A stretch of 64,000 bases of DNA from Streptomyces sp. NBC_01244 (GTDB lineage Bacteria; Actinomycetota; Actinomycetes; Streptomycetales; Streptomycetaceae): NCBI RefSeq assembly GCF_035987325.1, contig NZ_CP108488.1:5332001-5396000 (forward strand), in the 5' to 3' direction. Positions 1 through 64,000 of this stretch are shown in pieces (positions within the stretch are counted from its first letter, which is position 1; every line of letters starts with the position of its first letter). Under the pieces are notes generated by a model. That model made no database searches. It saw only the letters and a list, made by a program, of their open reading frames with translations, and had not been told where the DNA came from. The translations under genes were made by a program, and so were the position numbers.

Positions 1-24
1 CGGCTGTCCTGTCGTCAGGTCAGA

Positions 25-1470
25 TCATGCCGGACGGCCGCCGTCGCCGCTGGACCCGCCCGGAGCTTCGGCCGCGGCGCTCTGCGCACCGGCGGCGGCC
101 TCCTCGGCCCTGCGCAGGTGCTGCGCGGCCTTGGCTTCGTAGATCTTCGCCATCCGCAGGTGGTAGTCCGGCTTGTCCTGCTCGTAGATGTCGGGGATGC
201 CGTCGAGGTCCTCGTCGCGCTCCTCGTCCTCGGTGAGCGCCTTGTACTTCCGGTTGCGCATCTTCAGCAGGATGCCCGCGAAGACCGCGGCGATCAGCGA
301 GCCGATCAGGACGGCGGCCTTGACCTCGTCGGCGAGGACCAGGTCGTCGGTGAAGGCGAGCTCGCCGATCAGGAGCGAGACGGTGAAGCCGATGCCGGCG
401 AGCGAGGCGACGGCGAACACGTCCGGCCAGGCGAGGTCGTCGTTGAGCTCGGCCTTGGTGAAGCGGGCGGCGAGCCAGGTGCCGCCGAAGATGCCGAACG
501 TCTTGCCGACGACGAGGCCGAGCACCACGCCGAGGGTCTCGGGCCGGGTGAAGACCTGGCCGATGGCCTCGTCGGAAAGGGACACGCCGGCCGAGAAGAG
601 GGCGAAGAGGGGTACGGCGAGACCGGCCGAGATGGGCCGGACCAGGTGCTCGATGTGCTCGCCGGGGGAGTGCTGCTCGCCCTCCTTGCGGTGGCAGCGC
701 AGCATCAGGCCCATGGCGACACCGGCGATGGTGGCGTGGACGCCGCTGTTGTACATCAGGCCCCAGATGGCCAGGGCGAGCGGGACGTAGACGTACCAGC
801 CGCGCACGTTCACGCGGAGCAGGAACCAGAAAAGGACCAGGCCGGCGACCGCGCCGCCGAGCGCCAGGAAGTTGATCTCGCTGGTGAAGAACACCGCGAT
901 GATCATGATGGCGAACAGGTCGTCGACGACGGCCAGGGTCAGCAGGAACGCGCGCAGCGCGGACGGCAGGGAGGTGCCGATGACGGCGAGGACGGCGAGC
1001 GCGAAGGCGATGTCGGTGGCGGTCGGGACCGCCCAGCCGTCCGTGGAGCCGTTGCCGAGCACGTTGGTCAGTACGTAGACCAGCGCGGGCACGGCCATGC
1101 CGCAGATCGCGGCGATCACCGGGAGCGCTGCGGCCTTGGCGTCGCGCAGGTCGCCCGCGACGAGCTCGCGCTTGAGCTCGATGCCGGCGACGAAGAAGAA
1201 GACGGCGAGCAGGCCGTCGGCGGCCCAGTGCTGGAGCGAAAGGTCCAGGCCGAGGGAGGCGGGCCCGATGTGGAAGGAGCGGACGCTGTCGTAGCTCGCC
1301 GCGATGGCGGGCACGTTCGCCCAGATGAGGGCGGCGATCGCGGCCGCGAGGAGGAGGACGCCGCCCACCGTCTCGGCGCGCAGGGCGTCGGCCACGAAGC
1401 GGCGCTCGGGCAGCGACAGGCGGCCGAGGAGCTTGCGGTTCTGGCTGTCGGTGGGGGTGGGCGCGGCCAC
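25..1470 (-). CDS. nhaA: NhaA family Na+/H+ antiporter
   Basis: Inner-membrane antiporter that exchanges internal Na+ for external protons. The 481-residue product has about 12 hydrophobic segments. It contains the NhaA signatures GIELKREL, PTATDIAFALAV and the paired aspartates in AVVDDLFAI (about residues 183-184 from the chosen start), which bind Na+/H+ in this family. The hydrophilic C-terminal tail of about 85 residues is longer than in E. coli NhaA and is Ala/Glu rich. I chose the GTG at 1470 because a GGAGG lies 8 nt upstream. An in-frame GTG at 1512 would add 14 residues but has no convincing ribosome binding site. The gene is transcribed away from acsA, which lies upstream on the same strand beyond a hairpin, so it probably has its own promoter. 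Family assignment is secure; ion preference is known only from the family. Confidence 0.95.
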   Translation of the reverse strand: MAAPTPTDSQNRKLLGRLSLPERRFVADALRAETVGGVLLLAAAIAALIWANVPAIAASYDSVRSFHIGPASLGLDLSLQHWAADGLLAVFFFVAGIELKRELVAGDLRDAKAAALPVIAAICGMAVPALVYVLTNVLGNGSTDGWAVPTATDIAFALAVLAVIGTSLPSALRAFLLTLAVVDDLFAIMIIAVFFTSEINFLALGGAVAGLVLFWFLLRVNVRGWYVYVPLALAIWGLMYNSGVHATIAGVAMGLMLRCHRKEGEQHSPGEHIEHLVRPISAGLAVPLFALFSAGVSLSDEAIGQVFTRPETLGVVLGLVVGKTFGIFGGTWLAARFTKAELNDDLAWPDVFAVASLAGIGFTVSLLIGELAFTDDLVLADEVKAAVLIGSLIAAVFAGILLKMRNRKYKALTEDEERDEDLDGIPDIYEQDKPDYHLRMAKIYEAKAAQHLRRAEEAAAGAQSAAAEAPGGSSGDGGRPA

Positions 1471-1580
1471 GGGTGGCACCTCCGGGGTGGGTTGGACGGC
1501 ATGGCGAAGCACGTTGCCGACCAGACTTCCCGGCGCACCCTGTGGAGTAATTCTTTACGCTCTTAACACTTTACAGGGTG

Positions 1581-1594
1581 TACGCATGGGCGTA
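1581..1594. promoter_or_regulatory. inverted repeat upstream of nhaA
   Basis: TACGC-ATGG-GCGTA is a perfect 5-bp inverted repeat about 110 bp upstream of the nhaA start. It sits in the AT-rich stretch (1545-1600) that should hold the nhaA promoter. It could be an operator, but the arms are short and chance is not excluded. Confidence 0.25.
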
Positions 1595-1621
1595 TCCGGT
1601 GATCGTCACTTTATGTGCGAA

Positions 1622-1654
1622 AGGGGCATCCGGCGCGGCGCGCCGAATGCCCCT
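1622..1654 (-). terminator. hairpin after acsA
   Basis: Fourteen-bp arms at 1622-1635 and 1641-1654 pair with one mismatch around a 5-nt loop. The hairpin lies about 50 nt past the acsA stop and before nhaA, so it should end acsA transcription. No U-run follows on the minus strand, which is common for Streptomyces terminators. Confidence 0.6.
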
Positions 1655-1702
1655 CCCTCCCGTGTCGTACGGGTTTTCGTGCGGAGTGTCGTCGTACGGG
1701 TG

Positions 1703-3658
1703 TCAGTCCTCGCTGCCGGCTGCCGGCAGCTTGCTCTGGATCAGGTCCATGACCGAGGAGTCCGCGAGCGTGGTGACGTCACCGACCGCGCGGTTCTCGG
1801 CCACGTCGCGCAGCAGGCGGCGCATGATCTTGCCCGAGCGGGTCTTCGGCAGCTCCTGCACCGGCAGGATCCGCTTCGGCTTGGCGATCGGGCCGAGCGT
1901 GGCACCCACGTGGTTGCGCAGCTCACCGACCAGCGTGTCCGTCTCGGAGGCGCTGCCGCGCAGGATGACGAAGGCCACGATGGCCTGGCCGGTCGTCTCG
2001 TCGTTCGCGCCGACGACCGCCGCCTCGGCGACCGAGGGGTGCGAGACGAGCGCCGACTCCACCTCGGTGGTCGAGATGTTGTGGCCGGAGACCAGCATCA
2101 CGTCGTCCACCCGGCCGAGCAGCCAGATGTCGCCGTCCTCGTCCTTCTTGGCGCCGTCGCCCGCGAAGTACTTGCCCTCGAAGCGCGACCAGTACGTGTC
2201 GATGTACCGCTGGTCGTCGCCCCAGATGGTGCGCAGCATCGACGGCCACGGCTCGGTGAGGACCAGGTAGCCGCCTCCGCCGTTCGGGACCTCGTTCGCC
2301 TCGTCGTCCACGACGGTGGCGGCGATTCCGGGCAGCGCGCGCTGTGCCGAACCGGGCTTGGTCTCGGTGACGCCGGGCAGCGGGGAGATCATCATCGCGC
2401 CGGTCTCGGTCTGCCACCACGTGTCGACGATCGGGCAGCGGTCGCCGCCGATGTGCTTGCGGTACCAGATCCAGGCCTCGGGGTTGATCGGCTCGCCGAC
2501 CGAGCCCAGGACGCGCAGGCTCGACAGGTCGAACTTCGCGGGGATGTCGTCGCCCCACTTCATGAACGTACGGATCGCGGTCGGCGCGGTGTAGAGGATG
2601 GTGACGCCGTACTTCTGCACGACCTCCCAGAACCGGCCCTGGTGCGGGGTGTCCGGCGTGCCCTCGTACATCACCTGGGTGGCGCCGTTGGCGAGCGGCC
2701 CGTAGACGATGTAGGAGTGCCCGGTCACCCAGCCGATGTCGGCGGTGCACCAGTAGACGTCGCTCTCCGGCTTCAGGTCGAACACCGCGTGGTGGGTGTA
2801 CGAGGCCTGCGTGAGGTATCCGCCGGAGGTGTGCAGGATGCCCTTGGGCTTACCCGTGGTCCCCGAGGTGTAGAGGATGAAGAGCGGGTGCTCGGCGTCG
2901 AAGGCCTGCGGCGCGTGCTCCGTGCTCTGGCGCTCGACGATCTCGTGCCACCAGACGTCCCGGCCCTCGGTGAAGGCGGTGTCCTGGCCGGTGCGGCGCA
3001 CCACGAGGACGTGGCTGACCTGCGGGCACTTGGCGACGGCCTCGTCGATGGCGGGCTTCAGGGCGGAGGGCTTGCCCCGGCGGTAGCCGCCGTCGGAGGT
3101 GATGACCAGCTTCGCGTCGGCGTCCTGGATGCGGGAGGCGACGGCGTCGGCGGAGAAACCGCCGAAGACGACCGAGTGCGCGGCGCCGACGCGGGCGCAC
3201 GCGAGCATCGCGACGACCGCCTCGGGGATCATCGGCAGGTAGACGGCGACCCGGTCGCCGGCCTGTACGCCCAGCTCGGTCAGGGCGTTCGCGGCCTTGG
3301 AGACCTCGTCCTTGAGCTCGGCGTAGGTGATCGAGCGGCTGTCGCCGGGCTCGCCCTCGAAGTGGATGGCGACGCGGTCGCCGTTGCCGGCCTCGACGTG
3401 GCGGTCCACGCAGTTGTACGCGACGTTCAGCTTGCCGTCCGCGAACCACTTCGCGAAGGGCGGGTTGCTCCAGTCGAGCGTTTCGGTGGGCTCGGTGTCC
3501 CAGCTCAGCCGCCGCGCCTGCTCGGCCCAGAAGCCCAGCCGGTCCGCGTCGGCCTGTGCGTACGCAGCCTGAGTCACATTGGCGGCGGCGGCCAGATCGG
3601 CGGGCGGTGCGAACCGCCGCTCCTCCTTGAGCAGATTGGCCAGGCTTTCATTGCTCAC
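1703..3658 (-). CDS. acsA: acetyl-CoA synthetase (AMP-forming)
   Basis: Cytoplasmic enzyme that converts acetate, ATP and CoA to acetyl-CoA via acetyl-AMP. The product is 651 residues, the usual length. It carries the ANL-superfamily P-loop YTSGTTGKPKG, the adenylate-binding WWQTETG, and the C-terminal PKTRSGKIMRR segment. Lys610 in that segment is the position that protein acetylation silences in other acetyl-CoA synthetases. The GTG start at 3658 is preferred because GGGAAAGGGAG precedes it at proper spacing; an upstream ATG would add 21 residues with no ribosome site. It lies downstream of, and co-directional with, the SulP/carbonic anhydrase gene, but a 300-bp gap with a hairpin makes co-transcription unlikely. 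Confidence 0.97.
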   Translation of the reverse strand: MSNESLANLLKEERRFAPPADLAAAANVTQAAYAQADADRLGFWAEQARRLSWDTEPTETLDWSNPPFAKWFADGKLNVAYNCVDRHVEAGNGDRVAIHFEGEPGDSRSITYAELKDEVSKAANALTELGVQAGDRVAVYLPMIPEAVVAMLACARVGAAHSVVFGGFSADAVASRIQDADAKLVITSDGGYRRGKPSALKPAIDEAVAKCPQVSHVLVVRRTGQDTAFTEGRDVWWHEIVERQSTEHAPQAFDAEHPLFILYTSGTTGKPKGILHTSGGYLTQASYTHHAVFDLKPESDVYWCTADIGWVTGHSYIVYGPLANGATQVMYEGTPDTPHQGRFWEVVQKYGVTILYTAPTAIRTFMKWGDDIPAKFDLSSLRVLGSVGEPINPEAWIWYRKHIGGDRCPIVDTWWQTETGAMMISPLPGVTETKPGSAQRALPGIAATVVDDEANEVPNGGGGYLVLTEPWPSMLRTIWGDDQRYIDTYWSRFEGKYFAGDGAKKDEDGDIWLLGRVDDVMLVSGHNISTTEVESALVSHPSVAEAAVVGANDETTGQAIVAFVILRGSASETDTLVGELRNHVGATLGPIAKPKRILPVQELPKTRSGKIMRRLLRDVAENRAVGDVTTLADSSVMDLIQSKLPAAGSED

Positions 3659-3793
3659 GACGCATCTCCCTTTCCCAGGGTGTCCGTTGTGTCCCCGGTT
3701 GTGTCCCCGGGCATAGCTCATCAGTCAATGGCCCGGGTGACAAGAGGTTGCAGGGAATTGGTGTAGACCTATTACCCGGCCGGGCCCACGCAC

Positions 3794-3845
3794 GAGTGGC
3801 CCCCGCCCGCTGCGAGGTGCGGGAAGGGGCCACTCAGTGGCACGG
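3794..3845. terminator. hairpin between the SulP gene and acsA
   Basis: GAGTGGCCCC at 3794-3803 pairs perfectly with GGGGCCACTC at 3836-3845, and the enclosed 32 nt can pair further (CCCGC with GCGGG). It lies about 120 nt past the SulP/carbonic anhydrase stop and 136 nt before acsA. It is best read as the terminator of the transporter gene. The rest of 3659-3963 holds the acsA promoter region; I see no gene in it. Confidence 0.55.
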
Positions 3846-3963
3846 ATACGGGAGGGTATCGGTTCAAAGCTCCCGCTCGAAGGGGTTCTACCCGTTCAGC
3901 TGTTCAGCCTGTTGGCCGTTCAGTCGGTTGGCCGGGGGTCGGGGGCTGGGGCCGGTTGGCCGT

Positions 3964-6390
3964 TCAGCCGCGCAGCGCGCCCGTGCCGACGGTGTCGAAG
4001 ACCCGGCAGTCGAAGAAGTCCTCTCCCTCCGACAGCAGGTACGCCTGCGCCTCGCCGACGTGGAAGTACATCCCGTGCAGCTCCAGCGTGCCCTCGGCGA
4101 GCCGCCGGGCCACCGATTCGTGGGCCCTCAGGTGCTCCAGCTGTTGCACCACATTGGTCAGGCACAGCTGCTCCACGGCGTCGGCCGGCAGCCTCCCGGA
4201 GATCCGCGCCCAGGCGTGATGGCGGCTGGCCATCCGCTCCAGGCTCGGCAGCCCGTGCCGCAGCCACCGCCGCAGCGGGGTCATCGGTACCCCGGGCGCG
4301 GAGCTGAGCAGCGCCTGCATGGCCCCGCACCCCGAATGCCCGCAGACCGTGATGCTGTCCACCTGGAGGACGTCCACGGCGTACTCGATGGCCGCCGCGA
4401 CCGAATCGTCCGTGGACTCGGCCCCCGGGAGCGGGACGAGATTGCCGACGTTGCGCACCGTGAACAGGTCCCCGGGGCCGCTGGCCGTGATCATGCTCGT
4501 CACCAGGCGGGAGTCCGCACAGGTGAGGAAGAGCTGTGAGGGCCGCTGTCCCTCGCGGGCCAGCCGGGCCAGCTCCTCGCGGACGTGCGGTGCCGTGTCC
4601 CGCTGGAAGGCGCTGATCCCGTTGGCCAGTTGACCGGCGCCGCGCCCGCGTGCCGCCACCGGCGCGGTGGCCGCGAGGGGCAGGGAGAGCGCGGCCGTGC
4701 TCGCGTCGGCCTCCGGGGCCGTACGGGAATCCGTGGCGCGGTGGTCGCAGTGGTTCTGCCACGGCGTCCAGGGACGGCAGCACTGGTGGTCCCCGCGCTG
4801 CGCACCCCGGTGGGCCCGCTCCGCGAGCCGGACCCACTCGGCCCGCGTCGGCTGGTCCGGCTGGTCCGACTGGTCGGATCCGGAGATCCTGGTCCCGGGC
4901 CGGCCGGTGACCTCCAGTGAGCCCCCGTGCGCCAGGTGGGAGTCCCGCCAGTCCTGGAGGGTCTCGTAGGCGGCGTGGTCCATGAACGAGCCGTCCAGTT
5001 CGATGACGGCGTGCCCGTTGCCCGGGATCTGGTTCAGGACCCGGCTCAGCCGCGGTACGGCGAGGAAGGTCAACTGCCCCCGCGCCCACACCCGGTGGAC
5101 ACCGCTGTCGAGGCGCTCGATGGTGATCCGGGTCCGGGCCAGGCGGTGCAGGGCCAGGGCGACGGCCATCGCGATGCCGATGGCGACGCCCTCCAGGACT
5201 CCGCCGAGCACCACGGCCACGATGGTCGTGGCGTAGACGAGGAACTCGCGGTGCCGGGTGACGGTGCGCAGGTGCGTGGCGCTCACCATCTGCACGCCGA
5301 CCGCCATCACCAGTGCGGCGAGCGCGGCGAGCGGGATCAGGTCGAGGACCGGTACGAGCAGTCCGGCGGCGAGTAGGACCCAGAAGCCGTGCAGCATGGA
5401 CGATCTCCGGCTCACGGCACCGGACTTGACGTTGGCCACGCTGCGGACCGCGACGCCCGTGATGGGCAGCCCGCCCAGGGCGCCCGAGACGATGTTCGCC
5501 GCGCCCTGGCCGCGCAGCTCGCGGTTGAGGTCGGCCCGGGCGGGGCGCTTGCCCGTGGTCCGCTCGGAGGCGATCAGCTTGTCGGTGGCCACCGCCGAGA
5601 GCAGTGACTCCACACTGCCGACCAGGGTGATGGTCAGCACCGCGGCGATGACGCCGAGCACCGGACCCTCGGGCAGCTCGGGCAGTGCGTGGCTGCGCCA
5701 GGACGGCAGGTCCACGCGGGGCAGGGAGAGCTCGGCGAGGGCCGCGAAGGCCGTAGCGGTGGCGACGGCGGCGAGTGCGGCCGGCACCTTGCGCAGGGCC
5801 TGGCCGACCCGGCCGGGCAGCCGGGGCCAGCCGAGCAGCACGACCAGCGTGAGCACGCTGATCCCGAGCGCGACGGGGTGCAGGTCGGCCAACTGGGCGG
5901 GCAGCCCCTGGACATTGGCGACGGCGGAGCTCTGTGGGGTGCCGCCGAGCACGATGTGCAGTTGCGCCAGGGCGATCGTCACGCCGATGCCCGCGAGCAT
6001 GCCGTGGACGATGGCCGGGCTGACCATCAGCGCGGACCGGGCGGTCCGCAGTGCGGCGAGGCCCAGCTGGCAGCAGCCCGCGAGGACCGTGATGGCACAG
6101 GTGGTGCGCCAGCCGTAGTGCTGGATCAACTCGGCGGTGACGACGGTGAGTCCGGCCGCGGGGCCACTCACCTGGAGGGGTGCTCCGCCGAGCCGTCCGG
6201 CCACGATCCCGCCGACCGCCGCGGCGACGAGCCCCGCCTGGAGCGGGGCTCCGGTGGCCAGGGCGATGCCGAGGGAGAGCGGCAGGGCGATCAGGAAGAC
6301 GGCGATGGAGGCGGAGAGGTCGACGGAGAGGTCGCAGGAGGAGGCCCGCCCGGAGGGCGGAGGGGAGGTGGTGGTGGGGGTGCTCGTCAT
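3964..6390 (-). CDS. SulP anion transporter fused to beta-carbonic anhydrase
   Basis: The 808-residue product joins two functions. Roughly residues 10-540 are a SulP permease with 10-12 membrane helices and a cytoplasmic STAS-like region (ITIERLDSGVHRVWARGQLTF, then IELDGSFMDH). After a linker, residues about 585-808 form a beta-class carbonic anhydrase. The zinc site is visible: Cys624-Ala-Asp626-Ser-Arg628, then His685 and Cys688 in CGHSGCGAM. Such fusions are thought to couple bicarbonate uptake to CO2 hydration at the membrane; the substrate (bicarbonate rather than sulfate) is inferred from the fusion. The ATG at 6390 has GAGGAGA about 8 nt upstream and begins with a Thr/Ser/Pro-rich stretch; earlier in-frame starts lack a ribosome site. 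The gene is divergent from the lipoprotein gene at 6626. Confidence 0.93.
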   Translation of the reverse strand: MTSTPTTTSPPPSGRASSCDLSVDLSASIAVFLIALPLSLGIALATGAPLQAGLVAAAVGGIVAGRLGGAPLQVSGPAAGLTVVTAELIQHYGWRTTCAITVLAGCCQLGLAALRTARSALMVSPAIVHGMLAGIGVTIALAQLHIVLGGTPQSSAVANVQGLPAQLADLHPVALGISVLTLVVLLGWPRLPGRVGQALRKVPAALAAVATATAFAALAELSLPRVDLPSWRSHALPELPEGPVLGVIAAVLTITLVGSVESLLSAVATDKLIASERTTGKRPARADLNRELRGQGAANIVSGALGGLPITGVAVRSVANVKSGAVSRRSSMLHGFWVLLAAGLLVPVLDLIPLAALAALVMAVGVQMVSATHLRTVTRHREFLVYATTIVAVVLGGVLEGVAIGIAMAVALALHRLARTRITIERLDSGVHRVWARGQLTFLAVPRLSRVLNQIPGNGHAVIELDGSFMDHAAYETLQDWRDSHLAHGGSLEVTGRPGTRISGSDQSDQPDQPTRAEWVRLAERAHRGAQRGDHQCCRPWTPWQNHCDHRATDSRTAPEADASTAALSLPLAATAPVAARGRGAGQLANGISAFQRDTAPHVREELARLAREGQRPSQLFLTCADSRLVTSMITASGPGDLFTVRNVGNLVPLPGAESTDDSVAAAIEYAVDVLQVDSITVCGHSGCGAMQALLSSAPGVPMTPLRRWLRHGLPSLERMASRHHAWARISGRLPADAVEQLCLTNVVQQLEHLRAHESVARRLAEGTLELHGMYFHVGEAQAYLLSEGEDFFDCRVFDTVGTGALRG

Positions 6391-6625
6391 AGGTCCCGTC
6401 TCCTCGGGGGAGGGGTGAAGCGGCGGGATTATCAACACTCGGTAAACGAACGGTAATGGAGAGTAAAGACCAGTGGTAGGTAATACGGGCAAATGGCCTA
6501 GGAATTAGCGCGCACGAGTGAATAGGCATTTAGTACGGCTTGTCACACCTTCCTTAAAACGGACCGCATGGGACGTTGCGGCGCGGAAGTCCTGCGACGG
6601 AACTGCGAGGGAAGAGGTGCGGCGG
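6391..6625. promoter_or_regulatory. divergent AT-rich promoter region
   Basis: This 235-bp gap between two divergent genes is clearly more AT-rich than its surroundings, particularly 6425-6560, as expected for back-to-back promoters. A TTGTCA at 6539-6544 could be a -35 for the rightward gene, but I cannot pick a convincing -10. A ribosome site (GAAGAGG) lies just before 6626. Confidence 0.4.
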
Positions 6626-7975
6626 ATGACTGCCACCACGAAGAGGCCCGCCACGGAGAAGGCCGCCAAGAAGAGGATCGCCGGCGGCCTCGTCGCCACG
6701 GCGCTGGTCCTGGGAGTGGCCGGGTGCAGCACCTCGGAGCCCGCCGGCCGTCCGGCCCCGGGAGGTCAGGCGGCCAAGAAGGGCGCGCTCGCGCCGGAAG
6801 GCCCGGCTCCGGGCAGCGTGAAGCGGCTCATCGGGGACGGCTCGACCTCGTACACGGGCCTGCAGCCGAACGTACGGAAGGCGGAGAAGCTGAAGCCCGG
6901 CGAAAAGCCGCCGCAGTTCGTCGTCTATTCGTGGGACGGGGCGGGAGAGGACAGCCAGAAGCTCTTCTCGCATTTCCGTGAGGTGGGCAAGAAGTACAAC
7001 GCCCGTATGACGTACTTCCTCAGCGGCGTGTACATGCTCCCGGAGGAGAAGCGTTCCCTCTACACCGCACCCCAGCACTCCGCGGGCCGCTCCGACATCG
7101 GCTTCGGCGACCCCCAGGGCATCAAGGACACCGCTCTCCAGGTGCGCGAGGCCTGGCTGGAGGGCAACGAGATCGGCACCCACTTCAACGGCCACTTCTG
7201 CGGACCCGAGGGCGGCGTCGGGACCTGGTCCGTGGACGAGTGGAAGAGCGAGATCAACCAGGCCAAGTCCTTCGTCAAGAACTGGAAGACGAACTCGCCG
7301 GCCCTCAAGGGCATGGAGGCGCTCCCGTTCGACTACGACAAGGAGATGATCGGGGCCCGCACCCCCTGCCTCGAGGGCCAGAAGAACTTCATGCTGGCGG
7401 CGAAGGAGATGGGCGGCTTCCGCTACGACTCCAGCGGCATCAGCAAGCAGATCTGGCCGAAGAAGACGGACGGCCTCTGGGACATCCCGCTCCAGCTGGT
7501 CCCCATGCCGGGCCGCGCCTTCGAAACGCTCAGCATGGACTACAACTACCTGGTCAACCAGTCCGGTACGACCACGCAGGGCGATCCCTCCCAGCACGCC
7601 TACTGGGGTGAGCAGATGCGCGACGGCCTGGTCAAGGCCTTCGAGCGGACCTACCAGGGCAACCGTGCGCCGCTGATCATCGGCAACCACTTCGAATCCT
7701 GGAACGGCGGCACCTACATGCGTGCCGTCGAGGACTCCATCAAGACCATGTGCACGCAGAAGGAGGTCCGCTGCGTGCCCTTCCGGGAGCTGGTGGACTG
7801 GCTGGACGCCCAGGACCCGAAGGCCCTGGAGTGGATGCGCACCCTCGACGTCGGCGAGGCGCCGAAGGCGGGCTGGAACACCTTCCTGACGGCGGGGCCG
7901 CCGGCCAAGCCGGCCGCCCCCGCCGGGGTCAAGCCGGCTGCGGAGCCGGCAGAAGCGAGTCAGAACGAGGAGTGA
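6626..7975 (+). CDS. polysaccharide deacetylase-like lipoprotein
   Basis: Exported, lipid-anchored protein of 449 residues. A Lys-rich N-terminus and hydrophobic core lead to the lipobox GVAGC with Cys34 as the lipidated residue. The mature part resembles the NodB/CE4 deacetylase fold: FVVYSWDGAGED stands where the family has T-F-D-D, and GTHFNGHF supplies the H-x3-H metal pair. The first catalytic aspartate of the canonical motif is missing, so activity is uncertain; a binding or divergent-hydrolase role is possible. The ATG at 6626 follows GAAGAGG and gives a clean signal peptide, whereas an upstream start at 6518 would bury the signal. The 3' end overlaps the convergent ATPase gene by 47 bp. 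Confidence 0.8.
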   Translation: MTATTKRPATEKAAKKRIAGGLVATALVLGVAGCSTSEPAGRPAPGGQAAKKGALAPEGPAPGSVKRLIGDGSTSYTGLQPNVRKAEKLKPGEKPPQFVVYSWDGAGEDSQKLFSHFREVGKKYNARMTYFLSGVYMLPEEKRSLYTAPQHSAGRSDIGFGDPQGIKDTALQVREAWLEGNEIGTHFNGHFCGPEGGVGTWSVDEWKSEINQAKSFVKNWKTNSPALKGMEALPFDYDKEMIGARTPCLEGQKNFMLAAKEMGGFRYDSSGISKQIWPKKTDGLWDIPLQLVPMPGRAFETLSMDYNYLVNQSGTTTQGDPSQHAYWGEQMRDGLVKAFERTYQGNRAPLIIGNHFESWNGGTYMRAVEDSIKTMCTQKEVRCVPFRELVDWLDAQDPKALEWMRTLDVGEAPKAGWNTFLTAGPPAKPAAPAGVKPAAEPAEASQNEE

Positions 7976-8939
7976 GCAGCTCCCGTAGGACGAAACCGGG
8001 GTCGACCTGATCCGCCAGGTCGACCCCGGTCTTCGCGTTGCCCCAGCTCTCCGCGTTGCGCAGGTGGAAGTGGACCATCTGCTCGGTGTACCGCTCCCAG
8101 TCGCGGTGCGCGTAGGAGTCGTCCGCGGCGTCCTGGAGCGCCTGCAGGGCCAGCCGGTTGGTGGCCTCCAGCAGCTCGAAGGCGGCCGGGCGGCCCTTCT
8201 CCATCGCCCGTACCCAGTCCGACTGCCCGACGGTGACCAGCAGGTCCTCACCGGCCTCGTCCTGGAGGAACTCGATGTCCTCCGGACCCTGCACCTTGTT
8301 GCCGACGACCTTGAGCGTGATCCCGAAGTCCCGCGCGTACTCCTTGTACTGGCGGTAGACGGAGACGCCCTTGCGGGTCGGTTCGGCGACCAGGAAGGTC
8401 ACGTCGAAGCGGGTGAACATGCCGGAGGCGAAGGAGTCCGAACCGGCCGTCATGTCGACGACGACGTACTCGTCCGGGCCGTCGGCGAGGTGGTTGAGGC
8501 AGAGCTCGACCGCGCCGACCTTGGAGTGGTAGCAGGCCACGCCCAGGTCGGACTCGGTGAACGGCCCCGTCGCCATCAGCCGTACGGGCTCGCCGTCCAG
8601 GGTGAGGGTGCGCGCGCAGGCGTCGTAGACGGGGTTGTCCTCGTCGACCCGCAGCAGCCGGGAGCCGGTACCTGGCGGAGTCGTCTTGATCATGGTGTCG
8701 GCGGAGGCGATGCGCGGGTTGGATCCCCGCAGGTAGTCCTTGATGAGGGGCAGGTGCGCGCCCAGCGCGGGCAGTGAGGCCGCATCGTCCTCGCTGAGTC
8801 CGAGCGCGGTGCCCAGGTGCTGGTTGATGTCGGCGTCCACCGCGACGACACGGGCTTCATTGGAGGCGAGGTGGCGGATGAAAAGGGAGGACAGCGTGGT
8901 CTTGCCGCTGCCGCCCTTCCCCACGAAAGCGATCTTCAT
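7929..8939 (-). CDS. CooC/ParA-like P-loop ATPase
   Basis: Cytoplasmic SIMIBI-class ATPase of 336 residues. It starts MKIAFVGKGGSGKTT, a deviant Walker A with the signature lysine typical of the CooC/MinD/ParA group. Next come VVAVDADINQHLG (switch I) and VVVDMTAGSDSFASG (Walker B region). CooC-type proteins load metal centres, while ParA/MinD types position complexes; nothing here identifies the client. The start at 8939 is fixed by the P-loop beginning at residue 7. No ribosome site is visible, so the message may be nearly leaderless. The gene is divergent from the Fic-like gene, sharing a 79-bp promoter region, and convergent with and overlapping the deacetylase-like gene. Confidence 0.8.
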   Translation of the reverse strand: MKIAFVGKGGSGKTTLSSLFIRHLASNEARVVAVDADINQHLGTALGLSEDDAASLPALGAHLPLIKDYLRGSNPRIASADTMIKTTPPGTGSRLLRVDEDNPVYDACARTLTLDGEPVRLMATGPFTESDLGVACYHSKVGAVELCLNHLADGPDEYVVVDMTAGSDSFASGMFTRFDVTFLVAEPTRKGVSVYRQYKEYARDFGITLKVVGNKVQGPEDIEFLQDEAGEDLLVTVGQSDWVRAMEKGRPAAFELLEATNRLALQALQDAADDSYAHRDWERYTEQMVHFHLRNAESWGNAKTGVDLADQVDPGFVLRELLTPRSDSLLPAPQPA

Positions 8940-9018
8940 GTTCACGAAGGGTAGTGGGTCGGTGGCTTTGTGTTGTATGCCTGAGTGAAGAAGACCACTC
9001 CAAGGAGGGGTCGGTGCT

Positions 9019-9951
9019 ATGGGGGAGCAGTGCGTAGGCTCCTTACTTATGAGTAGCGCCTCTGCTTCAGCCGCCTCTTCGGCCTCTTCCGCTTCCTCCG
9101 CCTCGGGCTCTTCCTCCGCCTCGGCCTCTTCCGGAGCCGCCGCCGACCCGCTCGCGCCGCTGGCCGGTCTGCCGGGCGTCGCCGAGTCCGTGGATTCCGT
9201 ACGCAAGGCCGTGGACCGGGTCTACGGCCACCGCGTCATGCGCCGCCGCGCCGGGGCGATCACCTCGGAGGCCGCGCTGCGCGGGGCCCGCGGGAGCGCG
9301 GCGCTGTCCGGGGCCGACTGGGCGCTGGAGGAGGTCCGCCGCCGGAGCGACTTCGGCTCGGAGCCCGAGGCGCGCACGGTGGGTGCCGCTCTGCGCCTGA
9401 CGGCGGAGGCGGGCCAGCTGCTGAGCATCTGGCGCCAGTCGCCGCTACGGGTCCTGGCGCGGCTCCACTTGGTGGCCTCGGGCTCCACGGCCGACGGCGA
9501 CATGGTCGGCAGGCCCCGCCTGGCCGGTGAGCCGGTGGACGAGCCCCTGATCGACCTGCCCCTGCCCGACGCCCAGGAGGTGGCGGGTCGGCTGGACGGG
9601 CTCTCCCGCCTGATCATCGCGGGCGGCTCCGCTCCGGCGCTGATCACGGCGGCGGTGGTGCACGGCGAGCTGCTCGCGCTGCGTCCGTTCGGTTCGTACA
9701 ACGGCCTGGTGGCGCGGACGGCGGAGCGGATCGTGCTGATCAACAGCGGCCTGGACCCGAAGGCGATCTGTCCGGCGGAGGTCGGTCACGCGGAACAGGG
9801 CAGGGAGGCCTATGCGGAGGCCTTCAAGGGCTACGTCTCGGGGACGGCGGAGGGGATGTCGGCCTGGATCGCGCACTGCGGCCGGGCGATCGAGCTCGGG
9901 GTCCGCGAGTCGACGGCGGTCTGCGAGGCGCTCCAGCGCGGCGCGGCCTGA
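9019..9951 (+). CDS. degenerate Fic-like protein with a TTA codon
   Basis: The product is 310 residues. Residues 12-42 are a Ser/Ala low-complexity run and the rest is predicted helical. Residues 222-233 read RPFGSYNGLVAR, which lines up with the Fic motif H-P-F-x-x-G-N-G-R-x-x-R but lacks the catalytic His and the first Gly and Arg. Upstream, SAALSGADWALEE resembles the Fic inhibitory helix. Fic enzymes transfer AMP or other groups from nucleotides; this copy is probably not catalytic in that way. Relatives are sometimes labelled 'oxidoreductase', for which I see no support. The ATG at 9019 has AAGGAGGGG at ideal distance. With that start, codon 9 (9043-9045) is TTA, decoded by the bldA tRNA. 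An internal ATG at 9049 would avoid it but has no ribosome site. Confidence 0.65.
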   Translation: MGEQCVGSLLMSSASASAASSASSASSASGSSSASASSGAAADPLAPLAGLPGVAESVDSVRKAVDRVYGHRVMRRRAGAITSEAALRGARGSAALSGADWALEEVRRRSDFGSEPEARTVGAALRLTAEAGQLLSIWRQSPLRVLARLHLVASGSTADGDMVGRPRLAGEPVDEPLIDLPLPDAQEVAGRLDGLSRLIIAGGSAPALITAAVVHGELLALRPFGSYNGLVARTAERIVLINSGLDPKAICPAEVGHAEQGREAYAEAFKGYVSGTAEGMSAWIAHCGRAIELGVRESTAVCEALQRGAA

Positions 9952-10070
9952 CGGGGCCGGTCGGGGGTCGCACGGGGCTTGGCGCGGCCTGACGGGGCCG
10001 GGCGGGGCCTCACGGGGCTTGGCGGGGCGGCCTCACGGGGCCGGGCGGGGCCTCACGGGCCGGCCGGGAG
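9940..10070. repeat. imperfect GC-rich tandem repeats
   Basis: Variants of GGCCTGACGGGGCCGG and CCTCACGGGGCTTGGCG recur about five times just after the Fic-like gene, at irregular 20-40-bp intervals. No gene is supported here. The remainder, 10140-10434, is comparatively AT-rich and has no credible coding signal. Confidence 0.5.
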
Positions 10071-10103
10071 TCGATGGGGCCTGGCAGGCCCCGGACATGG
10101 GTT

Positions 10104-10135
10104 GCGGCGACACCGTACTGCTCTGGTGTCGCCGC
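10104..10135. terminator. terminator hairpin between convergent genes
   Basis: GCGGCGACACC at 10104-10114 pairs perfectly with GGTGTCGCCGC at 10125-10135 around a 10-nt loop. It sits between the ends of the rightward Fic-like gene and the leftward HAD gene, so it can serve both strands. It lacks a U-run. Confidence 0.6.
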
Positions 10136-10434
10136 TGGCACTTACGCCCAGTTACCAAGCGTCCTCGATGATTGCCCATCAGGTCGGGATCTTTGCCCGT
10201 TCCCTGGTGCGGCTGGCCCGTAATCGACGGGTCGACGTCGCGTGGGTGCTCGGCGTTCATGCTTCGGTCCGTGGGCCTTACTGCGTTTTAAAGATGATCC
10301 TCTCGGATGTTCTTTGGTCTCGCGGGCCGTTGCTTCATTTGTACTCCGCTTCCGAGTGGAGCGAAACCCCTGGCCGCATTTCTTTGCTTTCCGGTGTGAT
10401 TCCGGATGTATCGGACACCCGGTGTTCGTGCAGG

Positions 10435-11280
10435 TCAGCGCGAGGCCGTGGCAGCCAGGGCGCGCCGTCGGCTCGCGTACCAGACCAGTCCGGCGGTGGC
10501 CGCGGCAGCGCCCACCGCGGCTGCGGCGACCAGCGCCGGCCGCGCCGGCATCGACAGTCCCGGCAGCCGCTGCTTCAGCCGTACCGGCCGGTTGAAGACC
10601 AGTACCGGCCACTCGCGTGCCACCGCTTCCCGCCGCAGCGCCCGGTCGGGGTTGACCGCGTGCGGGTGCCCGACCGCCTCCAGCATCGGGACGTCGGTGA
10701 CCGAGTCGCTGTACGCGTAGCAGCGCGAGAGGTCGTACCCCTCGGACTCCGCGAGTTCCCGTACGGCCTCCGCCTTGGTGGGGCCGTAGGCGTAGTACTC
10801 GATCTCGCCGGTGAAGCAGCCGTCCTCGCCCACGACCATCCGCGTGGCGACGACCCGGTCGGCGCCGAGCATCTCGCCGATGGGTTCGACGACCTCGGCT
10901 CCGGAGGTGGACACGATCACCACGTCGCGGCCCGCGGTGTGGTGGGCCTCGATGAGGGAGGCGGCCTCGTCGTAGATCAGCGGGTCGATGAGGTCGTGCA
11001 GGGTCTCGGCGACGATCTCCCGGACCTGCTGCACGTTCCACCCCTTGCAGAGGGCGGACAGGTACTCCCGCATCCGTTCCATCTGATCGTGGTCGGCGCC
11101 GCCGGCCAGATAGATGAACTGCGTGTAGGCGGTGCGCAGCACGGCCCTTCGGTTGATCAGGCCGCCCTGGTAGAAGGACTTGCTGAACGTCAGAGTGCTC
11201 GACTTCGCAATGACCGTCTTGTCCAGGTCGAAGAAGGCTGCGGTGCGAGGCAAGGAGTGCGGCAAGGGCTGATTTTCCAC
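10435..11280 (-). CDS. HAD-superfamily IB phosphatase
   Basis: Predicted cytoplasmic phosphatase of about 281 residues in the SerB-like HAD-IB group. Motif I is FFDLDKTV (nucleophile and acid/base aspartates), motif II is VIVSTSGAEV, the lysine region is YGPTKAEAV, and motif IV is CYAYSDSVTDVPML. The C-terminus ends in a hydrophobic Ala-rich helix followed by RRR, which suggests membrane association. Relatives lie next to Tad clusters in many actinobacteria. The start is uncertain: the GTG at 11280 is preceded by a TATGCT -10-like box 7 nt upstream and TTTACG 16 bp further, the pattern of a leaderless transcript. An ATG at 11304 without a ribosome site is the alternative. The substrate is unknown. 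Confidence 0.85.
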   Translation of the reverse strand: MENQPLPHSLPRTAAFFDLDKTVIAKSSTLTFSKSFYQGGLINRRAVLRTAYTQFIYLAGGADHDQMERMREYLSALCKGWNVQQVREIVAETLHDLIDPLIYDEAASLIEAHHTAGRDVVIVSTSGAEVVEPIGEMLGADRVVATRMVVGEDGCFTGEIEYYAYGPTKAEAVRELAESEGYDLSRCYAYSDSVTDVPMLEAVGHPHAVNPDRALRREAVAREWPVLVFNRPVRLKQRLPGLSMPARPALVAAAAVGAAAATAGLVWYASRRRALAATASR

Positions 11281-11756
11281 GACCCGAGCATATGCGCCCA
11301 CCATTCGGCGTAAAGTGCGGCGCGTGGGTTTGCCTGAGAAGGCTCTCGGGTACACCATGGAAGTCACGGATCGTTCGCGACCGTGCTAACCCGGTCTGGC
11401 TCCTCCCCCCCCGAGTCGGACCGTGGGGACGACCCCCGCTCTCCCCCCCGGCGGGGGTCGTCGCATGTCCGGACGCGGTTCGCGTCCCTGCCTTCGACCC
11501 CAAGTGATCATTCCTCGGCCTTCCTCGTCTTCGAGGGGCCCGCGCGTCGAAGGCCCTCACCCCCTCGAACTCGTCACGCTGCGTAGTGGTTCCGGCGCGC
11601 TCCGGAACTCACCTGTAGGGGTGAGCGGGTTATTCACAATGGGGCGGCTGTCCACGGTTTTTGAGCAAGATCCACTTCCTTTTCCCGATCCCGTCACGGT
11701 GATTCCGGCCGCGAAGTCCGCGGCGCTGGATTTGCGGTGAGAAGGAGGCGGAGATC
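11281..11756. promoter_or_regulatory. intergenic region ahead of the Tad operon
   Basis: This gap between divergent genes should contain the promoter of the Tad operon. A perfect 12-bp stem (11428-11439 with 11451-11462, C-rich loop) and a small CTCACC/GGTGAG hairpin at 11608-11625 are visible. The last 120 bp are AT-richer. GAAGGAGG at 11741-11748 is the ribosome site for 11757. I find no reading frame with coding bias here. Confidence 0.4.
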
Positions 11757-12992
11757 GTGGCTGGATCGAAGTCGTGTGAAGTCCGGGATCTCGCGGTGGC
11801 GGGCGGGGACAGGCCGAATCCCGGGGCCGGCGGGCCTGTGGCCGCCGGTGGACGGCCGCTGATCATCACCGAGGACCCCCTGCTGCTCGACGACCTGCTG
11901 CGGCTGTGCGCCGCCGCGGGGGCCGAGCCGCATGTGCACCACGCGGTGCCCGAGCAAAGCGGAGCCGACCGTGAGAGTGGCGGCGGGAGCGGCGGGAGCG
12001 GCGGGAGCGGCGGGGGTGCCGCGGGTGTCATGGGTGTGGCGGGGGTCGGCTGGGAATCGGCGCCCCTCGTATTGGTCGGCGACGACGCCGCCCGGCGGGT
12101 GCGCGGCGCACCCCGGCGGGACGGGGTGCTCCTCGTCGGCCGGGATCTGGACGACCCCCACGTCTGGCAGCGGGCGCTGGAGATCGGCGCCGAGGAGGTG
12201 CTGACCCTCCCCGACGCCGAGAGCCGGCTCGTCGACAGGATCGCCGATGTGGTGGAAGGCGCCGGGCGGCCCGCCCTCACGGTCGGGGTGATCGGGGGTA
12301 GCGGTGGAGCCGGAGCCTCCACCCTCGCCTGCGCCCTGGCCCTGCGGGCCGCCCGGGCAGGCGAGCGGACCATCCTCATCGACGGCGACCCCCTCGGCGG
12401 CGGTATGGACGTCCTCCTCGGAGGCGAAGCCGCCGAAGGGCTGCGCTGGCCCGACTTCGCCGCCTCGCGCGGCCGCGTCGGCGCCGGAGCCCTGGCCGAA
12501 TCCCTGCCCGAGCTGCACGCCCTGCGGGTACTCAGCTGGGACCGCGGGGACCGGGTGGTGGTGCCGCCCGCCGCCATGCGCTCGGTGGTGGCCGCGGCGC
12601 GGCGCCGGGGCGGGGTCGTCGTGGTCGACCTGCCGCGCCGGGTCGACGAAGCCGTGGCGGAGGTGCTCGCGCAGCTGGACCTGGTGCTGATGGTGGTGCG
12701 GGGCGAGTTGCGGGCGGTGGCCGCCGCCGGCCGGGTGTCCGCCGGAGTCCGCATGGTGGCCCGCGACGTCCGCGTGGTCGTACGGGGCCCCGCGCCGGGC
12801 GGACTCGACGCGGAGGCCGTCGCCGGACTGCTGGGGGTGCCGCTGGCCGGCGAAGTACCGGTGGAGGTGGGGCTTCCGGGCCGGGTGGCCGAGGGCGAGC
12901 CCCCGGGAGCGCACGGCCGGGGCGCCCTCGCCCGCTTCTGCGACGGCTTCTGGCAGCGCGCGCTCGGCTCCGCCCAGGGGGCGTCGGCATGA
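11757..12992 (+). CDS. CpaE/TadZ-like ATPase-fold protein of the Tad cluster
   Basis: The 411-residue product probably localises the Tad pilus machine. The N-terminal half resembles a receiver-like domain. The C-terminal half is a ParA/MinD fold whose P-loop reads GGSGGAGAST (residues 180-189). It lacks the usual lysines, as in the actinobacterial CpaE homologues often named septum-site-determining proteins. VILIDGDPLGGG-type and VVVVDLPRRVDE segments follow. A Gly-Ser run at about residues 75-88 is encoded by three perfect 9-bp repeats. The GTG start has GAAGGAGG 8 nt upstream. The stop overlaps the tadA start by 4 bp (ATGA), indicating translational coupling. Confidence 0.85.
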   Translation: MAGSKSCEVRDLAVAGGDRPNPGAGGPVAAGGRPLIITEDPLLLDDLLRLCAAAGAEPHVHHAVPEQSGADRESGGGSGGSGGSGGGAAGVMGVAGVGWESAPLVLVGDDAARRVRGAPRRDGVLLVGRDLDDPHVWQRALEIGAEEVLTLPDAESRLVDRIADVVEGAGRPALTVGVIGGSGGAGASTLACALALRAARAGERTILIDGDPLGGGMDVLLGGEAAEGLRWPDFAASRGRVGAGALAESLPELHALRVLSWDRGDRVVVPPAAMRSVVAAARRRGGVVVVDLPRRVDEAVAEVLAQLDLVLMVVRGELRAVAAAGRVSAGVRMVARDVRVVVRGPAPGGLDAEAVAGLLGVPLAGEVPVEVGLPGRVAEGEPPGAHGRGALARFCDGFWQRALGSAQGASA

Positions 12993-14137
12993 GCGCCGTA
13001 CTCCTCGACGCGGTGCGCCAGCGGCTTGCCGAGAGCGGGGCGGAGCCGACCCCGGCGCGGGTGGCGGCGGCCCTGCGGGCCCAGGGCCGGTTGCTGGGCG
13101 ACGCGGAAGTGCTCGGCGTCGCCGCGGAACTGAGGTCCGAACTGGTCGGCGCGGGCCCGCTGGAGGCACTCCTCGCCGACCCCGAGGTCACCGACGTCCT
13201 GGTGGCCGCCCCCGACCGGGTGTGGGTGGACCGCGGCGGCGGGCTGGAGCTGACCGGGGTGACCTTCGCCGACGCCGCCGCGGTGCGCAGGCTCGCCCAG
13301 CGGCTCGCCGCCGTCGCCGGACGCCGACTCGACGACGCCCGGCCCTGGGTGGACGCCCGGATGCCCGACGGCACCCGCCTGCACGCCGTACTGCCTCCGG
13401 TGGCCGTCGGCTCGGCGTGCCTGTCCCTGCGGGTCGTGCGACCGCGCGCCTTCACGCTGGAGGAGCTCGTCGCGGCGGGGACACTGCCGCCCGGCGGACA
13501 GCGGCTGCTGCGGGACATGGTGCGGGCCCGGCTGTCCTTCCTGGTCTCGGGCGGGACGGGCACCGGCAAGACCACCTTGCTCAGCGCCCTGCTCGGGCTG
13601 GTCGGCCCCGGGGAGCGGATCGTGCTCGCCGAGGACTCGGCCGAGCTGCGGCCCGACCATCCGCACGTGGTGCGGCTGGAAACCCGGCCGGCCAACCAGG
13701 AGGGCGCCGGCCAGGTCACCCTTGCCGACCTGGTCCGTCAGGCCCTGCGGATGAGGCCGGACCGGCTCGTCGTCGGCGAAGTCCGGGGCGCCGAGGTCGC
13801 GGACCTGCTGGCCGCCCTCAACACGGGACACGAAGGCGGCTGTGGCACGGTCCACGCGAATGCCGCCGCCCACGTGCCGGCCCGGCTGGAGGCCCTCGGT
13901 ACGGCCGCCGGACTCGACCGGGCCGCCCTCCACAGCCAGTTGGCGGCGGCCCTGACCCTGGTGGTCCACCTCGTACGGGACCGGGCCGGCCGGCGCCGGG
14001 TCGCCGAGGTGCACGTCCTGGAGCGGGACCCGGCCGGGCTCGTGGTCACCGTGCCGGCGCTGCGCTGGGGCGCCCGGGGGTTCGTACGGGACCGGGGCTG
14101 GGAGCGGCTGCGCCCGCTGCTCGCGGGTGCCCGGTGA
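12989..14137 (+). CDS. tadA: TadA/CpaF secretion ATPase
   Basis: Hexameric ATPase that drives assembly of Flp/Tad pili on the cytoplasmic face of the membrane. The 382-residue protein has Walker A SGGTGTGKTT, an Asp box VLAEDSAEL, the Walker B region LVVGEVRGAEVADLLAALNTGH, and the His box GGCGTVHANAA. It is somewhat shorter than Gram-negative CpaF because the N-terminal extension is missing, as usual in actinobacteria. It overlaps its neighbours at both ends (ATGA and GTGA), so it belongs to one tightly coupled operon with the CpaE-like gene and tadB. Confidence 0.95.
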   Translation: MSAVLLDAVRQRLAESGAEPTPARVAAALRAQGRLLGDAEVLGVAAELRSELVGAGPLEALLADPEVTDVLVAAPDRVWVDRGGGLELTGVTFADAAAVRRLAQRLAAVAGRRLDDARPWVDARMPDGTRLHAVLPPVAVGSACLSLRVVRPRAFTLEELVAAGTLPPGGQRLLRDMVRARLSFLVSGGTGTGKTTLLSALLGLVGPGERIVLAEDSAELRPDHPHVVRLETRPANQEGAGQVTLADLVRQALRMRPDRLVVGEVRGAEVADLLAALNTGHEGGCGTVHANAAAHVPARLEALGTAAGLDRAALHSQLAAALTLVVHLVRDRAGRRRVAEVHVLERDPAGLVVTVPALRWGARGFVRDRGWERLRPLLAGAR

Positions 14138-15018
14138 GCGCCGGGGCGGTGGTGCCGCTGCCGGCGCTCGCCGGGGTGCTGTGCGCCGGAGCGGCCGCCT
14201 GGGCGCTGGCCGGGGCCGACCGGGTGCCCCGGCGGGCCAGGGCGGTACTGGCCGGGGCGGGGCCACCGGTACCGGCCGGACCGGCACCCTGGGAGCGCCT
14301 GGTGGCCGGAGTCCGGGTCCGGGCCGCGCGCAGCCGGGAGTGGGCCTGCCTCGGGGCCGGGCTGGTGCTCGCACTGCTGGGCGGGTCGGTGATCCCGATG
14401 CTCGCCGGGGCGGCGGCCGTGCCGCTGGTCCGCCGGTGGCTGCGGGCCAGGGAGCGGGCGCGGGCCCGGACGGCGCGGGCCGCCGAGGTGGTGGCCCTGT
14501 GCGGAGCGGTGGTGGGCGAGCTGCGCGCCGGTGCGCAGCCCGGCCGGGCGCTGACCGAGGCGATGCGCCGCACGGTGTCCGGCCCCGGCGGGCCGGGAGC
14601 CGCGGAGGCCGGGGTCCTGGCGGCCGCTGCCTTCGGCGGGGACGTGGCCGCAGCACTGCGGGAGGCGGCCCGGGAGCCCGGCGCGGAGGGGCTGGCGGCG
14701 ATGGCGGCCTGCTGGCGGGTCTCGGTGGACGGCGGCGCCGGGCTGGCCGCCGGACTGGACCGGCTGGAAGGGGCCCTGCGGGCCGAGCGGGACCGGGAGG
14801 AATCCCTGCGCGCCCAGCTCGCGGGAGCGAGATCGACGACGGCGGTGCTGGCCCTGCTTCCGGGGGTCGGTCTGCTCATCGGTACCGGGCTGGGGGCCGA
14901 TCCGCTGCGGGTGCTCCTGCACACGCCGGTGGGGTGGGGCTGCCTGCTGGCCGGCTCGGCACTGGAGGCGCTGGGGCTGCTGTGGTGCCGGCGGATCGTC
15001 AGGGTGGCGGAGCGGTGA
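14134..15018 (+). CDS. tadB: TadB-like inner-membrane platform protein
   Basis: The 294-residue membrane protein has a GspF/T2SSF-type cytoplasmic domain (motif region VVGELRAGAQPGRALTEA) between hydrophobic helices at the N-terminus and near residues 245-285. TadB and TadC form the platform on which TadA acts. The GTG at 14134 overlaps the tadA stop (GTGA). The same strand is open far upstream in this frame, but that is the shadow of tadA. Confidence 0.85.
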   Translation: MSAGAVVPLPALAGVLCAGAAAWALAGADRVPRRARAVLAGAGPPVPAGPAPWERLVAGVRVRAARSREWACLGAGLVLALLGGSVIPMLAGAAAVPLVRRWLRARERARARTARAAEVVALCGAVVGELRAGAQPGRALTEAMRRTVSGPGGPGAAEAGVLAAAAFGGDVAAALREAAREPGAEGLAAMAACWRVSVDGGAGLAAGLDRLEGALRAERDREESLRAQLAGARSTTAVLALLPGVGLLIGTGLGADPLRVLLHTPVGWGCLLAGSALEALGLLWCRRIVRVAER

Positions 15019-15794
15019 TGGACGGCTTCGCGATCCACAGGCTGGGGATGGCCCTGTGCCTCGCGGCGGCGGCGCTGTGGGCGGCGTCGGCGGTGGCGGC
15101 GCGCATCCGGGAGCGGGCGGCCCGGCGCCGCCTCACCCGGATGCTCGCGGTGGAAGCAGCGCGCAGTCGGCCGCCCGCCGGGCCCCGGCTGCGGGCGGCG
15201 GTGACGGCCTGGGCCGGGCCGGCCGGAGCACTGGCGGCGGCCTGGCTGCTGATCGGGGGGCTCGCGGGCGCGGCGGCAGGCTGCGCGGCGGGCTTCGCGG
15301 TCCGCAGATGGCTCGCGCGACGGCGGCCGGCCACAGGGGTCGACCTCGGGGAGGCGGAGCGCCAGCTTCCGTTCGCCGCCGACCTGTTGGCCGCATGCCT
15401 AGCGGCCGGAGCCGGGCCGGTGGACGCCGCCGAGGCGGTGGGGGAGTCGCTGGGCGGCCCGGTGGGCGACCGGCTGGCAATGGCCGGAGCGGAGCTGCGC
15501 CTCGGCGGCGAACCGGGCGCCGCGTGGGGGAGGTTGACGGCGATACCGGGAGCGCGCGCCCTGGCCGAATGCCTGGAGCGCTCCGCGCGCACGGGGGCGC
15601 CCGCCGCGGAACCGGTGTCCCGGCTCGCGTCGACGCTCCGGGCGGACCGCGCCCGGAGGGCTGGAGCCCGGGCGCAGCGGGCGGCGGTCCTCGTCACCGC
15701 GCCGGTGGGCCTGTGCTTCCTCCCCGCCTTCCTCGCGCTGGGAGTGGCGCCGGTGGTGATCGGAATGGCCTCCGGCCTCCTCTCCGCCGACTGA
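15018..15794 (+). CDS. tadC: TadC-like inner-membrane platform protein
   Basis: The 258-residue partner of TadB carries a T2SSF-type domain: ERQLPFAADLLAACLAAGAG and SLGGPVGDRLAMAGAEL are typical. It has membrane helices at residues 5-25, 70-95 and 225-255. The ATG at 15018 overlaps the tadB stop (TGATG); a GTG one codon earlier is also possible. The gene ends 111 bp before the pilin-like gene. Confidence 0.85.
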   Translation: MDGFAIHRLGMALCLAAAALWAASAVAARIRERAARRRLTRMLAVEAARSRPPAGPRLRAAVTAWAGPAGALAAAWLLIGGLAGAAAGCAAGFAVRRWLARRRPATGVDLGEAERQLPFAADLLAACLAAGAGPVDAAEAVGESLGGPVGDRLAMAGAELRLGGEPGAAWGRLTAIPGARALAECLERSARTGAPAAEPVSRLASTLRADRARRAGARAQRAAVLVTAPVGLCFLPAFLALGVAPVVIGMASGLLSAD

Positions 15795-15905
15795 AGGGCC
15801 GACTGAAGGGCTGAATGACGGCCGACCGAATGGGCCACCTGAAATGACCATCTGACATCTGAGATCTGAGATCACGTCAAAAAGCTGAATCAACGGGAGG
15901 TTGTC

Positions 15906-16130
15906 ATGTCGATCATCTGGATTCGCGTGCGGGCGGCAATGGCGGGGCTGGCGGGGCGGGCGGGACTGAAGGGCCACGGGGGCGACGCGGGAATGTCCAC
16001 ATCCGAATACGCCATGGGCACGATCGCGGCGTGTGCGTTCGCGGCCGTTCTGTACAAGGTGGTGACGAGTGAACTGGTCTCGACGGCACTTCAGTCGACC
16101 ATCGGGAAGGCACTCGATGCGCCGTTCTGA
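15906..16130 (+). CDS. DUF4244 / Flp pilin-like peptide
   Basis: The 74-residue protein is probably the structural pilin of the Tad system. A basic leader is followed by GDAGMSTSEYAMGTIAACAF. This looks like a class III/Flp-type prepilin site, with a Glu 5 residues into the mature region (if cleavage is at G|M) and a hydrophobic helix after it. The ATG has GGGAGG 7 nt upstream. The preceding 111 bp include short direct repeats (ATCTGAG twice) and may hold an extra promoter giving high pilin levels. No prepilin peptidase gene is present in the window. Confidence 0.8.
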   Translation: MSIIWIRVRAAMAGLAGRAGLKGHGGDAGMSTSEYAMGTIAACAFAAVLYKVVTSELVSTALQSTIGKALDAPF

Positions 16131-16494
16131 GCGCGGTTCCGAGCGCCGTTCCGACCGCGGATATGTGACGGCGGAGGCGGCCCTGGTGATTCCGGCGCTG
16201 GTGCTGTTCGCGGCGCTCCTGGTGTGGGCACTGATGGCGGCAGCCGCACAGATCCGGTGTGTCGACGCCGCTCGGGCCGGTGCCCGGTCGGCGGCCCGGT
16301 CGGAGCCGGCGGGCGCGGCGGTCGCGGCAGCGGTGGCCGCCGCCCCGCCCGGGGCGCGGGTGGAGCTCTCGCGGGAGGGTGATCTGTGGCGGGTCCGCGT
16401 CACGGCTCCCGCTCCGGGACCGGCCGCGGTGCCGATCCGCCTCACCGCCTTGGCCGCCGCCCTGGCCGAGGACACCGTGGGGCCGCCGCCGTGA
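16117..16494 (+). CDS. TadE family pseudopilin
   Basis: The 125-residue protein has a TadE-like N-terminus: basic residues, then GYVTAEAALVIPALVLFAALLVW. It has a single membrane helix with the conserved Glu early in the helix and an extracytoplasmic tail. TadE-like pseudopilins assist Flp pilus assembly. The ATG at 16117 lies inside the end of the pilin gene (14-bp overlap), and the stop overlaps the next start (GTGA). Confidence 0.85.
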   Translation: MRRSERGSERRSDRGYVTAEAALVIPALVLFAALLVWALMAAAAQIRCVDAARAGARSAARSEPAGAAVAAAVAAAPPGARVELSREGDLWRVRVTAPAPGPAAVPIRLTALAAALAEDTVGPPP

Positions 16495-16853
16495 CCGGGA
16501 GGTGCGCGGGCCCGCGGGACCGGGGGTCGGCCACGGTGTGGGCGGTCGTGGTGGCGACCGTGCTGGTGGCGGTGTTCGGCGGGGTGCTCCTGCTCGGGCA
16601 GGCGGTGGTCTCCCGGCACCGTGCCGCGGCCGCGGCCGACCTCGCCGCCCTCGCGGCGGCGGCGAGCTGGGCCCACGGCCCGGAGGCCGCCTGCGCCACG
16701 GCGATACGGGTGGCGGTGGCGCAGGGCGCGCGGGTCACCGAGTGCGTGGTGACGGGCGAGGTCGCGGAGGTCACCGCCCGCGCCCCGACGGGCCCCTTCG
16801 GACCGGAGCTGCGCTCCCGCGCGGGCCCGCCGTTGCCCGGGGAGCCCCGGTGA
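16491..16853 (+). CDS. second TadE-like protein (Rv3654c type)
   Basis: The 120-residue protein has RDRGSATVWAVVVATVLVAVFGG followed by an Ala-rich helix (HRAAAAADLAALAAAASW). This is the pattern of the TadE-like family found next to the helicase in actinobacterial Tad neighbourhoods. It is probably a membrane-anchored minor pilin. The GTG start overlaps the TadE stop by 4 bp, so it is the last gene of the operon. Confidence 0.8.
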   Translation: MTGRCAGPRDRGSATVWAVVVATVLVAVFGGVLLLGQAVVSRHRAAAAADLAALAAAASWAHGPEAACATAIRVAVAQGARVTECVVTGEVAEVTARAPTGPFGPELRSRAGPPLPGEPR

Positions 16854-17216
16854 GGGGGCCTCCACAGGGCCGGGTCCGCCGGGTCCGCGGCCGGGCGCGC
16901 TGCGGGGCCACGGGTGTCCAGGCGGCCCGTCCGGGAGGGCCTGGGGATACGAGTGCGGTCCAGGGGAGGGGGAGGTACGAGGCGTGGTCCGGGCTGGCTG
17001 GCACCAGACACCTGCCACCAGACACCTGCCACCCGTCACCCGTCACCCGTCACCTGACACGGTCCGGGCGGCGCCAGGGGCGATATCAAGCCAATCGCCG
17101 GTGATCCCGGGAAGCCGGAGTTCCGGCCCGGTGCCCCGGTCGCGGCGGCGGCTCCGGCCCGGGGTTCGCCCGGCGGAGCCCGGTCGGCCCGGCCGGCCCG
17201 GGTGGCTCGGAGGGGC
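16854..17216. repeat. intergenic region with short tandem repeats
   Basis: The gap lies between the convergent Tad operon and helicase gene. CACCAGACACCTGC occurs twice in tandem (17002-17029), followed by three copies of CACCCGT (17030-17050). No coding sequence is supported. These could fold as part of the transcription end of either gene. Confidence 0.45.
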
Positions 17217-19706
17217 TCAGGGCGTCCCTGACGGGGTCGGGGCCGGGTCCGGGGACGGGGCCGGGGATTCCGAGAGGAGGTGGGTGAGGAGGCGGACGGC
17301 GCCGCGCTTGTGCAGGGGGTCGTTGCCGTTGCCGCACTTGGGGGACTGGATGCAGGAGGGGCAGCCGGCCTCGCACTCGCAGGCGGCGATCGCGTCCCGG
17401 GTCGCCGTCAGCCAGGCGCGGGCCGTGTGGAAGGCGCGCTCGGCGAAGCCCGCTCCGCCGGGGTGGCCGTCGTAGACGAAGACCGTCGGGAGGAGGGTGT
17501 CGGGATGCAGCGGGACGGAGACCCCGCCGATGTCCCAGCGGTCGCAGGTGGCGAAGAGCGGGAGTAGGCCGATCGAGGCGTGCTCGGCGGCGTGCAGGGC
17601 GCCGCCGAGGATCTCCGGGTTGATCCGGGCCTCGTCGAGCTGGTCCTCGGTGACCGTCCACCACACGGCCCGGGTGCGCAGGGTGCGGGGCGGCAGGTCC
17701 AGTTTGGCCTCGCCGAGCACCTCGCCGGTGATCAGTTTGCGGCGCAGGTAGGAGACGACCTGGTTGGTGACCTCCACGGAACCGAAGCAGAGCCTGCCCC
17801 GCCCCCAGGCGATCTCCGTCTCGGTTTCCAGGACGGAGATGGCGGTCGTGTCGCGGGCCGTGGTGGAGAACGGCGGGCTGGCCTCCTCGACCAGCGCGAC
17901 GGAGTCCTCCAGGTCCAGGTGCTTCACGAGGTACGTGCGGCCCTGGTGGAGGTGGACCGCCCCGTCGTGGACGGCGGTGTGGGAGGCCTCCTCGTCGACC
18001 GTGCCCAGGAGCCGGCCCGTGGCGGCTTCGACGATCTGGACCGGGCGTCCGCCGCCGCCCCGGATGTCGGTGAGGTCCGAGGCCCGTTCCCGGCGGGTCC
18101 AGTGCCAGCCCGCCGCCCGGCGGCGCAGCAGTTTCGCCGCTTCGAGCTGGGGGAGGAGGTCGCGTGCCGCCGGGCCGAAGAGGTCGAGGTCGGGCTCCGT
18201 GAGGGGTAGCTCGGCCGCGGCCGCGCACAGGTGCGGGGCCAGGACGTACGGGTTGTCGGGGTCCAGGACCGTGGCCTCCACCGGCTGCCGGAAGAGGGCC
18301 TCGGGGTGGTGGACCAGGTAGGTGTCCAGCGGGTCGTCGCGGGCGATCAGGACGGCCAGCGCGCCCTGGCCCGAGCGTCCGGCCCGGCCGGCCTGCTGCC
18401 ACAGGGAGGCGCGGGTGCCCGGGTAGCCGGTGATCAGGACGGCGTCGAGGCCGGAGACGTCCACGCCCAGCTCCAGGGCGGTCGTCGCGGCCAGGCCGAG
18501 CAGGTCGCCGGAGTGCAGGGCCCGCTCCAGGGCCCGGCGCTCCTCGGGCAGGTAGCCGCCGCGGTAGGCCGCGACCCGCCCGGGCAGCGAGCGGTCGACG
18601 GCGGCGAGCTTCTCCTGGGCGATCACGGCGATCAGCTCGGCGCCGCGCCGGGAGCGGACGAAGGCGACCGTGCGGACGCCCTGGACGACCAGGTCGGTGA
18701 GGAGATCGGCGGTCTCGGCGGTGGCCGTACGCCGTACGGGTGCGCCCCGCTCCCCCTTGAGGTCGGTCAGGGGCGGCTCCCACAGGGCGAAGACGACCTC
18801 GCCGCGCGGGGAGGCGTCGTCGGAGACCTCCACCACCGGCAGGCCGGTCAGCCGGGCCGCGGCGGTCGCCGGGTCGCTCGCGGTGGCCGAGGCCAGCAGG
18901 AACACGGGATCGGAGCCGTAGCGGGCGCACAGCCGGCGCAGCCGCCGCAGGACCTGGGCGACGTGGGAGCCGAAGACGCCCCGGTAGGTGTGGCACTCGT
19001 CGATGACCACGTAGCGCAGGGCCCGCAGGAAGGAGGACCAGCGCGGGTGGGCCGGGAGGATCCCCCGGTGCAGCATGTCGGGGTTGGTGAGGACGTAGTT
19101 CGCGTACTGGCGCACCCACTCGCGCTCCTCGACCGGGGTGTCCCCGTCGTACACGGCGGGCCGGACGGCGTTGCCGAGGGGGCCGGCCAGTTCCCGTACG
19201 GCGCGGCGCTGGTCGGCGGCCAGGGCCTTGGTCGGGGCCAGGTACAGGGCGGTCGCGCCCCGGCCGTTGGGTGCCTCGGCGCCGTCGGCGAGGGCCGAGA
19301 GCACGGGCGCGAGGTAGGCCAGCGACTTGCCCGAGGCGGTTCCCGTGGCGACGACCACGGACTCTCCGTCGAGGGCGTGCTCGGCGGCCGCGGCCTGGTG
19401 TTCCCACGGATGGTCGATCCCGGCGGCCTGAATCGCGGCTACGACATCAGTTCGGATGCGATCGGGCCAGACCGCATGACGACCCTCCCGAGGGGGCAAG
19501 TGCTCCGTATGAGTGATGCGCGCAGCCCGGGAAGGCCCCCGTGACAGCCGGTCCAGGACCGTGCCGGGGGTGGGTCTGACGTCCTCGGGTGCCGTGGGCG
19601 GACCGGGACGGTGAGTGTTGGCCATTGGAACCGAGTGTGTCACCGGCGTGCGGGACAATGGTCCGAAGGCGTCGTGCGCGCCTGCCGGTAAGTGATTGAA
19701 TGCCAT
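17217..19706 (-). CDS. MrfA/YprA-like DEAD/DEAH-box helicase with a TTA codon
   Basis: The 829-residue SF2 helicase shows Walker A ATGTASGKS, DECH box VIDECHTY, motif III SATASDP, motif VI QQAGRAGRSGQ, and a C-terminal domain ending in the four-cysteine cluster CEAGCPSCIQSPKCGN. That cluster is typical of B. subtilis MrfA (YprA), which acts in repair of mitomycin damage. The gene is the usual helicase partner of actinobacterial Tad clusters, although a shared function is unproven. With the ATG at 19706, codon 6 (19689-19691) is TTA. A later ATG at 19625 would remove it, but neither start has a strong ribosome site. The gene is divergent from bldG with 81 bp between the starts. Confidence 0.85.
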   Translation of the reverse strand: MAFNHLPAGAHDAFGPLSRTPVTHSVPMANTHRPGPPTAPEDVRPTPGTVLDRLSRGPSRAARITHTEHLPPREGRHAVWPDRIRTDVVAAIQAAGIDHPWEHQAAAAEHALDGESVVVATGTASGKSLAYLAPVLSALADGAEAPNGRGATALYLAPTKALAADQRRAVRELAGPLGNAVRPAVYDGDTPVEEREWVRQYANYVLTNPDMLHRGILPAHPRWSSFLRALRYVVIDECHTYRGVFGSHVAQVLRRLRRLCARYGSDPVFLLASATASDPATAAARLTGLPVVEVSDDASPRGEVVFALWEPPLTDLKGERGAPVRRTATAETADLLTDLVVQGVRTVAFVRSRRGAELIAVIAQEKLAAVDRSLPGRVAAYRGGYLPEERRALERALHSGDLLGLAATTALELGVDVSGLDAVLITGYPGTRASLWQQAGRAGRSGQGALAVLIARDDPLDTYLVHHPEALFRQPVEATVLDPDNPYVLAPHLCAAAAELPLTEPDLDLFGPAARDLLPQLEAAKLLRRRAAGWHWTRRERASDLTDIRGGGGRPVQIVEAATGRLLGTVDEEASHTAVHDGAVHLHQGRTYLVKHLDLEDSVALVEEASPPFSTTARDTTAISVLETETEIAWGRGRLCFGSVEVTNQVVSYLRRKLITGEVLGEAKLDLPPRTLRTRAVWWTVTEDQLDEARINPEILGGALHAAEHASIGLLPLFATCDRWDIGGVSVPLHPDTLLPTVFVYDGHPGGAGFAERAFHTARAWLTATRDAIAACECEAGCPSCIQSPKCGNGNDPLHKRGAVRLLTHLLSESPAPSPDPAPTPSGTP

Positions 19707-19787
19707 CGCGGCAGCCAATCCCTCGCCCACCTTCGGGTGGGGAGGCCCCTGGGGGGCGCCGCTCGATAGCAAGGTGCTGGAGGATCC
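19707..19787. promoter_or_regulatory. bldG: bldG/helicase divergent region with UUCG hairpin
   Basis: This 81-bp gap separates two divergent starts. CCCACC-TTCG-GGTGGG at 19726-19741 is a perfect 6-bp stem closed by the very stable UUCG tetraloop when transcribed toward bldG. It is 46 bp before the bldG start. bldG is known to have promoters upstream of this distance in S. coelicolor, so the hairpin would lie in the leader RNA. The ribosome site for bldG is CTGGAGG at 19777-19783. Confidence 0.5.
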
Positions 19788-20129
19788 GTGGACCTGTCCC
19801 TGTCGACTCGCACTGTCGGCGACCGTACGGTCGTGGAGGTCGGTGGCGAGATTGATGTGTATACCGCGCCCAAGCTGCGCGAGCAGTTGGTCGAGTTGGT
19901 GAACGACGGCAGCTACCACCTGGTTGTCGACATGGAGCGAGTGGACTTCCTCGACTCCACCGGACTTGGTGTGCTCGTGGGAGGCCTCAAGCGCGTCCGC
20001 GCGCACGAGGGCTCGCTGCGTCTGGTGTGCAACCAGGAGCGCATCCTGAAGATCTTCCGAATCACCGGTCTGACCAAGGTGTTTCCGATCCACAACTCGG
20101 TGGAAGACGCCGTCAACGCCACCGACTGA
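19788..20129 (+). CDS. bldG: BldG anti-anti-sigma factor
   Basis: The 113-residue STAS-domain protein is identical in length and layout to S. coelicolor BldG, an anti-sigma-factor antagonist needed for aerial mycelium and antibiotic production. The phosphorylation site is Ser57 in [13 protein letters not shown]. In its unphosphorylated form the family binds anti-sigma kinases and frees sigma factors. The GTG start follows GGAGG. The next gene encodes its expected partner anti-sigma factor, and the flanking genes match the known bldG locus. Confidence 0.97.
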
Positions 20130-20230
20130 CGGCGCTCGGCGGCGAAACGGCCGAAGATGGAGCGGGGGGTACCGGGCCACAAGCGGTCCGGGCCCCTGTA
20201 AGGCACGCCCGTAGTCCGAGGGGGACGCGC

Positions 20231-20671
20231 ATGGCCACCGTTGAACTGCGCTTCAGCGCCCAGCCCGAACACGTCCGGACGGCCCGCCTGGTCGCGGCCG
20301 CCGTGGCGCGGCGGGCCGGTGTCGAGGAAGCCGTCCTCGACGAGGTCCGCCTCGCCGTGGGCGAGGCCTGTTCGCGTGCCGTCGGACTGCATCGCAGCAA
20401 CGGGCTGACCGCGCCCGTCCGGGTGGTGCTGACCGAGGAGGAGAAGGTGTTCTCCATCGAGGTCAGCGACGAAGTACCCGGACCGGCCGGCGGCCCGTCC
20501 GCAGCCGTGCCCGGAATCGACGCCGTCCTGGACCCCGACATCGAGGGCGAGGACGAGATGGGCCTTGCCGTGATCAGCGGCCTGGTCGACGACGTCGACG
20601 TCATCAGCGGGGAAAACGGCGGGACCATCCGGATGAGCTGGCCCGTCTCGGGGACCTCCGAACTGCCGTAG
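20231..20671 (+). CDS. anti-sigma regulatory factor, BldG partner
   Basis: The 146-residue HATPase_c/RsbW-like protein contains the N-box region LDEVRLAVGEACSRAVGLH and a G-box-like MGLAVISGLVDDVD. Such proteins bind and can phosphorylate STAS antagonists and sequester sigma factors. From memory this corresponds to the gene next to bldG in S. coelicolor (SCO3548/ApgA). The ATG is preceded by GAGGGGGA. It lies 101 bp after bldG with no terminator between, so it is co-transcribed. Confidence 0.9.
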   Translation: MATVELRFSAQPEHVRTARLVAAAVARRAGVEEAVLDEVRLAVGEACSRAVGLHRSNGLTAPVRVVLTEEEKVFSIEVSDEVPGPAGGPSAAVPGIDAVLDPDIEGEDEMGLAVISGLVDDVDVISGENGGTIRMSWPVSGTSELP

Positions 20672-20764
20672 CCGGCTGTGGTCGGCCGTAGCCGGCCGTA
20701 GCCGGGCCCGGCCGGACGGACAGCGGCCCGGCTCCGGCCGGGGTCGGCGATTCGGCCTGCCCAT

Positions 20765-20970
20765 CGCTTCGTGCCCGCCGGGTGGCCTCGTGCCGCCCGG
20801 CGGGTTTTCGTGCTGCCCGGCGGGACCGGACCGTGTCCCGCTCGGGGGCTTCGTGCTGCCCTGCGGTGGGTCCTTGCGGACGCCGCTTGGCGGGTTCTCG
20901 TGGTGACCGGCGGGTTCTCGTCCCGGCCGGGGGGTTTCGTGGTTCCCGGCCGGTTTCCTGCCCCGGCCGG
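20765..20970. repeat. degenerate repeat array after the bldG operon
   Basis: About six variants of GGGTTTTCGTGCTGCCCGGC recur at 20-45-bp intervals in this noncoding stretch, preceded by short repeats of CGTAGCCGGC at 20668-20705. The unit is too degenerate for a fixed period and matches no repeat family I recognise. The rest of 20672-21110 holds nothing else that I can support. Confidence 0.45.
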
Positions 20971-21110
20971 CCCTCGCGGCGGTCGGTTCCCGGAGGTCGG
21001 CCGTCCGGCGACGGGGGACCGGGCGGGTGCCGGTAAGGCGTCGGAGCACCGGGAGTGGGGGCACCGATGATGTTCCGCCGCGCGTGCCGACGTATCTTCT
21101 GATCTTATTC

Positions 21111-21135
21111 AAGGCCCTGCCGAGCAGGGCCTTTC
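21111..21135 (+). terminator. terminator of the bldG operon
   Basis: AAGGCCCTGC-CGA-GCAGGGCCTT is a perfect 10-bp stem with a 3-nt loop, followed by T residues. It is the first strong hairpin after the anti-sigma gene and precedes the hppA promoter region. Confidence 0.75.
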
Positions 21136-21292
21136 GGGTAATCGTAGATCCATTCCGTGATCGTTCTCCGGCGGTTTTCCGGATCGGTGATCAGGCGTCA
21201 ATGCTTTTGCCCCGTTACCGCTTTCGAGGGTAATGGAGTGACCAGATCTATTGGTGAGGAGCAAGTGCGAGCCAATTCCGTTTCCTGCGTAC

Positions 21293-21321
21293 TGTTTTGA
21301 TCGGGTTCCGCTCCCTACAAT
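21293..21321 (+). promoter_or_regulatory. candidate hppA promoter
   Basis: TACAAT at 21316-21321 is a good vegetative -10 hexamer. A weak TGTTTT -35 lies 17 bp upstream. It would give a leader of about 33 nt before the start at 21360, which has AAGGAGG in front of it. Confidence 0.5.
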
Positions 21322-21359
21322 CCGTCCACATCTTGAGCTCATCACGTCAAGGAGGACGA

Positions 21360-23777
21360 ATGACGGGGCTCTTCACCCCTATCGCGCCCGGTCGCACCAC
21401 TGACCTGGCATCCGCAGTACTCACCGATGACAACCGGCTCATCGTGATCGTCATTGCGGCCGTTGCCATCGCCGCGCTCGTCGTCGCGCAGATCCTGGTC
21501 CGCCAGGTCCTCGCCGCCGACGAGGGAACCGACAAGATGAAGGAGATCGCCGCAGCCGTCCAGGAAGGCGCCAACGCCTACCTCGGCCGGCAGCTCCGCA
21601 CGCTCGGCGTCTTCGCCGTCGTCGTGTTCTTCCTGCTGTTCCTGCTCCCCGCCGACGACTGGACGCAGCGGGCGGGACGTTCCGCCTTCTTCCTCGTCGG
21701 CGCCACCTTCTCGGCCGCCACCGGCTACATCGGCATGCGCCTCGCGGTCCGTGCCAACGTCCGCGTCGCCGCCGCCGCGCGCGAGGCCACCCCCGCCGAG
21801 GGCGAGCCCGCCAAGGACCTGACCGAGGTCTCCCACAAGGCCATGCGGATCGCGTTCCGCACCGGCGGCGTGGTGGGCATGTTCACCGTCGGCCTCGGCC
21901 TGCTCGGCGCGTCCTGCGTCGTGCTCGTCTACGCCGCCGACGCGCCCAAGGTCCTGGAGGGCTTCGGCCTCGGTGCCGCGCTCATCGCGATGTTCATGCG
22001 TGTCGGAGGCGGCATCTTCACCAAGGCCGCCGACGTCGGCGCCGACCTGGTCGGCAAGGTCGAGCAGGGCATTCCGGAGGACGACCCGCGCAATGCCGCG
22101 ACCATCGCCGACAATGTGGGCGACAACGTCGGAGACTGCGCGGGAATGGCCGCCGACCTCTTCGAGTCGTACGCCGTCACCCTCGTGGCGGCCCTCATCC
22201 TCGGCAAGGCCGCCTTCGGCGACCTGGGCCTGGCCTTCCCGTTGATCGTCCCCGCCATCGGGGTCGTCACGGCGATGATCGGCATCTTCGCGGTCTCCCC
22301 GCGGCGTACCGACCGCAGCGGAATGACCGCCATCAACCGCGGCTTCTTCATCTCCGCGGCCATCTCGCTGGTCCTCGTCGCGATCGCCGTCTACGCGTAC
22401 CTCCCGGGCACCTACAAGGAGCTCGTCGGCGTCGACGACGCCGCGATCTCCGGGCACTCCGGTGACCCGCGGATCCTGGCGCTGGTCGCCGTCGCCATCG
22501 GCATCGTGCTCGCGGCCCTGATCCAGCAGCTCACCGGCTACTTCACCGAGACCAACCGCCGCCCCGTCCGGGACATCGGCAAGTCGTCCCTGACGGGCGC
22601 CGCCACGGTCGTGCTCGCCGGCATCTCGGTCGGTCTGGAGTCCGCCGTCTACACGGCGCTGCTCATCGGCCTCGGCGTGTACGGGGCGTTCCTGCTCGGC
22701 GGCACCTCGATCATGCTGGCGCTCTTCGCGGTCGCACTGGCCGGCACCGGTCTGCTCACCACCGTCGGCGTCATCGTCGCCATGGACACCTTCGGCCCGG
22801 TCTCCGACAACGCCCAGGGCATCGCGGAGATGTCCGGGGACGTCGAGGGCGCCGGCGCGCAGGTGCTGACCGACCTGGACGCGGTGGGCAACACCACCAA
22901 GGCCATCACCAAGGGCATCGCGATCGCCACGGCCGTGCTCGCCGCGGCCGCGCTCTTCGGCTCGTACAACGACGCCATCGCGAACGCGGTCAAGGAGGTC
23001 GGAGCCAAGACGGCCGGGGAGATGAACCTCAGCCTGGACATCGCTCAGCCCAACAACCTGGTCGGGCTGATCCTGGGCGCGGCCGTCGTGTTCCTGTTCT
23101 CCGGCCTCGCCATCAACGCCGTGTCCCGCTCGGCGGGCGCGGTGGTCTACGAGGTGCGCCGCCAGTTCCGGGAGCACCCCGGGATCATGGACTACACCGA
23201 GAAGCCCGAATACGGGCGCGTCGTGGACATCTGCACCAAGGACGCGCTGCGCGAACTCGCCACGCCCGGGCTGCTCGCCGTCCTCACCCCGATCGCCGTC
23301 GGGTTCACGCTCGGCGTCGGAGCCCTCGGCTCCTTCCTCGCCGGCGCGATCGGCACGGGCACCCTGATGGCGGTCTTCCTCGCCAACTCCGGTGGCGCGT
23401 GGGACAACGCGAAGAAGCTCGTCGAGGACGGGCACCACGGCGGCAAGGGCAGCGCGGCCCACGAGGCCGTCGTCATCGGCGACACCGTCGGCGACCCGTT
23501 CAAGGACACCGCCGGTCCCGCCATCAACCCGCTGCTCAAGGTCATGAACCTGGTGGCGCTGCTGATCGCCCCCGCGATCGTGCAGTTCAGCTACGGGGCG
23601 GACGCCAGTCCGACGGTACGGGCGATCGTCGCGGTCCTCGCGATCGGCGTCATCGTCGGTGCGGTGTACATCTCCAAGCGCCGCGGCATCGCCGTGGGCG
23701 ACGACGGGACGGGCGAGGGCGCGACCGCCGAGCGGGTGGGCCAGCAGGCCGACCCGGCGGCGGCGGTCTCTTCCTGA
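21360..23777 (+). CDS. hppA: membrane proton-translocating pyrophosphatase
   Basis: The 805-residue integral membrane enzyme hydrolyses pyrophosphate and pumps protons out. It has about 16 helices. The catalytic loop reads DVGADLVGKVEQG, followed by DDPRNAATIADNVGDNVGDCAGMAADLFESY. The later segment GNTTKAITKG has Lys where potassium-dependent enzymes have Ala, which marks the potassium-independent subclass. The ATG at 21360 follows CAAGGAGGACGA; an upstream in-frame start would precede the ribosome site and is rejected. It lies directly downstream of the bldG operon, as in S. coelicolor. Confidence 0.97.
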   Translation: MTGLFTPIAPGRTTDLASAVLTDDNRLIVIVIAAVAIAALVVAQILVRQVLAADEGTDKMKEIAAAVQEGANAYLGRQLRTLGVFAVVVFFLLFLLPADDWTQRAGRSAFFLVGATFSAATGYIGMRLAVRANVRVAAAAREATPAEGEPAKDLTEVSHKAMRIAFRTGGVVGMFTVGLGLLGASCVVLVYAADAPKVLEGFGLGAALIAMFMRVGGGIFTKAADVGADLVGKVEQGIPEDDPRNAATIADNVGDNVGDCAGMAADLFESYAVTLVAALILGKAAFGDLGLAFPLIVPAIGVVTAMIGIFAVSPRRTDRSGMTAINRGFFISAAISLVLVAIAVYAYLPGTYKELVGVDDAAISGHSGDPRILALVAVAIGIVLAALIQQLTGYFTETNRRPVRDIGKSSLTGAATVVLAGISVGLESAVYTALLIGLGVYGAFLLGGTSIMLALFAVALAGTGLLTTVGVIVAMDTFGPVSDNAQGIAEMSGDVEGAGAQVLTDLDAVGNTTKAITKGIAIATAVLAAAALFGSYNDAIANAVKEVGAKTAGEMNLSLDIAQPNNLVGLILGAAVVFLFSGLAINAVSRSAGAVVYEVRRQFREHPGIMDYTEKPEYGRVVDICTKDALRELATPGLLAVLTPIAVGFTLGVGALGSFLAGAIGTGTLMAVFLANSGGAWDNAKKLVEDGHHGGKGSAAHEAVVIGDTVGDPFKDTAGPAINPLLKVMNLVALLIAPAIVQFSYGADASPTVRAIVAVLAIGVIVGAVYISKRRGIAVGDDGTGEGATAERVGQQADPAAAVSS

Positions 23778-23858
23778 GACGGACGGAGCGGGCCTGAACC
23801 GGCCCGATCCGGCTCGACTCGGCCCGACCCGGGGCTCGACTCGACCCTACGCCCGAAT

Positions 23859-23901
23859 GGCGGACGGGCGGCGCGGACTGACGCGCCGTCCGTCCGCCTT
23901 T
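23859..23901 (+). terminator. hppA terminator
   Basis: Seventeen-bp arms at 23859-23875 and 23882-23898 (GGCGGACGGGCGGCGCG and its complement, one G-T pair) enclose a 6-nt loop and are followed by TTT. It starts 82 nt after the hppA stop. Confidence 0.8.
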
Positions 23902-23962
23902 GCGTTTCCCGGATGGTGGACGTGTATCTTCCGGGCCGAGAGCCTTCGAAGGGACCAATCCG

Positions 23963-24529
23963 GTGAACAAGAAGCTTGCGGCCGCGGTATCGGGCGCTGC
24001 GGTGCTGATGCTCGTCCTGTCCGGCTGCGGCGGGGACGACGGCGACAAGAAGACCGACGCCTGGGCCAAGAAGGTCTGCGACAGCTGGCAGCCCGAGCTC
24101 GAGAAGATCGAGAAGGCGAACGCCGACATCAAGCGGGTGGCGACCGAGAGCAGCAAGCCCGAGGAGGTCCAGTCGACCGACTCGGCGGCCTTCGGGACCA
24201 TGTCCGAGTCGTACAAGGCGATGGGTACGGCCCTCACGAACGCGGGAGTTCCGCCCGTCAAGGACGGGGAGAAGACCCAGGCCGCCGCGGTCATGGGCTT
24301 CGAGTCGACGTCGGCGGGCTACACGGCCCTGAAGACGAAGATGGACGCCCTCGACGCCAAGGACCAGGGCAAGTTCGCGGAGGGCCTCAAGGAGGTCGCG
24401 GGCGGCCTGGAGGAAGCGACCAAGGGCGGCAAGGAAGCCCTCGACCAGCTCAAGGCGGGCGGCCTGGACAAGTCGATGAACAGTCAGAAGGGCTGCCAGG
24501 TGACGACTCCGTCGCCGGCGCAGTCCTAG
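23963..24529 (+). CDS. small secreted lipoprotein
   Basis: The 188-residue product has a lipoprotein signal: VNKKLAAAVSGAAVLMLVLSGC, with Cys22 as the lipidation site. The mature part is Lys/Glu rich and mostly helical (SWQPELEKIEKANADIK; FAEGLKEVAGGLEEATKGG), like many small streptomycete lipoproteins of unknown role. GTG start with GAAGGGA upstream; starting earlier would spoil the signal peptide. It stands alone between hppA and the methyltransferase. Confidence 0.8.
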   Translation: MNKKLAAAVSGAAVLMLVLSGCGGDDGDKKTDAWAKKVCDSWQPELEKIEKANADIKRVATESSKPEEVQSTDSAAFGTMSESYKAMGTALTNAGVPPVKDGEKTQAAAVMGFESTSAGYTALKTKMDALDAKDQGKFAEGLKEVAGGLEEATKGGKEALDQLKAGGLDKSMNSQKGCQVTTPSPAQS

Positions 24530-24628
24530 TCCGCGTCGTCCTCGACCGCCTCGACGGCCTCGTCGTTCGGGGGCCTGGTCCTGGACGAGGACGCGCGGGC
24601 GGCCGCCTTGCCGGCGGCGCCGCACACA

Positions 24629-24667
24629 CCGGGGCGGCCGGGATCCTTCGGGACCCGGCCGCCCCGG
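24629..24667. terminator. strong hairpin with UUCG loop
   Basis: Perfect 14-bp arms at 24629-24642 and 24654-24667 enclose a loop that itself pairs as TCC-TTCG-GGA. It is about 100 nt after the lipoprotein stop and is its likely terminator. The rest of 24530-24826 is GC rich; a reading frame on the minus strand crosses it but has no start signals, so I annotate no gene. Confidence 0.6.
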
Positions 24668-24826
24668 CGCATGTTCCGGGGACGGGTCCGGCCGTACGGA
24701 GCTGCGCCCGGTCGGGGCCCGTCCCGGGGTGCGGCCCCCGGGCGGGAGCTCGCGGGGGGCGACGGGCGCCCACGCCGTAGGCCGTGTGGCGCGGGCATTG
24801 GCGGCGGCAGCGGCCACAATGGGCGG

Positions 24827-26398
24827 GTGAGTACCACCAGCCTTCCCCCCGGTCTGCCCGCCCGCCTCCCCTCGTCGGCCCGCGCGGCCGAGCTGCGCGC
24901 CGCGTTGCTCGCCGCGGGCTTCACCGCCGACGGGCTGCTCGACCTGCTCGGTGCCCCGGCGTACGCCGCGCTGGCACGCAGCGAGACGGTCCCCGCCCTG
25001 CGCGCCACGCGGAGCCGCGGTGACGGGCCGCTCGCGAGCCTGACCCGGCTCTTCCTGCTGCGCCAGCCGGTGCCGTACGTACATGCCGCGGCCGCCCTGC
25101 CCGTGGACGCGGCGCTGGCCGACGGCTGGCTGCGGCGCGAGGGCGACGAGCTGCACGCCACCGTGGACGTACGCCCGTACGGCGGTCCGGACGGCGAGGA
25201 CTGGTTCATCGTCTCCGACCTCGGCTGCGCGGTCGGCGGGGCCGGCGGGATCGGCAGCCGCGACGAGGGCGTGGTCCTGGGCGTCGGCGGTGCCTCCACG
25301 ACGCTGGCGGGGATCACCGTCCGCACGCCGGTCGGCTCGGCTCTCGACGTCGGTACCGGATCGGGGATCCAGGCGCTGCACGCGGCCCAGCACGCGACCC
25401 GGGTCACGGCGACCGATGTCAACCCGCGGGCCCTGGAGTTCACCCGGTTGACGCTGGCGCTGTCGGGTGCCCCCGAAGCGGAACTGCTCGCCGGGTCGCT
25501 GTTCGAGCCGGTCGGGGCGGCCACGTACGACCTGATCGTGTCGAATCCGCCCTTCGTGATCTCTCCGGGGGCCCGGCTGACGTACCGGGACGGCGGGATG
25601 GGCGGCGACGACCTGTGCCGGACCCTGGTCCAGGAGGCCGGAGCCCGGCTCAACCCGGGCGGATTCGCGCAGTTCCTGGGCAACTGGCAGCACGTGGACG
25701 GCGAGGACTGGCACGACCGGGTACGGGCCTGGGTACCGCGCGGCTGCGATGCCTGGATCGTGCAGCGTGACGTGCAGGACGTGACGCAGTACGCGGAGTT
25801 GTGGCTGCGCGACGCGGGCGATCACCGCACCGACCCCGCCGAGTACGAACAGCGGTACGAGGACTGGCTGGACGAGTTCGAAGCCCGCAAGACCAAGGCC
25901 GTCGGCTTCGGCTGGATCACGCTGCGGCGCAGCGACGCGGCCGAGCCCTCGATCGTGGTCGAGGAGTGGCCGCACTCGGTGGAACAGCCGCTCGGGGAGG
26001 CCGTCCTCGACCACTTCGCGCGCCAGGACTACCTGCGCGACCACGATGACGCGGCCCTGCTCGCGGGCTACTTCCGGCTGACCGAGGAGGTCGTGCAGGA
26101 GCAGGTCGGCGCGCCCGGCGCGGAGGATCCGGAACACGTCGTGCTCCGGCAGAACCGGGGCATGCGGCGCGCCACCAAGGTCGACACGGTCGGGGCCGGC
26201 TTCGCCGGGGTGTGTGACGGATCACTGAGCGCGGGGCGGATTCTGGACGCCATCGCCCAGTTGGTCGAGGAGGACCCGGTGGTCCTGCGGGACCGGACGC
26301 CCGAGGCGATCCGGATGCTGGTCGAGCAGGGGTTCCTGGAGCCGCTGACCGGGGCGGACACCGGAGCGGAAGCCGGGGCGGGAGCCCCGGGGGAGTAG
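24827..26398 (+). CDS. class I SAM-dependent methyltransferase
   Basis: The 523-residue protein has an N-terminal helical region (1-150), then SAM motif I ALDVGTGSGIQAL (about residue 172), ATDVNPRALEF, and the NPPF motif in DLIVSNPPFVIS (about residue 240). NPPF/NPPY enzymes methylate amide or exocyclic amino groups, as in PrmC-type protein methylases and N6-adenine methylases; the substrate here is not evident. The C-terminal 200 residues are acidic. GTG start; the frame is open upstream but lacks coding bias. It is conserved between hppA and topA in streptomycetes. Confidence 0.8.
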   Translation: MSTTSLPPGLPARLPSSARAAELRAALLAAGFTADGLLDLLGAPAYAALARSETVPALRATRSRGDGPLASLTRLFLLRQPVPYVHAAAALPVDAALADGWLRREGDELHATVDVRPYGGPDGEDWFIVSDLGCAVGGAGGIGSRDEGVVLGVGGASTTLAGITVRTPVGSALDVGTGSGIQALHAAQHATRVTATDVNPRALEFTRLTLALSGAPEAELLAGSLFEPVGAATYDLIVSNPPFVISPGARLTYRDGGMGGDDLCRTLVQEAGARLNPGGFAQFLGNWQHVDGEDWHDRVRAWVPRGCDAWIVQRDVQDVTQYAELWLRDAGDHRTDPAEYEQRYEDWLDEFEARKTKAVGFGWITLRRSDAAEPSIVVEEWPHSVEQPLGEAVLDHFARQDYLRDHDDAALLAGYFRLTEEVVQEQVGAPGAEDPEHVVLRQNRGMRRATKVDTVGAGFAGVCDGSLSAGRILDAIAQLVEEDPVVLRDRTPEAIRMLVEQGFLEPLTGADTGAEAGAGAPGE

Positions 26399-26580
26399 GG
26401 GCGGCGGCGGCCGTGCGCCGGTGTGCGCCGCCGTGCGCCGGTGCGCCCCGTGCGGGCCCCGGGCACGTCGGAGCCGGGATGTAACCCCAGGTTCGCCTGC
26501 CGTCTCCCCCCGGGTGAAACCCTCCGCTCAGCGGGATCCGGGGGGATCCCGGGAGCGGCCCGGGGGATGAGGTGAACGGC

Positions 26581-26778
26581 ATGGAGCACGGTCCGGCGAT
26601 CTTCGCGGCGGCCGTGTTCCTGCTGTTCGGGGCCGCTCTGCTGGCTTGGACGGGGGCGCGTGCCCTACGCGGCGCGCCGGTGGCCGAGGGTGTGCGCCCC
26701 GTCGTGGCCGTACCGGTGGCACTGCTCGCCGGCGGGGTGTCGCTGGCCCTCGGGGTCTGGTGCCTCGGACGGCTCTGA
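26581..26778 (+). CDS. small two-helix membrane protein
   Basis: The 65-residue protein has two hydrophobic helices (PAIFAAAVFLLFGAALLAW and VAVPVALLAGGVSLALGVW) separated by a short charged loop. ATG start with GAGGTGA 6 nt upstream; a GTG three codons earlier overlaps that ribosome site. Function unknown. Confidence 0.7.
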   Translation: MEHGPAIFAAAVFLLFGAALLAWTGARALRGAPVAEGVRPVVAVPVALLAGGVSLALGVWCLGRL

Positions 26779-27257
26779 GGGCGGGGGCTCGCTGAGGCGA
26801 AGCTCACGGGGCGGGGGCTCCCCGGCATCCGTGCCCCTCGGCATTCGGGCTCCGCGGCAGGCAGGCCCTCGGGGGCCGGGCGGTGTCTTCCCTGGTGGTC
26901 GGGGGTGCTTCGGTCCGGCGGGGGTGGGGCTTGGGTTCTGCGGCCGCGGAATCGGCCGGATGTCGCCCACGTCCGGCGGCGCGCCGGGTTTCCTCCGCTC
27001 GTCCCGAATGTGCGCAGGATCGTAAAGAACGACGTGAAGCGGGGTCCCGGGGCGGGGCCAGACGGCCCTTCGGCCACCCTGCCCGGTGAGTGCGGAGGGC
27101 CTGCCGCGGCATCCGGGCGGCAGAAATGGCACTTGTCGGGTTACCGTTCGAGTGGCCGTTGCGGGCTTCTGCCGTTTGACACGGGGGCGGGTTGTACCGT
27201 CACACTCCGCAGCGTCGCCGTACTGCGACCGAGTGCCGACCGGAGAGAAGAGCCAAG
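26779..27257 (+). promoter_or_regulatory. topA: topA upstream region with TTGACA box
   Basis: The 479-bp gap before topA contains a consensus -35 TTGACA at 27176-27181. The downstream candidate -10 boxes are badly spaced: TACCGT at 27195-27200 (13 bp) or CACACT at 27201-27206 (19 bp). Abnormal spacing is a known way to make a promoter respond to DNA supercoiling, which fits the regulation reported for streptomycete topA. GGAGAG precedes the TTG start. The first 380 bp show only GC-rich noncoding sequence. Confidence 0.45.
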
Positions 27258-30074
27258 TTGTCCCCGACTAGCGAGACCGCAAAGGGCGGCCGCCGACTCG
27301 TCATCGTCGAGTCCCCTGCCAAGGCGAAGACGATCAAGGGCTACCTCGGCCCCGGATACGTCGTCGAGGCGAGCGTCGGGCACATCCGCGACCTCCCCAG
27401 CGGCGCGGCCGAGGTTCCCGACAAGTACACGGGCGAGGTCCGTCGCCTCGGTGTGGACGTCGAGCACGACTTCGCGCCGATCTACGTCGTCAACGCCGAC
27501 AAGAAGGCCCAGGTCAGGAAGCTCAAGGAGCTGCTGGCCGAGTCCGACGAACTCTTCCTCGCCACCGATGAGGACCGCGAGGGCGAAGCCATCGCGTGGC
27601 ACCTGCAGGAAGTCCTCAAGCCCAAGGTCCCCGTCCACCGGATGGTCTTCCACGAGATCACCAAGGACGCGATCCGCGACGCCGTCGCCAACCCGCGCGA
27701 GCTCAACCAGCGCATGGTCGACGCCCAGGAGACCCGCCGCATCCTCGACCGCCTCTACGGCTACGAGGTCTCGCCGGTCCTGTGGAAGAAGGTCATGCCG
27801 AAGCTGTCGGCGGGCCGCGTCCAGTCGGTGGCCACCCGCATGGTGGTCGAGAAGGAGCGCGAGCGCATCGCCTTCCGCTCGGCCGAGTACTGGGACCTGA
27901 CCGGCACCTTCGCCACCGGCCGCGCCGGTGACGCCTCCGACCCGTCCACGCTGGTCGCCCGCCTGAACACGGTGGACGGCAAGCGCGTCGCGCAGGGCCG
28001 CGACTTCGGTTCGACCGGGCAGCTCAAGAGCGAGGTGCTGCACCTCGACGAGGCGAACGCACGGGCGCTGGCCGCCGCGCTGGCCGAGACCTCGTTCGCC
28101 GTCCGGTCGGTCGAGTCCAAGCCGTACCGCCGCTCCCCGTACGCCCCGTTCCGCACGACGACGCTCCAGCAGGAGGCCTCGCGCAAGCTCGGCTTCGGTG
28201 CGAAGGCGACGATGCAGGTGGCGCAGAAGCTGTACGAGAACGGCTTCATCACCTACATGCGTACCGACTCCACGACGCTGTCCGACACCGCGGTGTCGGC
28301 GGCGCGGGCGCAGGTCACGCAGCTCTACGGGGCCGAGTACCTGCCGGAGAAGCCCCGCGTCTACGCGGGCAAGGTCAAGAACGCGCAGGAGGCGCACGAG
28401 GCGATCCGTCCTTCGGGTGATCGTTTCCGCACCCCGGCCGAGACCGGTCTGACCGGCGACCAGTTCCGCCTGTACGAGCTCATCTGGAAGCGCACCGTCG
28501 CCTCGCAGATGAAGGACGCGGTCGGCAACTCGGTGACCGTGAAGATCGGCGGCCGGTCGGCCGACGGCCGCGACGCGGAATTCTCGGCCTCCGGCAAGAC
28601 GATCACCTTCCACGGGTTCATGAAGGCCTACGTCGAGGGCGCGGACGACCCGAACGCCGAGCTCGACGACCGTGAGAAGCGCCTCCCGCAGGTCGGCGAG
28701 GGCGACGCGCTGTCGGCCGAGGAGATCACGGTCGACGGTCACTCGACCAAGCCGCCGGCCCGCTACACCGAGGCCTCGCTGGTCAAGGAGCTGGAAGAGC
28801 GGGAGATCGGCCGGCCGTCGACGTACGCGTCGATCATCGGCACGATCCTGGACCGCGGGTACGTCTTCAAGAAGGGCACGGCGCTCGTGCCGTCCTTCCT
28901 GTCGTTCGCCGTGGTCAACCTGCTGGAGACGCACTTCGGGCGGCTCGTCGACTACGACTTCACCGCCAAGATGGAGGACGACCTCGACCGCATCGCGCGG
29001 GGCGAGGCCCAGTCCGTGCCGTGGCTGAAGCGGTTCTACTTCGGCGCGGAGGACGCCACCGAGGTCGTGCCGGCCGACGGCGACGCGCTCGGCGGTCTGA
29101 AGGAGCTGGTGACCGACCTGGGCGCGATCGACGCCCGGGAGATCTCCTCCTTCCCCGTCGGCGAGGGCATCGTGCTGCGCGTGGGCCGCTACGGGCCTTA
29201 CGTGGAGCGCGGCGAGAAGGACGCCGAGGGACACCAGCGGGCGGACGTGCCCGAGGAGCTGGCCCCCGACGAGCTGACGGTCGAGTACGCGGAGGAGCTC
29301 TTCGCGAAGCCGAGCGGCGAGTTCGAGCTGGGCAAGGACCCGATCAGCGGGAACGAAATCGTCGCGAAGGACGGTCGCTACGGGCCGTACGTGACGGAGA
29401 TCCTGCCCGAGGGCACCCCGAAGACGGGCAAGAACGCGGTGAAGCCGCGGACGGCCTCCCTGTTCCAGTCGATGAGCCTGGACACGGTCACGCTCGAGGA
29501 CGCACTGCGTCTGATGTCCCTTCCCCGGGTCGTGGGCGTGGACGCGGAGGGCGCGGAGATCACCGCGCAGAACGGCCGCTACGGCCCGTACCTGAAGAAG
29601 GGCACGGACTCGCGGTCGCTGGAGACCGAGGACCAGCTCTTCGCGATCACCCTGGAGCAGGCGCTCGCGATCTACGCGCAGCCGAAGCAGCGGGGGCGCG
29701 CGGCCGCGAAGCCGCCGCTGAAGGAGCTGGGCACCGACCCGGTGAGCGAGAAGCCGGTGGTGGTCAAGGACGGCCGGTTCGGTCCGTACGTGACGGACGG
29801 CGACACTAACGCGACGCTGCGGCGGGACGACGACGTCGAGACGATCACGCCGGAGCGGGGCTACGAGCTGCTCGCGGAGAAGCGCGCCAAGGGCCCGGTG
29901 AAGAAGACGGCCAAGAAGGCGCCCGCGAAGAAGGCCCCGGCGAAGAAGGCGACGGCGACGAAGACCGCTGCCGCCAAGAAGACGACGACGGCCAAGAAGG
30001 CGACGGCGGCGAAGAAGACCACCGCCAAGAAGACGGCCGCGAAGAAGACGGCGGCCGCTGCGGCGGACGAGTAG
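27258..30074 (+). CDS. topA: DNA topoisomerase I
   Basis: The 938-residue type IA topoisomerase relaxes negative supercoils. The Toprim domain is at the N-terminus (LVIVESPAKAKTIKGYLG; DEDREGEAIAWH). The active tyrosine is in GFITYMRTDSTTLS. C-terminal repeat modules each contain GRYGPYV or GRFGPYV (four are recognisable). Residues about 880-938 are a Lys/Ala tail of the kind shown to give Streptomyces TopA high processivity. Zinc-finger cysteines of the E. coli enzyme are absent, as usual in actinobacteria. The start is a rare TTG at 27258, chosen because GGAGAG precedes it and SPTSETAKGG matches streptomycete homologues. A very strong terminator follows. Confidence 0.97.
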   Translation: MSPTSETAKGGRRLVIVESPAKAKTIKGYLGPGYVVEASVGHIRDLPSGAAEVPDKYTGEVRRLGVDVEHDFAPIYVVNADKKAQVRKLKELLAESDELFLATDEDREGEAIAWHLQEVLKPKVPVHRMVFHEITKDAIRDAVANPRELNQRMVDAQETRRILDRLYGYEVSPVLWKKVMPKLSAGRVQSVATRMVVEKERERIAFRSAEYWDLTGTFATGRAGDASDPSTLVARLNTVDGKRVAQGRDFGSTGQLKSEVLHLDEANARALAAALAETSFAVRSVESKPYRRSPYAPFRTTTLQQEASRKLGFGAKATMQVAQKLYENGFITYMRTDSTTLSDTAVSAARAQVTQLYGAEYLPEKPRVYAGKVKNAQEAHEAIRPSGDRFRTPAETGLTGDQFRLYELIWKRTVASQMKDAVGNSVTVKIGGRSADGRDAEFSASGKTITFHGFMKAYVEGADDPNAELDDREKRLPQVGEGDALSAEEITVDGHSTKPPARYTEASLVKELEEREIGRPSTYASIIGTILDRGYVFKKGTALVPSFLSFAVVNLLETHFGRLVDYDFTAKMEDDLDRIARGEAQSVPWLKRFYFGAEDATEVVPADGDALGGLKELVTDLGAIDAREISSFPVGEGIVLRVGRYGPYVERGEKDAEGHQRADVPEELAPDELTVEYAEELFAKPSGEFELGKDPISGNEIVAKDGRYGPYVTEILPEGTPKTGKNAVKPRTASLFQSMSLDTVTLEDALRLMSLPRVVGVDAEGAEITAQNGRYGPYLKKGTDSRSLETEDQLFAITLEQALAIYAQPKQRGRAAAKPPLKELGTDPVSEKPVVVKDGRFGPYVTDGDTNATLRRDDDVETITPERGYELLAEKRAKGPVKKTAKKAPAKKAPAKKATATKTAAAKKTTTAKKATAAKKTTAKKTAAKKTAAAAADE

Positions 30075-30097
30075 ACGCCGAGTAGGCGCCGAGTAGT

Positions 30098-30142
30098 CAC
30101 AGACAGGGCCCGTGCGATGCGCACGGGCCCTGTCTGTGTTTT
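30098..30142 (+). terminator. topA terminator
   Basis: A perfect 18-bp stem (30098-30115 with 30121-30138) with a 5-nt loop is followed by TTTT. It begins 24 nt after the topA stop. This is the best intrinsic terminator in the window. Confidence 0.9.
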
Positions 30143-30307
30143 CCAGCCGTCCGGCGTTTGAGGACCGGGGTCTGGGCTGCGCCCCAGCAGCGGGTCAGGG
30201 CTGCGCCCCGGGAACGGTGGAAGGGCGGGTAGGGGACCAGCCCCGCGCAGCGGCACCGGCCCTCGGGCAGGGCCCCCGGAGAGGTGGGTCGGGGGTCACA
30301 CCGGGCC

Positions 30308-30316
30308 TTGTCCACA
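30308..30316 (+). promoter_or_regulatory. DnaA-box-like 9-mer upstream of tmk
   Basis: TTGTCCACA is an exact match to the Streptomyces DnaA box consensus and lies 41 bp upstream of the thymidylate kinase fusion. It is a single box; a functional role is only a possibility. Confidence 0.3.
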
Positions 30317-30356
30317 GGGCTCCGCGCCCGCCCAGTGCAGCGGATAGGCTGGGCGG

Positions 30357-33300
30357 ATGACGCGAGCCGAGCAGCCAACGGTCGTGACCGCCACCACCGA
30401 CACCGCCCCCACCTACGACGAAGCCCTCGCCGCGGACTCCCGCGAGCGGGCGGTGCGCGCCCTGCTGCGCACCCCCGGGCTGCGCCGGCTGTGGAGCGCG
30501 CAGTTGGTGAGCGGCATCGGCGATGCCCTCGCCCTGCTGGTCCTGGTGCTGCTGGTCTTCCAGACGGCCGTGGAGCAGGAGCCCTTCGGCGGTGGCTACA
30601 CCGGCTGGGCCCTCGCCGTCGCCGCCGTCTTCGGCGTCCGCGTGGTGTCCACCGTCCTCTTCGGCGCGGTCCTCCTGGGCCCCCTGGCCAAGCTCACCGC
30701 CCCCGGCGGCACGCTGGACCGCCGCTGGACGATGATCGGCGCCGACGGGCTCCGGCTCGGCCTCTTCGTCGTGGCCCCGCTGTGGCTCGACTGGATCGGC
30801 CCGAACGCGCTGACCGCCCTGCTCGCCACCGTCTTCGTCTCCGGCGCCGCCGAGCGGCTGTGGGTGCTGGCCAAGGACAGCGCCGCGCCCGGCCTGCTTC
30901 CGGCGCCGCCGCCGGAGGGGGCGACCGTACGGCCTCTGCCCGATCACCTCGACGCACTGCGCCGGCTGAACCTGCGTACCGCCTTCGCGGCCCTGCCGAT
31001 CGCCGCGGCCGCGCTGCTCGCCGCGACCCTGATCGGCAAGGCGCTCGGCCTCGGCATCGGCTGGTTCACCGAGAACCAGGCGGCCCTCGGCTCCTACGTG
31101 GCCTCCGGCCTCTTCGCGGCGTCCGTATCGCTGCTGCTCCCGCTGGTGCTGCCCGGCACGAAGACCCCGCGTCCGCGCTCCCCGCTGGAGGGCCTGCGCG
31201 CCCCCAAGGCGGGGGACCGGCCCGAGAAGGGGCGTACGGGGGCCATCCCGCTGCTCGTCCTCGTCTGCGCCGCCGTCGCCGGAGCCGTCGCCTCCGCCGC
31301 CTCCGTGGCCGTCCTGCACGCCACCGACCTGGGGGGCGGAGCAGCCGCGTTCTCGCTGCTCGTACTGGCCCTGCTCGGCGGCACCGCCCTCGGCATCCGT
31401 GCCACCCAGGCCGGCAAGGTCCTCCCCGCGCTGTCCCGGCGCCGTCTGCTGGCACTGTCCGTCGCCGTGGCCGGGCTGGCACTGCTGCTGACCGGGCTGG
31501 TTCCGGACACCTCGACGGTGGTGTTCCTCTCGCTGCTCGCCGGCAGCGCCGCGGGCGTCGCCGCGAACACCGGGCACACGCTGCTCGACCAGGAGACCGA
31601 GGAGTTCCGCAGGGCCCGGGTCACCGAGCACCTGCAGGCCGTCGTCCGGGTCTCCGTGGCCGTCGGGGCCGTGGCCGCCCCGCTGCTGGCCGCCCTGATC
31701 GGACCGCACCGGCTGGCCGCCGGCGAGGTCGTCTTCGCGCACGGCGGCGCGGCCTTCACGCTGATGCTGGTCGGCGCCCTGCTGCTGCCGGTCGCCGTCA
31801 TCGTCCTGGCCAAGGCCGACGACCGCAGCGGCGTTCCGCTGCGCCGCGACCTGCGCGAGGCGCTGCGCGGCGGGGAGCCGGTGCAGGCCGCGTCCGACGC
31901 CGGGTTCTTCATCGCCCTGGAGGGCGGCGACGGAGCCGGCAAGTCCACCCAGGTCGAGGCGATGGCCGACTGGATACGGGCCAAGGGTCACGAGGTCGTC
32001 GTCACGCGCGAGCCCGGGGCCACCCCGGTCGGCAAGCGGCTGCGATCGATCCTGCTCGACGTGTCCTCCGCCGGCCTGTCGAACCGCGCCGAGGCCCTGC
32101 TGTACGCGGCCGACCGCGCCGAGCACGTGGACACCGTCGTACGGCCCGCCCTGGAGCGCGGCGCGGTGGTCATCACCGACCGCTACATCGACTCCTCGGT
32201 GGCCTACCAGGGCGCCGGCCGGGACCTCTCCCCGACCGAGATCGCCCGTATCTCGCGCTGGGCCACGAGCGGCCTCGTACCGAACCTGACGGTACTGCTC
32301 GACGTGTCGCCGGAAACGGCCCGCGAGCGGTTCACGGAGGCGCCGGACCGGCTGGAATCGGAACCGGCGGAGTTCCACCAGCGGGTGCGGGCCGGATTCC
32401 TGACCCTGGCCGCGGCCGACCCCGGGCGCTACCTGGTGGTCGACGCGGGCCAGGACCCGGAGTCGGTCAGCACCGTCGTGCGCCACAGGCTGGACCGGAT
32501 GCTCCCGCTGTCGGAGGCCGAGGTGGCCGCGCGGGCGGAAGCCCGCCGGCTCGCCATCGAGGAGGCCGCGCGCAAGGCCGAGGAAGAGGCGGCCCGCAAG
32601 GCCGAGGAAGCCCGGCTGCTGGCTGAGGAAGAGGCCCGCAAGGCCCGCGAGGCGGAGGAGGCCCGGCTCGCGGCCGAGGCCGAGGCCGCCCGCAAGGAGC
32701 GCGAGGAGCGGCTGCGCGCCGAGGAGGAGGCCCGCGAGCGGGCCGAGGCCGAGCGGCTGCGGCTGGAGGCCGAGGAGAAGGCCCGCGCGGTGGAGGCCGA
32801 GCGGCTGCGCAAGCAGGCGGAGGAGGAGGCCCGGCTGCACGCCGAGGCCGAGGAGCGCCGGCTGGAGAAGCAGCGGCGGGCCGAGGAGGCCCTGCTGAGG
32901 GCCGAGGAGGCACGGCGGCTGGCCGAGGCCTCGGCGGCGGAGGCGGCGGCGAAGTCCGCTGCTGCCTCGGCTGCGGCTGCGTCGGCGTCCGCAGCTCCGG
33001 CGGCTCCCGGCGCTTCCGCGCCCCAGGCCGATCTGCGCAAGGACTCGCGCCGCGACGAGGCCGTGACGATCGAGACTCCGATCGTCAGGCCGGTCGTGCA
33101 GCCGGACGATGTCACCCAGACGGTCCCGGTCCCGAAGGCCGATCCTTCGGCGGGTCCCGCGGACGAGACGGCAGTGCTGCCGCCCGTCCGGGCGACGGGT
33201 CCGGCGGACGAGACGGCGGTCCTGCCGCCCGTACGCCCCACGGGCACGGGCGAGGGCTCGGGCTCGGGTGGGGCCGCGGCGACGCGGCCGGCGGCGCCCA

Positions 33301-33566
33301 GGGCCTCGTACTCCGCGTCGCGGCCGACGGCCCAGCGGCCTGAGGAGAACCCGGCCGACCGGGTCCCGCCGGGCATCTTCCGGGACTCGGGCAACGACGC
33401 GACCCGCGAACTGCCGCTCCTCGCCGAGGACGGCCGGCCGCGCCGGCCCCGCTCGGACTGGGCGGAGGAGACCCCGCTGGACGATCTGCCGACCCTGGCG
33501 GACGAGCTGCTGGGACGGAGCCGGGACGACGAGGACGAGCAGGGCCGGGGGCCGCGCCGCCGCTGA
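30357..33566 (+). CDS. tmk: MFS-like membrane domain fused to thymidylate kinase
   Basis: The 1069-residue fusion has three parts. Residues about 30-490 are a polytopic membrane region resembling major facilitator transporters. Residues about 515-715 are a complete thymidylate kinase: P-loop EGGDGAGKST, DRY-box DRYIDSSVAYQGAGRDL and the LID region ETARERFTEAPDRLE; it phosphorylates dTMP to dTDP. Residues about 730-870 are a highly charged Glu/Arg/Ala coiled coil, followed by a Pro/Ala-rich tail containing a duplicated PADETAVLPPVR. The architecture is known in streptomycetes and ties a nucleotide kinase to the membrane; what the membrane part does is unknown. The ATG at 30357 gives the intact first helix. 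Confidence 0.92.
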   Translation: MTRAEQPTVVTATTDTAPTYDEALAADSRERAVRALLRTPGLRRLWSAQLVSGIGDALALLVLVLLVFQTAVEQEPFGGGYTGWALAVAAVFGVRVVSTVLFGAVLLGPLAKLTAPGGTLDRRWTMIGADGLRLGLFVVAPLWLDWIGPNALTALLATVFVSGAAERLWVLAKDSAAPGLLPAPPPEGATVRPLPDHLDALRRLNLRTAFAALPIAAAALLAATLIGKALGLGIGWFTENQAALGSYVASGLFAASVSLLLPLVLPGTKTPRPRSPLEGLRAPKAGDRPEKGRTGAIPLLVLVCAAVAGAVASAASVAVLHATDLGGGAAAFSLLVLALLGGTALGIRATQAGKVLPALSRRRLLALSVAVAGLALLLTGLVPDTSTVVFLSLLAGSAAGVAANTGHTLLDQETEEFRRARVTEHLQAVVRVSVAVGAVAAPLLAALIGPHRLAAGEVVFAHGGAAFTLMLVGALLLPVAVIVLAKADDRSGVPLRRDLREALRGGEPVQAASDAGFFIALEGGDGAGKSTQVEAMADWIRAKGHEVVVTREPGATPVGKRLRSILLDVSSAGLSNRAEALLYAADRAEHVDTVVRPALERGAVVITDRYIDSSVAYQGAGRDLSPTEIARISRWATSGLVPNLTVLLDVSPETARERFTEAPDRLESEPAEFHQRVRAGFLTLAAADPGRYLVVDAGQDPESVSTVVRHRLDRMLPLSEAEVAARAEARRLAIEEAARKAEEEAARKAEEARLLAEEEARKAREAEEARLAAEAEAARKEREERLRAEEEARERAEAERLRLEAEEKARAVEAERLRKQAEEEARLHAEAEERRLEKQRRAEEALLRAEEARRLAEASAAEAAAKSAAASAAAASASAAPAAPGASAPQADLRKDSRRDEAVTIETPIVRPVVQPDDVTQTVPVPKADPSAGPADETAVLPPVRATGPADETAVLPPVRPTGTGEGSGSGGAAATRPAAPRASYSASRPTAQRPEENPADRVPPGIFRDSGNDATRELPLLAEDGRPRRPRSDWAEETPLDDLPTLADELLGRSRDDEDEQGRGPRRR

Positions 33567-33742
33567 CGGTGGCGGTGGCGGTTGATGGCGTGACGGTGGT
33601 GGCGCCGTGACGGCGTGACGGCGTGAGGGCTTGACGGCGGTGGTCGTCGTGGGGACCGGCTGACGGGGATTGTCAGTGGGAGCCGCCACACTGGGTGAGC
33701 AGACGGCACGGACGGTACGCGAGGCGAAAGGTGGTGGGCGGG

Positions 33743-34954
33743 ATGCCCGTATGGGACGACCTGGTGGGACAGGAGCGGGTCCAGACGCAGCTGGCCGCCG
33801 CCGCGGTCGACGCCGACGGCCTGGTCACCGCCATCGAGGCGGGGACCCCGCCGCCGGCCGCCTCCAAGATGACGCACGCCTGGCTGTTCACCGGACCGCC
33901 CGGCTCCGGTCGGTCCACCGCCGCCCGCGCCTTCGCGGCCGCGCTCCAGTGCACCAGCCCGGACCGCGCCCTCGGAGGCGAGCCGGGCTGCGGGTTCTGC
34001 GACGGCTGCCACACCACCGTGATCGGTACGCACGCCGACGTGGAGATCGTCCGTACCGATCAGCTGTCCATCGGCGTGAAGGACACCCGGGCGCTGGTGC
34101 GCCGGGCGCAGCTCTCCCCGGCCGTCGGACGCTGGCAGGTCATCGTCCTGGAGGACGCCGACCGGCTGACGGAGGGCGCCGGAAACGTACTGCTCAAGGC
34201 CGTGGAGGAGCCCGCTCCGCGGACCGTGTGGCTGCTGTGCGCCCCTTCGCTGGAGGACGTGCTGCCCACCATCCGCTCCCGCTGCCGGCACCTTTCGCTG
34301 CGCACCCCGCCGGTGTCCGCGGTCGCCGAGGTGCTCGTGCGGCGCGACGGCATCGAGCCGGACGTCGCGCAGGCCGCCGCCCGCGCGACCCAGGGGCACA
34401 TCGGCCGGGCCCGCCGGCTCGCCACCGACGGGGCGGCCCGCTCACGGCGTGCCACCGTACTGAAGCTGCCGATGCGCGTGAGTGACGTGGGCGACTGCCT
34501 GAAGGCGGCGCAGGAGCTGGTGGACGCCGCCGCCGAGGACGCCAAGCAGGTGGCGGAAGAGGTCGACACCAAGGAGACCGAGGAGCTGCGGGCCGCGCTC
34601 GGCGCCGGAGCGGGTACCGGCGGGCGGATGCCGCGCGGCACGGCGGGCGTGATGAAGGAGCTGGAGGACCGGCAGAAGCGCCGGCGTACGCGCACGCAGC
34701 GCGACAGCCTCGACCTGGCGCTGACCGACCTCACCGGCTTCTACCGGGACGTGCTGGCCCTCCAGCTCGGCTCCTCGCTGGCCATCGCGAACGAGGAGAT
34801 ACGCCAAGACCTGGACCGGATCGCCCGGGAGTCCGGCCCGGAGCGCACGCTGCGGCGCATCGAGGCGATCATCGCGTGCCGGCAGGCGCTGGACCGCAAC
34901 GTCGCCCCGCTGCTCGCGGTCGAGGCGATGACGATGTCGCTGCGTGCGGGCTGA
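33743..34954 (+). CDS. holB: DNA polymerase III delta' subunit
   Basis: The 403-residue clamp-loader subunit is an AAA+ fold with a zinc-binding insert (Cys-x-rich CTSPDR...GCGFCDGC, about residues 69-91). The Walker A reads GPPGSGRST, with Arg instead of Lys, consistent with delta' being a non-ATPase stator. The Walker B-like sequence is VIVLEDADRL. A charged linker (about 285-325) precedes the C-terminal oligomerisation domain. The start at 33743 matches MPVWDDLVGQE, the usual N-terminus, with AAAGGTGG upstream. The 176 bp before it carry short GTGACGGC repeats. It follows tmk in the conserved order. Confidence 0.92.
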   Translation: MPVWDDLVGQERVQTQLAAAAVDADGLVTAIEAGTPPPAASKMTHAWLFTGPPGSGRSTAARAFAAALQCTSPDRALGGEPGCGFCDGCHTTVIGTHADVEIVRTDQLSIGVKDTRALVRRAQLSPAVGRWQVIVLEDADRLTEGAGNVLLKAVEEPAPRTVWLLCAPSLEDVLPTIRSRCRHLSLRTPPVSAVAEVLVRRDGIEPDVAQAAARATQGHIGRARRLATDGAARSRRATVLKLPMRVSDVGDCLKAAQELVDAAAEDAKQVAEEVDTKETEELRAALGAGAGTGGRMPRGTAGVMKELEDRQKRRRTRTQRDSLDLALTDLTGFYRDVLALQLGSSLAIANEEIRQDLDRIARESGPERTLRRIEAIIACRQALDRNVAPLLAVEAMTMSLRAG

Positions 34955-35136
34955 CGCGCGCGACTCCCCTCGGGCCGGCGACTCCGGTTGACCGCCTCAC
35001 CCGTTCGAGGTGTCCGCGTGGCGGGCCGCGGACGCCGCCGGTCCGTGCGGGGCGGCGCCCCGCGCCCGGGCGGCCGCCCGCCGCCCGCCGCGGGTGCCAA
35101 CGCCCCGGGCAGGGCCGCAGGCCGTAGGCTCCGGGA

Positions 35137-36717
35137 ATGGACACCAGTCGCCTGCTGCGCACCACCGGGACCGTGATCGCCGCTGCGGGGCTACTGCTCT
35201 CCGGGTGCACCTCGGGCGGTTCGGGAACACCCCGCGCCGCCGCGTCGTCCAGTGAGGGCTCCGAGGCGCCGTCGGCCGAGCCGACCGCCGTCCCGGCCGC
35301 GCTGCGCCCGTACTACGACCAGAAGCTGAGCTGGCGCGAGTGCGGTGTGCCCGGCTTCGACTGCACCACCCTGAAGGTCCCGCTGGACTACGAGAATCCT
35401 GAGGCCGGGGCCGCCGGGGATATCGACATCGCGGTGGCCCGCCGCAAGGCCACCGACCCCTCCGAGCGGCTCGGCTCGCTGGTGGTGAACCCGGGCGGCC
35501 CGGGCGGCTCCGGCATCGGATACCTCCAGGCGTACGCGGGCATCGGATACCCGGCCCCGGTCCGCGCCGCGTACGACATGGTCTCCTTCGACCCGCGCGG
35601 GGTGGACCGCAGCAGCCCCGTGGAGTGCCTGAACGGCCCGGCCATGGACAAGTACACGCAGGTGGACCAGACGCCGGACACGCGGGCGGAGCAGGCCCTG
35701 CTGGTGGCCGCCTTCAAGGAGTTCGCGGCCGCCTGCCAGGCGCACTCTCAGCGGATCCTGCCGCACGTGTCCACGGTCGACGCCGCCCGCGACATGGACG
35801 TCCTGCGTGCGGCGCTGGGCGACGAGAAGCTGACGTACGTCGGAGCCTCGTACGGCACCTTCCTCGGGGCGACGTACGCCAACCTCTTCCCGGGCCGGAC
35901 CGGCCGGCTGGTCCTGGACGGGGCGATGGACCCCTCGCGGCCCGCGGTCGAACTGAACCGGGACCAGACGGAGGGCTTCGAGACCGCCTTCCGGGCCTTC
36001 GCCGCGGACTGCGCGAAGCAGACCGACTGTCCGCTCGGCCAGGGCAGTCCGGAGCAGGTCGCGGAACGCCTGAAGGAGTTCTTCCGCAAGGTCGACGCCC
36101 AGCCGGTCCCCACGACCGACCGGGCGCGCCCCGCGCTCGGCGAGTCGCTGGCGACGACCGGGGTGATCGCCGCCCTGTACGACGAGAACGCCTGGCCGCA
36201 GCTGCGCGAGGGACTCAGGGCCGCGATCGACGGTGACGACGGCAACGGGCTGCTGGCCCTCGCCGACAGCTACTACGAGCGCGAGCAGGACGGCAAGTAC
36301 GCCAACCTCATGTCGGCGAACGCCGCCGTCAACTGCCTGGACCAGCCCCCGGCCTTCGCCGGCCCCGAGGCGGTCGAGAAGGCGCTGCCGTCCTTCGAGA
36401 AGGCCTCCCCGGTCTTCGGCTCGGGCCTGGCCTGGGCCTCGCTGAACTGCACGTACTGGCCGACGAAGGCCACCGGCACGGCCGGGGCACTGCAGGCGAA
36501 GGGCGCCCCGCCGATCGTGGTGGTCGGCACCACCCGCGACCCCGCGACCCCGTACAAGTGGGCCGAGGCCCTGGCGAGCCAGCTCGACTCGGGCGTCCTG
36601 CTGACCTACGACGGCGACGGCCACACCGCGTACGGCCGGGGCAGCGACTGCATCGACTCGGCGATCAACCAGTACCTCCTGGAAGGCACCGCTCCGAAGG
36701 ACGGAAAGAAGTGCTGA
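35137..36717 (+). CDS. secreted alpha/beta-hydrolase lipoprotein (tripeptidyl aminopeptidase-like)
   Basis: The 526-residue exported enzyme has lipobox LLLSGC with Cys24. The alpha/beta-hydrolase fold shows LVVNPGGPGGSGIGYL (oxyanion region), nucleophile Ser238 in VGASYGTFLG, and a TAP-like C-terminal domain with an acid in TTRDPATPY and His in YDGDGHTAYG. This matches the Streptomyces SlpD/SlpE and tripeptidyl aminopeptidase group, which removes N-terminal peptides outside the cell. It sits between holB and tRNA-Thr. Substrate specificity is inferred from the family. Confidence 0.88.
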   Translation: MDTSRLLRTTGTVIAAAGLLLSGCTSGGSGTPRAAASSSEGSEAPSAEPTAVPAALRPYYDQKLSWRECGVPGFDCTTLKVPLDYENPEAGAAGDIDIAVARRKATDPSERLGSLVVNPGGPGGSGIGYLQAYAGIGYPAPVRAAYDMVSFDPRGVDRSSPVECLNGPAMDKYTQVDQTPDTRAEQALLVAAFKEFAAACQAHSQRILPHVSTVDAARDMDVLRAALGDEKLTYVGASYGTFLGATYANLFPGRTGRLVLDGAMDPSRPAVELNRDQTEGFETAFRAFAADCAKQTDCPLGQGSPEQVAERLKEFFRKVDAQPVPTTDRARPALGESLATTGVIAALYDENAWPQLREGLRAAIDGDDGNGLLALADSYYEREQDGKYANLMSANAAVNCLDQPPAFAGPEAVEKALPSFEKASPVFGSGLAWASLNCTYWPTKATGTAGALQAKGAPPIVVVGTTRDPATPYKWAEALASQLDSGVLLTYDGDGHTAYGRGSDCIDSAINQYLLEGTAPKDGKKC

Positions 36718-36772
36718 CCCCCACCGAAGGAGCCCTCCCGGGCCCTTGTTCGGGGCACCCCGTTTAACCCTG

Positions 36773-36778
36773 TAGACT
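36773..36778 (+). promoter_or_regulatory. -10 box of tRNA-Thr
   Basis: TGTAGACT (extended -10 with TAGACT) lies 57 bp before the tRNA. A -35 is not obvious: TTGTTC at 36746-36751 is 21 bp away, longer than ideal. Confidence 0.4.
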
Positions 36779-36834
36779 TGGCGCCGCTGCTGATGAGAGG
36801 CTCCCACCAGGGAAATTCTTGTCTTCCCAGCGGT

Positions 36835-36908
36835 GCCGCCTTAGCTCAGCTGGCCAGAGCAACGCACTCGTAATGCGTAGGTCTCGGGTTCGAATCCCGA
36901 AGGCGGCT
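36835..36908 (+). tRNA. tRNA-Thr (anticodon CGT)
   Basis: The 74-nt cloverleaf has acceptor stem GCCGCCT with AGGCGGC, D-arm AGCTC, anticodon stem ACGCA/TGCGT with loop CTCGTAA (CGT anticodon, threonine), and T-arm TCGGG-TTCGAAT-CCCGA. CCA is not encoded. tRNA 3' ends are common integration sites; no repeat of this end was seen elsewhere in the window. Confidence 0.97.
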
Positions 36909-36914
36909 CTGTAG

Positions 36915-36951
36915 AACCCCCAGGACTCACTCGCCGTGACCTGGGGGTTTT
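36915..36951 (+). terminator. tRNA-Thr terminator
   Basis: AACCCCCAGG and CCTGGGGGTT (36915-36924, 36940-36949) form a perfect 10-bp stem, extended inside by TCAC/GTGA, and are followed by TT. It directly follows the tRNA. Confidence 0.85.
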
Positions 36952-37035
36952 GCTATTTCCGGGGTCCGGGTCCGATGGCGCGTGGGGCGGCCGGCGCTGG
37001 GCGCCGTGTGGGCGCCCTGTGGCGGGGGCCTCCGG

Positions 37036-37735
37036 TCAGTGGCCCGTCGTGACAAAGCGGAGGTGGCGGCGCAGGCCGACGGTGCGGCGGTGCTCCTTTT
37101 CGGCTGTGGCGAGCTGGGTGACCAGCCGGTCGTGAGTGGTGCTCGCGTCGGCGAGTTGGGCTTGGCGCTGGACCAGCACCGCTCGTTGGCGCTGGGCGGC
37201 CGTCTGGTGCTGCTGCTTCTCCGAGTTGACCTGCTGCTGGAGTTGGTCACGCTTGCGCCTGGTCGTCTTCTCGGCCTGGGTGATCCCCGCTTCGTACTCC
37301 TTCTTCCACGCGGCGGACTGCTGGCGGATCGCGGCCCGCTCCTGGGCGCTCACGCTGGATGGAGCCGACCTCCGGGCCTGCTGCTCCACCGAGTTCCGCC
37401 AGCTTTTTGGTCCGGATGAGATACGCGTCGCGGTTGCCGTAGTGGCCGCCTTGTAGGTACCGGACCCCGGTGAAGTCGGCAGCTGTGCGGATGCCGGCGT
37501 CGATCAGGGCCCTGACGGTCACGTCACCCAAGTTGGAAAGCTTCTTCACGTTCCGGGTGGGAACCCGGCGGAGTCTGCCCTGGACGTGTGCTTTGACCAC
37601 CGACGCCAGTGCGGCTTCCAGTTGCTGCTGCCTCCTGGCGGACCCTCTGAGCCTCGGCCATCGGGCCCTGTAGCGCATCCACCTGCTGCTGGAGCGCCCG
37701 CATCCTGGCCGCCGAGGCTTGACCTCGGGGCGCCT
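37036..37735 (-). pseudogene. remnant of a helix-hairpin-helix/coiled-coil protein
   Basis: Three consecutive stretches with coding bias lie in three different frames. Upstream is a coiled-coil piece (MRALQQQVDALQGPMAEAQR, about 37640-37720). Next is VPTRNVKKLSNLGDVTVRAL then IDAGIRTAADFTGV (about 37400-37640), a helix-hairpin-helix pattern. Last is a charged coiled coil from about 37389 down to the stop at 37036 (ERAAIRQQSAAWKKEYEAG). Joining them needs two frame changes. The arrangement resembles the C-terminal part of YegI/TerY-linked kinases that carry a helix-hairpin-helix domain, but no kinase domain remains. It lies next to tRNA-Thr, at the edge of the accessory region. Confidence 0.5.
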
Positions 37736-37946
37736 GCGGGTAGAGCCGCGTCCGACGGCCGCGGCCGTGCTCGCACTGGTTGCCACAGGCGCGCTCTGGG
37801 GCTGGGGGAGGTGCCCGGCCAGCCAGTCGGGGGCTCCGCCCCGCCCTACCTCGGCCGTTCCGGCGTTCAGCGTGCCGAGAGGGCTGAGACAGTACGCTGA
37901 ACTCAGCGGGATCGGGCCCGCTCGCATGGTGTCCGGGAGGTGCGTC

Positions 37947-38513
37947 ATGACTGCCGAGACGCCAGCCCCTGCGTGGATGCACGAGCAGATCACGGCGGAG
38001 CAGTACGACTCCTGGTCTGAGGAGCAGTGCGCGGGGATCGAGATCGTGGACGGGATGGTTGTCGTGAGTCCCAGCGCGTCCAAGCGGCACAATCGACTCG
38101 CTCGGATCTTGGCGAACGTCTTGGAGGCGGCCGCAGGGCCGGACTGGAATGCCGATACAGATTTCGACGTCCGGCTCCAGGACGTCCCGCTCACCAATCG
38201 TCGCCCGGATGTCGTTGTCTACCGGGCGGACACGATCGATGTCGCGCCCACCCGTCCCGAGCACGTACTGCTCGTCGTAGAGGTTGTCTCTCCGGGTTCG
38301 GAGACCACCGATCGGATCGTGAAAACGGACCAGTACGCCAAGTCCGGCATCGCCTTCTACTGGCGGGTCGAACAGGCCGCGACCGGGGTCCCTTTGGTGT
38401 ACACCTACGTGCTCGACCCGGCGACCAGGGCCTACCGAGACGGGGACGTGTTCACCGGTGTCGTCAAGGTCTCGGCTCCTTTCCCGGTGGAGTTCGACCT
38501 CGGCCAGATCTGA
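37947..38513 (+). CDS. Uma2 family (DUF820) putative endonuclease
   Basis: The 188-residue protein has a restriction-endonuclease-like fold. Signature residues are visible in GIEIVDGMVVVSP, the central Asp in NRRPDVVVYR, and the acid pair region LLVVEVVSPGSETTDR followed by K-x-x-x-Y. Uma2 proteins are widespread and multi-copy in actinobacteria and cyanobacteria; their biological substrate is unclear. The ATG follows GGGAGGTG. A monocistronic gene on the edge of the accessory region. Confidence 0.85.
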   Translation: MTAETPAPAWMHEQITAEQYDSWSEEQCAGIEIVDGMVVVSPSASKRHNRLARILANVLEAAAGPDWNADTDFDVRLQDVPLTNRRPDVVVYRADTIDVAPTRPEHVLLVVEVVSPGSETTDRIVKTDQYAKSGIAFYWRVEQAATGVPLVYTYVLDPATRAYRDGDVFTGVVKVSAPFPVEFDLGQI

Positions 38514-38530
38514 TCGATCACAGGCCCGGG

Positions 38531-38761
38531 CTATTCGAGGCTCGGATGCTTCCGTACGAGCCGCTTGAGCCATGCCCAGCGGGCGAGCCCGCCTACGGCG
38601 AGGGAGGCGATGATGGCGCCCCAGTCGATGACGTGGGGGAGGCCGGGGAAGAAGGCGAAGAAGGCGAAGGACCCGGCGGTGGCGGTGAGGAAGGCGGCGA
38701 CGCCGGCGCGGCGGCGTTTGGCTTCCCGGTCGGGGTCTTCGGGGGGTGGCTCGGTGGTCAT
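38531..38761 (-). CDS. small membrane protein
   Basis: The 76-residue protein has a charged Pro/Glu/Arg N-terminus and two hydrophobic segments (GVAAFLTATAGSFAFFAFF and WGAIIASLAVGGLARW). Its ATG overlaps the stop of the upstream secreted-protein gene by 4 bp (ATGA), so the two are translationally coupled. Function unknown. Confidence 0.65.
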   Translation of the reverse strand: MTTEPPPEDPDREAKRRRAGVAAFLTATAGSFAFFAFFPGLPHVIDWGAIIASLAVGGLARWAWLKRLVRKHPSLE

Positions 38762-39104
38762 GTGCGGCTCACTTCGTGACGTGGTGACACTGGCCCGACC
38801 CGGCGCACGCCGTTGACGTTGAGGTGTGCGCATGCCCTGCCGTAGCGGGGCAGTGTTGGGGGCGCGTTGTCACGCATCGGGTGGATCTCGCACTCGGTGT
38901 GCGTCGTGCCGCGGGAGGTGCGGGAGGTCTTGTTGTCGGTGTCCGCGTCGGTGAAGTCGATGCGCCCGTTGCAGAAGCCGGCGTTGAGGGCGCCGACGAA
39001 CCCGCAGTCGACGCCGGCGTGCGCCTCGGCGGGCGGTGAGCCGATCAGCGTGGGCGCTGTGGCGAGAGCGGCAAGGATCCGGGCTGTGAAGAGCGCTTGC
39101 CCAT
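38758..39104 (-). pseudogene. secreted Cys-containing protein, apparently frameshifted
   Basis: From about 39075 down to 38758 the frame has strong G/C third positions. It encodes a signal-peptide core (ILAALATAPTLIGS), an AHA cleavage site, and a mature domain starting GVDCGFVGALNAGFCNGRID with four cysteines. No in-frame start has a ribosome site. In the neighbouring frame an ATG at 39104 is preceded by GGAAGGGG and begins MGKRSS, a perfect n-region. Restoring one lost base between 39104 and about 39075 would join the two into a normal exported protein. It could be a real mutation or a sequencing error. No family recognised. Confidence 0.55.
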
Positions 39105-39274
39105 CGGTGTCCCCTTCCGGCGGAATGCGTCTGCCGAACGGAACGCCCGTCGTCGACCCGAGGTTCTGCCCGGAGAGGCAGTCCACTGTGAAGAGTGATC
39201 AGCGGATGGGCATGCTGACCACCCGTAACCGGCGTCCCTGGATGGTGGTTTCGCGCGGTGGCGCCGCGTGAGCA

Positions 39275-39307
39275 GAGGGGGCGCGGAGGGGGCGCGGAGG
39301 GGGCGCG
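39275..39307. repeat. three 11-bp tandem repeats
   Basis: GAGGGGGCGCG occurs three times in perfect tandem. The 355-bp noncoding gap 39105-39459 contains this array and the terminator hairpin at 39415-39442, with nothing else I can support. Confidence 0.75.
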
Positions 39308-39414
39308 GGGTGGATCGGGTGGCACGCAGGGGCCGGGTCGTGCCTGGCTGATCTGGGGAAACAGGATTCCGTGGTACGGCGCGCTGAGCCCGCAGGGATG
39401 ACCTTGTGGGCCAG

Positions 39415-39442
39415 GCCGGACGGCCCGTGGTGGCCGTCCGGC
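39415..39442 (-). terminator. terminator of the leftward T4SS arm
   Basis: GCCGGACGGCC-CGTGGT-GGCCGTCCGGC is a perfect 11-bp stem with a 6-nt loop, 18 nt past the VirD4-like stop. Confidence 0.75.
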
Positions 39443-39459
39443 TGGGTGTTGGGTGGGGG

Positions 39460-41196
39460 TTAGGGGCGGGCGCCCGGGTCGTGTTTGGTGAGGGAGGCCT
39501 TGACCGCGCGGGCGTACGGGCCTTCCCACCAGGGGATTGTTTCCACCAGGACCGGCTTGGTGCCGGAGGCCAGGACGAGGGCCCGGCCGGGGGGCATCGC
39601 GCCCAGGTCGGAGACCTTCAGGACGCGGTCGCGGCGTACGGACTCGTTCATGGTGCGGTTGCCGGACCAGCCGCCGGTCTCCGATTCGCGGGTCGTGGTG
39701 AACTCGCGCAGTTCGTACTCGCCCGCCAGCTCGGACAGGTCGCCCAGGAAGCGGGTGTCGGAGACGCCGCCTCCGTAGACCCGTACGTTCGCGGCGGACC
39801 AGAGCTTCTCCATGCCGCGCTCGCCCCACACCTCGATGCCCTGGGCCCAGGACTGGAGGATCGTCATCAGGATGATGCCGCGTGATCCGTAGTGGGAGTA
39901 GAGGTCGGGCAGGGCGCGCCAGCGGCAGACGTTCGCCGCCTCGTCCAGGACGCCGACCAGCGGGCGTGCCAGCCGGCCGCCGCGCTGGGTCGTGGCGTAC
40001 TCCTCGGCGGCCTCGACGACGGCCACGGTCAGGGCGGTCACCAGCGGGCCCGCCGAGTCGCTGCCCTCGCGGGAGAGCGAGTAGAGGGTGGAGTCGCTGC
40101 GGACGAACTCGCGGGGGTCGAACTCCGGGCGGTCGTCGGAGGCGGAGGCCGGTGTCACCCACCGGTTGACCTCGGGGTTGATGAGGCAGGACGCCATCTG
40201 CTGGGCGACGCCGTAGATGCCGCTGCGCTGCTTGTCGGGGGCGGTGATCACGCCGGCCAGGGCGTCGGCCGGCATGATCTGTCCCGCGCCGCGCAGGATG
40301 CGCTCGGGGGTGTCGTCCTTCGGGTTGGCCAGCCAGGTGTAGATCTGCGTGATCGAGGACTTGGCCGTGGCCGCCGCGAGCAGGAGGTTGGCCAGCAGGT
40401 CCTGTCCTGCCGGGTCGAAGAACGCGTCCGTGGAGGCGTCGGCGTCCCGCGAGCCCGACGCGAAGTGGTCGGCCAGCTTGCGGGCCTTGGCGACGTCGGT
40501 CACGTACGACAGCGGATTCCACCACCATGCGGGCGGTTCCTGGGCCACCTGCTGCGGGTCGAAGACCCACACCGGACCGCGCGCTTCGCGGGGGCCTCGG
40601 GTCGCGTCGACGATGTCCCGCTTGTTGGAGGTGACGAGCACCGCGCCGGGGGCGTCGAGGATCGCGGGGATGGCGCGCCGGGTCGTCTTGCCGGTGCGGG
40701 GGCCCCAGATGTCGATGTGCATGTCTTCGAAGGAGCCGAACAACGGCTGCCGTCCCCGCAGGGAGCGGCCGATGAAGACGCCGGGCACGCTGCTCTGCAC
40801 GCCGAGTCGCTCGGCGGTCGCGGCGGCGCCCTTCATGGTGAGCTTTCCGAGCTCCTCGCCCTGGGCGAGGTGGCGGGCCGCGCCGTCGACGTCGGGCTTG
40901 TTGCGCATGCGCTGGCGGATCCGGTACACGGCGACGCCGGCGCCGGCGAGCAGGAGCGCCTCGCCGGCCGCGACGGCGTTCGCCGCACCGCCCGGCCACG
41001 TGTAGTCGCCCTTGACCAAGGACACGGCGAAGGAGAAGGGGTTGCCCGGCGGGTCCGGTTCACCCTCGAAGGAGGCACCGGCGAGGGCGGCGAGCCACGC
41101 TCCGCAGAGGAGGATCAGGACCGAGCCGACGAGCGCGACGATCTCGATCGTCCAGTCCTCGTCGGAGCGCGGCTTCTTCGGCTGTTGGGCGGTCAT
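39460..41196 (-). CDS. VirD4/TraG-like type IV coupling ATPase
   Basis: The 578-residue protein is the predicted coupling protein that feeds substrate to the secretion channel. Two N-terminal membrane helices (about residues 20-40 and 70-90) precede a cytoplasmic P-loop domain: Walker A IDIWGPRTGKTTRRAIP, Walker B PLVGVLDEAANVC, and a TraG/TraD-type GRALVLASG near the end. The ATG at 41196 has GGAAGGAAAG upstream; earlier in-frame codons have no ribosome site. It is the last gene of the leftward arm, 168 bp after the cell-wall hydrolase gene. The T4SS genes to the right support the role, but no relaxase is visible to define the cargo. Confidence 0.9.
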   Translation of the reverse strand: MTAQQPKKPRSDEDWTIEIVALVGSVLILLCGAWLAALAGASFEGEPDPPGNPFSFAVSLVKGDYTWPGGAANAVAAGEALLLAGAGVAVYRIRQRMRNKPDVDGAARHLAQGEELGKLTMKGAAATAERLGVQSSVPGVFIGRSLRGRQPLFGSFEDMHIDIWGPRTGKTTRRAIPAILDAPGAVLVTSNKRDIVDATRGPREARGPVWVFDPQQVAQEPPAWWWNPLSYVTDVAKARKLADHFASGSRDADASTDAFFDPAGQDLLANLLLAAATAKSSITQIYTWLANPKDDTPERILRGAGQIMPADALAGVITAPDKQRSGIYGVAQQMASCLINPEVNRWVTPASASDDRPEFDPREFVRSDSTLYSLSREGSDSAGPLVTALTVAVVEAAEEYATTQRGGRLARPLVGVLDEAANVCRWRALPDLYSHYGSRGIILMTILQSWAQGIEVWGERGMEKLWSAANVRVYGGGVSDTRFLGDLSELAGEYELREFTTTRESETGGWSGNRTMNESVRRDRVLKVSDLGAMPPGRALVLASGTKPVLVETIPWWEGPYARAVKASLTKHDPGARP

Positions 41197-41364
41197 GGTC
41201 AGGTCTTTCCTTCCGCAGGGGCGGGCGCGGCACGGAAGACGACGAGGCCATTCCCGTCCCGGAGGATCCCGTATCCGTTGCTTGTGACTTCCGGGATGCC
41301 GTCGCACGGGGGAAGGGTGGCGCCGACGGCGCCGCCCTTCCCCTCCGGGCAGCGTGCTTCTCCT

Positions 41365-43428
41365 CTAGGCATGTTCATCGGTACCGGCCTCGGCGGGATC
41401 GGTGCCCGGAGGGATCGGCACCCGGTACACGGCGGTGATCGGGTCCTGCACGTCCCAGGTGCTGAACTCGACGTTCTTGCCGGGGCGCGGGGCGTGGAGG
41501 ATCTTCTTGCCGGCCGGGTCCCACACGATGCCCACGTGCTCGGAACCCCTCTTGCTGGGGTTGAAGAAGATCAGGTCGCCGGGCTGCGCCTGGCTCAGGT
41601 CGATCTTGTACGCACGGAGCCGGTCCTCCTGCACGTACGTGGTCGCGCCGACGTCGATCTTGCCGCCGCTCGCCTGGTAGTAGATCCACTGCGTGTAGCT
41701 GGAGCAGTCGAAGGACACCGGGTTGTCGCCCTGGAGCCGCGGGGCGCCCCAGACGTACGGCTGGCCGATGCCGCGCTGGGCCCAGCGCAGCGCCGCCCGC
41801 ACCACCGGGTCGTTGGCCTGCGGCAGTACGCCGGTCACGCCGGCGCCGTCCGGGGGAACGCCGGTGCCCTTGCCGTTCGCGGCGCATTCGGCGTGCGAGG
41901 CGTCCTTGCCCTTGCCGTCGCCGCCGGGAACGGTGCCGTAGTCGGGGTCGCCCGAGATCTTGCCCTGCAGCCAGCTCTGGGGGTCGATCATGCCGGGGCC
42001 GTTGTCCTGGCCGGGGACGAAGGGGTTGTCGACGCCCGGGATCCGCACCTCCCAGTGCAGGTGCGGGCCGGTGACGTTGCCGGTGGCGCCGACGGTGCCG
42101 ATCTGGTCGCCGCGCTTGACGGTGCTGCCCACCGAGACCGAGATGGTGGTCTGGTGCGCGTACAGGGTGACGACGCCGTTCGCGTGCTCGATGTTGGTCT
42201 CGTTGCCGTACGAGCCGCCGTTGCCCGCCTTGATCACCTTGCCGTCGGCAGGGGCGTAGATCGGGACGCCACTGTCTGCGGTCAGGTCGAGCCCGGTGTG
42301 GTAGCCGAGGCTCCAGTGGGGGCCGCTCGCGCGGTATTCGGTGCCGATCTGGTAGGTGCCTTCCTTCATGGGCCACTGCCAGTTCTTGCCGTCCGGGGGC
42401 GGGGGAGCGGCCGGCCGGATCAGCGGACGCGAGAACGCGACCGGCTCCATGCTGCCCGCCGTGCCCTGGCTCGCCGGCGCGTCGCCGCCGTAGGGCGGGG
42501 TGGACCAGGAGCGGGGCGGGGACGCGACGATGCTCAGCGCCTCGTTCGGCTGGGCATCGTTGCCGACCGGCTCGGGGATGTCCGAATGCTGTCCGAGCGT
42601 GGGGAAGTTGGGGTTCTTCTCGACGGTCGTCTTCAGGTGGGCGTACCAGCCCTCGATCAGGCTCTTCTCACCGGTGAGGTTGCCGCGGTAGCGGGCCGCC
42701 TGCGTGAGGACCACCCGGGGGTAGATGGTGTTGTCCCTCTTCGAGCCCGAGTAGGACAGCAGGGCGTCCCAGGGCTGCGTCTCGGCCTTCTTCGCGTGCA
42801 GGAAGTTGGCGGCGGCGAAGGACGCGTCGTCGATGTTGTAGAGGTCCTTCGTGCCGTCGCCGTTGCCGTCGGCGCCGTAGTCGGTCCAGGCGTCGTTGCC
42901 GAACTGCAGCAGGCCCATGTAGCCCGCGCTGTTCTTGCCTCCCGGCGCGGCGGACGCGTCCTGGCCGAACTTGGTCTCCTGGTACATCTGCCCGACGATC
43001 AGCGTCCAGTCGAGCCCCTCGTAGCGGGCCGCGGCCCGCATCGCGGCCAGGATCATCCGCGGGGGTATCTCGTTGCGGGCCGTCTCGCTGGGCATGTAGA
43101 CCTTGCCGGCGGGCATGATCGGGTTGGTGGCCGCCTGGTCGCCGGTGTTGCCCCCGCCCGCGTTCTCACCGTAGTTGCCGCAGGCCGCCTGCGCGGCGCC
43201 ACTGCCGATGCCCCCCAGCAGGCCGCTGATCATGACCACGGCGAGGAAGCCGGCACCGCCGATCGGCAGCAGGCTGCCGGCGCCGGCGATCAGCAGCCAC
43301 TTGTTGCCGCCCTTCTTGCCACCGCCGTTGCCGCCCCCCTGGCCTCCCGCCAACTGGGCGGCCATTTTGGCGGTTTTGGCCACCTTGGCGGCCTTCGATG
43401 CGGCTGCCAGTACGGCAGGAGCCACCAT
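41365..43428 (-). CDS. triple-domain peptidoglycan hydrolase of the T4SS
   Basis: The 687-residue membrane-anchored enzyme has an N-terminal helix at about residues 44-70. Residues 120-265 are a lytic-transglycosylase-like domain (Glu151 in VGQMYQETKFG). Residues 370-475 are an M23/LytM peptidase (His377 and Asp381 in HTGLDL; His456 and His458 in HLHWEV). Residues 545-680 are an NlpC/P60 peptidase (Cys575 in FDCSSYTQW, His631 in HVGIVW, His645). Together these could cut both glycan strands and peptide bridges so the apparatus can cross the thick wall. ATG start with GGGGGAG upstream; it lies 6 bp after the VirB8/TcpC-like gene, so the two are co-transcribed. Confidence 0.9.
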   Translation of the reverse strand: MVAPAVLAAASKAAKVAKTAKMAAQLAGGQGGGNGGGKKGGNKWLLIAGAGSLLPIGGAGFLAVVMISGLLGGIGSGAAQAACGNYGENAGGGNTGDQAATNPIMPAGKVYMPSETARNEIPPRMILAAMRAAARYEGLDWTLIVGQMYQETKFGQDASAAPGGKNSAGYMGLLQFGNDAWTDYGADGNGDGTKDLYNIDDASFAAANFLHAKKAETQPWDALLSYSGSKRDNTIYPRVVLTQAARYRGNLTGEKSLIEGWYAHLKTTVEKNPNFPTLGQHSDIPEPVGNDAQPNEALSIVASPPRSWSTPPYGGDAPASQGTAGSMEPVAFSRPLIRPAAPPPPDGKNWQWPMKEGTYQIGTEYRASGPHWSLGYHTGLDLTADSGVPIYAPADGKVIKAGNGGSYGNETNIEHANGVVTLYAHQTTISVSVGSTVKRGDQIGTVGATGNVTGPHLHWEVRIPGVDNPFVPGQDNGPGMIDPQSWLQGKISGDPDYGTVPGGDGKGKDASHAECAANGKGTGVPPDGAGVTGVLPQANDPVVRAALRWAQRGIGQPYVWGAPRLQGDNPVSFDCSSYTQWIYYQASGGKIDVGATTYVQEDRLRAYKIDLSQAQPGDLIFFNPSKRGSEHVGIVWDPAGKKILHAPRPGKNVEFSTWDVQDPITAVYRVPIPPGTDPAEAGTDEHA

Positions 43429-43434
43429 CGCGCG

Positions 43435-44118
43435 TCACTCCCCCGATTTGTCGGATGCGCCCACGTTGCCGAGACCGTGCAGGTCGAACGCGGAGACCTT
43501 CCACTTCCCGCCGTCCTTGCGGGAGCTGACCAGCCAGGCGTTGTTCTCCGTACGGGTCTGCTTGCCGTTCTCGGAACGGACCGAGGTCAGCGATACGACG
43601 CTGGACACCATCCGGCCGCTGCCGCGGGCGAGGTCGTCCGCGATCAGCGCGTCGCGGACCACGGTCGCCTTGCCCACGGAGGTGCAGCGGGCGGCCCGGC
43701 AGGTGGCCCAGTCCTTGCCCGTGGGAAGCGCGGTCTGCCGGATCATCTGGTCGTCGCTGACGGTCAGCTCCAGCAGCGGCTTCGCCCAGGTGCCGGTCTG
43801 ATCGGTGTACTTGTACGTGCCCAGGCCGGCCATGTAGGCGGCCATCGCCTCGTGGGCCTCGGCCAGTTCCTCCGGCGTGACGATGGGCGGCACGGCGGCG
43901 GAGGCGCCCGTCTGCTGCGTGCCGGTATTGCCGTCGCCACCGGTCGTGCCGGTGTTGTTGCCCTGTTCGGCCGTCGCGGCGGGCTTGCCGTCGGACGGGT
44001 CCTTGGCGTCGGCCTCTCCGTCGAAGACGGTGAACACCACCAGGGCGCCGATCAGCAGAAGACCCATCACCACCAGGGCCAGTGCCGCACTTCGCTTGTT
44101 CTCGGCAGGTGACTCCAC
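43435..44118 (-). CDS. single-pass membrane protein, VirB8/TcpC-like
   Basis: The 227-residue protein has a short cytoplasmic N-terminus, one membrane helix (ALALVVMGLLLIGALVVF, residues 12-30), a low-complexity Gly/Thr linker, and a C-terminal domain of about 150 residues with two cysteines. Topology and position between channel genes suggest a VirB8-type assembly factor; sequence similarity alone is weak. GTG start with GAGGGAGG upstream. First gene of the leftward arm controlled from the 44186-44225 element. Confidence 0.6.
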   Translation of the reverse strand: MESPAENKRSAALALVVMGLLLIGALVVFTVFDGEADAKDPSDGKPAATAEQGNNTGTTGGDGNTGTQQTGASAAVPPIVTPEELAEAHEAMAAYMAGLGTYKYTDQTGTWAKPLLELTVSDDQMIRQTALPTGKDWATCRAARCTSVGKATVVRDALIADDLARGSGRMVSSVVSLTSVRSENGKQTRTENNAWLVSSRKDGGKWKVSAFDLHGLGNVGASDKSGE

Positions 44119-44185
44119 CGTCCCGGGCCTCCCTCAGTCAGGTCGCCCGGACACGGTAGGGGGAGGGACGTGCAATGGCGCGCGC

Positions 44186-44225
44186 CTTTTCCTCGCGAGG
44201 AAAGACGGGGAAAAGGTGAGGAAAG
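44186..44225. promoter_or_regulatory. candidate operator A of the T4SS regulon
   Basis: The region holds a perfect 16-bp palindrome TTTCCTCGCGAGGAAA (44188-44203). Next to it is GGGAAAAGGTGAGGAAAG (44208-44225), whose complement recurs with one mismatch at 46344-46361. CCTTTTCC and GGAAAAGG (44186-44193, 44209-44216) are also inverted. It lies 68-107 bp upstream of the leftward arm and has the same orientation relative to the gene it precedes as the second copy. The rest of 44119-44310 holds the promoter; no gene is seen. Confidence 0.6.
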
Positions 44226-44310
44226 AACCGGGAGTTCGGGGTGGGTCGAGTCGGCGAAGTCCGTGCGGGGAATCCGTGAAGAGGCCGCCGGAACCCTTCA
44301 CCGATCCCGC

Positions 44311-44700
44311 TCAGACGGACGAGGCCCCGGGGTCGTACGGGTCGACGGGCAGCGGGTCGAAGGGATAGGCCGTGTGCCCGTCCTTCGGCGAACAGGAGGC
44401 GAACGGGCCCATGTCCGGGTCCAGCAGCACCCGCAGGTGCGGGTCGGCGTGGTGGAGCCACCAGGTGGACATGCCCAGCGCGGGGTCGTGCCGCAGGTGT
44501 TCCCAGGCCAGCCAGAGCGCGGAAAGCCGGGCGCCCGCCTCGGGGTGCTCCCACCAGCGCGGACACCAGGTGGCGGACGCTCCGTTCAGGCGGCGTCGCA
44601 CCATCTGTGCGAGGTAATCGGAGACGAAGACGAAGACGTCGGCGAAGTAGAACTCCACCTCGTCGTCGGATGCCTGCTGCGCCTCGGGGCTTGTGCTCAT
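44311..44700 (-). CDS. DUF4913 family protein
   Basis: The 129-residue soluble protein matches the DUF4913 pattern: VFVSDYLAQMVRRRL, WCPRWWEHPEAGARLSALWLAWE, MSTWWLHHADPHLRVLL and a DMGPFASC region. DUF4913 genes are typical of actinobacterial mobile and conjugative elements, but their function is unknown. It is the last gene of the short leftward accessory operon that begins at 46204. Confidence 0.8.
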   Translation of the reverse strand: MSTSPEAQQASDDEVEFYFADVFVFVSDYLAQMVRRRLNGASATWCPRWWEHPEAGARLSALWLAWEHLRHDPALGMSTWWLHHADPHLRVLLDPDMGPFASCSPKDGHTAYPFDPLPVDPYDPGASSV

Positions 44701-44778
44701 GTGGGAGCCTTCCGTGCGGGGTATTCAGACGGGGCCGGTCAGGACTGGTGGGGGTCGGTCAGGGCCGGTGACTACTGG

Positions 44779-45245
44779 TCAGCGCTCGACGCCGACGGGC
44801 TTCGCCGCCGCCTCCGCGGCCACGGGATTGGTCACGCCGTGGCCGGAGGAGCCGTACGGGGTCGGCTGCACGGCAGCGGGACGGACGGCCACACCGGGCA
44901 GGAAGGCACTGGCCTGCGCAGGGCCGCGCTGCTTCGGTTCGGGGGCCGGTGCTTTCGGCTCGGCGTACTCGTTCGCCGACGACAGCCGGGAGAGCGCCGC
45001 ATTGTGTGCTTCCCGCAGGCCCTCGGGTACGTCGAGGTCGCCTAGCTTGGCGGCGAAGTCCTTCGGTGACGTCTTCCGCATGTCGAAGTCCTCCATCCGC
45101 ACTTGGCAGCGCACTGCGTCGTTCGCGATCAACTCGTGCCGGCCCGCGGGTGTGACCTCCAGTACCTGCAAGTCGCAAGGTCAGCCTCCTGGAGGGCGAT
45201 CGCGCGGTCGATTTCCTCCCGGGTCGGGGGCGCCGCCTCGCTCAT
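44779..45245 (-). pseudogene. accessory protein gene with an apparent single-base frameshift
   Basis: An ATG at 45245, preceded by AAGG and overlapping the upstream stop (ATGA), begins MSEAAPPTREEIDRAIALQE but runs into a stop at 45129. From about 45171 another frame continues as LQVLEVTPAGRHELIANDAV down to 44779, ending in a Pro/Ala-rich tail. Adding one base near 45175 joins them smoothly (EADLAT-LQVLEV) into a protein of about 155 residues. The downstream part alone has no good start. No family recognised; the role is tied to the T4SS by position only. It could be a mutation or a sequencing error. Confidence 0.5.
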
Positions 45246-45682
45246 CGACCTTGCCGCGTCCAGGTGGAGAACGCGACCGACTGGCTCAGGACGGTGAGCG
45301 GCTCGGCCGCTGAACCGCCGCCCATACCCCGCCAGTACGCGAACGGGTACGGGCGACGGCTCTTCAGTCGGGACTCCCGGTCCGGCCAGTAGCTCGCGAC
45401 TGTGGGCTCCGGAAAGTCCGCAGCGTCTCACGAACCGGTCCACGCCGGTGTGTTCAGCACTCCCACAGCGGCTGCCAGGTACGCGGGCCAGGTTTCGGCA
45501 CCCAGGTCGAGCACCTCACCGTTCTCCTCGGCGGCACGGCCGTACCGCTCGCACCACTCGCGGAACTCCGGGGACCCGCCCTGCGGAGTACCGGCCCACA
45601 CGGAGGCCCAGTCCACGTCGCGCAGGCCTTCCAGCTCCGCGGCCAGGTCCTGGGCACCGCGGCCCGATGTCTCCGTCAGCAT
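45242..45682 (-). pseudogene. third Trp-rich paralogue, interrupted by an in-frame TGA
   Basis: The frame starts at ATG 45682 (GGAG upstream) and encodes DLAAELEGLRDVDWASVWAG, matching the genes at 55791 and 56444. At 45428-45430 a TGA interrupts it, but the same frame continues with matching sequence (FPEPTVASYWPDRES, then RRPYPFAYW) to a stop at 45242 that overlaps the next ATG. Aligning GS*DAADFP with GAWDSPDFP and GAWDSGSFP puts the TGA exactly at a conserved Trp, so a single TGG-to-TGA change explains it. The middle region is also about 40 residues shorter than in the paralogues. Confidence 0.7.
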
Positions 45683-45730
45683 CCTCGTCAGCTCCTCGCT
45701 CGGTACACCTGCGGGCATCGTGGCAGAGGG

Positions 45731-46204
45731 TCAGGACAGGACGATCCCGAGGATCAGCAGACCGACCACCACCGCGCCCATGATGAAGCGGACCTTCGGG
45801 TCCTCCCGCTCCCACAGCTCGTGGACCACGGTCCAGCCGGTCATCCGGGCCGCGCGGCCGTCGTGGATGGTCGTGCCGTGGGCCGGGTCCTGCCGGTCGC
45901 CGTCGGGGCCGTCGGCCGCGTCGTCCTCGTCCGGGTCGGGTATGCCTGCGGTCCCCTGCTGGGCCTGAGCCACCATGACCAGCCCCTCCAGGAGCTCGGG
46001 CATCGTGTGCGGCGTGAGGGGATAGGAGACCGTGCCGTAGGGGGTTTGCAGGCAGAGCTTCGACTGCCAGGGGTTGCCGGGCTCGTAGCCGTCGATCCAG
46101 GCTTCCTGGGCATCGATGACGGGGGGAACGGGGGCGAACGTTCCGTCGGCGGGCGCCGGCGCAGGGGACACGTTCTGCTGCGGGAGGGCGTTCTGGTCGC
46201 TCAA
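45731..46204 (-). CDS. tail-anchored membrane protein
   Basis: The 157-residue protein has a Pro/Ala-rich N-terminus, a small domain (WQSKLCLQTPYGTVSYPLTP, then MPELLEGLVMVAQAQQG), an acidic linker (DPDEDDAADGPDGD), and a single C-terminal helix (VRFIMGAVVVGLLILGIVL), so most of it faces the cytoplasm. The start is a TTG at 46204, chosen because GAAGGACGAG lies just upstream. First gene of the short leftward accessory operon, divergent from the main T4SS operon. Family not recognised. Confidence 0.65.
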   Translation of the reverse strand: MSDQNALPQQNVSPAPAPADGTFAPVPPVIDAQEAWIDGYEPGNPWQSKLCLQTPYGTVSYPLTPHTMPELLEGLVMVAQAQQGTAGIPDPDEDDAADGPDGDRQDPAHGTTIHDGRAARMTGWTVVHELWEREDPKVRFIMGAVVVGLLILGIVLS

Positions 46205-46309
46205 CTCTCGTCCTTCGCACGATCGGGGACGGTTCCAGCGCCCGTCACCCGGACGCAACCCGTCATTCTGGCGGAGCGCCGGGAGGGCGGGCCCCTGCGG
46301 GGCCCGGGA

Positions 46310-46378
46310 TTTCCTCACGAGGATTCCTCAAAGCATTCCCCGGCTTTCCTCCCCTTTTCCCGGCGGGGAAAAGGGGAG
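46310..46378. promoter_or_regulatory. candidate operator B of the T4SS regulon
   Basis: This divergent intergenic region (46205-46488) repeats the elements of region A. TTTCCTCACGAGGATT (46310-46325) matches the 16-bp palindrome at 13 positions. CTTTCCTCCCCTTTTCCC (46344-46361) matches the complement of 44208-44225 with one mismatch. The last part also forms a perfect 13-bp hairpin (46349-46361 with 46366-46378, loop GGCG). It lies 111 bp upstream of the rightward operon and about 105 bp upstream of the leftward accessory operon, so it could control both. No gene is seen in the gap. Confidence 0.6.
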
Positions 46379-46488
46379 AAGGGATGGCCCCGCGGTTTGC
46401 CACACTGCCGTGCGCACCTGGCATCACCAGGGGCCCGCCGGGCGGTCGACGGCGGAGGGGGATCGGACGCGTGGGAGAGACGGACTCG

Positions 46489-48153
46489 ATGACGGACCAC
46501 AACAGCTCTGCTGGCGGGGTCGGCGGGGGCCAGCCTTCCGGGCAGCAGCAGGGGCAGTTCGGCCCCGCAAGGCAGCAGGCACAGCAGCCGCAGCAGGCGC
46601 AGCAGTTTCCCCATCAGGGATCCCATCCTTACGGCCAGCCGGACAGCGCCGCCGCGCCGATGCAGCAGCCCTCGGACGCCGCGCGGGCGCAGTTGGCCGC
46701 GGCCTGGGTGCGCGCCGCACGGCCCGGGACCGTACCGACGGGCGAGGCCGCCGTACCGGTCCTGCCGCCGCGCGTGACCCCGCCCGCCGGTGACTCGAAG
46801 AAGGACAAGCGCAGGGCCGCCCAGGACGCGAAGCGGGCGGAGCGCAAGGCCGCGTACGAGCAGAAGAAGGCCGAGCGCGAGAACCGCAAGCAGGGGCGCG
46901 GCGGCAAGGGTTCCGCGCCCGGGCCCGCATCCGCGTCCGTGCCGGGTCCGTCGGCGGGCTCGCCGACTGTTGCCCAGCCCGGTACGGCCGCTGCGGCCGC
47001 GGGCGCCACGACGCCGCAGGCCCAGGCTCAGGCCCGGGTACGCGCCGGAGCCGGCGAGGGCTTCGACGTGCCGCGCCCGGGTGGGCGGCTGCCGGCCCAG
47101 GGCCGGCGCACCCATGTGGCCCTGCGCGCGACGCTCCTGATCACCACGTGCGCCTTCGCGCTGGGTTCCTGCGGTGTCGCGGGCCTGGTCGTCGGCAAGT
47201 CGTCCGTCGCGGTGCAGAGCGCCGCCCTGGACGACGAGGACGTGCAGCGGTACCGGCTGAGCGCGTTCCCGACGCAGGCCGCGGCGACCTTCGCCGAGGA
47301 GTACGTGACGCTGTGCATGACGTACTCCGCGCAGTCGGCCGACAAGCGCCGCGACGCACTGAGCCGCTACGCCTCGTCAGGTGTGGACCGTGACTGCGGC
47401 GTGAGCGGCCAGGGCAGCCAGACCGTGCGCCAGGCCAAATGGGACGGGACCGTCGAAGAGCTCCCCGAGTACGGGGAGAACGGGCGCTACCTGAGCATCC
47501 AGGTGAAGCTGTCCAGCGGTCGCACCACCACGCTCTCCGTGCCGGTGTACGTGAAGGACCTGGCCACCGGGTCGGGGCTGCGCGTCGCGGGCAACCTGGG
47601 CGAGATGCCGCTTCCTTCGCGCGGCAGCGTTCCCGTCGTCAAGCAGGACGACGAGGTCATCGACCAGCCGCTCTCCGACCAGCTCAAGTCGAAGGTCCTG
47701 CCCGGTTACTTCAAGGCCTGGGCCGCTTCCGACGCGACGGGCCTGACCCGGTTCACGACCACCGACGCCTCCCTTGCGGCGACCTCGGGCCTGGCCGGGG
47801 CGCTCGCCTCGCCCGACGTCCGGGAGGTCGTCGCGCTCGCGCCGGCAGGCAGTGAGAGCGGCAAGACCATCCAGTACGGGCCGGGTCAGGCGGTACAGGC
47901 CCGGGTGACGGTCGTCTGGGGCGCCGAGGGCTCCGGGTCGAAGGGGAGCCCCGGCCCGACCGTGCAGCGCTCGTACCGGCTGACCGTGGTGAACACCGCC
48001 CAGGGCTGGTTCATCAAGGACATCCGCGGCGGCGTGCTCGACCCGACGGGCGGCACCGCGGACGCCGGAGCCGGCGCGCCCGCCTCCCCGGCTCCCGAGG
48101 AGAGCGCCCCGGCATCCGGGGACGCCACCCCCAGTCCGGGCAAGACGCCCTGA
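46489..48153 (+). CDS. TcpC-like conjugation/T4SS scaffold protein
   Basis: The 554-residue protein has a Gln/Pro/Ala-rich cytoplasmic N-terminus (1-110), a charged Lys/Arg/Glu helix (about 105-145), a low-complexity stretch, and one membrane helix at about residue 215-235. The extracytoplasmic C-terminus looks like two NTF2/VirB8-type domains (FAEEYVTLCMTYS; LPGYFKAWAASDATGLTRF). This is the architecture of TcpC, an essential T4SS core protein in Gram-positive plasmids. The ATG has GGGAGAG upstream. First gene of the rightward operon. Confidence 0.75.
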   Translation: MTDHNSSAGGVGGGQPSGQQQGQFGPARQQAQQPQQAQQFPHQGSHPYGQPDSAAAPMQQPSDAARAQLAAAWVRAARPGTVPTGEAAVPVLPPRVTPPAGDSKKDKRRAAQDAKRAERKAAYEQKKAERENRKQGRGGKGSAPGPASASVPGPSAGSPTVAQPGTAAAAAGATTPQAQAQARVRAGAGEGFDVPRPGGRLPAQGRRTHVALRATLLITTCAFALGSCGVAGLVVGKSSVAVQSAALDDEDVQRYRLSAFPTQAAATFAEEYVTLCMTYSAQSADKRRDALSRYASSGVDRDCGVSGQGSQTVRQAKWDGTVEELPEYGENGRYLSIQVKLSSGRTTTLSVPVYVKDLATGSGLRVAGNLGEMPLPSRGSVPVVKQDDEVIDQPLSDQLKSKVLPGYFKAWAASDATGLTRFTTTDASLAATSGLAGALASPDVREVVALAPAGSESGKTIQYGPGQAVQARVTVVWGAEGSGSKGSPGPTVQRSYRLTVVNTAQGWFIKDIRGGVLDPTGGTADAGAGAPASPAPEESAPASGDATPSPGKTP

Positions 48154-48224
48154 CCGTCCCGACCGCCCTGACCTTGATCCATCGACGTATTCCGTCCCGC
48201 GCACCCTAGTGAAAGGACATCGCC

Positions 48225-48494
48225 ATGTACCTGGCGGCTACCACCCTCAACGGCATGTTCGGAGAGATCCAGAAGATCCTCCTGGGCATCGGCACCACGG
48301 TGGCCATCTGCTCCCTGCTCATCCTCGGCATCCGGATGCTGCTGTCGATGAAGCGCGGCGACGGCATGCGTGAGGCCTTCCAGGGCTTCGGCATGATCGC
48401 GCTGGCCGCCCTGATCATCGGTGGCGCGACCGGCCTTGCCGGTCTGCTCATCTCGCTGGGCGAGCAGATCGGCGGCGGCGGCGCCAAGAACTGA
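48225..48494 (+). CDS. VirB2-like two-helix membrane peptide
   Basis: The 89-residue protein has two hydrophobic helices (ILLGIGTTVAICSLLILGIRM and GFGMIALAALIIGGATGLAGLL) around a short basic loop. That is the size and topology of VirB2-like pilin or channel subunits. AAAGGA precedes the ATG. Its place between the TcpC-like and TcpE-like genes supports a T4SS role. Confidence 0.65.
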   Translation: MYLAATTLNGMFGEIQKILLGIGTTVAICSLLILGIRMLLSMKRGDGMREAFQGFGMIALAALIIGGATGLAGLLISLGEQIGGGGAKN

Positions 48495-48578
48495 GTCCGG
48501 GGGCGGCCGGGACGTCGTTCCGGCACGCACCCGTAATTCACGGCCCGCATTTACGTCGTCAGAGAGGGGGATCGGCTG

Positions 48579-49142
48579 ATGGCAGGGAACGCATCCGACG
48601 GACCCGAACCGATGGTCGCCTACGACCACACGGATCTGCTCAACCGGCCCAAGCGCATCTGGAACTGGGGAAACATCCCGCTTCCGGGCCTGCTGCTGCC
48701 GGCCCTGGGCGCGGCCTTCGGCTTCGCGGTCCTGTGGCTGGTGACGCTGCTCTCGCTCTCGGCCTTCCTGCCCTTCCTGGGCCTGTCGATGCTGTCGTCG
48801 GTGCTCTACATCGGGCCGCCCGTCGGCGTCTATTTCGTGTGGGGCCGGCCGCTGCCCTCCGCCCTCACCCTCAGCCAGCAACTGGTGGTCTGGGGCGACT
48901 ACTGGTTCCAGCCCAAGCGCCTGCAGGGGCTGGCCGCCGACCGCGAACCCGAGGAACTGCACTGGCAGGTGATCCTCTGGCAGCCGGGCTCGCAACGCTG
49001 GCACCGGCAGTACGAAGAGGCCCTTGTGACGGCGGCCCGGCACGGCTCCTCGTACGCCGCGCAGCCGGCCGAAGCGCAGCCCTACGCCGCGCACGCCGAA
49101 AACGCACACACCGCAACCGCACACTCCGAGACCGCAGGATGA
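48579..49142 (+). CDS. TcpE/PrgI-like T4SS membrane protein
   Basis: The 187-residue protein has two adjacent membrane helices (about residues 35-85) after a short N-terminus with WNWGNIPLPG. It continues with a soluble part typical of small T4SS proteins lying directly before the VirB4 ATPase gene (VirB3/TcpE/PrgI position). The C-terminus is an Ala/His/Glu low-complexity tail. It ends 7 bp before the ATPase gene. Confidence 0.65.
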   Translation: MAGNASDGPEPMVAYDHTDLLNRPKRIWNWGNIPLPGLLLPALGAAFGFAVLWLVTLLSLSAFLPFLGLSMLSSVLYIGPPVGVYFVWGRPLPSALTLSQQLVVWGDYWFQPKRLQGLAADREPEELHWQVILWQPGSQRWHRQYEEALVTAARHGSSYAAQPAEAQPYAAHAENAHTATAHSETAG

Positions 49143-49149
49143 CTCCTTC

Positions 49150-52137
49150 ATGATCATGATGATCCTTCTGGGCGGGGCGGTCGCCTTCTTCGTGATCGCC
49201 ATGGTCATTACCGCCGCAGGTTCCAAGAAGTCCCAGGGAAACAAGGGCTCCGGCGGCCAGGGCTCCGGCGGTACGCGGAACTCGGGCGCCTCCCGCAACC
49301 AGGCCAAGTCCACGCGCCGCGAGGAGATGCGGCTGCCCTACCGCTACGCCGACGACTTGATCTTCGTCCACGGCGAGTCGGTGTGGACCGGGATCGTGCT
49401 GCCCACCGCCATCGACGAATACCTCAACGCCACCGAGCTCCAGGCGATGGCCGAGGGTCCCGCCCGCGGGCTGCTCAACCTCGCCCGCGGCGACCGCAAC
49501 GTCGAGTGCCACTACCGCAAGGTGTACCGGCCGATCACCGCCCTCGAATGGGCCGACCAGCTCAACACCATCGCCTGGGACCCGACCGAGAACTACAAGG
49601 CGTACAACCTCCGCAAGGCGGAGTACCAGGAACGCATCGGGGCGACGCGCGAGCGCAACATCCTGCTGGTCAAGCTGGGATCGCTGGCACGCGGGTCGAA
49701 CGGCAGCGGCGTACTCCCCGGCGGCGACGACCCGTTCGAGGACCCGGGGCTGACGCGCGCCCTGCGCGGCACCGCCGACAAGGCGGCCGCGGGCGCCACC
49801 GGCGTCCACGACGAGTACCTGTCGCCGGGCGTCTTGGCCCAGTGGAGCCAGGTCGCACGCGAGGTGCACGAGAGCCTCGAGGGCCTGAACGGCGCGCCGC
49901 TGGACCGCGAGGAGCTGGTCTGGCTGATCCGCAAGCCGCTCCACGGCGACCTCCCGGTGCCGCCCGAGCCGGTGCTCGGATCCCGTTCCTGGGGCCCGGA
50001 CCAGTTCGACCTGGTCGTCGACTTCTCCGGCGAGAACCACAAGACGCACATCGTGCTCCACCAGTACGACGAGGTCACCGGCGAACAGCACACCAGCTAT
50101 ACGACGACGCTGGTGGCCGCCAGCTGGCCCACCGAGACCCGCTTCCGGCAGTCCACCGCCTGGGCGCGCTACGCCTCGCAGCACGTGGACTTCCCGGTCG
50201 AGATCGACATGCGGTTCACCCTGATCCCGTACCTGAAGTTCAAGGACCGGGCGAAGAAGATCAGCGGCAACCTCGTCGACGAGATGAACGACATGGCCAA
50301 CTCGGGCCGGTCGCCCGGCACCCAGCTGGCCAACCAGGTCACCCGCGCCCAGCACCTCCTCGACGACGTCGAGGAGCACAAGATGCCGGGCATGGAGGCG
50401 CAGATCCGCTTCACCATCTCCGCGCCGGACATCGCCGAACTGGAACGCAGGCGCCGCATCCTGGAGATGCAGTTCAAGCAGGACCTGAAGGTCACCCTGC
50501 TGCGGCCCACCCGCCAGCAGTGGAGGCTGCTCCAGTCCCAGCTGCCGGGCGACGCCCCCAAGCTGCCCGTCGCGCCGTACCTGCGGCTGCAGGAGGTCGA
50601 GCAGCTCGGCGCCGGGCTGCCCACCGCGGGCACCGAGCTCGGAGACAACCCCGAACACCGGTCGGGCAAGCAGCTCGGCTGGGTGGGCAACCTCGTCGGC
50701 TGGGCCGGGAAGATGCCCGTCCACTACTCCCTGCACGTCGGGCCGGCCCGCAATGACGGCGGTGGCCTCGCCATCGTCGGCGCGTCCGGCGGTGGCAAGT
50801 CCTCGCTCGCGCTCCAGAAGTTCTACGAGGAGTCGGAGTCGGGCGTGCGCTGCCTGGTCATCGACCCGAAGACCGACTTCGCCCAGCTCTGCTACTACCT
50901 GGGCTTCGGCTCCCAGGTGAACGACCCGGAGTTCGCGCACGACGCGGATTCGGGCATCCTCGGTACCGAGCGGAGCCGCTTCCAGCCGGTCAACCCGGAG
51001 TTCTGGGCGGAGACCGAGGTGGTCGACCTCCTCAAGGGCCAGGCCGGCGTGCTCGACCCGTGGGTGGTCGCACGCGACGTGCCCTCGGGCCGGCTGCTCG
51101 CCGAGTCGATGCTGCGCGGATTCCTCGGCGACGAGGACTACCAGCGCGTGCGCCTGCCCGTCATCGAGGGGATGGCCACGGTCGTCGGCCGGTACAACTC
51201 CGCGATGCGGCAGGCCACCGAGCACGGGCTGACCGCCCGGGAGACCGAGCAGAAGGTGCCGCGGCCGACGCTGTGGCAGGTCGTCGACGAGGTCGTGCAG
51301 GCGTACGACCACGCGGTCTCCTCGGGCGACCGCGAGGCGATCAAGGAACTCAAGCTCGCCCAGATGCTCCTCACCGAGCTCAGGACCCTGCCGTACGCGC
51401 GACTCGCCTTCGCCGAACACCCGCAGACGCTGTCCGCGATGCGAAAGCGCCGGACGGTCATCACCCTGCGCGGTTTCCAGTCCCCGTCCTCCTCGGACCC
51501 GCGCAACTGGAACCCGGCCGAACGCCTCGCCGCCACGGCGCTGATGGCGGTCGTGGAACTGGGCAGCCAGATGCTCGACGTCGGCTACGAGAAGAACCCG
51601 GTGACGGGCGAGATCGGCCTGCGGCCCAAGGCCCTCTTCGTCGACGAGGCGTACGTCGTCACCGCCACCGAGAGCGGCCGCGACCTGATGCGGCGCGCGC
51701 TCAAGCAGGGCCGCTCGTACCTCGCGGTCACCGTCCTGATCACCCAGCAGGCCATCGACCTCGTCCAGATCGAGGACTCCGAGGCCCGCAGCGGTGGTGC
51801 CAACCAGATCCACACGGTCTTCGCCTTCAAGCAGAAGTCCGCACAGGAAGCCTCCCTGGTGGCCCCGCTGCTCGGCCGCCCCGAGGACGACGCCAAGGTC
51901 GTCTCGGCCCTGCAGGAGCTCCGTACGGGTGTCTGCCTGCAGCGCGACGTGGACAAGCGGGTCGGCACGGTGGCCGTGGACCTGGTCTTCAAGGAGATCC
52001 TCGCCGCCACTGACACCAACGGCACGACCCGCCCCGGCAGGCAGTCGATCGACCCGCCGCTCAGCGTCTGGGACTGGACCTTCATGCAGGAGGCGACCGC
52101 GGCGGCGGAGGCCGCGGCAGCGGCCTCCGCGTCGTGA
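49150..52137 (+). CDS. VirB4-like T4SS ATPase
   Basis: The 995-residue motor ATPase has an N-terminal hydrophobic helix, then a long VirB4/TraC-type N-domain. The C-terminal P-loop domain has Walker A IVGASGGGKSSLALQ (about residue 545), CLVIDPKTDFAQL, Walker B KALFVDEAYVVTA (about residue 830), and the motif LAVTVLITQQAIDL. The N-terminal helix is unusual compared with classical soluble VirB4 and may replace a separate VirB3. Close spacing to both neighbours indicates one operon. It is the most securely identified T4SS gene here with the VirD4-like one. Confidence 0.92.
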   Translation: MIMMILLGGAVAFFVIAMVITAAGSKKSQGNKGSGGQGSGGTRNSGASRNQAKSTRREEMRLPYRYADDLIFVHGESVWTGIVLPTAIDEYLNATELQAMAEGPARGLLNLARGDRNVECHYRKVYRPITALEWADQLNTIAWDPTENYKAYNLRKAEYQERIGATRERNILLVKLGSLARGSNGSGVLPGGDDPFEDPGLTRALRGTADKAAAGATGVHDEYLSPGVLAQWSQVAREVHESLEGLNGAPLDREELVWLIRKPLHGDLPVPPEPVLGSRSWGPDQFDLVVDFSGENHKTHIVLHQYDEVTGEQHTSYTTTLVAASWPTETRFRQSTAWARYASQHVDFPVEIDMRFTLIPYLKFKDRAKKISGNLVDEMNDMANSGRSPGTQLANQVTRAQHLLDDVEEHKMPGMEAQIRFTISAPDIAELERRRRILEMQFKQDLKVTLLRPTRQQWRLLQSQLPGDAPKLPVAPYLRLQEVEQLGAGLPTAGTELGDNPEHRSGKQLGWVGNLVGWAGKMPVHYSLHVGPARNDGGGLAIVGASGGGKSSLALQKFYEESESGVRCLVIDPKTDFAQLCYYLGFGSQVNDPEFAHDADSGILGTERSRFQPVNPEFWAETEVVDLLKGQAGVLDPWVVARDVPSGRLLAESMLRGFLGDEDYQRVRLPVIEGMATVVGRYNSAMRQATEHGLTARETEQKVPRPTLWQVVDEVVQAYDHAVSSGDREAIKELKLAQMLLTELRTLPYARLAFAEHPQTLSAMRKRRTVITLRGFQSPSSSDPRNWNPAERLAATALMAVVELGSQMLDVGYEKNPVTGEIGLRPKALFVDEAYVVTATESGRDLMRRALKQGRSYLAVTVLITQQAIDLVQIEDSEARSGGANQIHTVFAFKQKSAQEASLVAPLLGRPEDDAKVVSALQELRTGVCLQRDVDKRVGTVAVDLVFKEILAATDTNGTTRPGRQSIDPPLSVWDWTFMQEATAAAEAAAAASAS

Positions 52138-52187
52138 TGTCGGCTCGTACCGATTCCTCGTTCGAACGCCGTACCAAAGGAGACACC

Positions 52188-52796
52188 ATGCGCCTGTCCA
52201 GGACCCTCACGGCTACGGCAACGGCCGTACTCGTGCTGACGGCCCTGACCGGCTGCGGGGGCGACGCCGACGAGGCCGGGGAGGATTTCGGCGGTGGCAC
52301 CGGGATCAGCGGCGGCGCTCCGAAGGCCGACGGCGCTCCGAAGGCCGACGGCGCTCCGAAGGACGGTGGCGACCTGCCGTCGGCCGGCGACATGGCGTCC
52401 ATCGAGAAGTTCATCAACCAGCACGCCCAGTGCAACAACCTCCAGCCCTTCGACGACGAGAGGTCGGGCCTCTTCGACAAGGAGGCCAAGGATCCTGCCT
52501 TCGGCATCAAGGAGCGCGCGATCTGCCACGACGGAACCCACAACGTGATCACGCTGCTGGCGATCTCCGACATGGCGAAGTTCCAGGCCGCGAACCGCGC
52601 CGGGGAGAAGCACGAAGTAATCGTCGGAAAGGACTTCGCAGTCGTGCCGGAGGGTGACAACACCGTCACCGCACTGATGGCCGCCAAGATGCTGCTCCTG
52701 ACCTGTGACCCGAACGACTACCAGATCCCCAGTGGTTACAAGCAGCTCAAGGGTCTGGCCGAGGGCTGCGTCATGACGGACTACGCCCGCTCGTAG
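52188..52796 (+). CDS. T4SS-linked lipoprotein 1
   Basis: The 202-residue exported lipoprotein has MRLSRTLTATATAVLVLTAL followed by TGC (Cys22). After the signal comes three times APKADG/APKDG (a DNA repeat of 18 bp), then a domain with three further cysteines and the pattern MASIEKFINQHAQC ... GCVMTDYARS. It is paralogous to the next gene. Position suggests an outer-face component or an immunity/exclusion factor; neither is shown. AAAGGAGA precedes the ATG. Confidence 0.75.
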   Translation: MRLSRTLTATATAVLVLTALTGCGGDADEAGEDFGGGTGISGGAPKADGAPKADGAPKDGGDLPSAGDMASIEKFINQHAQCNNLQPFDDERSGLFDKEAKDPAFGIKERAICHDGTHNVITLLAISDMAKFQAANRAGEKHEVIVGKDFAVVPEGDNTVTALMAAKMLLLTCDPNDYQIPSGYKQLKGLAEGCVMTDYARS

Positions 52797-52844
52797 TCAC
52801 CCGCTCCCCACAGCCCCCTTCCCGGACCTTCCGAAGGAACCTTC

Positions 52845-53399
52845 ATGCGCCTCTTCAAGACCCTCACCGTCACCACTACCGCCCTCCTCGCGCTGACGGC
52901 CCTGACCGCCTGCGGCGGGGACAGCGACGAGGTTGCCACGGGATCCGGCGGCAAGAGCCTGCCGAAGGCGAACGACGTCGCCTCGATGGAGCGCTTCGTC
53001 AACCAATACGCCGTGTGCAAGGACCTGGAGACCGAGGCGACGGCCGGCGGGTCCGCCCGCGAGGCCTTTGCGGACCTGCCCGAGGGATCCAAGGGCGGTG
53101 TGAAGGAACGGGCGTTCTGCGAGGCCGAGAAGGGCGATCCGATCGTCCTGATGGCCGTCTCCGACATGAAGAAGTTCGTGGCGGGGCTCAAGGCGAAGAA
53201 GGCAGAAGGGAAGGAGGGGATGGCCTTGGTCGGGGCGGACTTCGCTGTGGTACCCAGCGAGGCCGAGACCTCGACCGCGCTGAAGTCCGCGGGCCTCCTC
53301 ATCGCGTCGTGCGATGCCGACTTCAACAGCAAGATCCCGAGCGGGTACATCAAGCGTGAGGGCACCGTCGAGGGCTGCATCCTGACGGACTACTTGTAG
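52845..53399 (+). CDS. T4SS-linked lipoprotein 2
   Basis: The 184-residue paralogue of the preceding gene has signal MRLFKTLTVTTTALLALTAL then TAC (Cys23), and the shared pattern VASMERFVNQYAVC, VKERAFCEAEKGDP, IPSGYIKREGTVEGCILTDY. The tandem pair arose by duplication and has diverged strongly while keeping the cysteines. GAAGGA precedes the ATG. Confidence 0.75.
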   Translation: MRLFKTLTVTTTALLALTALTACGGDSDEVATGSGGKSLPKANDVASMERFVNQYAVCKDLETEATAGGSAREAFADLPEGSKGGVKERAFCEAEKGDPIVLMAVSDMKKFVAGLKAKKAEGKEGMALVGADFAVVPSEAETSTALKSAGLLIASCDADFNSKIPSGYIKREGTVEGCILTDYL

Positions 53400-53448
53400 C
53401 AGCGGCCGCCCCACCAATCGTCTGTCGCGGAACTCCAGAAGGAAGCTG

Positions 53449-55779
53449 ATGTCCGTGCGCCGTAGCGCCAAGTCACGTGGAGAGCTCTCCGCCCGCCCGA
53501 CGCCCCGCAAACGGGTGAAGGCGGCTGGGCGTGTGGTGCGGGCCGGCGTGTTCATGATGTTCGCCCTGCTCGCTCTGACCATGGCCGTGCCCAACTCGGC
53601 ACGCGCCATCGATTTCGCCTGCGAGTTCACGGGTGACGACAGCTATCAGATGGACAACCCCGATTTCGTCGAATCGGTCATACCAGCCGTAAAGCAGTGG
53701 GATACGGCACGAGCCAAGAGCCTCGACGACACGACGGGGCTGTTCGGCGGAGCCGTCGACATGCCGCAGGCCGCTCAGAACTACACGATGTACGAGCTCA
53801 ACGGCATGCGCGGCTTGAACTGGTCCATGACCATGCGGGGCCGGGGAGACGCCTCCCAGACCGATGCAAGGATCAACGGCGCCGGCGCCGACGATTGCTC
53901 CGTCATGGACTTCGTCAACAACGGCATTGCCGACATGGTGTTCAACGGCACCAAGCTGCTGACCCGCACGGCCATCTCCATCAAGGAGTACGCTTCCAAC
54001 CCCAGCCCGCTCGGCGGTCTGTACAAAGGGCGCGACAATGCCGTGGAGAAGCTGAAGAACAACCTCTTCATACCCGCTGTCCCCGTCATGATCTCGCTCA
54101 CCGGAATCTGGGTGTTCGGCAAGTGGCGCAAGAACGAGATGCGAGAGGCTTGGTCGGGCGTCGGCTGGGCAGCGCTGACCACTGTCGCAGTCGTGGTCAT
54201 GCTCACCGGTGGCAACTACAACAAGGTCATCAACGAGGCGGACGCCGGTATCGCCCAGGCCAATTCCCTCCTGAGTGAGGCGGTCCTCGGTGGTCTCGCC
54301 GGGAGGATGGAGCCCCCCTGCGACCTGCCCGACAACGTGCCCAACCGGGGTATGCGCGTCAACAGCTGCGCCATGTACGACACGCTCGCATTCCGTCCTT
54401 GGGCCCTGGGGCAGTTCGGCGAGAGCGGCAACAACTGCATCTTCCGGAAGAAGGAAGGCAGGCTCGAGGGCGGCGTGTGCGTCCCCAAGAGCACCGCGAC
54501 CGATTGTTACTGGGGCAAGGGAGCGCGGTGCGAAGACCTCCGCGTACGCCAGTTGGCGGCTCAGTCCCGGACCAACAAGGAGATCGGCAAGAGTCTCGAC
54601 AAGTACAAGGACGAGTGGTACCCGATCCGCTTCGACATTGCGGGCGGTAAGGGCAGTAACAACGAGCACGCGGACCAGCACATCTATCCGGTCGCCTTCG
54701 ACGACTGGGCGGGTCGGAGCGCTGGGAGCCGGGTCGGGCTCGCCTTCTACTCGCTTCTTGCCTCGCTGATCGTCGGCGTGATGGTGATCGTGCTCAGTGC
54801 GCTCACGCTGTTGTGGCACGCCGTGACCCTGATCATGATCATCATGCTGCCGCTGATCGCCACGCTGGGCATCCATCCGTCCCAGCAGAAGCTGCTCAAG
54901 GGCTGGCTGGAGACCTTCATCCACAGCTTCGTGCTGCGCGCAGGTTTCGGTGTCGTCCTCACCGTGCTGCTGGTGCTGTACCAGATGATCCTGCCTTCCA
55001 GGATCTGGCTCGGTATGCAGTTGCTGATGCTCCTGCTGGTCACGATCGCCGTCGTGATGATGCTGAAGAAGCTGCTCGCAGGCAGTTACAGCCCGAAGAT
55101 CGCGGGTGCGGAAGACGCGCTCGGCGTCGGCGACATGGCGAACACGCTGACCAGCAAGCTGGGCGCGCAGGGCGGCCGCGTCGCCGCCGGTGCCGCCTCA
55201 GGTGTCGCCTCCGGGACGGCGAGGACGGCGAAGTTCGCGGGCCGGGTGGCCGGCCGGGGCGCCGGCAACGTCGGCCGGGGCATGGACAACGCCGTACTCA
55301 AGGGACGACTGCAGAAGGGTGGCTGGGTCGCCCCGAGCAACACCAAGCGGAAGCAGCGCAAGTCCGCGCAGATGGGGGCGGAGATCCAGCAGAACCAGTA
55401 CGACGAGATGGTGAAGTCGAGGGGCGAGGCCCCGGCGGCCGAGCCGTCCCCCGACCAGGGATCCGAGCAGCCCCGTCGCCGCAGTGGACGGGTCAGCGGG
55501 TCCACGCAGCCGGCGCCGCAGCAGGGAGCCCCTTCGGCACCCGCCCCCGCCGCGCCGTCCGCACCCGGGCCCGCACCGCAGGCCCCCGCTCCCGCCCCCG
55601 GGCCCGCGCCGCTGCCGGCCCCGCGCTCCGGTGGCCGGGTCAGCGGTGACGACGCGGCCCCGCCGCGGCAGCAGCCCGCGCGGACTTCGGACCCGCGCAT
55701 GCCGCAGTCGCCGACCCCGCCGACCCCGCCCCATCAGCCGCCGCCGCCCCGCAACGGCGACGGCCGGATGCCCCGCTAG
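53449..55779 (+). CDS. VirB6/TrbL-like polytopic channel protein
   Basis: The 776-residue protein has an N-terminal signal or first helix (AGVFMMFALLALTMAVP, site ARA|ID), an extracytoplasmic region, and about six more helices. These include WVFG-adjacent residues 205-225, a long hydrophobic block near 425-475, and helices near 490-545. A hydrophilic C-terminal tail of about 220 residues is rich in Pro and Ala. The layout is that of VirB6/TrbL inner-membrane channel subunits with an extended tail that may recruit partners. GAAGGA lies before the ATG. Confidence 0.75.
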   Translation: MSVRRSAKSRGELSARPTPRKRVKAAGRVVRAGVFMMFALLALTMAVPNSARAIDFACEFTGDDSYQMDNPDFVESVIPAVKQWDTARAKSLDDTTGLFGGAVDMPQAAQNYTMYELNGMRGLNWSMTMRGRGDASQTDARINGAGADDCSVMDFVNNGIADMVFNGTKLLTRTAISIKEYASNPSPLGGLYKGRDNAVEKLKNNLFIPAVPVMISLTGIWVFGKWRKNEMREAWSGVGWAALTTVAVVVMLTGGNYNKVINEADAGIAQANSLLSEAVLGGLAGRMEPPCDLPDNVPNRGMRVNSCAMYDTLAFRPWALGQFGESGNNCIFRKKEGRLEGGVCVPKSTATDCYWGKGARCEDLRVRQLAAQSRTNKEIGKSLDKYKDEWYPIRFDIAGGKGSNNEHADQHIYPVAFDDWAGRSAGSRVGLAFYSLLASLIVGVMVIVLSALTLLWHAVTLIMIIMLPLIATLGIHPSQQKLLKGWLETFIHSFVLRAGFGVVLTVLLVLYQMILPSRIWLGMQLLMLLLVTIAVVMMLKKLLAGSYSPKIAGAEDALGVGDMANTLTSKLGAQGGRVAAGAASGVASGTARTAKFAGRVAGRGAGNVGRGMDNAVLKGRLQKGGWVAPSNTKRKQRKSAQMGAEIQQNQYDEMVKSRGEAPAAEPSPDQGSEQPRRRSGRVSGSTQPAPQQGAPSAPAPAAPSAPGPAPQAPAPAPGPAPLPAPRSGGRVSGDDAAPPRQQPARTSDPRMPQSPTPPTPPHQPPPPRNGDGRMPR

Positions 55780-55790
55780 GAGGGCCGGCC

Positions 55791-56414
55791 GTGGCAAGCC
55801 TGATCACCGACCACCCGCCGCGGGAGCTCGCCGCCGAACTGGGCGCGCTCCTGCGGGTGGACTGGCGCACCGTATGGGACGGGATCCCGGCGGGCGAGGC
55901 CGAGCGCCGGGAGTGGTGTGCGGCCTTCGGGTGGCAGCCGCTCTGGGCCGAGTCGGGGCTCTGGGTCCGTACGCGGCGGGGCGGTCGCCTGCACCTGGCC
56001 GCCTCGGCCGCCCCCGGGCGGCCCGTGACGCGCGCCTCGTACACGGTCTGGAAGGCCCGGGAGGACGCGGAGTCCGGGGACACCGGGCTCGTGGCGGTCG
56101 CTCTCGAGCGTTACGAGGCCCACCTCGCCCGGATGACCACCCTGTTGGGTCCCCCCGGCTGGCAGGGCGCCTGGGACAGCCCCGACTTCCCGCCGCCGCC
56201 CGCTCCCGGCCGCTGGGGCGACGCCGTGGACCGGCTGGAGCACCAGGCCCCGTACCGGCTCGCCCAGTGGAGTTATGCCAACCCGCTGGCACCGGTGTTC
56301 GTGCTCGACCTGGACTGCCGGTCGGGCCGGGGTGCGGGCAGTGGGACGATCTCTCTCAGTTGCCATGGGCCGGCCGACCCCGAAGCGGTGGCCGGCCCCG
56401 GCTGGCTGCTGTGA
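55791..56414 (+). CDS. Trp-rich paralogue family protein 1
   Basis: The 207-residue soluble protein has no signal. The family pattern is ELxxLLRVDWRTVWDGIP, REWCAAFGWQ, GAWDSPDFP, and a Tyr-rich APYRLAQWSYA region near the end. It shares this with the next gene and with the broken gene at 45242. No known domain recognised. The ATG (GTGGCAAGC context; GGAGGGC upstream) follows the channel gene by 11 bp, so it is in the T4SS operon. Confidence 0.7.
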   Translation: MASLITDHPPRELAAELGALLRVDWRTVWDGIPAGEAERREWCAAFGWQPLWAESGLWVRTRRGGRLHLAASAAPGRPVTRASYTVWKAREDAESGDTGLVAVALERYEAHLARMTTLLGPPGWQGAWDSPDFPPPPAPGRWGDAVDRLEHQAPYRLAQWSYANPLAPVFVLDLDCRSGRGAGSGTISLSCHGPADPEAVAGPGWLL

Positions 56415-56443
56415 CGTACGAGACGCGAGAAAGAGACAGGGAC

Positions 56444-57070
56444 ATGGGCACGACCTTCGAACCGCCGGTGAACCGGACCCCGCAGGAGCTGGTCACCGAG
56501 CTGCGCGGGCTGTCCGGCGTGCACTGGGAGACCGTGTGGAACGGCCCGCCCCTCGCCGGGCAGGGCCTGGACATGTGGTGCGCGCAGTTCGGGTGGACGC
56601 CGACCCAGTTCGAGTACGTGCTCAACGTGGTGACGGACACGGGTGGCGAGCTGACGCTTCACGCGCAGGGCGGGAGCTGGGCGCCCGTGCAGAACCTTTC
56701 CCACTGGGTGTGGGGCGCCTCGGCGGACAGCCCGGAAGGCAACCCGCAGGTGCTTGCCGAGGCCGATCGGGCGTGGCCGGCCTACCGCGGCGCCGTGTCC
56801 TCGGTACTGGGCGAGCCGGCCTGGGAAGGCGCCTGGGATTCCGGTTCCTTCCCTGATGAGCTCGATGACTATGTCGTCCCGAAGCCGGAGACCCGGTTCC
56901 GGGAGAAGCGTCCCTATCGGATCGCGTACTGGGAGCTTGCGGCTCCGGGCGGAGCCCTCGCCAGCCTGACCATTACTCCTGCCATGGGTACCGCCGACGG
57001 GTCCGACGACGGGGCCGTCAACATGGCCCTCCGGGTCTATCCCCGTCCCCTGAAGGCCGGACGACGGTGA
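56444..57070 (+). CDS. Trp-rich paralogue family protein 2
   Basis: The 208-residue relative of the preceding gene has ELVTELRGLSGVHWETVWNG, MWCAQFGWTP, GAWDSGSFPDEL and RPYRIAYWELAAPGG. A GTG at 56411 overlapping the previous stop would add 11 residues and is possible; the ATG at 56444 gives an N-terminus matching the paralogue. The stop overlaps the next start (GTGA), so this protein is translationally coupled to the ADP-ribosyl-cyclase-like one and may be its partner. Confidence 0.7.
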   Translation: MGTTFEPPVNRTPQELVTELRGLSGVHWETVWNGPPLAGQGLDMWCAQFGWTPTQFEYVLNVVTDTGGELTLHAQGGSWAPVQNLSHWVWGASADSPEGNPQVLAEADRAWPAYRGAVSSVLGEPAWEGAWDSGSFPDELDDYVVPKPETRFREKRPYRIAYWELAAPGGALASLTITPAMGTADGSDDGAVNMALRVYPRPLKAGRR

Positions 57071-58098
57071 GCCCGGAACCGATACCGAAGTACATCGAAC
57101 AGGGAGCCCTGCGCCGGGCGAACGCCCGGTACCAGGCGACCCTGGAGGCGAGGCGTGACCCGGAGTCCGTGGTGGAGCGCATCAAAGCCGCCGCCCAGGC
57201 GAAGCAGATGAAGCCGAAGGCTTACATCGACAGCCTGGTCAAGGACAAGGAGAAGCTGGTCGCGCCCGAGGGCACGCACCCGATCAGTGCCTTCTGGTCG
57301 TTCGGCATCGAGCACCCGGAGGCGCCGCCGAACAACAAGGGCGTTCACTTCCTGGACCAGCGCTTCATCGCGGAGGAGTGGGCGGCCCAGCGGAACAAGG
57401 CCAATCCCGGAGTCGCGCAGACGCTGGAGACCACCGAGGGCGGTCGTGAACTCGACGACATGTTCCTCTGGGAAGACGCAGTCATCGGGGCGCTCGGTGG
57501 TGCGCAGAAGGGCTTCAAGCCGGGGTACGCCAGAGAGTGCTGGGGCCAGATCTCCACGTCCTACGCCGAGGTCGCCGAGGGGCGGGCCGTCGTCTTCGGG
57601 CAGACCGCCCACACGCTGTCGATCCTCCACCAGGAGGAACTGCGCACCCTCTGCGCCAATGAGAAGGTCGGGCTGGACAACATCCACTTCGCCTACGAGG
57701 CACCTCGGGACTGGCCGGCGGAGACCCGCGCCGAGGCCGGTACCGACGCGGTACGCGCTGCCGCGCAGTTCAACGACCCGACCCTCCCTCGGTACATCGA
57801 CCCGAAGGCGTTCGGGGCCGACGCCCCCGAGGCCCGCAAGGCGAAGATCGACAAGGTGCTGACCGCAGCCACGCCGGCGCAGGAGGCCCCGGTCGTCGCG
57901 GCGCCGGTGGGTCAGGCCCCGCCCAAGAGCGTCCGTACTCCGCTCTGGCAGGTGGGGTTCAAGTCCACGCCCACCGCCGCCCGGCCCGCATCCCGCGGTC
58001 CGGCCGCCGGGACCGGGACCGGCGCCGGTACGGGCCCCGGGGTCGTTCCCGATCTCGCACCCCGCCCCCTCACCACAGGAATGGACGGCATGGCATGA
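57067..58098 (+). CDS. ADP-ribosyl cyclase (CD38)-like protein
   Basis: The 343-residue protein has no signal or membrane helix. Residues about 72-210 carry the landmarks of the ADP-ribosyl cyclase/CD38 fold in order: FWS (Trp77, like CD38 Trp125), TLETT (Glu121, like Glu146), CWGQIS then SYAEVAEGRAVVF (Trp159 and Ser163, like Trp189 and Ser193), and a Ser-x5-Glu (Ser185 to Glu191, the catalytic Glu226 spacing). These enzymes break or cyclise NAD. The assignment is by eye and not yet supported by a structure or profile search. Residues 1-70 are helical; 280-343 are a Gly/Pro-rich tail. The GTG overlaps the previous stop. Confidence 0.5.
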   Translation: MSPEPIPKYIEQGALRRANARYQATLEARRDPESVVERIKAAAQAKQMKPKAYIDSLVKDKEKLVAPEGTHPISAFWSFGIEHPEAPPNNKGVHFLDQRFIAEEWAAQRNKANPGVAQTLETTEGGRELDDMFLWEDAVIGALGGAQKGFKPGYARECWGQISTSYAEVAEGRAVVFGQTAHTLSILHQEELRTLCANEKVGLDNIHFAYEAPRDWPAETRAEAGTDAVRAAAQFNDPTLPRYIDPKAFGADAPEARKAKIDKVLTAATPAQEAPVVAAPVGQAPPKSVRTPLWQVGFKSTPTAARPASRGPAAGTGTGAGTGPGVVPDLAPRPLTTGMDGMA

Positions 58099-58727
58099 CC
58101 TCTCGTCCCTCGCGAGCCGGCAGCGCCGCCCGTGGCTCCCTCCGTCGTTTCCTGGGCCAGGAGAAGAGCGACGACTGGGCCGTGCGCCTGCTCCCGCGCG
58201 TCGTCCTCGGGCTGGCCGCCGGTTACACCCTCTTCGTGCTCGCCTCGGCCGGCATGTCCTCCTTCCTCACGGTGTGCGCGGTGCTCGCCCTGGTCGCGAC
58301 CGGGTGGCTGCTGCGCCGCCGCGGGCAGTTGCTGCTGGCGCTCGTCTCGACGGTCATCACCGCGGCGGTCACCGGCTACTTCGCGGCCGTGGGCGACATC
58401 GCGCGGGGCCAGGCGAGCGGACTGCTGAGCGGGCAGGCCGTGTTCGGGTACTGGGCGCTCGCCGGGATGGCGCTGCTCGGGGCCTGGATGGCCAAGGACC
58501 ACCCCGGTCGCCGCGGGGTCACCGTCGTTGCCGCCGACCTGGTTCTCCTCGTGACGTCCGGGGTGGGAACGGTCTTTCCGGCGGTCTCCGTTCCGCTCGG
58601 GTTCCTCGGCCTGGTCCTGGTGCTGATGGCGCGTGGGGGCGGAATCGCGTCGGTCCGTGGCTGGTTCGCACGGGTGAAGGGCTTCGGGTCGCGACGCACC
58701 GCATCGACTGGGGACACGGACGGTTAG
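58095..58727 (+). CDS. polytopic membrane protein of the T4SS operon
   Basis: The 210-residue protein has six or so hydrophobic helices (starting LLPRVVLGLAAGYTLFVLAS) after a basic N-terminus, and a basic C-terminal tail. Its ATG overlaps the stop of the ADP-ribosyl-cyclase-like gene (ATGA), so the two are coupled; it might anchor or transport in concert with it. No family recognised. Confidence 0.65.
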   Translation: MTSRPSRAGSAARGSLRRFLGQEKSDDWAVRLLPRVVLGLAAGYTLFVLASAGMSSFLTVCAVLALVATGWLLRRRGQLLLALVSTVITAAVTGYFAAVGDIARGQASGLLSGQAVFGYWALAGMALLGAWMAKDHPGRRGVTVVAADLVLLVTSGVGTVFPAVSVPLGFLGLVLVLMARGGGIASVRGWFARVKGFGSRRTASTGDTDG

Positions 58728-58788
58728 TTGATTGATGGACCGTCGCCCTCAGGGGCGGTGCGTGCACAAACTGCCGGATGAGACAACT

Positions 58789-58818
58789 TTGCCGTTGCCA
58801 ACTCACGTGTTCTAGTGT
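58789..58818 (+). promoter_or_regulatory. candidate promoter of the WhiB-like gene
   Basis: TTGCCG (58789-58794) and TAGTGT (58813-58818) are separated by 18 bp, a credible vegetative promoter. It would start transcription about 30 nt before the ATG at 58855, whose ribosome site is GGGGGAG. Confidence 0.5.
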
Positions 58819-58854
58819 CCCCTTGCGTCATGGTCGCCTCGGGGGAGATCGCAT

Positions 58855-60285
58855 ATGGTCACGACAGCAGCGAAAATGCCGGCAATACCCACGCAGAGGT
58901 CCGCTTCGGTCGCGCCTCTGCCCTGCCAGCGGCGGCCGGACATCTTCGGTCAGCCCCTGCTCAGGAACCCGCCCGAGGGCGTGAGCGGGGTCCCGGTCCA
59001 GGCGCGCAGGCGCCAGGCCCTCGCCCACGCGGCGCGCCAGCTCTGCTCCTCCTGCCCCCTCTGGGCGGAATGCCTGCGTGACTCCGTCGCCCAGTCGGAT
59101 CCCGGCGGCTACGCGGCGGCGACGACCCGGCAGGACCGGAGGTGGATCCGCCGCCAGATCGGAATCGGTGATGCGCAGGGGCGGCTCGATTCCCGGCCGT
59201 ACCCTGGGGACCGACTCGTGGAAGTCGATGTCGTACTCGACGCGTTCGACGCGCTCCAGGAGCACCGAGCGAGCCGGCCCGCCCTTTCGAGGGCAGGCGC
59301 GGTCACGGGCAAGGGCTCGGGGGACGGCCCCCGAAGTGACAAGGCACACCGCGTCGCGGCAAGTGGACAGCCGCACGTCGTTCAGCAGCACCTCAACACA
59401 CGCGAGGCATCGATGGCGGCCCCGGCAGGCGAACGGATCACCTTCTCGCTCGATGATCCGGTCCAGGGCATACAGAAGGCACTTCTGGGTCCGCTGGTGC
59501 ACTCCACGCTGCCGACCCTGGAAGCCACCGGGCACATCGCCGCGCTCCTGGTCCGCACGCCCTCCTCCGGTCTCGCGCCCGAGCTCCTCGAGGGCTTCCG
59601 GCGAACGCGCCGGTCCATGGAGGCGTGGCGCGCGGCGTCCGGGGACGAGGCCACGCAGCGCCCGGCGGTCAGCGGACTCACCGGCTCGGTGAGCGTCGAG
59701 CTCGCGACCACGGACCCGCTCTCCGCGCTGCGCCAGGACGTCTTCGAACCGCTACTGCACCTGCTTGCAGAATCGATTCGGCGGATGGAGGCGCTCACGG
59801 CGGTGCTGATAGCCGCCCCGGACGACACCACCCCGTCCTTCGACGTCCCGGGCATCAGCGCCCCGCACGGGCGGGAATTGGCGGACCTGCACGCGGCGCT
59901 GTGCGAACTCGGCTCCCACATCGAGGAGTACGCCGCCCTCGCGCCGCGGAACCGGAGCCACTCCGCCGCCCACGACACCGCGCAGCACGAGACGCACCTG
60001 CGGTCCGTACCGGCCGCCGCTTCCGGAAAGGCGCACCCGCCCGCCGCGTGGACCACGCCGAGTCTGCGGCGGGCCGTCGAGGAGGTGGTGACCTCCTTCC
60101 CGGGTCCCTTCACCGGCCGGGACGTCCTGCTGGCGCTGCCCCCGGGCGCGTACCAGGATCCGGCGAAGTCGGTCAGCAACGTGCTGTGCGCCATGGCCAA
60201 GTCCGGTCGTCTGCTCCGCATGTCCCGCGGCACCTACGCCGTGTCCTCCGCCCTGCCCACCGGCGTCCTCGCCGCCAGTTCCTGA
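58855..60285 (+). CDS. atypical WhiB-like regulator with long C-terminal extension
   Basis: The 476-residue protein begins with a WhiB-type iron-sulfur domain: Cys24, then Cys64-x2-Cys67-x5-Cys73 in LCSSCPLWAECLRDS, followed by GGYAAATTRQDRRWIRR where classical Wbl proteins have G-x-W-G-G. The last 70 residues look like a winged helix (RRAVEEVVTSFPGPFTGRDV ... LLRMSRGTYAV). A weakly biased linker (about 140-185) and an internal ATG at 59413 with GAGG upstream suggest that two genes may have fused or that the second half is also made alone. Wbl proteins are usually about 80-130 residues. It follows the T4SS operon and is a candidate for its regulator. Confidence 0.8.
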   Translation: MVTTAAKMPAIPTQRSASVAPLPCQRRPDIFGQPLLRNPPEGVSGVPVQARRRQALAHAARQLCSSCPLWAECLRDSVAQSDPGGYAAATTRQDRRWIRRQIGIGDAQGRLDSRPYPGDRLVEVDVVLDAFDALQEHRASRPALSRAGAVTGKGSGDGPRSDKAHRVAASGQPHVVQQHLNTREASMAAPAGERITFSLDDPVQGIQKALLGPLVHSTLPTLEATGHIAALLVRTPSSGLAPELLEGFRRTRRSMEAWRAASGDEATQRPAVSGLTGSVSVELATTDPLSALRQDVFEPLLHLLAESIRRMEALTAVLIAAPDDTTPSFDVPGISAPHGRELADLHAALCELGSHIEEYAALAPRNRSHSAAHDTAQHETHLRSVPAAASGKAHPPAAWTTPSLRRAVEEVVTSFPGPFTGRDVLLALPPGAYQDPAKSVSNVLCAMAKSGRLLRMSRGTYAVSSALPTGVLAASS

Positions 60286-60298
60286 AGGGGACCGCACC

Positions 60299-60538
60299 GT
60301 GCATCCCAGCCAGCCGGCCGCCGAAGTCCGCGTCTTCTCCCAGAACGCGGCCCTGATCGACGGCGTCCCCGTGACGGCCCCGCCGTTCGTCGACATCCAG
60401 GAGGTCGTCATCGCGATCCTCCAGCAGCGTGCCCAGCAGATCGGCGGGCCGGCCCCCGCGACGATCAGCGACGACCGCTACGGCGGCGCGATCAGCATCC
60501 TGATCCACCCGGACGGCACCACGGAGTCGCTGGCCTGA
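60299..60538 (+). CDS. small conserved-looking protein
   Basis: The 79-residue soluble protein has no recognised domain; it alternates hydrophobic and polar residues (VDIQEVVIAILQQRAQQIGG, ISILIHPDG). GTG start with AAGGGGA upstream, 13 bp after the WhiB-like gene, so it is co-transcribed. Its stop lies inside an 18-bp repeat. Confidence 0.65.
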   Translation: MHPSQPAAEVRVFSQNAALIDGVPVTAPPFVDIQEVVIAILQQRAQQIGGPAPATISDDRYGGAISILIHPDGTTESLA

Positions 60539-60584
60539 GGGTCAGGGGTGGCCTGAGGGTCAGGGCTGGCCTGAGGGTCAGGTA
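60531..60584. repeat. three 18-bp tandem repeats spanning two convergent stops
   Basis: TGGCCTGAGGGTCAGG plus two variable bases is repeated three times. Each unit contains the inverted repeat CCTGA-GGG-TCAGG. The rightward gene stops in unit 1 and the leftward exporter gene stops in unit 3. Each unit has a TGA on both strands, so the array may act as a combined stop and terminator. Confidence 0.8.
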
Positions 60585-62101
60585 TGGCGTGTGGGGAGGA
60601 ACGAAGCGGGGATCAGGGCGAGGGTGACGAGGACCGCCGCGATCGCGTACGTGGTGCGGAAGCCCGCCGGGGTCGTGCCCGCGCCGCTCAGGGTGACGGA
60701 CAGGAGGGCGGTGCCGACCGAGCCGCCGATCTGTGAGTTGATGCTGATGAAGGTGGTCGCCGCGCTCAGGTGGGGCCGGGGGAGGTCCCGGCTCGTGGTG
60801 GTCATCGTGGGCATCATGACCATGCCGGCGCCGAGGCCCATGACGAGCGAAGCGCTGACGAACCGCCAGGGCGCCACGTCCGGCGAGCCGGCCTGGAGGG
60901 CGATCAGGGTCATGCCCAGTGCGGCCAGCGAGATCCCGGTCCGGATCAGGCGGCGCGGGGAGACCTTGTCGACGCGGCGGGAGGCGACCTGCATGACCAG
61001 CCCGATGGTGAGCCCGGTCGGCGCGCCCAGCAGCCCGGCCGCCGTCGCGCTCATGCCGCGGCCCTCCTGCCAGTACATCGGTGCGAGCAGCATGGATCCG
61101 AAGTAGCCGCAGGTGAAGAGGGCGAGCGTGGCGATGCCCGCCCGGAAGGTGCGGTCGCGCAGGAGCCTCAGGTCGAGGAGGGGCTCGCGGACTGTCATGG
61201 CCCGGCGGGTGAAGGCGGTGACGAGCGCGGCGCCGGCCAGGGTGGGGAGCAGGGCGTCGGGCGCGGTGAAGGTGCCGCCTTCCCCGCCGCGGGCCAGGCC
61301 GTAGAGGAGCAGGGCGAGGCCCGGGGAGAGCATGAGCAGGCCGGGTACGTCCAGCCGGGGCGGGGAGGCCGGGGCGCTCGGGGCGTCCGCGTGCAGCAGT
61401 TTCGCGGCGAGGAACAGCGCGACCGCACCGATGGGCAGGTTGACCAGGAAGATCCACTGCCAGGACGCCGAGTCGACCAGCCAGCCGCCCAGCACCGGTC
61501 CGGCCACCGGCCCGACGACGATGGGCAGCCCGAGCAGGGCCATCACCCGCCCGAGCCGGGCCGGGTCCGCCGTGCGCATCACCATGGCCATGCCGACGGG
61601 GACGAGCAGCCCGCCGCCGAGGCCCTGTACCGCGCGGAAGGCGATCAGGCTGCCGGCGCTCCAGGCGCAGGCGGCGAGCAGCGATCCGAGCGTGAACAGG
61701 GTGAGGGCGCCGAGGTAGGTGCGTTTGGCGCCGAAGCGGCCCGTCGCCCAGGCAGAGGCCGGGATGACGGCGGCGAGTGCGAGCGTGTAGGCGGTGGCGG
61801 TCCACTGGATCGTCGCGAGGGGTGCGTGGAAGGCCTCGGAGAGGCGGTGCAGGGCGACGTTGACGATCGTCATGTCGAGCACCGACATGATCGAGCCGGC
61901 GACGACGGCTGCCAGGGTGCGCCGGAGCAGGGCGGGGGATGCGGCGGCGGGGGATGCGGAGACGGGCGAGGCGGAGGCGGGGGAGCCGGCGGCGTCGGCG
62001 GCGAGTACGGGGTCCGCGGCGGGTAAGGGGTTCGCGGCGGGTAAGGGGTCCGTGGGCGTCGCCGGCTCCCCGGGGCCGCCGGGTCCCTGCGTCGTACGCA
62101 T
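60578..62101 (-). CDS. EmrB/QacA (DHA2) family MFS exporter
   Basis: The 507-residue 14-helix drug:proton antiporter has motif A-like GRFGAKRTYLGAL, motif C GLPIVVGPVAGPVLGGWLVD, and SVLDMTIVNVAL in helix 1, which is typical of DHA2 exporters. The first 60 residues are an unusual Ala/Pro/Ser low-complexity lead with internal repeats (PLPAAN/PLPAAD; SPASASPVSASP). The ATG at 62101 abuts AGGAGG with no spacing; GAGGG further upstream may serve instead. It lies 13 bp after the FMN reductase gene, forming an operon controlled by the TetR operators. Substrate unknown. Confidence 0.9.
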   Translation of the reverse strand: MRTTQGPGGPGEPATPTDPLPAANPLPAADPVLAADAAGSPASASPVSASPAAASPALLRRTLAAVVAGSIMSVLDMTIVNVALHRLSEAFHAPLATIQWTATAYTLALAAVIPASAWATGRFGAKRTYLGALTLFTLGSLLAACAWSAGSLIAFRAVQGLGGGLLVPVGMAMVMRTADPARLGRVMALLGLPIVVGPVAGPVLGGWLVDSASWQWIFLVNLPIGAVALFLAAKLLHADAPSAPASPPRLDVPGLLMLSPGLALLLYGLARGGEGGTFTAPDALLPTLAGAALVTAFTRRAMTVREPLLDLRLLRDRTFRAGIATLALFTCGYFGSMLLAPMYWQEGRGMSATAAGLLGAPTGLTIGLVMQVASRRVDKVSPRRLIRTGISLAALGMTLIALQAGSPDVAPWRFVSASLVMGLGAGMVMMPTMTTTSRDLPRPHLSAATTFISINSQIGGSVGTALLSVTLSGAGTTPAGFRTTYAIAAVLVTLALIPASFLPTRHT

Positions 62102-62114
62102 CCTCCTGCCGCCC

Positions 62115-62747
62115 TCAGCCCTGGTACGGGCGGCTCGCGCGGGCGTCGCGCAGCGTGCGGCCCCACCAGGCCAGCTGGCCGACCATGCCCTTGACCGCGC
62201 CCTCGGCGACGGCGGTGTCGCGCGGTACGCCGTCCCGGCCGATCCCGGACCAGGGCCCGTGCAGGCTGACGGAGTCGCGCACGGTCACGGCGTGCAGCTC
62301 GGCGAAGACCAGCCGGAGCGCCTCGACGGCGCGCAGGCCGCCACCGATGCCGCCGTAGGAGACGAAGCCGGCCGGCTTGGCGCGCCACTCCTCGCGGTGC
62401 CAGTCGATGAGGTTCTTCAGGGCGGCCGGGTAGCTGTGGTTGTACTCGGGGGTGACGATGACGAAGGCCTCTGCGGCGGCCAGCCGCGGGCTGACCTCAG
62501 CGAGGGCGGCGGCCGCCTGCGGGTCCGGGGAGCCGCCCCAGCCGGGCATGACCAGGGGCAGGTCGACGTCGGCGAGGTCGATGAGGTCGAGGTCGAGGCC
62601 GCCGAGGGCGCTCGCTTCGCCGAGGAACCAGTCGGCGACGGCGGGGCCCTGACGGCCTTGGCGGACGCTGCCGATGATGACGGCGACGCGCAGCGGCGCG
62701 TCCTCGTCGGGGGCGTGAGCGGGGGTGGAAGCGTGGGCGGCGGGCAT
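62115..62747 (-). CDS. NADPH-dependent FMN reductase family protein
   Basis: The 210-residue flavodoxin-fold reductase has VAVIIGSVRQGRQGPAVADW (FMN phosphate loop), FVIVTPEYNHSYPAALKN (the family hallmark), and GFVSYGGIGGGLRAVEAL. These cytoplasmic enzymes reduce flavins, quinones or azo compounds. ATG with GAGGGGA upstream. It shares an operon with the exporter, which suggests a detoxification unit induced by a compound sensed by the TetR protein. Confidence 0.9.
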   Translation of the reverse strand: MPAAHASTPAHAPDEDAPLRVAVIIGSVRQGRQGPAVADWFLGEASALGGLDLDLIDLADVDLPLVMPGWGGSPDPQAAAALAEVSPRLAAAEAFVIVTPEYNHSYPAALKNLIDWHREEWRAKPAGFVSYGGIGGGLRAVEALRLVFAELHAVTVRDSVSLHGPWSGIGRDGVPRDTAVAEGAVKGMVGQLAWWGRTLRDARASRPYQG

Positions 62748-62800
62748 GGCGGGGTCCCCTCGTCGGTGGGGCGGCCGTTCGGGGCGGCCGCCTTTCCGGT

Positions 62801-62830
62801 AAAGTACAACGAGCGTTGTAAAAACTGCAA
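62801..62830 (-). promoter_or_regulatory. promoter of the reductase-exporter operon
   Basis: On the minus strand, TTGCAG (62830-62825) and TACTTT (62806-62801) are 18 bp apart. They are overlapped by both TetR-type operators, as expected for direct repression. Confidence 0.6.
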
Positions 62831-62841
62831 CGGTCGTTGTA
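62805..62841. promoter_or_regulatory. two TetR-type operators
   Basis: TACAACG-AG-CGTTGTA (62805-62820) is a perfect palindrome, and TGCAACG-GT-CGTTGTA (62826-62841) is a copy with one mismatch. Centres are 21 bp apart, on the same face of the helix. They lie between the divergent reductase and tetR genes. Confidence 0.8.
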
Positions 62842-62898
62842 CTTCCTCTGTACTTCTCGGTCGGGGTCTTGTACTTCGCTTGTACTTTTCCTGTACTT
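62838..62898 (+). repeat. five helically phased TGTACTT repeats
   Basis: TGTACTT begins at 62838, 62849, 62870, 62881 and 62892, with spacings of 11, 21, 11 and 11 bp. An inverted copy, AAGTACA, is at 62802-62808. The first overlaps the end of operator 2, so the unit may be an extended half-site. The array ends 18 bp before the tetR start. Confidence 0.8.
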
Positions 62899-62916
62899 CC
62901 TGCGTGTGGAGGCGAC

Positions 62917-63615
62917 ATGAGCAGCGGAACCAGCGGAACCAGCGGACCCGCCGGACCCGCCGGACCCACCGGAACCAATGCCAGGAAGCTGGAGAAGCAG
63001 CTCGCCATCGCGAGCGCGTCCCGCGGGGTCTTCGGCCGTGAGGGCTACACCCGGGCCACGGTCGACGGGCTCGCCGCCGCCGCCGGCATCTCGACCCGCA
63101 CGCTCTACAACCACTTCCCGGGCGGCAAGGCGATGCTCTTCGCCGCCGTCGTCACCTCGACCTCGGGACAGGTGCGCGACGCCCAGATCGCCCAGATCGA
63201 AGCCGCTCTGAACCCCGAACGCCCGCCCCGCCCCGAGGACCTGGAGCGCGACCTGGTCGCCTTCGCCCACCGGATCGTCGGGCTCATGACCGACTACGCC
63301 GACCACTTCGCACTCGTCCGTCACATCCGCGCCGAAGCCGACCACGTGCCGCGCGAGGTGCTGGAGGCCTGGGTGAACGCCGGCCCCGGACCGGTGTCCC
63401 GCGCGCTCGCGGACGCGATGGCGGGCCTCGAGGCCGCCGGGCTGATCGACGTGCGCGGCGACGCGATGCTGGCGGGCGCCCACTTCATGGCGCTGACCTC
63501 GCACTCCCTCTCCCACCTCTCGCACCACGAGGTCGTGCCCCTCTCCCGGGAGCGGACCGACCGGCTCATCGCGGGCGGAGTGGCCGCTTTCCTGCGGGCC
63601 TATCGGGCCGACTGA
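62917..63615 (+). CDS. TetR family regulator
   Basis: The 232-residue regulator has a repeated Ser/Gly/Pro lead (SGTSGTSGPAGPAGPTG). Its helix-turn-helix reads ASRGVFGREGYTRATVDGLA then AAAGISTRTLYNHFPGGKAM. A ligand-binding helical C-terminus follows, resembling the TetR/AcrR C-terminal-domain class with HRIVGLMTDYADHFALVRHI. ATG with GTGGAGG upstream. It is divergent from the reductase-exporter operon and most likely represses both through the operators at 62805-62841. Confidence 0.9.
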   Translation: MSSGTSGTSGPAGPAGPTGTNARKLEKQLAIASASRGVFGREGYTRATVDGLAAAAGISTRTLYNHFPGGKAMLFAAVVTSTSGQVRDAQIAQIEAALNPERPPRPEDLERDLVAFAHRIVGLMTDYADHFALVRHIRAEADHVPREVLEAWVNAGPGPVSRALADAMAGLEAAGLIDVRGDAMLAGAHFMALTSHSLSHLSHHEVVPLSRERTDRLIAGGVAAFLRAYRAD

Positions 63616-63712
63616 GCCGTACGCCGACTGAGCCGTACACGGTGCCGGGGCGCCCCGCCCCGCGGCCCCGCCCCCGGTCGCCCGGCAACCGCCCCGGGGC
63701 TACGTTGGACGG

Positions 63713-64000
63713 GTGAGCACGACACGGTTGCGCAGGGCGGCTGTGGGAGCGGCCGCAGTGGGGCTCCTGATGGTGCCCGTGGGGGCCGGTGTCGGGTACG
63801 CGGTGGACGTGCCGACACCCCCGGCGGCGAGCGGTCCGGCCGTCTCCGACGATTTTCCGCAGCTCACCCCCGCCGTGGCGCGGCAACTGGACGACGCCAT
63901 CCGCAAGGTGATGGACGAGGCCAAGGTGCCCGGGGTGCAAGTGGCCCTCTCGGCGCCGGGCAAGGGGGCGTACGTACGGGCCTTCGGCGTGGCCGACAAG
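63713..64000 (+). CDS. beta-lactamase-fold serine hydrolase, partial (5' end)
   Basis: Only the first 96 codons are in the window. A signal peptide (RLRRAAVGAAAVGLLMVPVG, likely cleaved after GYAVD or nearby) is followed by VARQLDDAIRKVMDEAKVPG then VQVALSAPGKGAYVRAFGVAD. That is the opening of class C beta-lactamase/D-Ala-D-Ala carboxypeptidase-type hydrolases; the catalytic S-x-x-K would lie beyond the edge. GTG start; the ribosome site is weak. Confidence 0.75.
   Translation, partial: MSTTRLRRAAVGAAAVGLLMVPVGAGVGYAVDVPTPPAASGPAVSDDFPQLTPAVARQLDDAIRKVMDEAKVPGVQVALSAPGKGAYVRAFGVADK

Follow-up and report, generated by a model that had tools for sequence, protein, structure and literature searches.

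Bacterial relatives of the ADP-ribosyl cyclases (ARCs) were predicted in 2012 as Tox-ARC domains, according to the passages on them in PMC3482391, whose table places their immunity genes in the Imm74 or Imm63 class. In 2025 bacterial ARC proteins were shown to be NAD(P)+-depleting toxins (PMC12356396, PMC12605009). ARCtox, the C-terminal domain of Pantoea ananatis PANA_2924 (PDB 9ro8), is fused to a PAAR domain for a type VI system and has its own immunity protein. Alanine at any of four Trp/Glu positions abolishes its toxicity in E. coli (PMC12605009), and the section of that paper on its products states that it does not produce cyclic ADP-ribose (cADPR). Tac1 of Streptococcus parasanguinis (PDB 9ouf), a toxin of the LXG type, belongs to type VIIb secretion, and its immunity protein is of the Imm74 family. 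Glu573 of Tac1 is essential, while loss of Glu516 lets cADPR escape (PMC12356396). Nac1 from Actinophytocola has a predicted signal peptide and an alanine at the second Glu, and makes approximately equal amounts of cADPR and ADP-ribose; Nac-type genes are described without apparent immunity genes (PMC12356396).

The animal enzymes CD38 and Aplysia cyclase share their fold with the protein described here and are without a secretion-operon context. Antibacterial effectors of the type IV secretion systems (T4SSs) of Xanthomonas and of Stenotrophomonas (the latter in PMC8262851) have a C-terminal signal region and an adjacent gene; we know of none with an ARC domain. Those systems are Gram-negative, unlike the one analysed here. 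In Streptomyces conjugation TraB works without other known T4SS subunits, as the relevant passages of PMC12857230 describe, which raises the question of what chromosomal T4SSs do in Streptomyces.

The window analysed here is a 64,000-nucleotide stretch of contig NZ_CP108488.1 of Streptomyces sp. NBC_01244. We think, with guarded confidence, that an ARC gene in this window encodes an NAD(P)+ hydrolase that acts as an effector of the T4SS in whose operon the gene lies. An earlier note on the window, made from the DNA sequence, had placed the gene in a T4SS operon. This placement stands: a VirB4-type ATPase, TcpC and a VirD4-type coupling protein were matched, and genes for these three and for a cell-wall hydrolase surround the ARC gene, as does a TrbL-like gene by a weaker match. 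The features of the cluster are as follows.

39460..41307, reverse strand: VirD4/TraG-type coupling protein (T4SS-DNA_transf, 6.9e-23)
41365..43428, reverse strand: cell-wall hydrolase with SLT, M23 and NlpC/P60 domains, putatively VirB1-like in role
44779..45706, reverse strand: decayed second cassette, with a broken partner gene (45260-45706) and class II ARC fragments (44959-45245; ORF 44779-45171) missing the catalytic middle
46384..48153, forward strand: TcpC-type conjugation protein (3.8e-23)
48225..48494, forward strand: small membrane protein of 89 aa with two hydrophobic segments
48579..49142, forward strand: conserved operon protein, one hydrophobic segment
49150..52137, forward strand: VirB4-type ATPase (AAA_10, 2.5e-28)
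52134..52796, forward strand: small conserved operon protein, judged by eye to have a lipoprotein-like N terminus if read from a later start near 52188
52845..53399, forward strand: paralogue of the 52134..52796 protein
53449..55779, forward strand: polytopic membrane protein, putatively TrbL/VirB6-like in role (match to CD3337/EF1877 mobilome membrane protein below the cut-off)
55791..56414, forward strand: partner paralogue, 207 aa, pI 5.7, 32% identical to the partner in alignment
56444..57070, forward strand: partner gene for an acidic protein of 208 aa (pI 4.7), a candidate chaperone or immunity protein; its last four bases are shared with the ARC gene
57067..58098, forward strand: ARC (CD38-fold) enzyme gene, 343 aa, GTG start; modelled core approximately residues 1-268, low-confidence basic tail from about residue 266
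57862..58095, forward strand: low-confidence basic C-terminal tail, pI 10.8, with the motif PLWQxGF; candidate export or partner-binding signal
58095..58727, forward strand: membrane protein, five hydrophobic segments, ATGA overlap with the ARC gene
58855..60285, forward strand: protein with a WhiB domain (Whib, 24.9 bits against a cut-off of 23.6), close to where the conserved cluster ends

The ARC gene overlaps both neighbours by four bases, as had been noticed earlier: GTGA at 57067-57070 is shared with the upstream stop and ATGA at 58095-58098 with the downstream start. The lipoprotein-like paralogues (52134-52796 and 52845-53399) sit between the VirB4 and TrbL-like genes, and the number called differs among loci. 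In the 58855-60285 protein the WhiB domain lies near the N terminus and is followed by a long C-terminal part. A tRNA-Thr gene (CGT; 36835-36909, forward strand) lies just ahead of the T4SS region and marks a possible old insertion site; a search of 36600-61000 (minimum length 18, seed 14) revealed no direct repeat matching it.

As a single query, the 343-aa ARC protein has zero matches in Pfam, NCBIfam and PADLOC and zero among PDB sequences. It has 56 database matches, and those with names are Streptomyces hypothetical proteins. The resemblance to CD38 had been proposed from the spacing of a few residues. The predicted structure bears it out, having the two-lobed ARC fold of CD38 and Aplysia ADP-ribosyl cyclase (156-185 residues aligned, rmsd 4.1-5.8). 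The alignment begins in the N-terminal helices of the model; these helices and the tail are absent from the solved ARCtox domain of about 135 residues. Sequence profiles built from the family find the bacterial ARC toxins as well. Profiles A1 and A3 find both ARCtox and Tac1, and the most diverse profile, A5, finds ARCtox at 7.5e-5, Tac1 at 0.0077, Aplysia cyclase at 0.064 and CD38 at 0.1 (A3 and A5 were built from 13 and 24 chosen members). In the Aplysia cyclase alignment Glu, Trp, Ser and Glu are in register with the ARC family. By fold and by sequence profile the window protein is a member of the ARC/CD38 superfamily, which we regard as close to certain. None of 24 ARC members matches an ARC-type Pfam family up to E 1, nor does the window family match Rib_hydrolayse, the Pfam family of CD38, which we take to be PF02267. 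Matches to DUF6890, ChaB, ESR1_C, HpHbR and NikA-like families, each in 1-3 of the 24 members, were taken as chance.

FWS (residues 76-78), TLETT with Glu121, Trp159/Ser163, Ser185 and Glu191 are all found at the positions that the earlier note had given them. All 54 proteins of one alignment (the window's plus 53 relatives) have Trp77, Glu121, Trp159, Ser163 and Glu191. These residues are nearly invariant in an alignment of 95, whose members fall to 21% identity and which includes the window protein, is without the L014 copy and may contain near-duplicates between loci and protein ids. Together these counts rule out a chance motif. Of the two outcomes that the earlier note had named as refuting the CD38 resemblance, an unrelated fold and poorly conserved active-site residues, neither was seen. 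The codons and their conservation in the 95 proteins are listed here.

57295..57297, forward strand: Trp77, first Trp of the ARC set (CD38 Trp125 position per the earlier note); kept in 94, the remaining one being a gap
57427..57429, forward strand: Glu121 (CD38 Glu146 and Tac1 Glu516 position), expected to favour hydrolysis over cADPR release (role per PMC12356396); kept in 92
57541..57543, forward strand: Trp159 (ARCtox Trp323 position by profile alignment and by spacing to Glu); kept in 95
57553..57555, forward strand: Ser163; kept in 95
57637..57639, forward strand: Glu191, predicted catalytic Glu (CD38 Glu226, Tac1 Glu573, ARCtox Glu356); kept in 94

The proposed Ser-x5-Glu element held in part. 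Its Glu191 is conserved, while Ser185 is weaker than implied, with 41 Ser and 13 Ala among the 54 proteins and Ser in 78 of the 95. Alignment A1 was made from the 56 matches without P0003 (identical to the window protein), P0052 and P0058 (both partial), and A4 from 30 new ids without the partial P0149; the L015 and L017 rows were cut back at the N terminus, where earlier starts had lengthened them.

Judging from these residues, the window protein very probably consumes NAD(P)+. Because the four Trp/Glu residues are present and Ile186 aligns with an Ile in ARCtox, we predict hydrolysis of NAD(P)+ to ADP-ribose, and the protein is likely to be mainly a hydrolase with that product. NAD+ would bind between the two lobes, where Trp77 and Trp159 would hold it in the cleft. 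Glu191 would drive cleavage of the nicotinamide-ribose bond, and Glu121 would favour full hydrolysis to ADP-ribose over release of cADPR.

A feature of the family is its fixed pairing with the partner gene. In tblastn searches with both families, each of the 17 intact ARC genes in 14 loci has a partner-family gene immediately ahead of it in the same orientation; the locus count omits L001 (a contig stretch within L013) and L033 (an RHS toxin). The two frames overlap in 16 of the 17 (by 4 bases in 13 and 8 bases in 3), and in L002 a 5-base gap separates them. Two partner genes precede the ten ARC genes of class I, on the TrbL side; one precedes the other seven, which are the class II genes of L013 and L016 and four genes of a second genus. 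The partner family is weakly like DUF6301 (14.6 bits against a cut-off of 27.2; 2 of 45 members, best E 0.0026), a word not found in the open-licence literature searched. None of the matches of the 45 members up to E 1 is to an Imm family. Matches to Colicin_M (10 of 45 members, best 0.071) and DUF3606 (one member, 0.03) were taken as chance. We consider the partner to be probably an immunity protein or a chaperone; in either capacity, this acidic protein would keep the ARC enzyme inactive before export.

Related loci share a recurring gene order: VirB4, small proteins, TrbL-like, two partner genes, ARC, in most cases a membrane protein, and a WhiB protein. The membrane gene after ARC is uncalled in L002 and L003. 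Gene calls in the loci came from a crude script that missed some genes (among them the partner at 56444-57070 and the L014 ARC gene), and the 17 of 17 pairing count is independent of these calls. A VirB4 or VirD4 homologue lies near ARC in 13 of 14 loci, in two actinobacterial families. The ARC gene is in fixed linkage with the partner gene and with T4SS genes, and it is quite probable that the enzyme is functionally tied to the T4SS. Across related loci VirB4 is 85-94% identical and ARC about 30-66% in best local alignments; on these alignments, the ARC enzyme diverges far faster than the ATPase.

A search with profile A3 gave 82 matches, including 28 at 24-32% identity that form the second class. 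Copy number varies. L013 holds three ARC copies, with the pair at both flanks of its cluster, and the site of the window's decayed cassette holds two intact copies there. BK239 (L003) has two ARC genes in tandem, and L034 an ARC fragment. Five ARC proteins (P0019, P0124, P0127, P0133 and P0134) carry the strain name NPDC091371 and probably share one contig.

The genome surveys scored part of the first-look candidates (10 of about 24-59, or 4 of about 9-23, per listed genome) and may miss weak or distant copies; with that scope, the ARC gene was found in 7 of 199 genomes of the genus. Six of the 199, all among the seven ARC carriers, have a close VirB4 (E 1e-100 or better). Within the candidates scored, this argues against a slot of interchangeable toxins beside the same T4SS, an arrangement we rejected. 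In the seventh carrier, G042, ARC and partner lie beside a VirD4 80% identical to the window's, and the same 20 kb holds an ORF 30% identical to the window VirB4 over 209 residues. Class-wide, 5 of 296 genomes match: three of the window's genus, the window's included; G471, of another family; and G231, with an RHS protein. In the genus of G471, 4 of 40 genomes match, all with the partner gene. Three of these four loci adjoin a VirD4 homologue (58-61% identity), and one has TrbL- and transglycosylase-like matches nearby, just below the cut-off. L040 has no VirB4 or VirD4 homologue within the 20 kb read. At L040:12551-19089, three ORFs (289, 788 and 1063 aa) that have no Pfam match (E 0.01) stand beside the ARC-partner pair and are possibly another transfer system.

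An integrative conjugative element would hold a relaxase and an integrase; the cluster holds none of the families PF03432, TrwC, MobA_MobL and PF00589. In the window genome 73 kb separates the cluster from the nearest PF03432 relaxase and approximately 733 kb from the nearest PF00589 integrase, and the sole TrwC lies on a different contig. Ten carriers, G494 and G506 not among them, were searched for the three relaxase families. MobA_MobL was found in none of them. TrwC occurs in three of the ten, always on a contig other than the cluster's, and PF03432 in three of the nine further carriers, about 886 kb away in G107 and on other contigs in G042 and G167. Five of the ten (G108, G086, G449, G471 and G511) lack all three families. 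This pattern favours a T4SS that moves protein rather than DNA.

The window protein has no transmembrane segment in a hydropathy scan, and no hydrophobic N-terminal segment or delivery domain was found. The Tox-ARC architecture, an N-terminal delivery domain with a C-terminal ARC, is absent from this protein of 343 aa, in which no other domain was found. The residues after about 268 are mostly modelled with low confidence, and carry a short motif, PLWQxGF in class I and FLPGV in class II. A pattern covering both occurs in 84 of 93 tails (proteins of at least 290 aa), where shuffling of each tail gives an expectation of 0.9; it was chosen after both motifs were seen. The nine misses are P0025, P0129, P0130, P0150, L016 and the four members from the second genus, of which three end in GRGD. 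For this conserved basic tail the obvious guess is a C-terminal export signal, which the VirD4-type coupling protein would read. The signal domain of the Xanthomonas and Stenotrophomonas effectors is of another kind. The overall arrangement is alike: a T4SS-linked toxin, an adjacent gene and a C-terminal signal region.

We lean towards the ARC protein being an exported effector, and infer that its target is another cell. The pair could also be an intracellular NADase module of the toxin-antitoxin or abortive-infection kind. The upstream protein would then be an antitoxin or sensor, NAD of the own cell would be drained on phage infection or loss of the element, and the T4SS would be a defective conjugative element serving as carrier. 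Partner-first order in every intact pair, overlapping frames in nearly all and the missing delivery domain are what such a module would show. The close VirB4, on the other hand, stays open at its high identity and is not decaying, and the pair accompanies diverged T4SSs in two families and stands at both flanks of the L013 cluster. PADLOC does not recognize the ARC protein, though a new system would escape the 2023 models used. No match was found in 50,697 phage records for one class II member, or in 72,556 plasmid records for the window protein. We consider an intracellular module unlikely.

The ARC protein might also be a signalling enzyme making cADPR or a related messenger, as proposed for Nac1, whose mixed products (PMC12356396) lend this some weight, as do the three of 95 members with Gln (one) or Ser (two) at the Glu121 position. 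But Glu121 is kept in the window protein and 91 others, and it is loss of its counterpart that releases cADPR in Tac1 (PMC12356396); Nac-type genes, moreover, have no apparent immunity genes, unlike the fixed pair here. We regard a signalling role as improbable. Still less probable is an accessory role on the donor side, in DNA transfer or in the T4SS itself, with a structural or regulatory ARC fold. The fixed operon place, which in most class I loci is between the TrbL-like protein and a further membrane protein, agrees with such an accessory, but active-site residues are kept in a protein that changes far faster than VirB4, and half of the carriers searched lack the three relaxase families. 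Of the roles that the earlier note had named (effector, anti-phage factor, signalling enzyme), effector appears to fit best.

The earlier note knew of no streptomycete system of this kind. With respect to the enzyme this does not hold, as bacterial ARC toxins with other delivery routes are published (PMC12605009, PMC12356396, PMC3482391), and a figure legend of PMC12605009 names a Streptomyces mirabilis ARC protein, WP_388533272. For a T4SS-linked, non-fused ARC family no description was found: full-text searches of the open-licence literature that paired type IV secretion and toxins with either ARC or Streptomyces listed none, and term searches of the main texts of PMC12356396 and PMC12605009 gave no T4SS-linked ARC. 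More tentatively, the cluster may represent a relaxase-less, protein-translocating actinobacterial T4SS. Its dedicated cargo would be a fast-diversifying family of CD38-like NAD(P)+ hydrolases, each made together with an immunity or chaperone protein of its own. Some strains have several of these enzymes, with three in one cluster and perhaps five in a different strain. Such a system could be a contact-dependent weapon or a means of inter-hyphal control in filamentous Gram-positives, with some members that lack the second Glu releasing cADPR. For the question of what chromosomal Streptomyces T4SSs do, the cluster would supply a cargo with a predictable, easily assayed activity.

The family also offers natural variants at the residue setting hydrolase versus cyclase output. 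Ser stands at the Glu121 position in L031:13643-14848 and L039:9713-10969, and Gln in P0145. From the Tac1 and Nac1 data, these variants are predicted to release more cADPR. A polymorphic-toxin form occurs in G231, where L033:1242-9881 encodes a 2879-aa RHS-repeat protein with an ARC-like C terminus at approximately residues 2784-2871.
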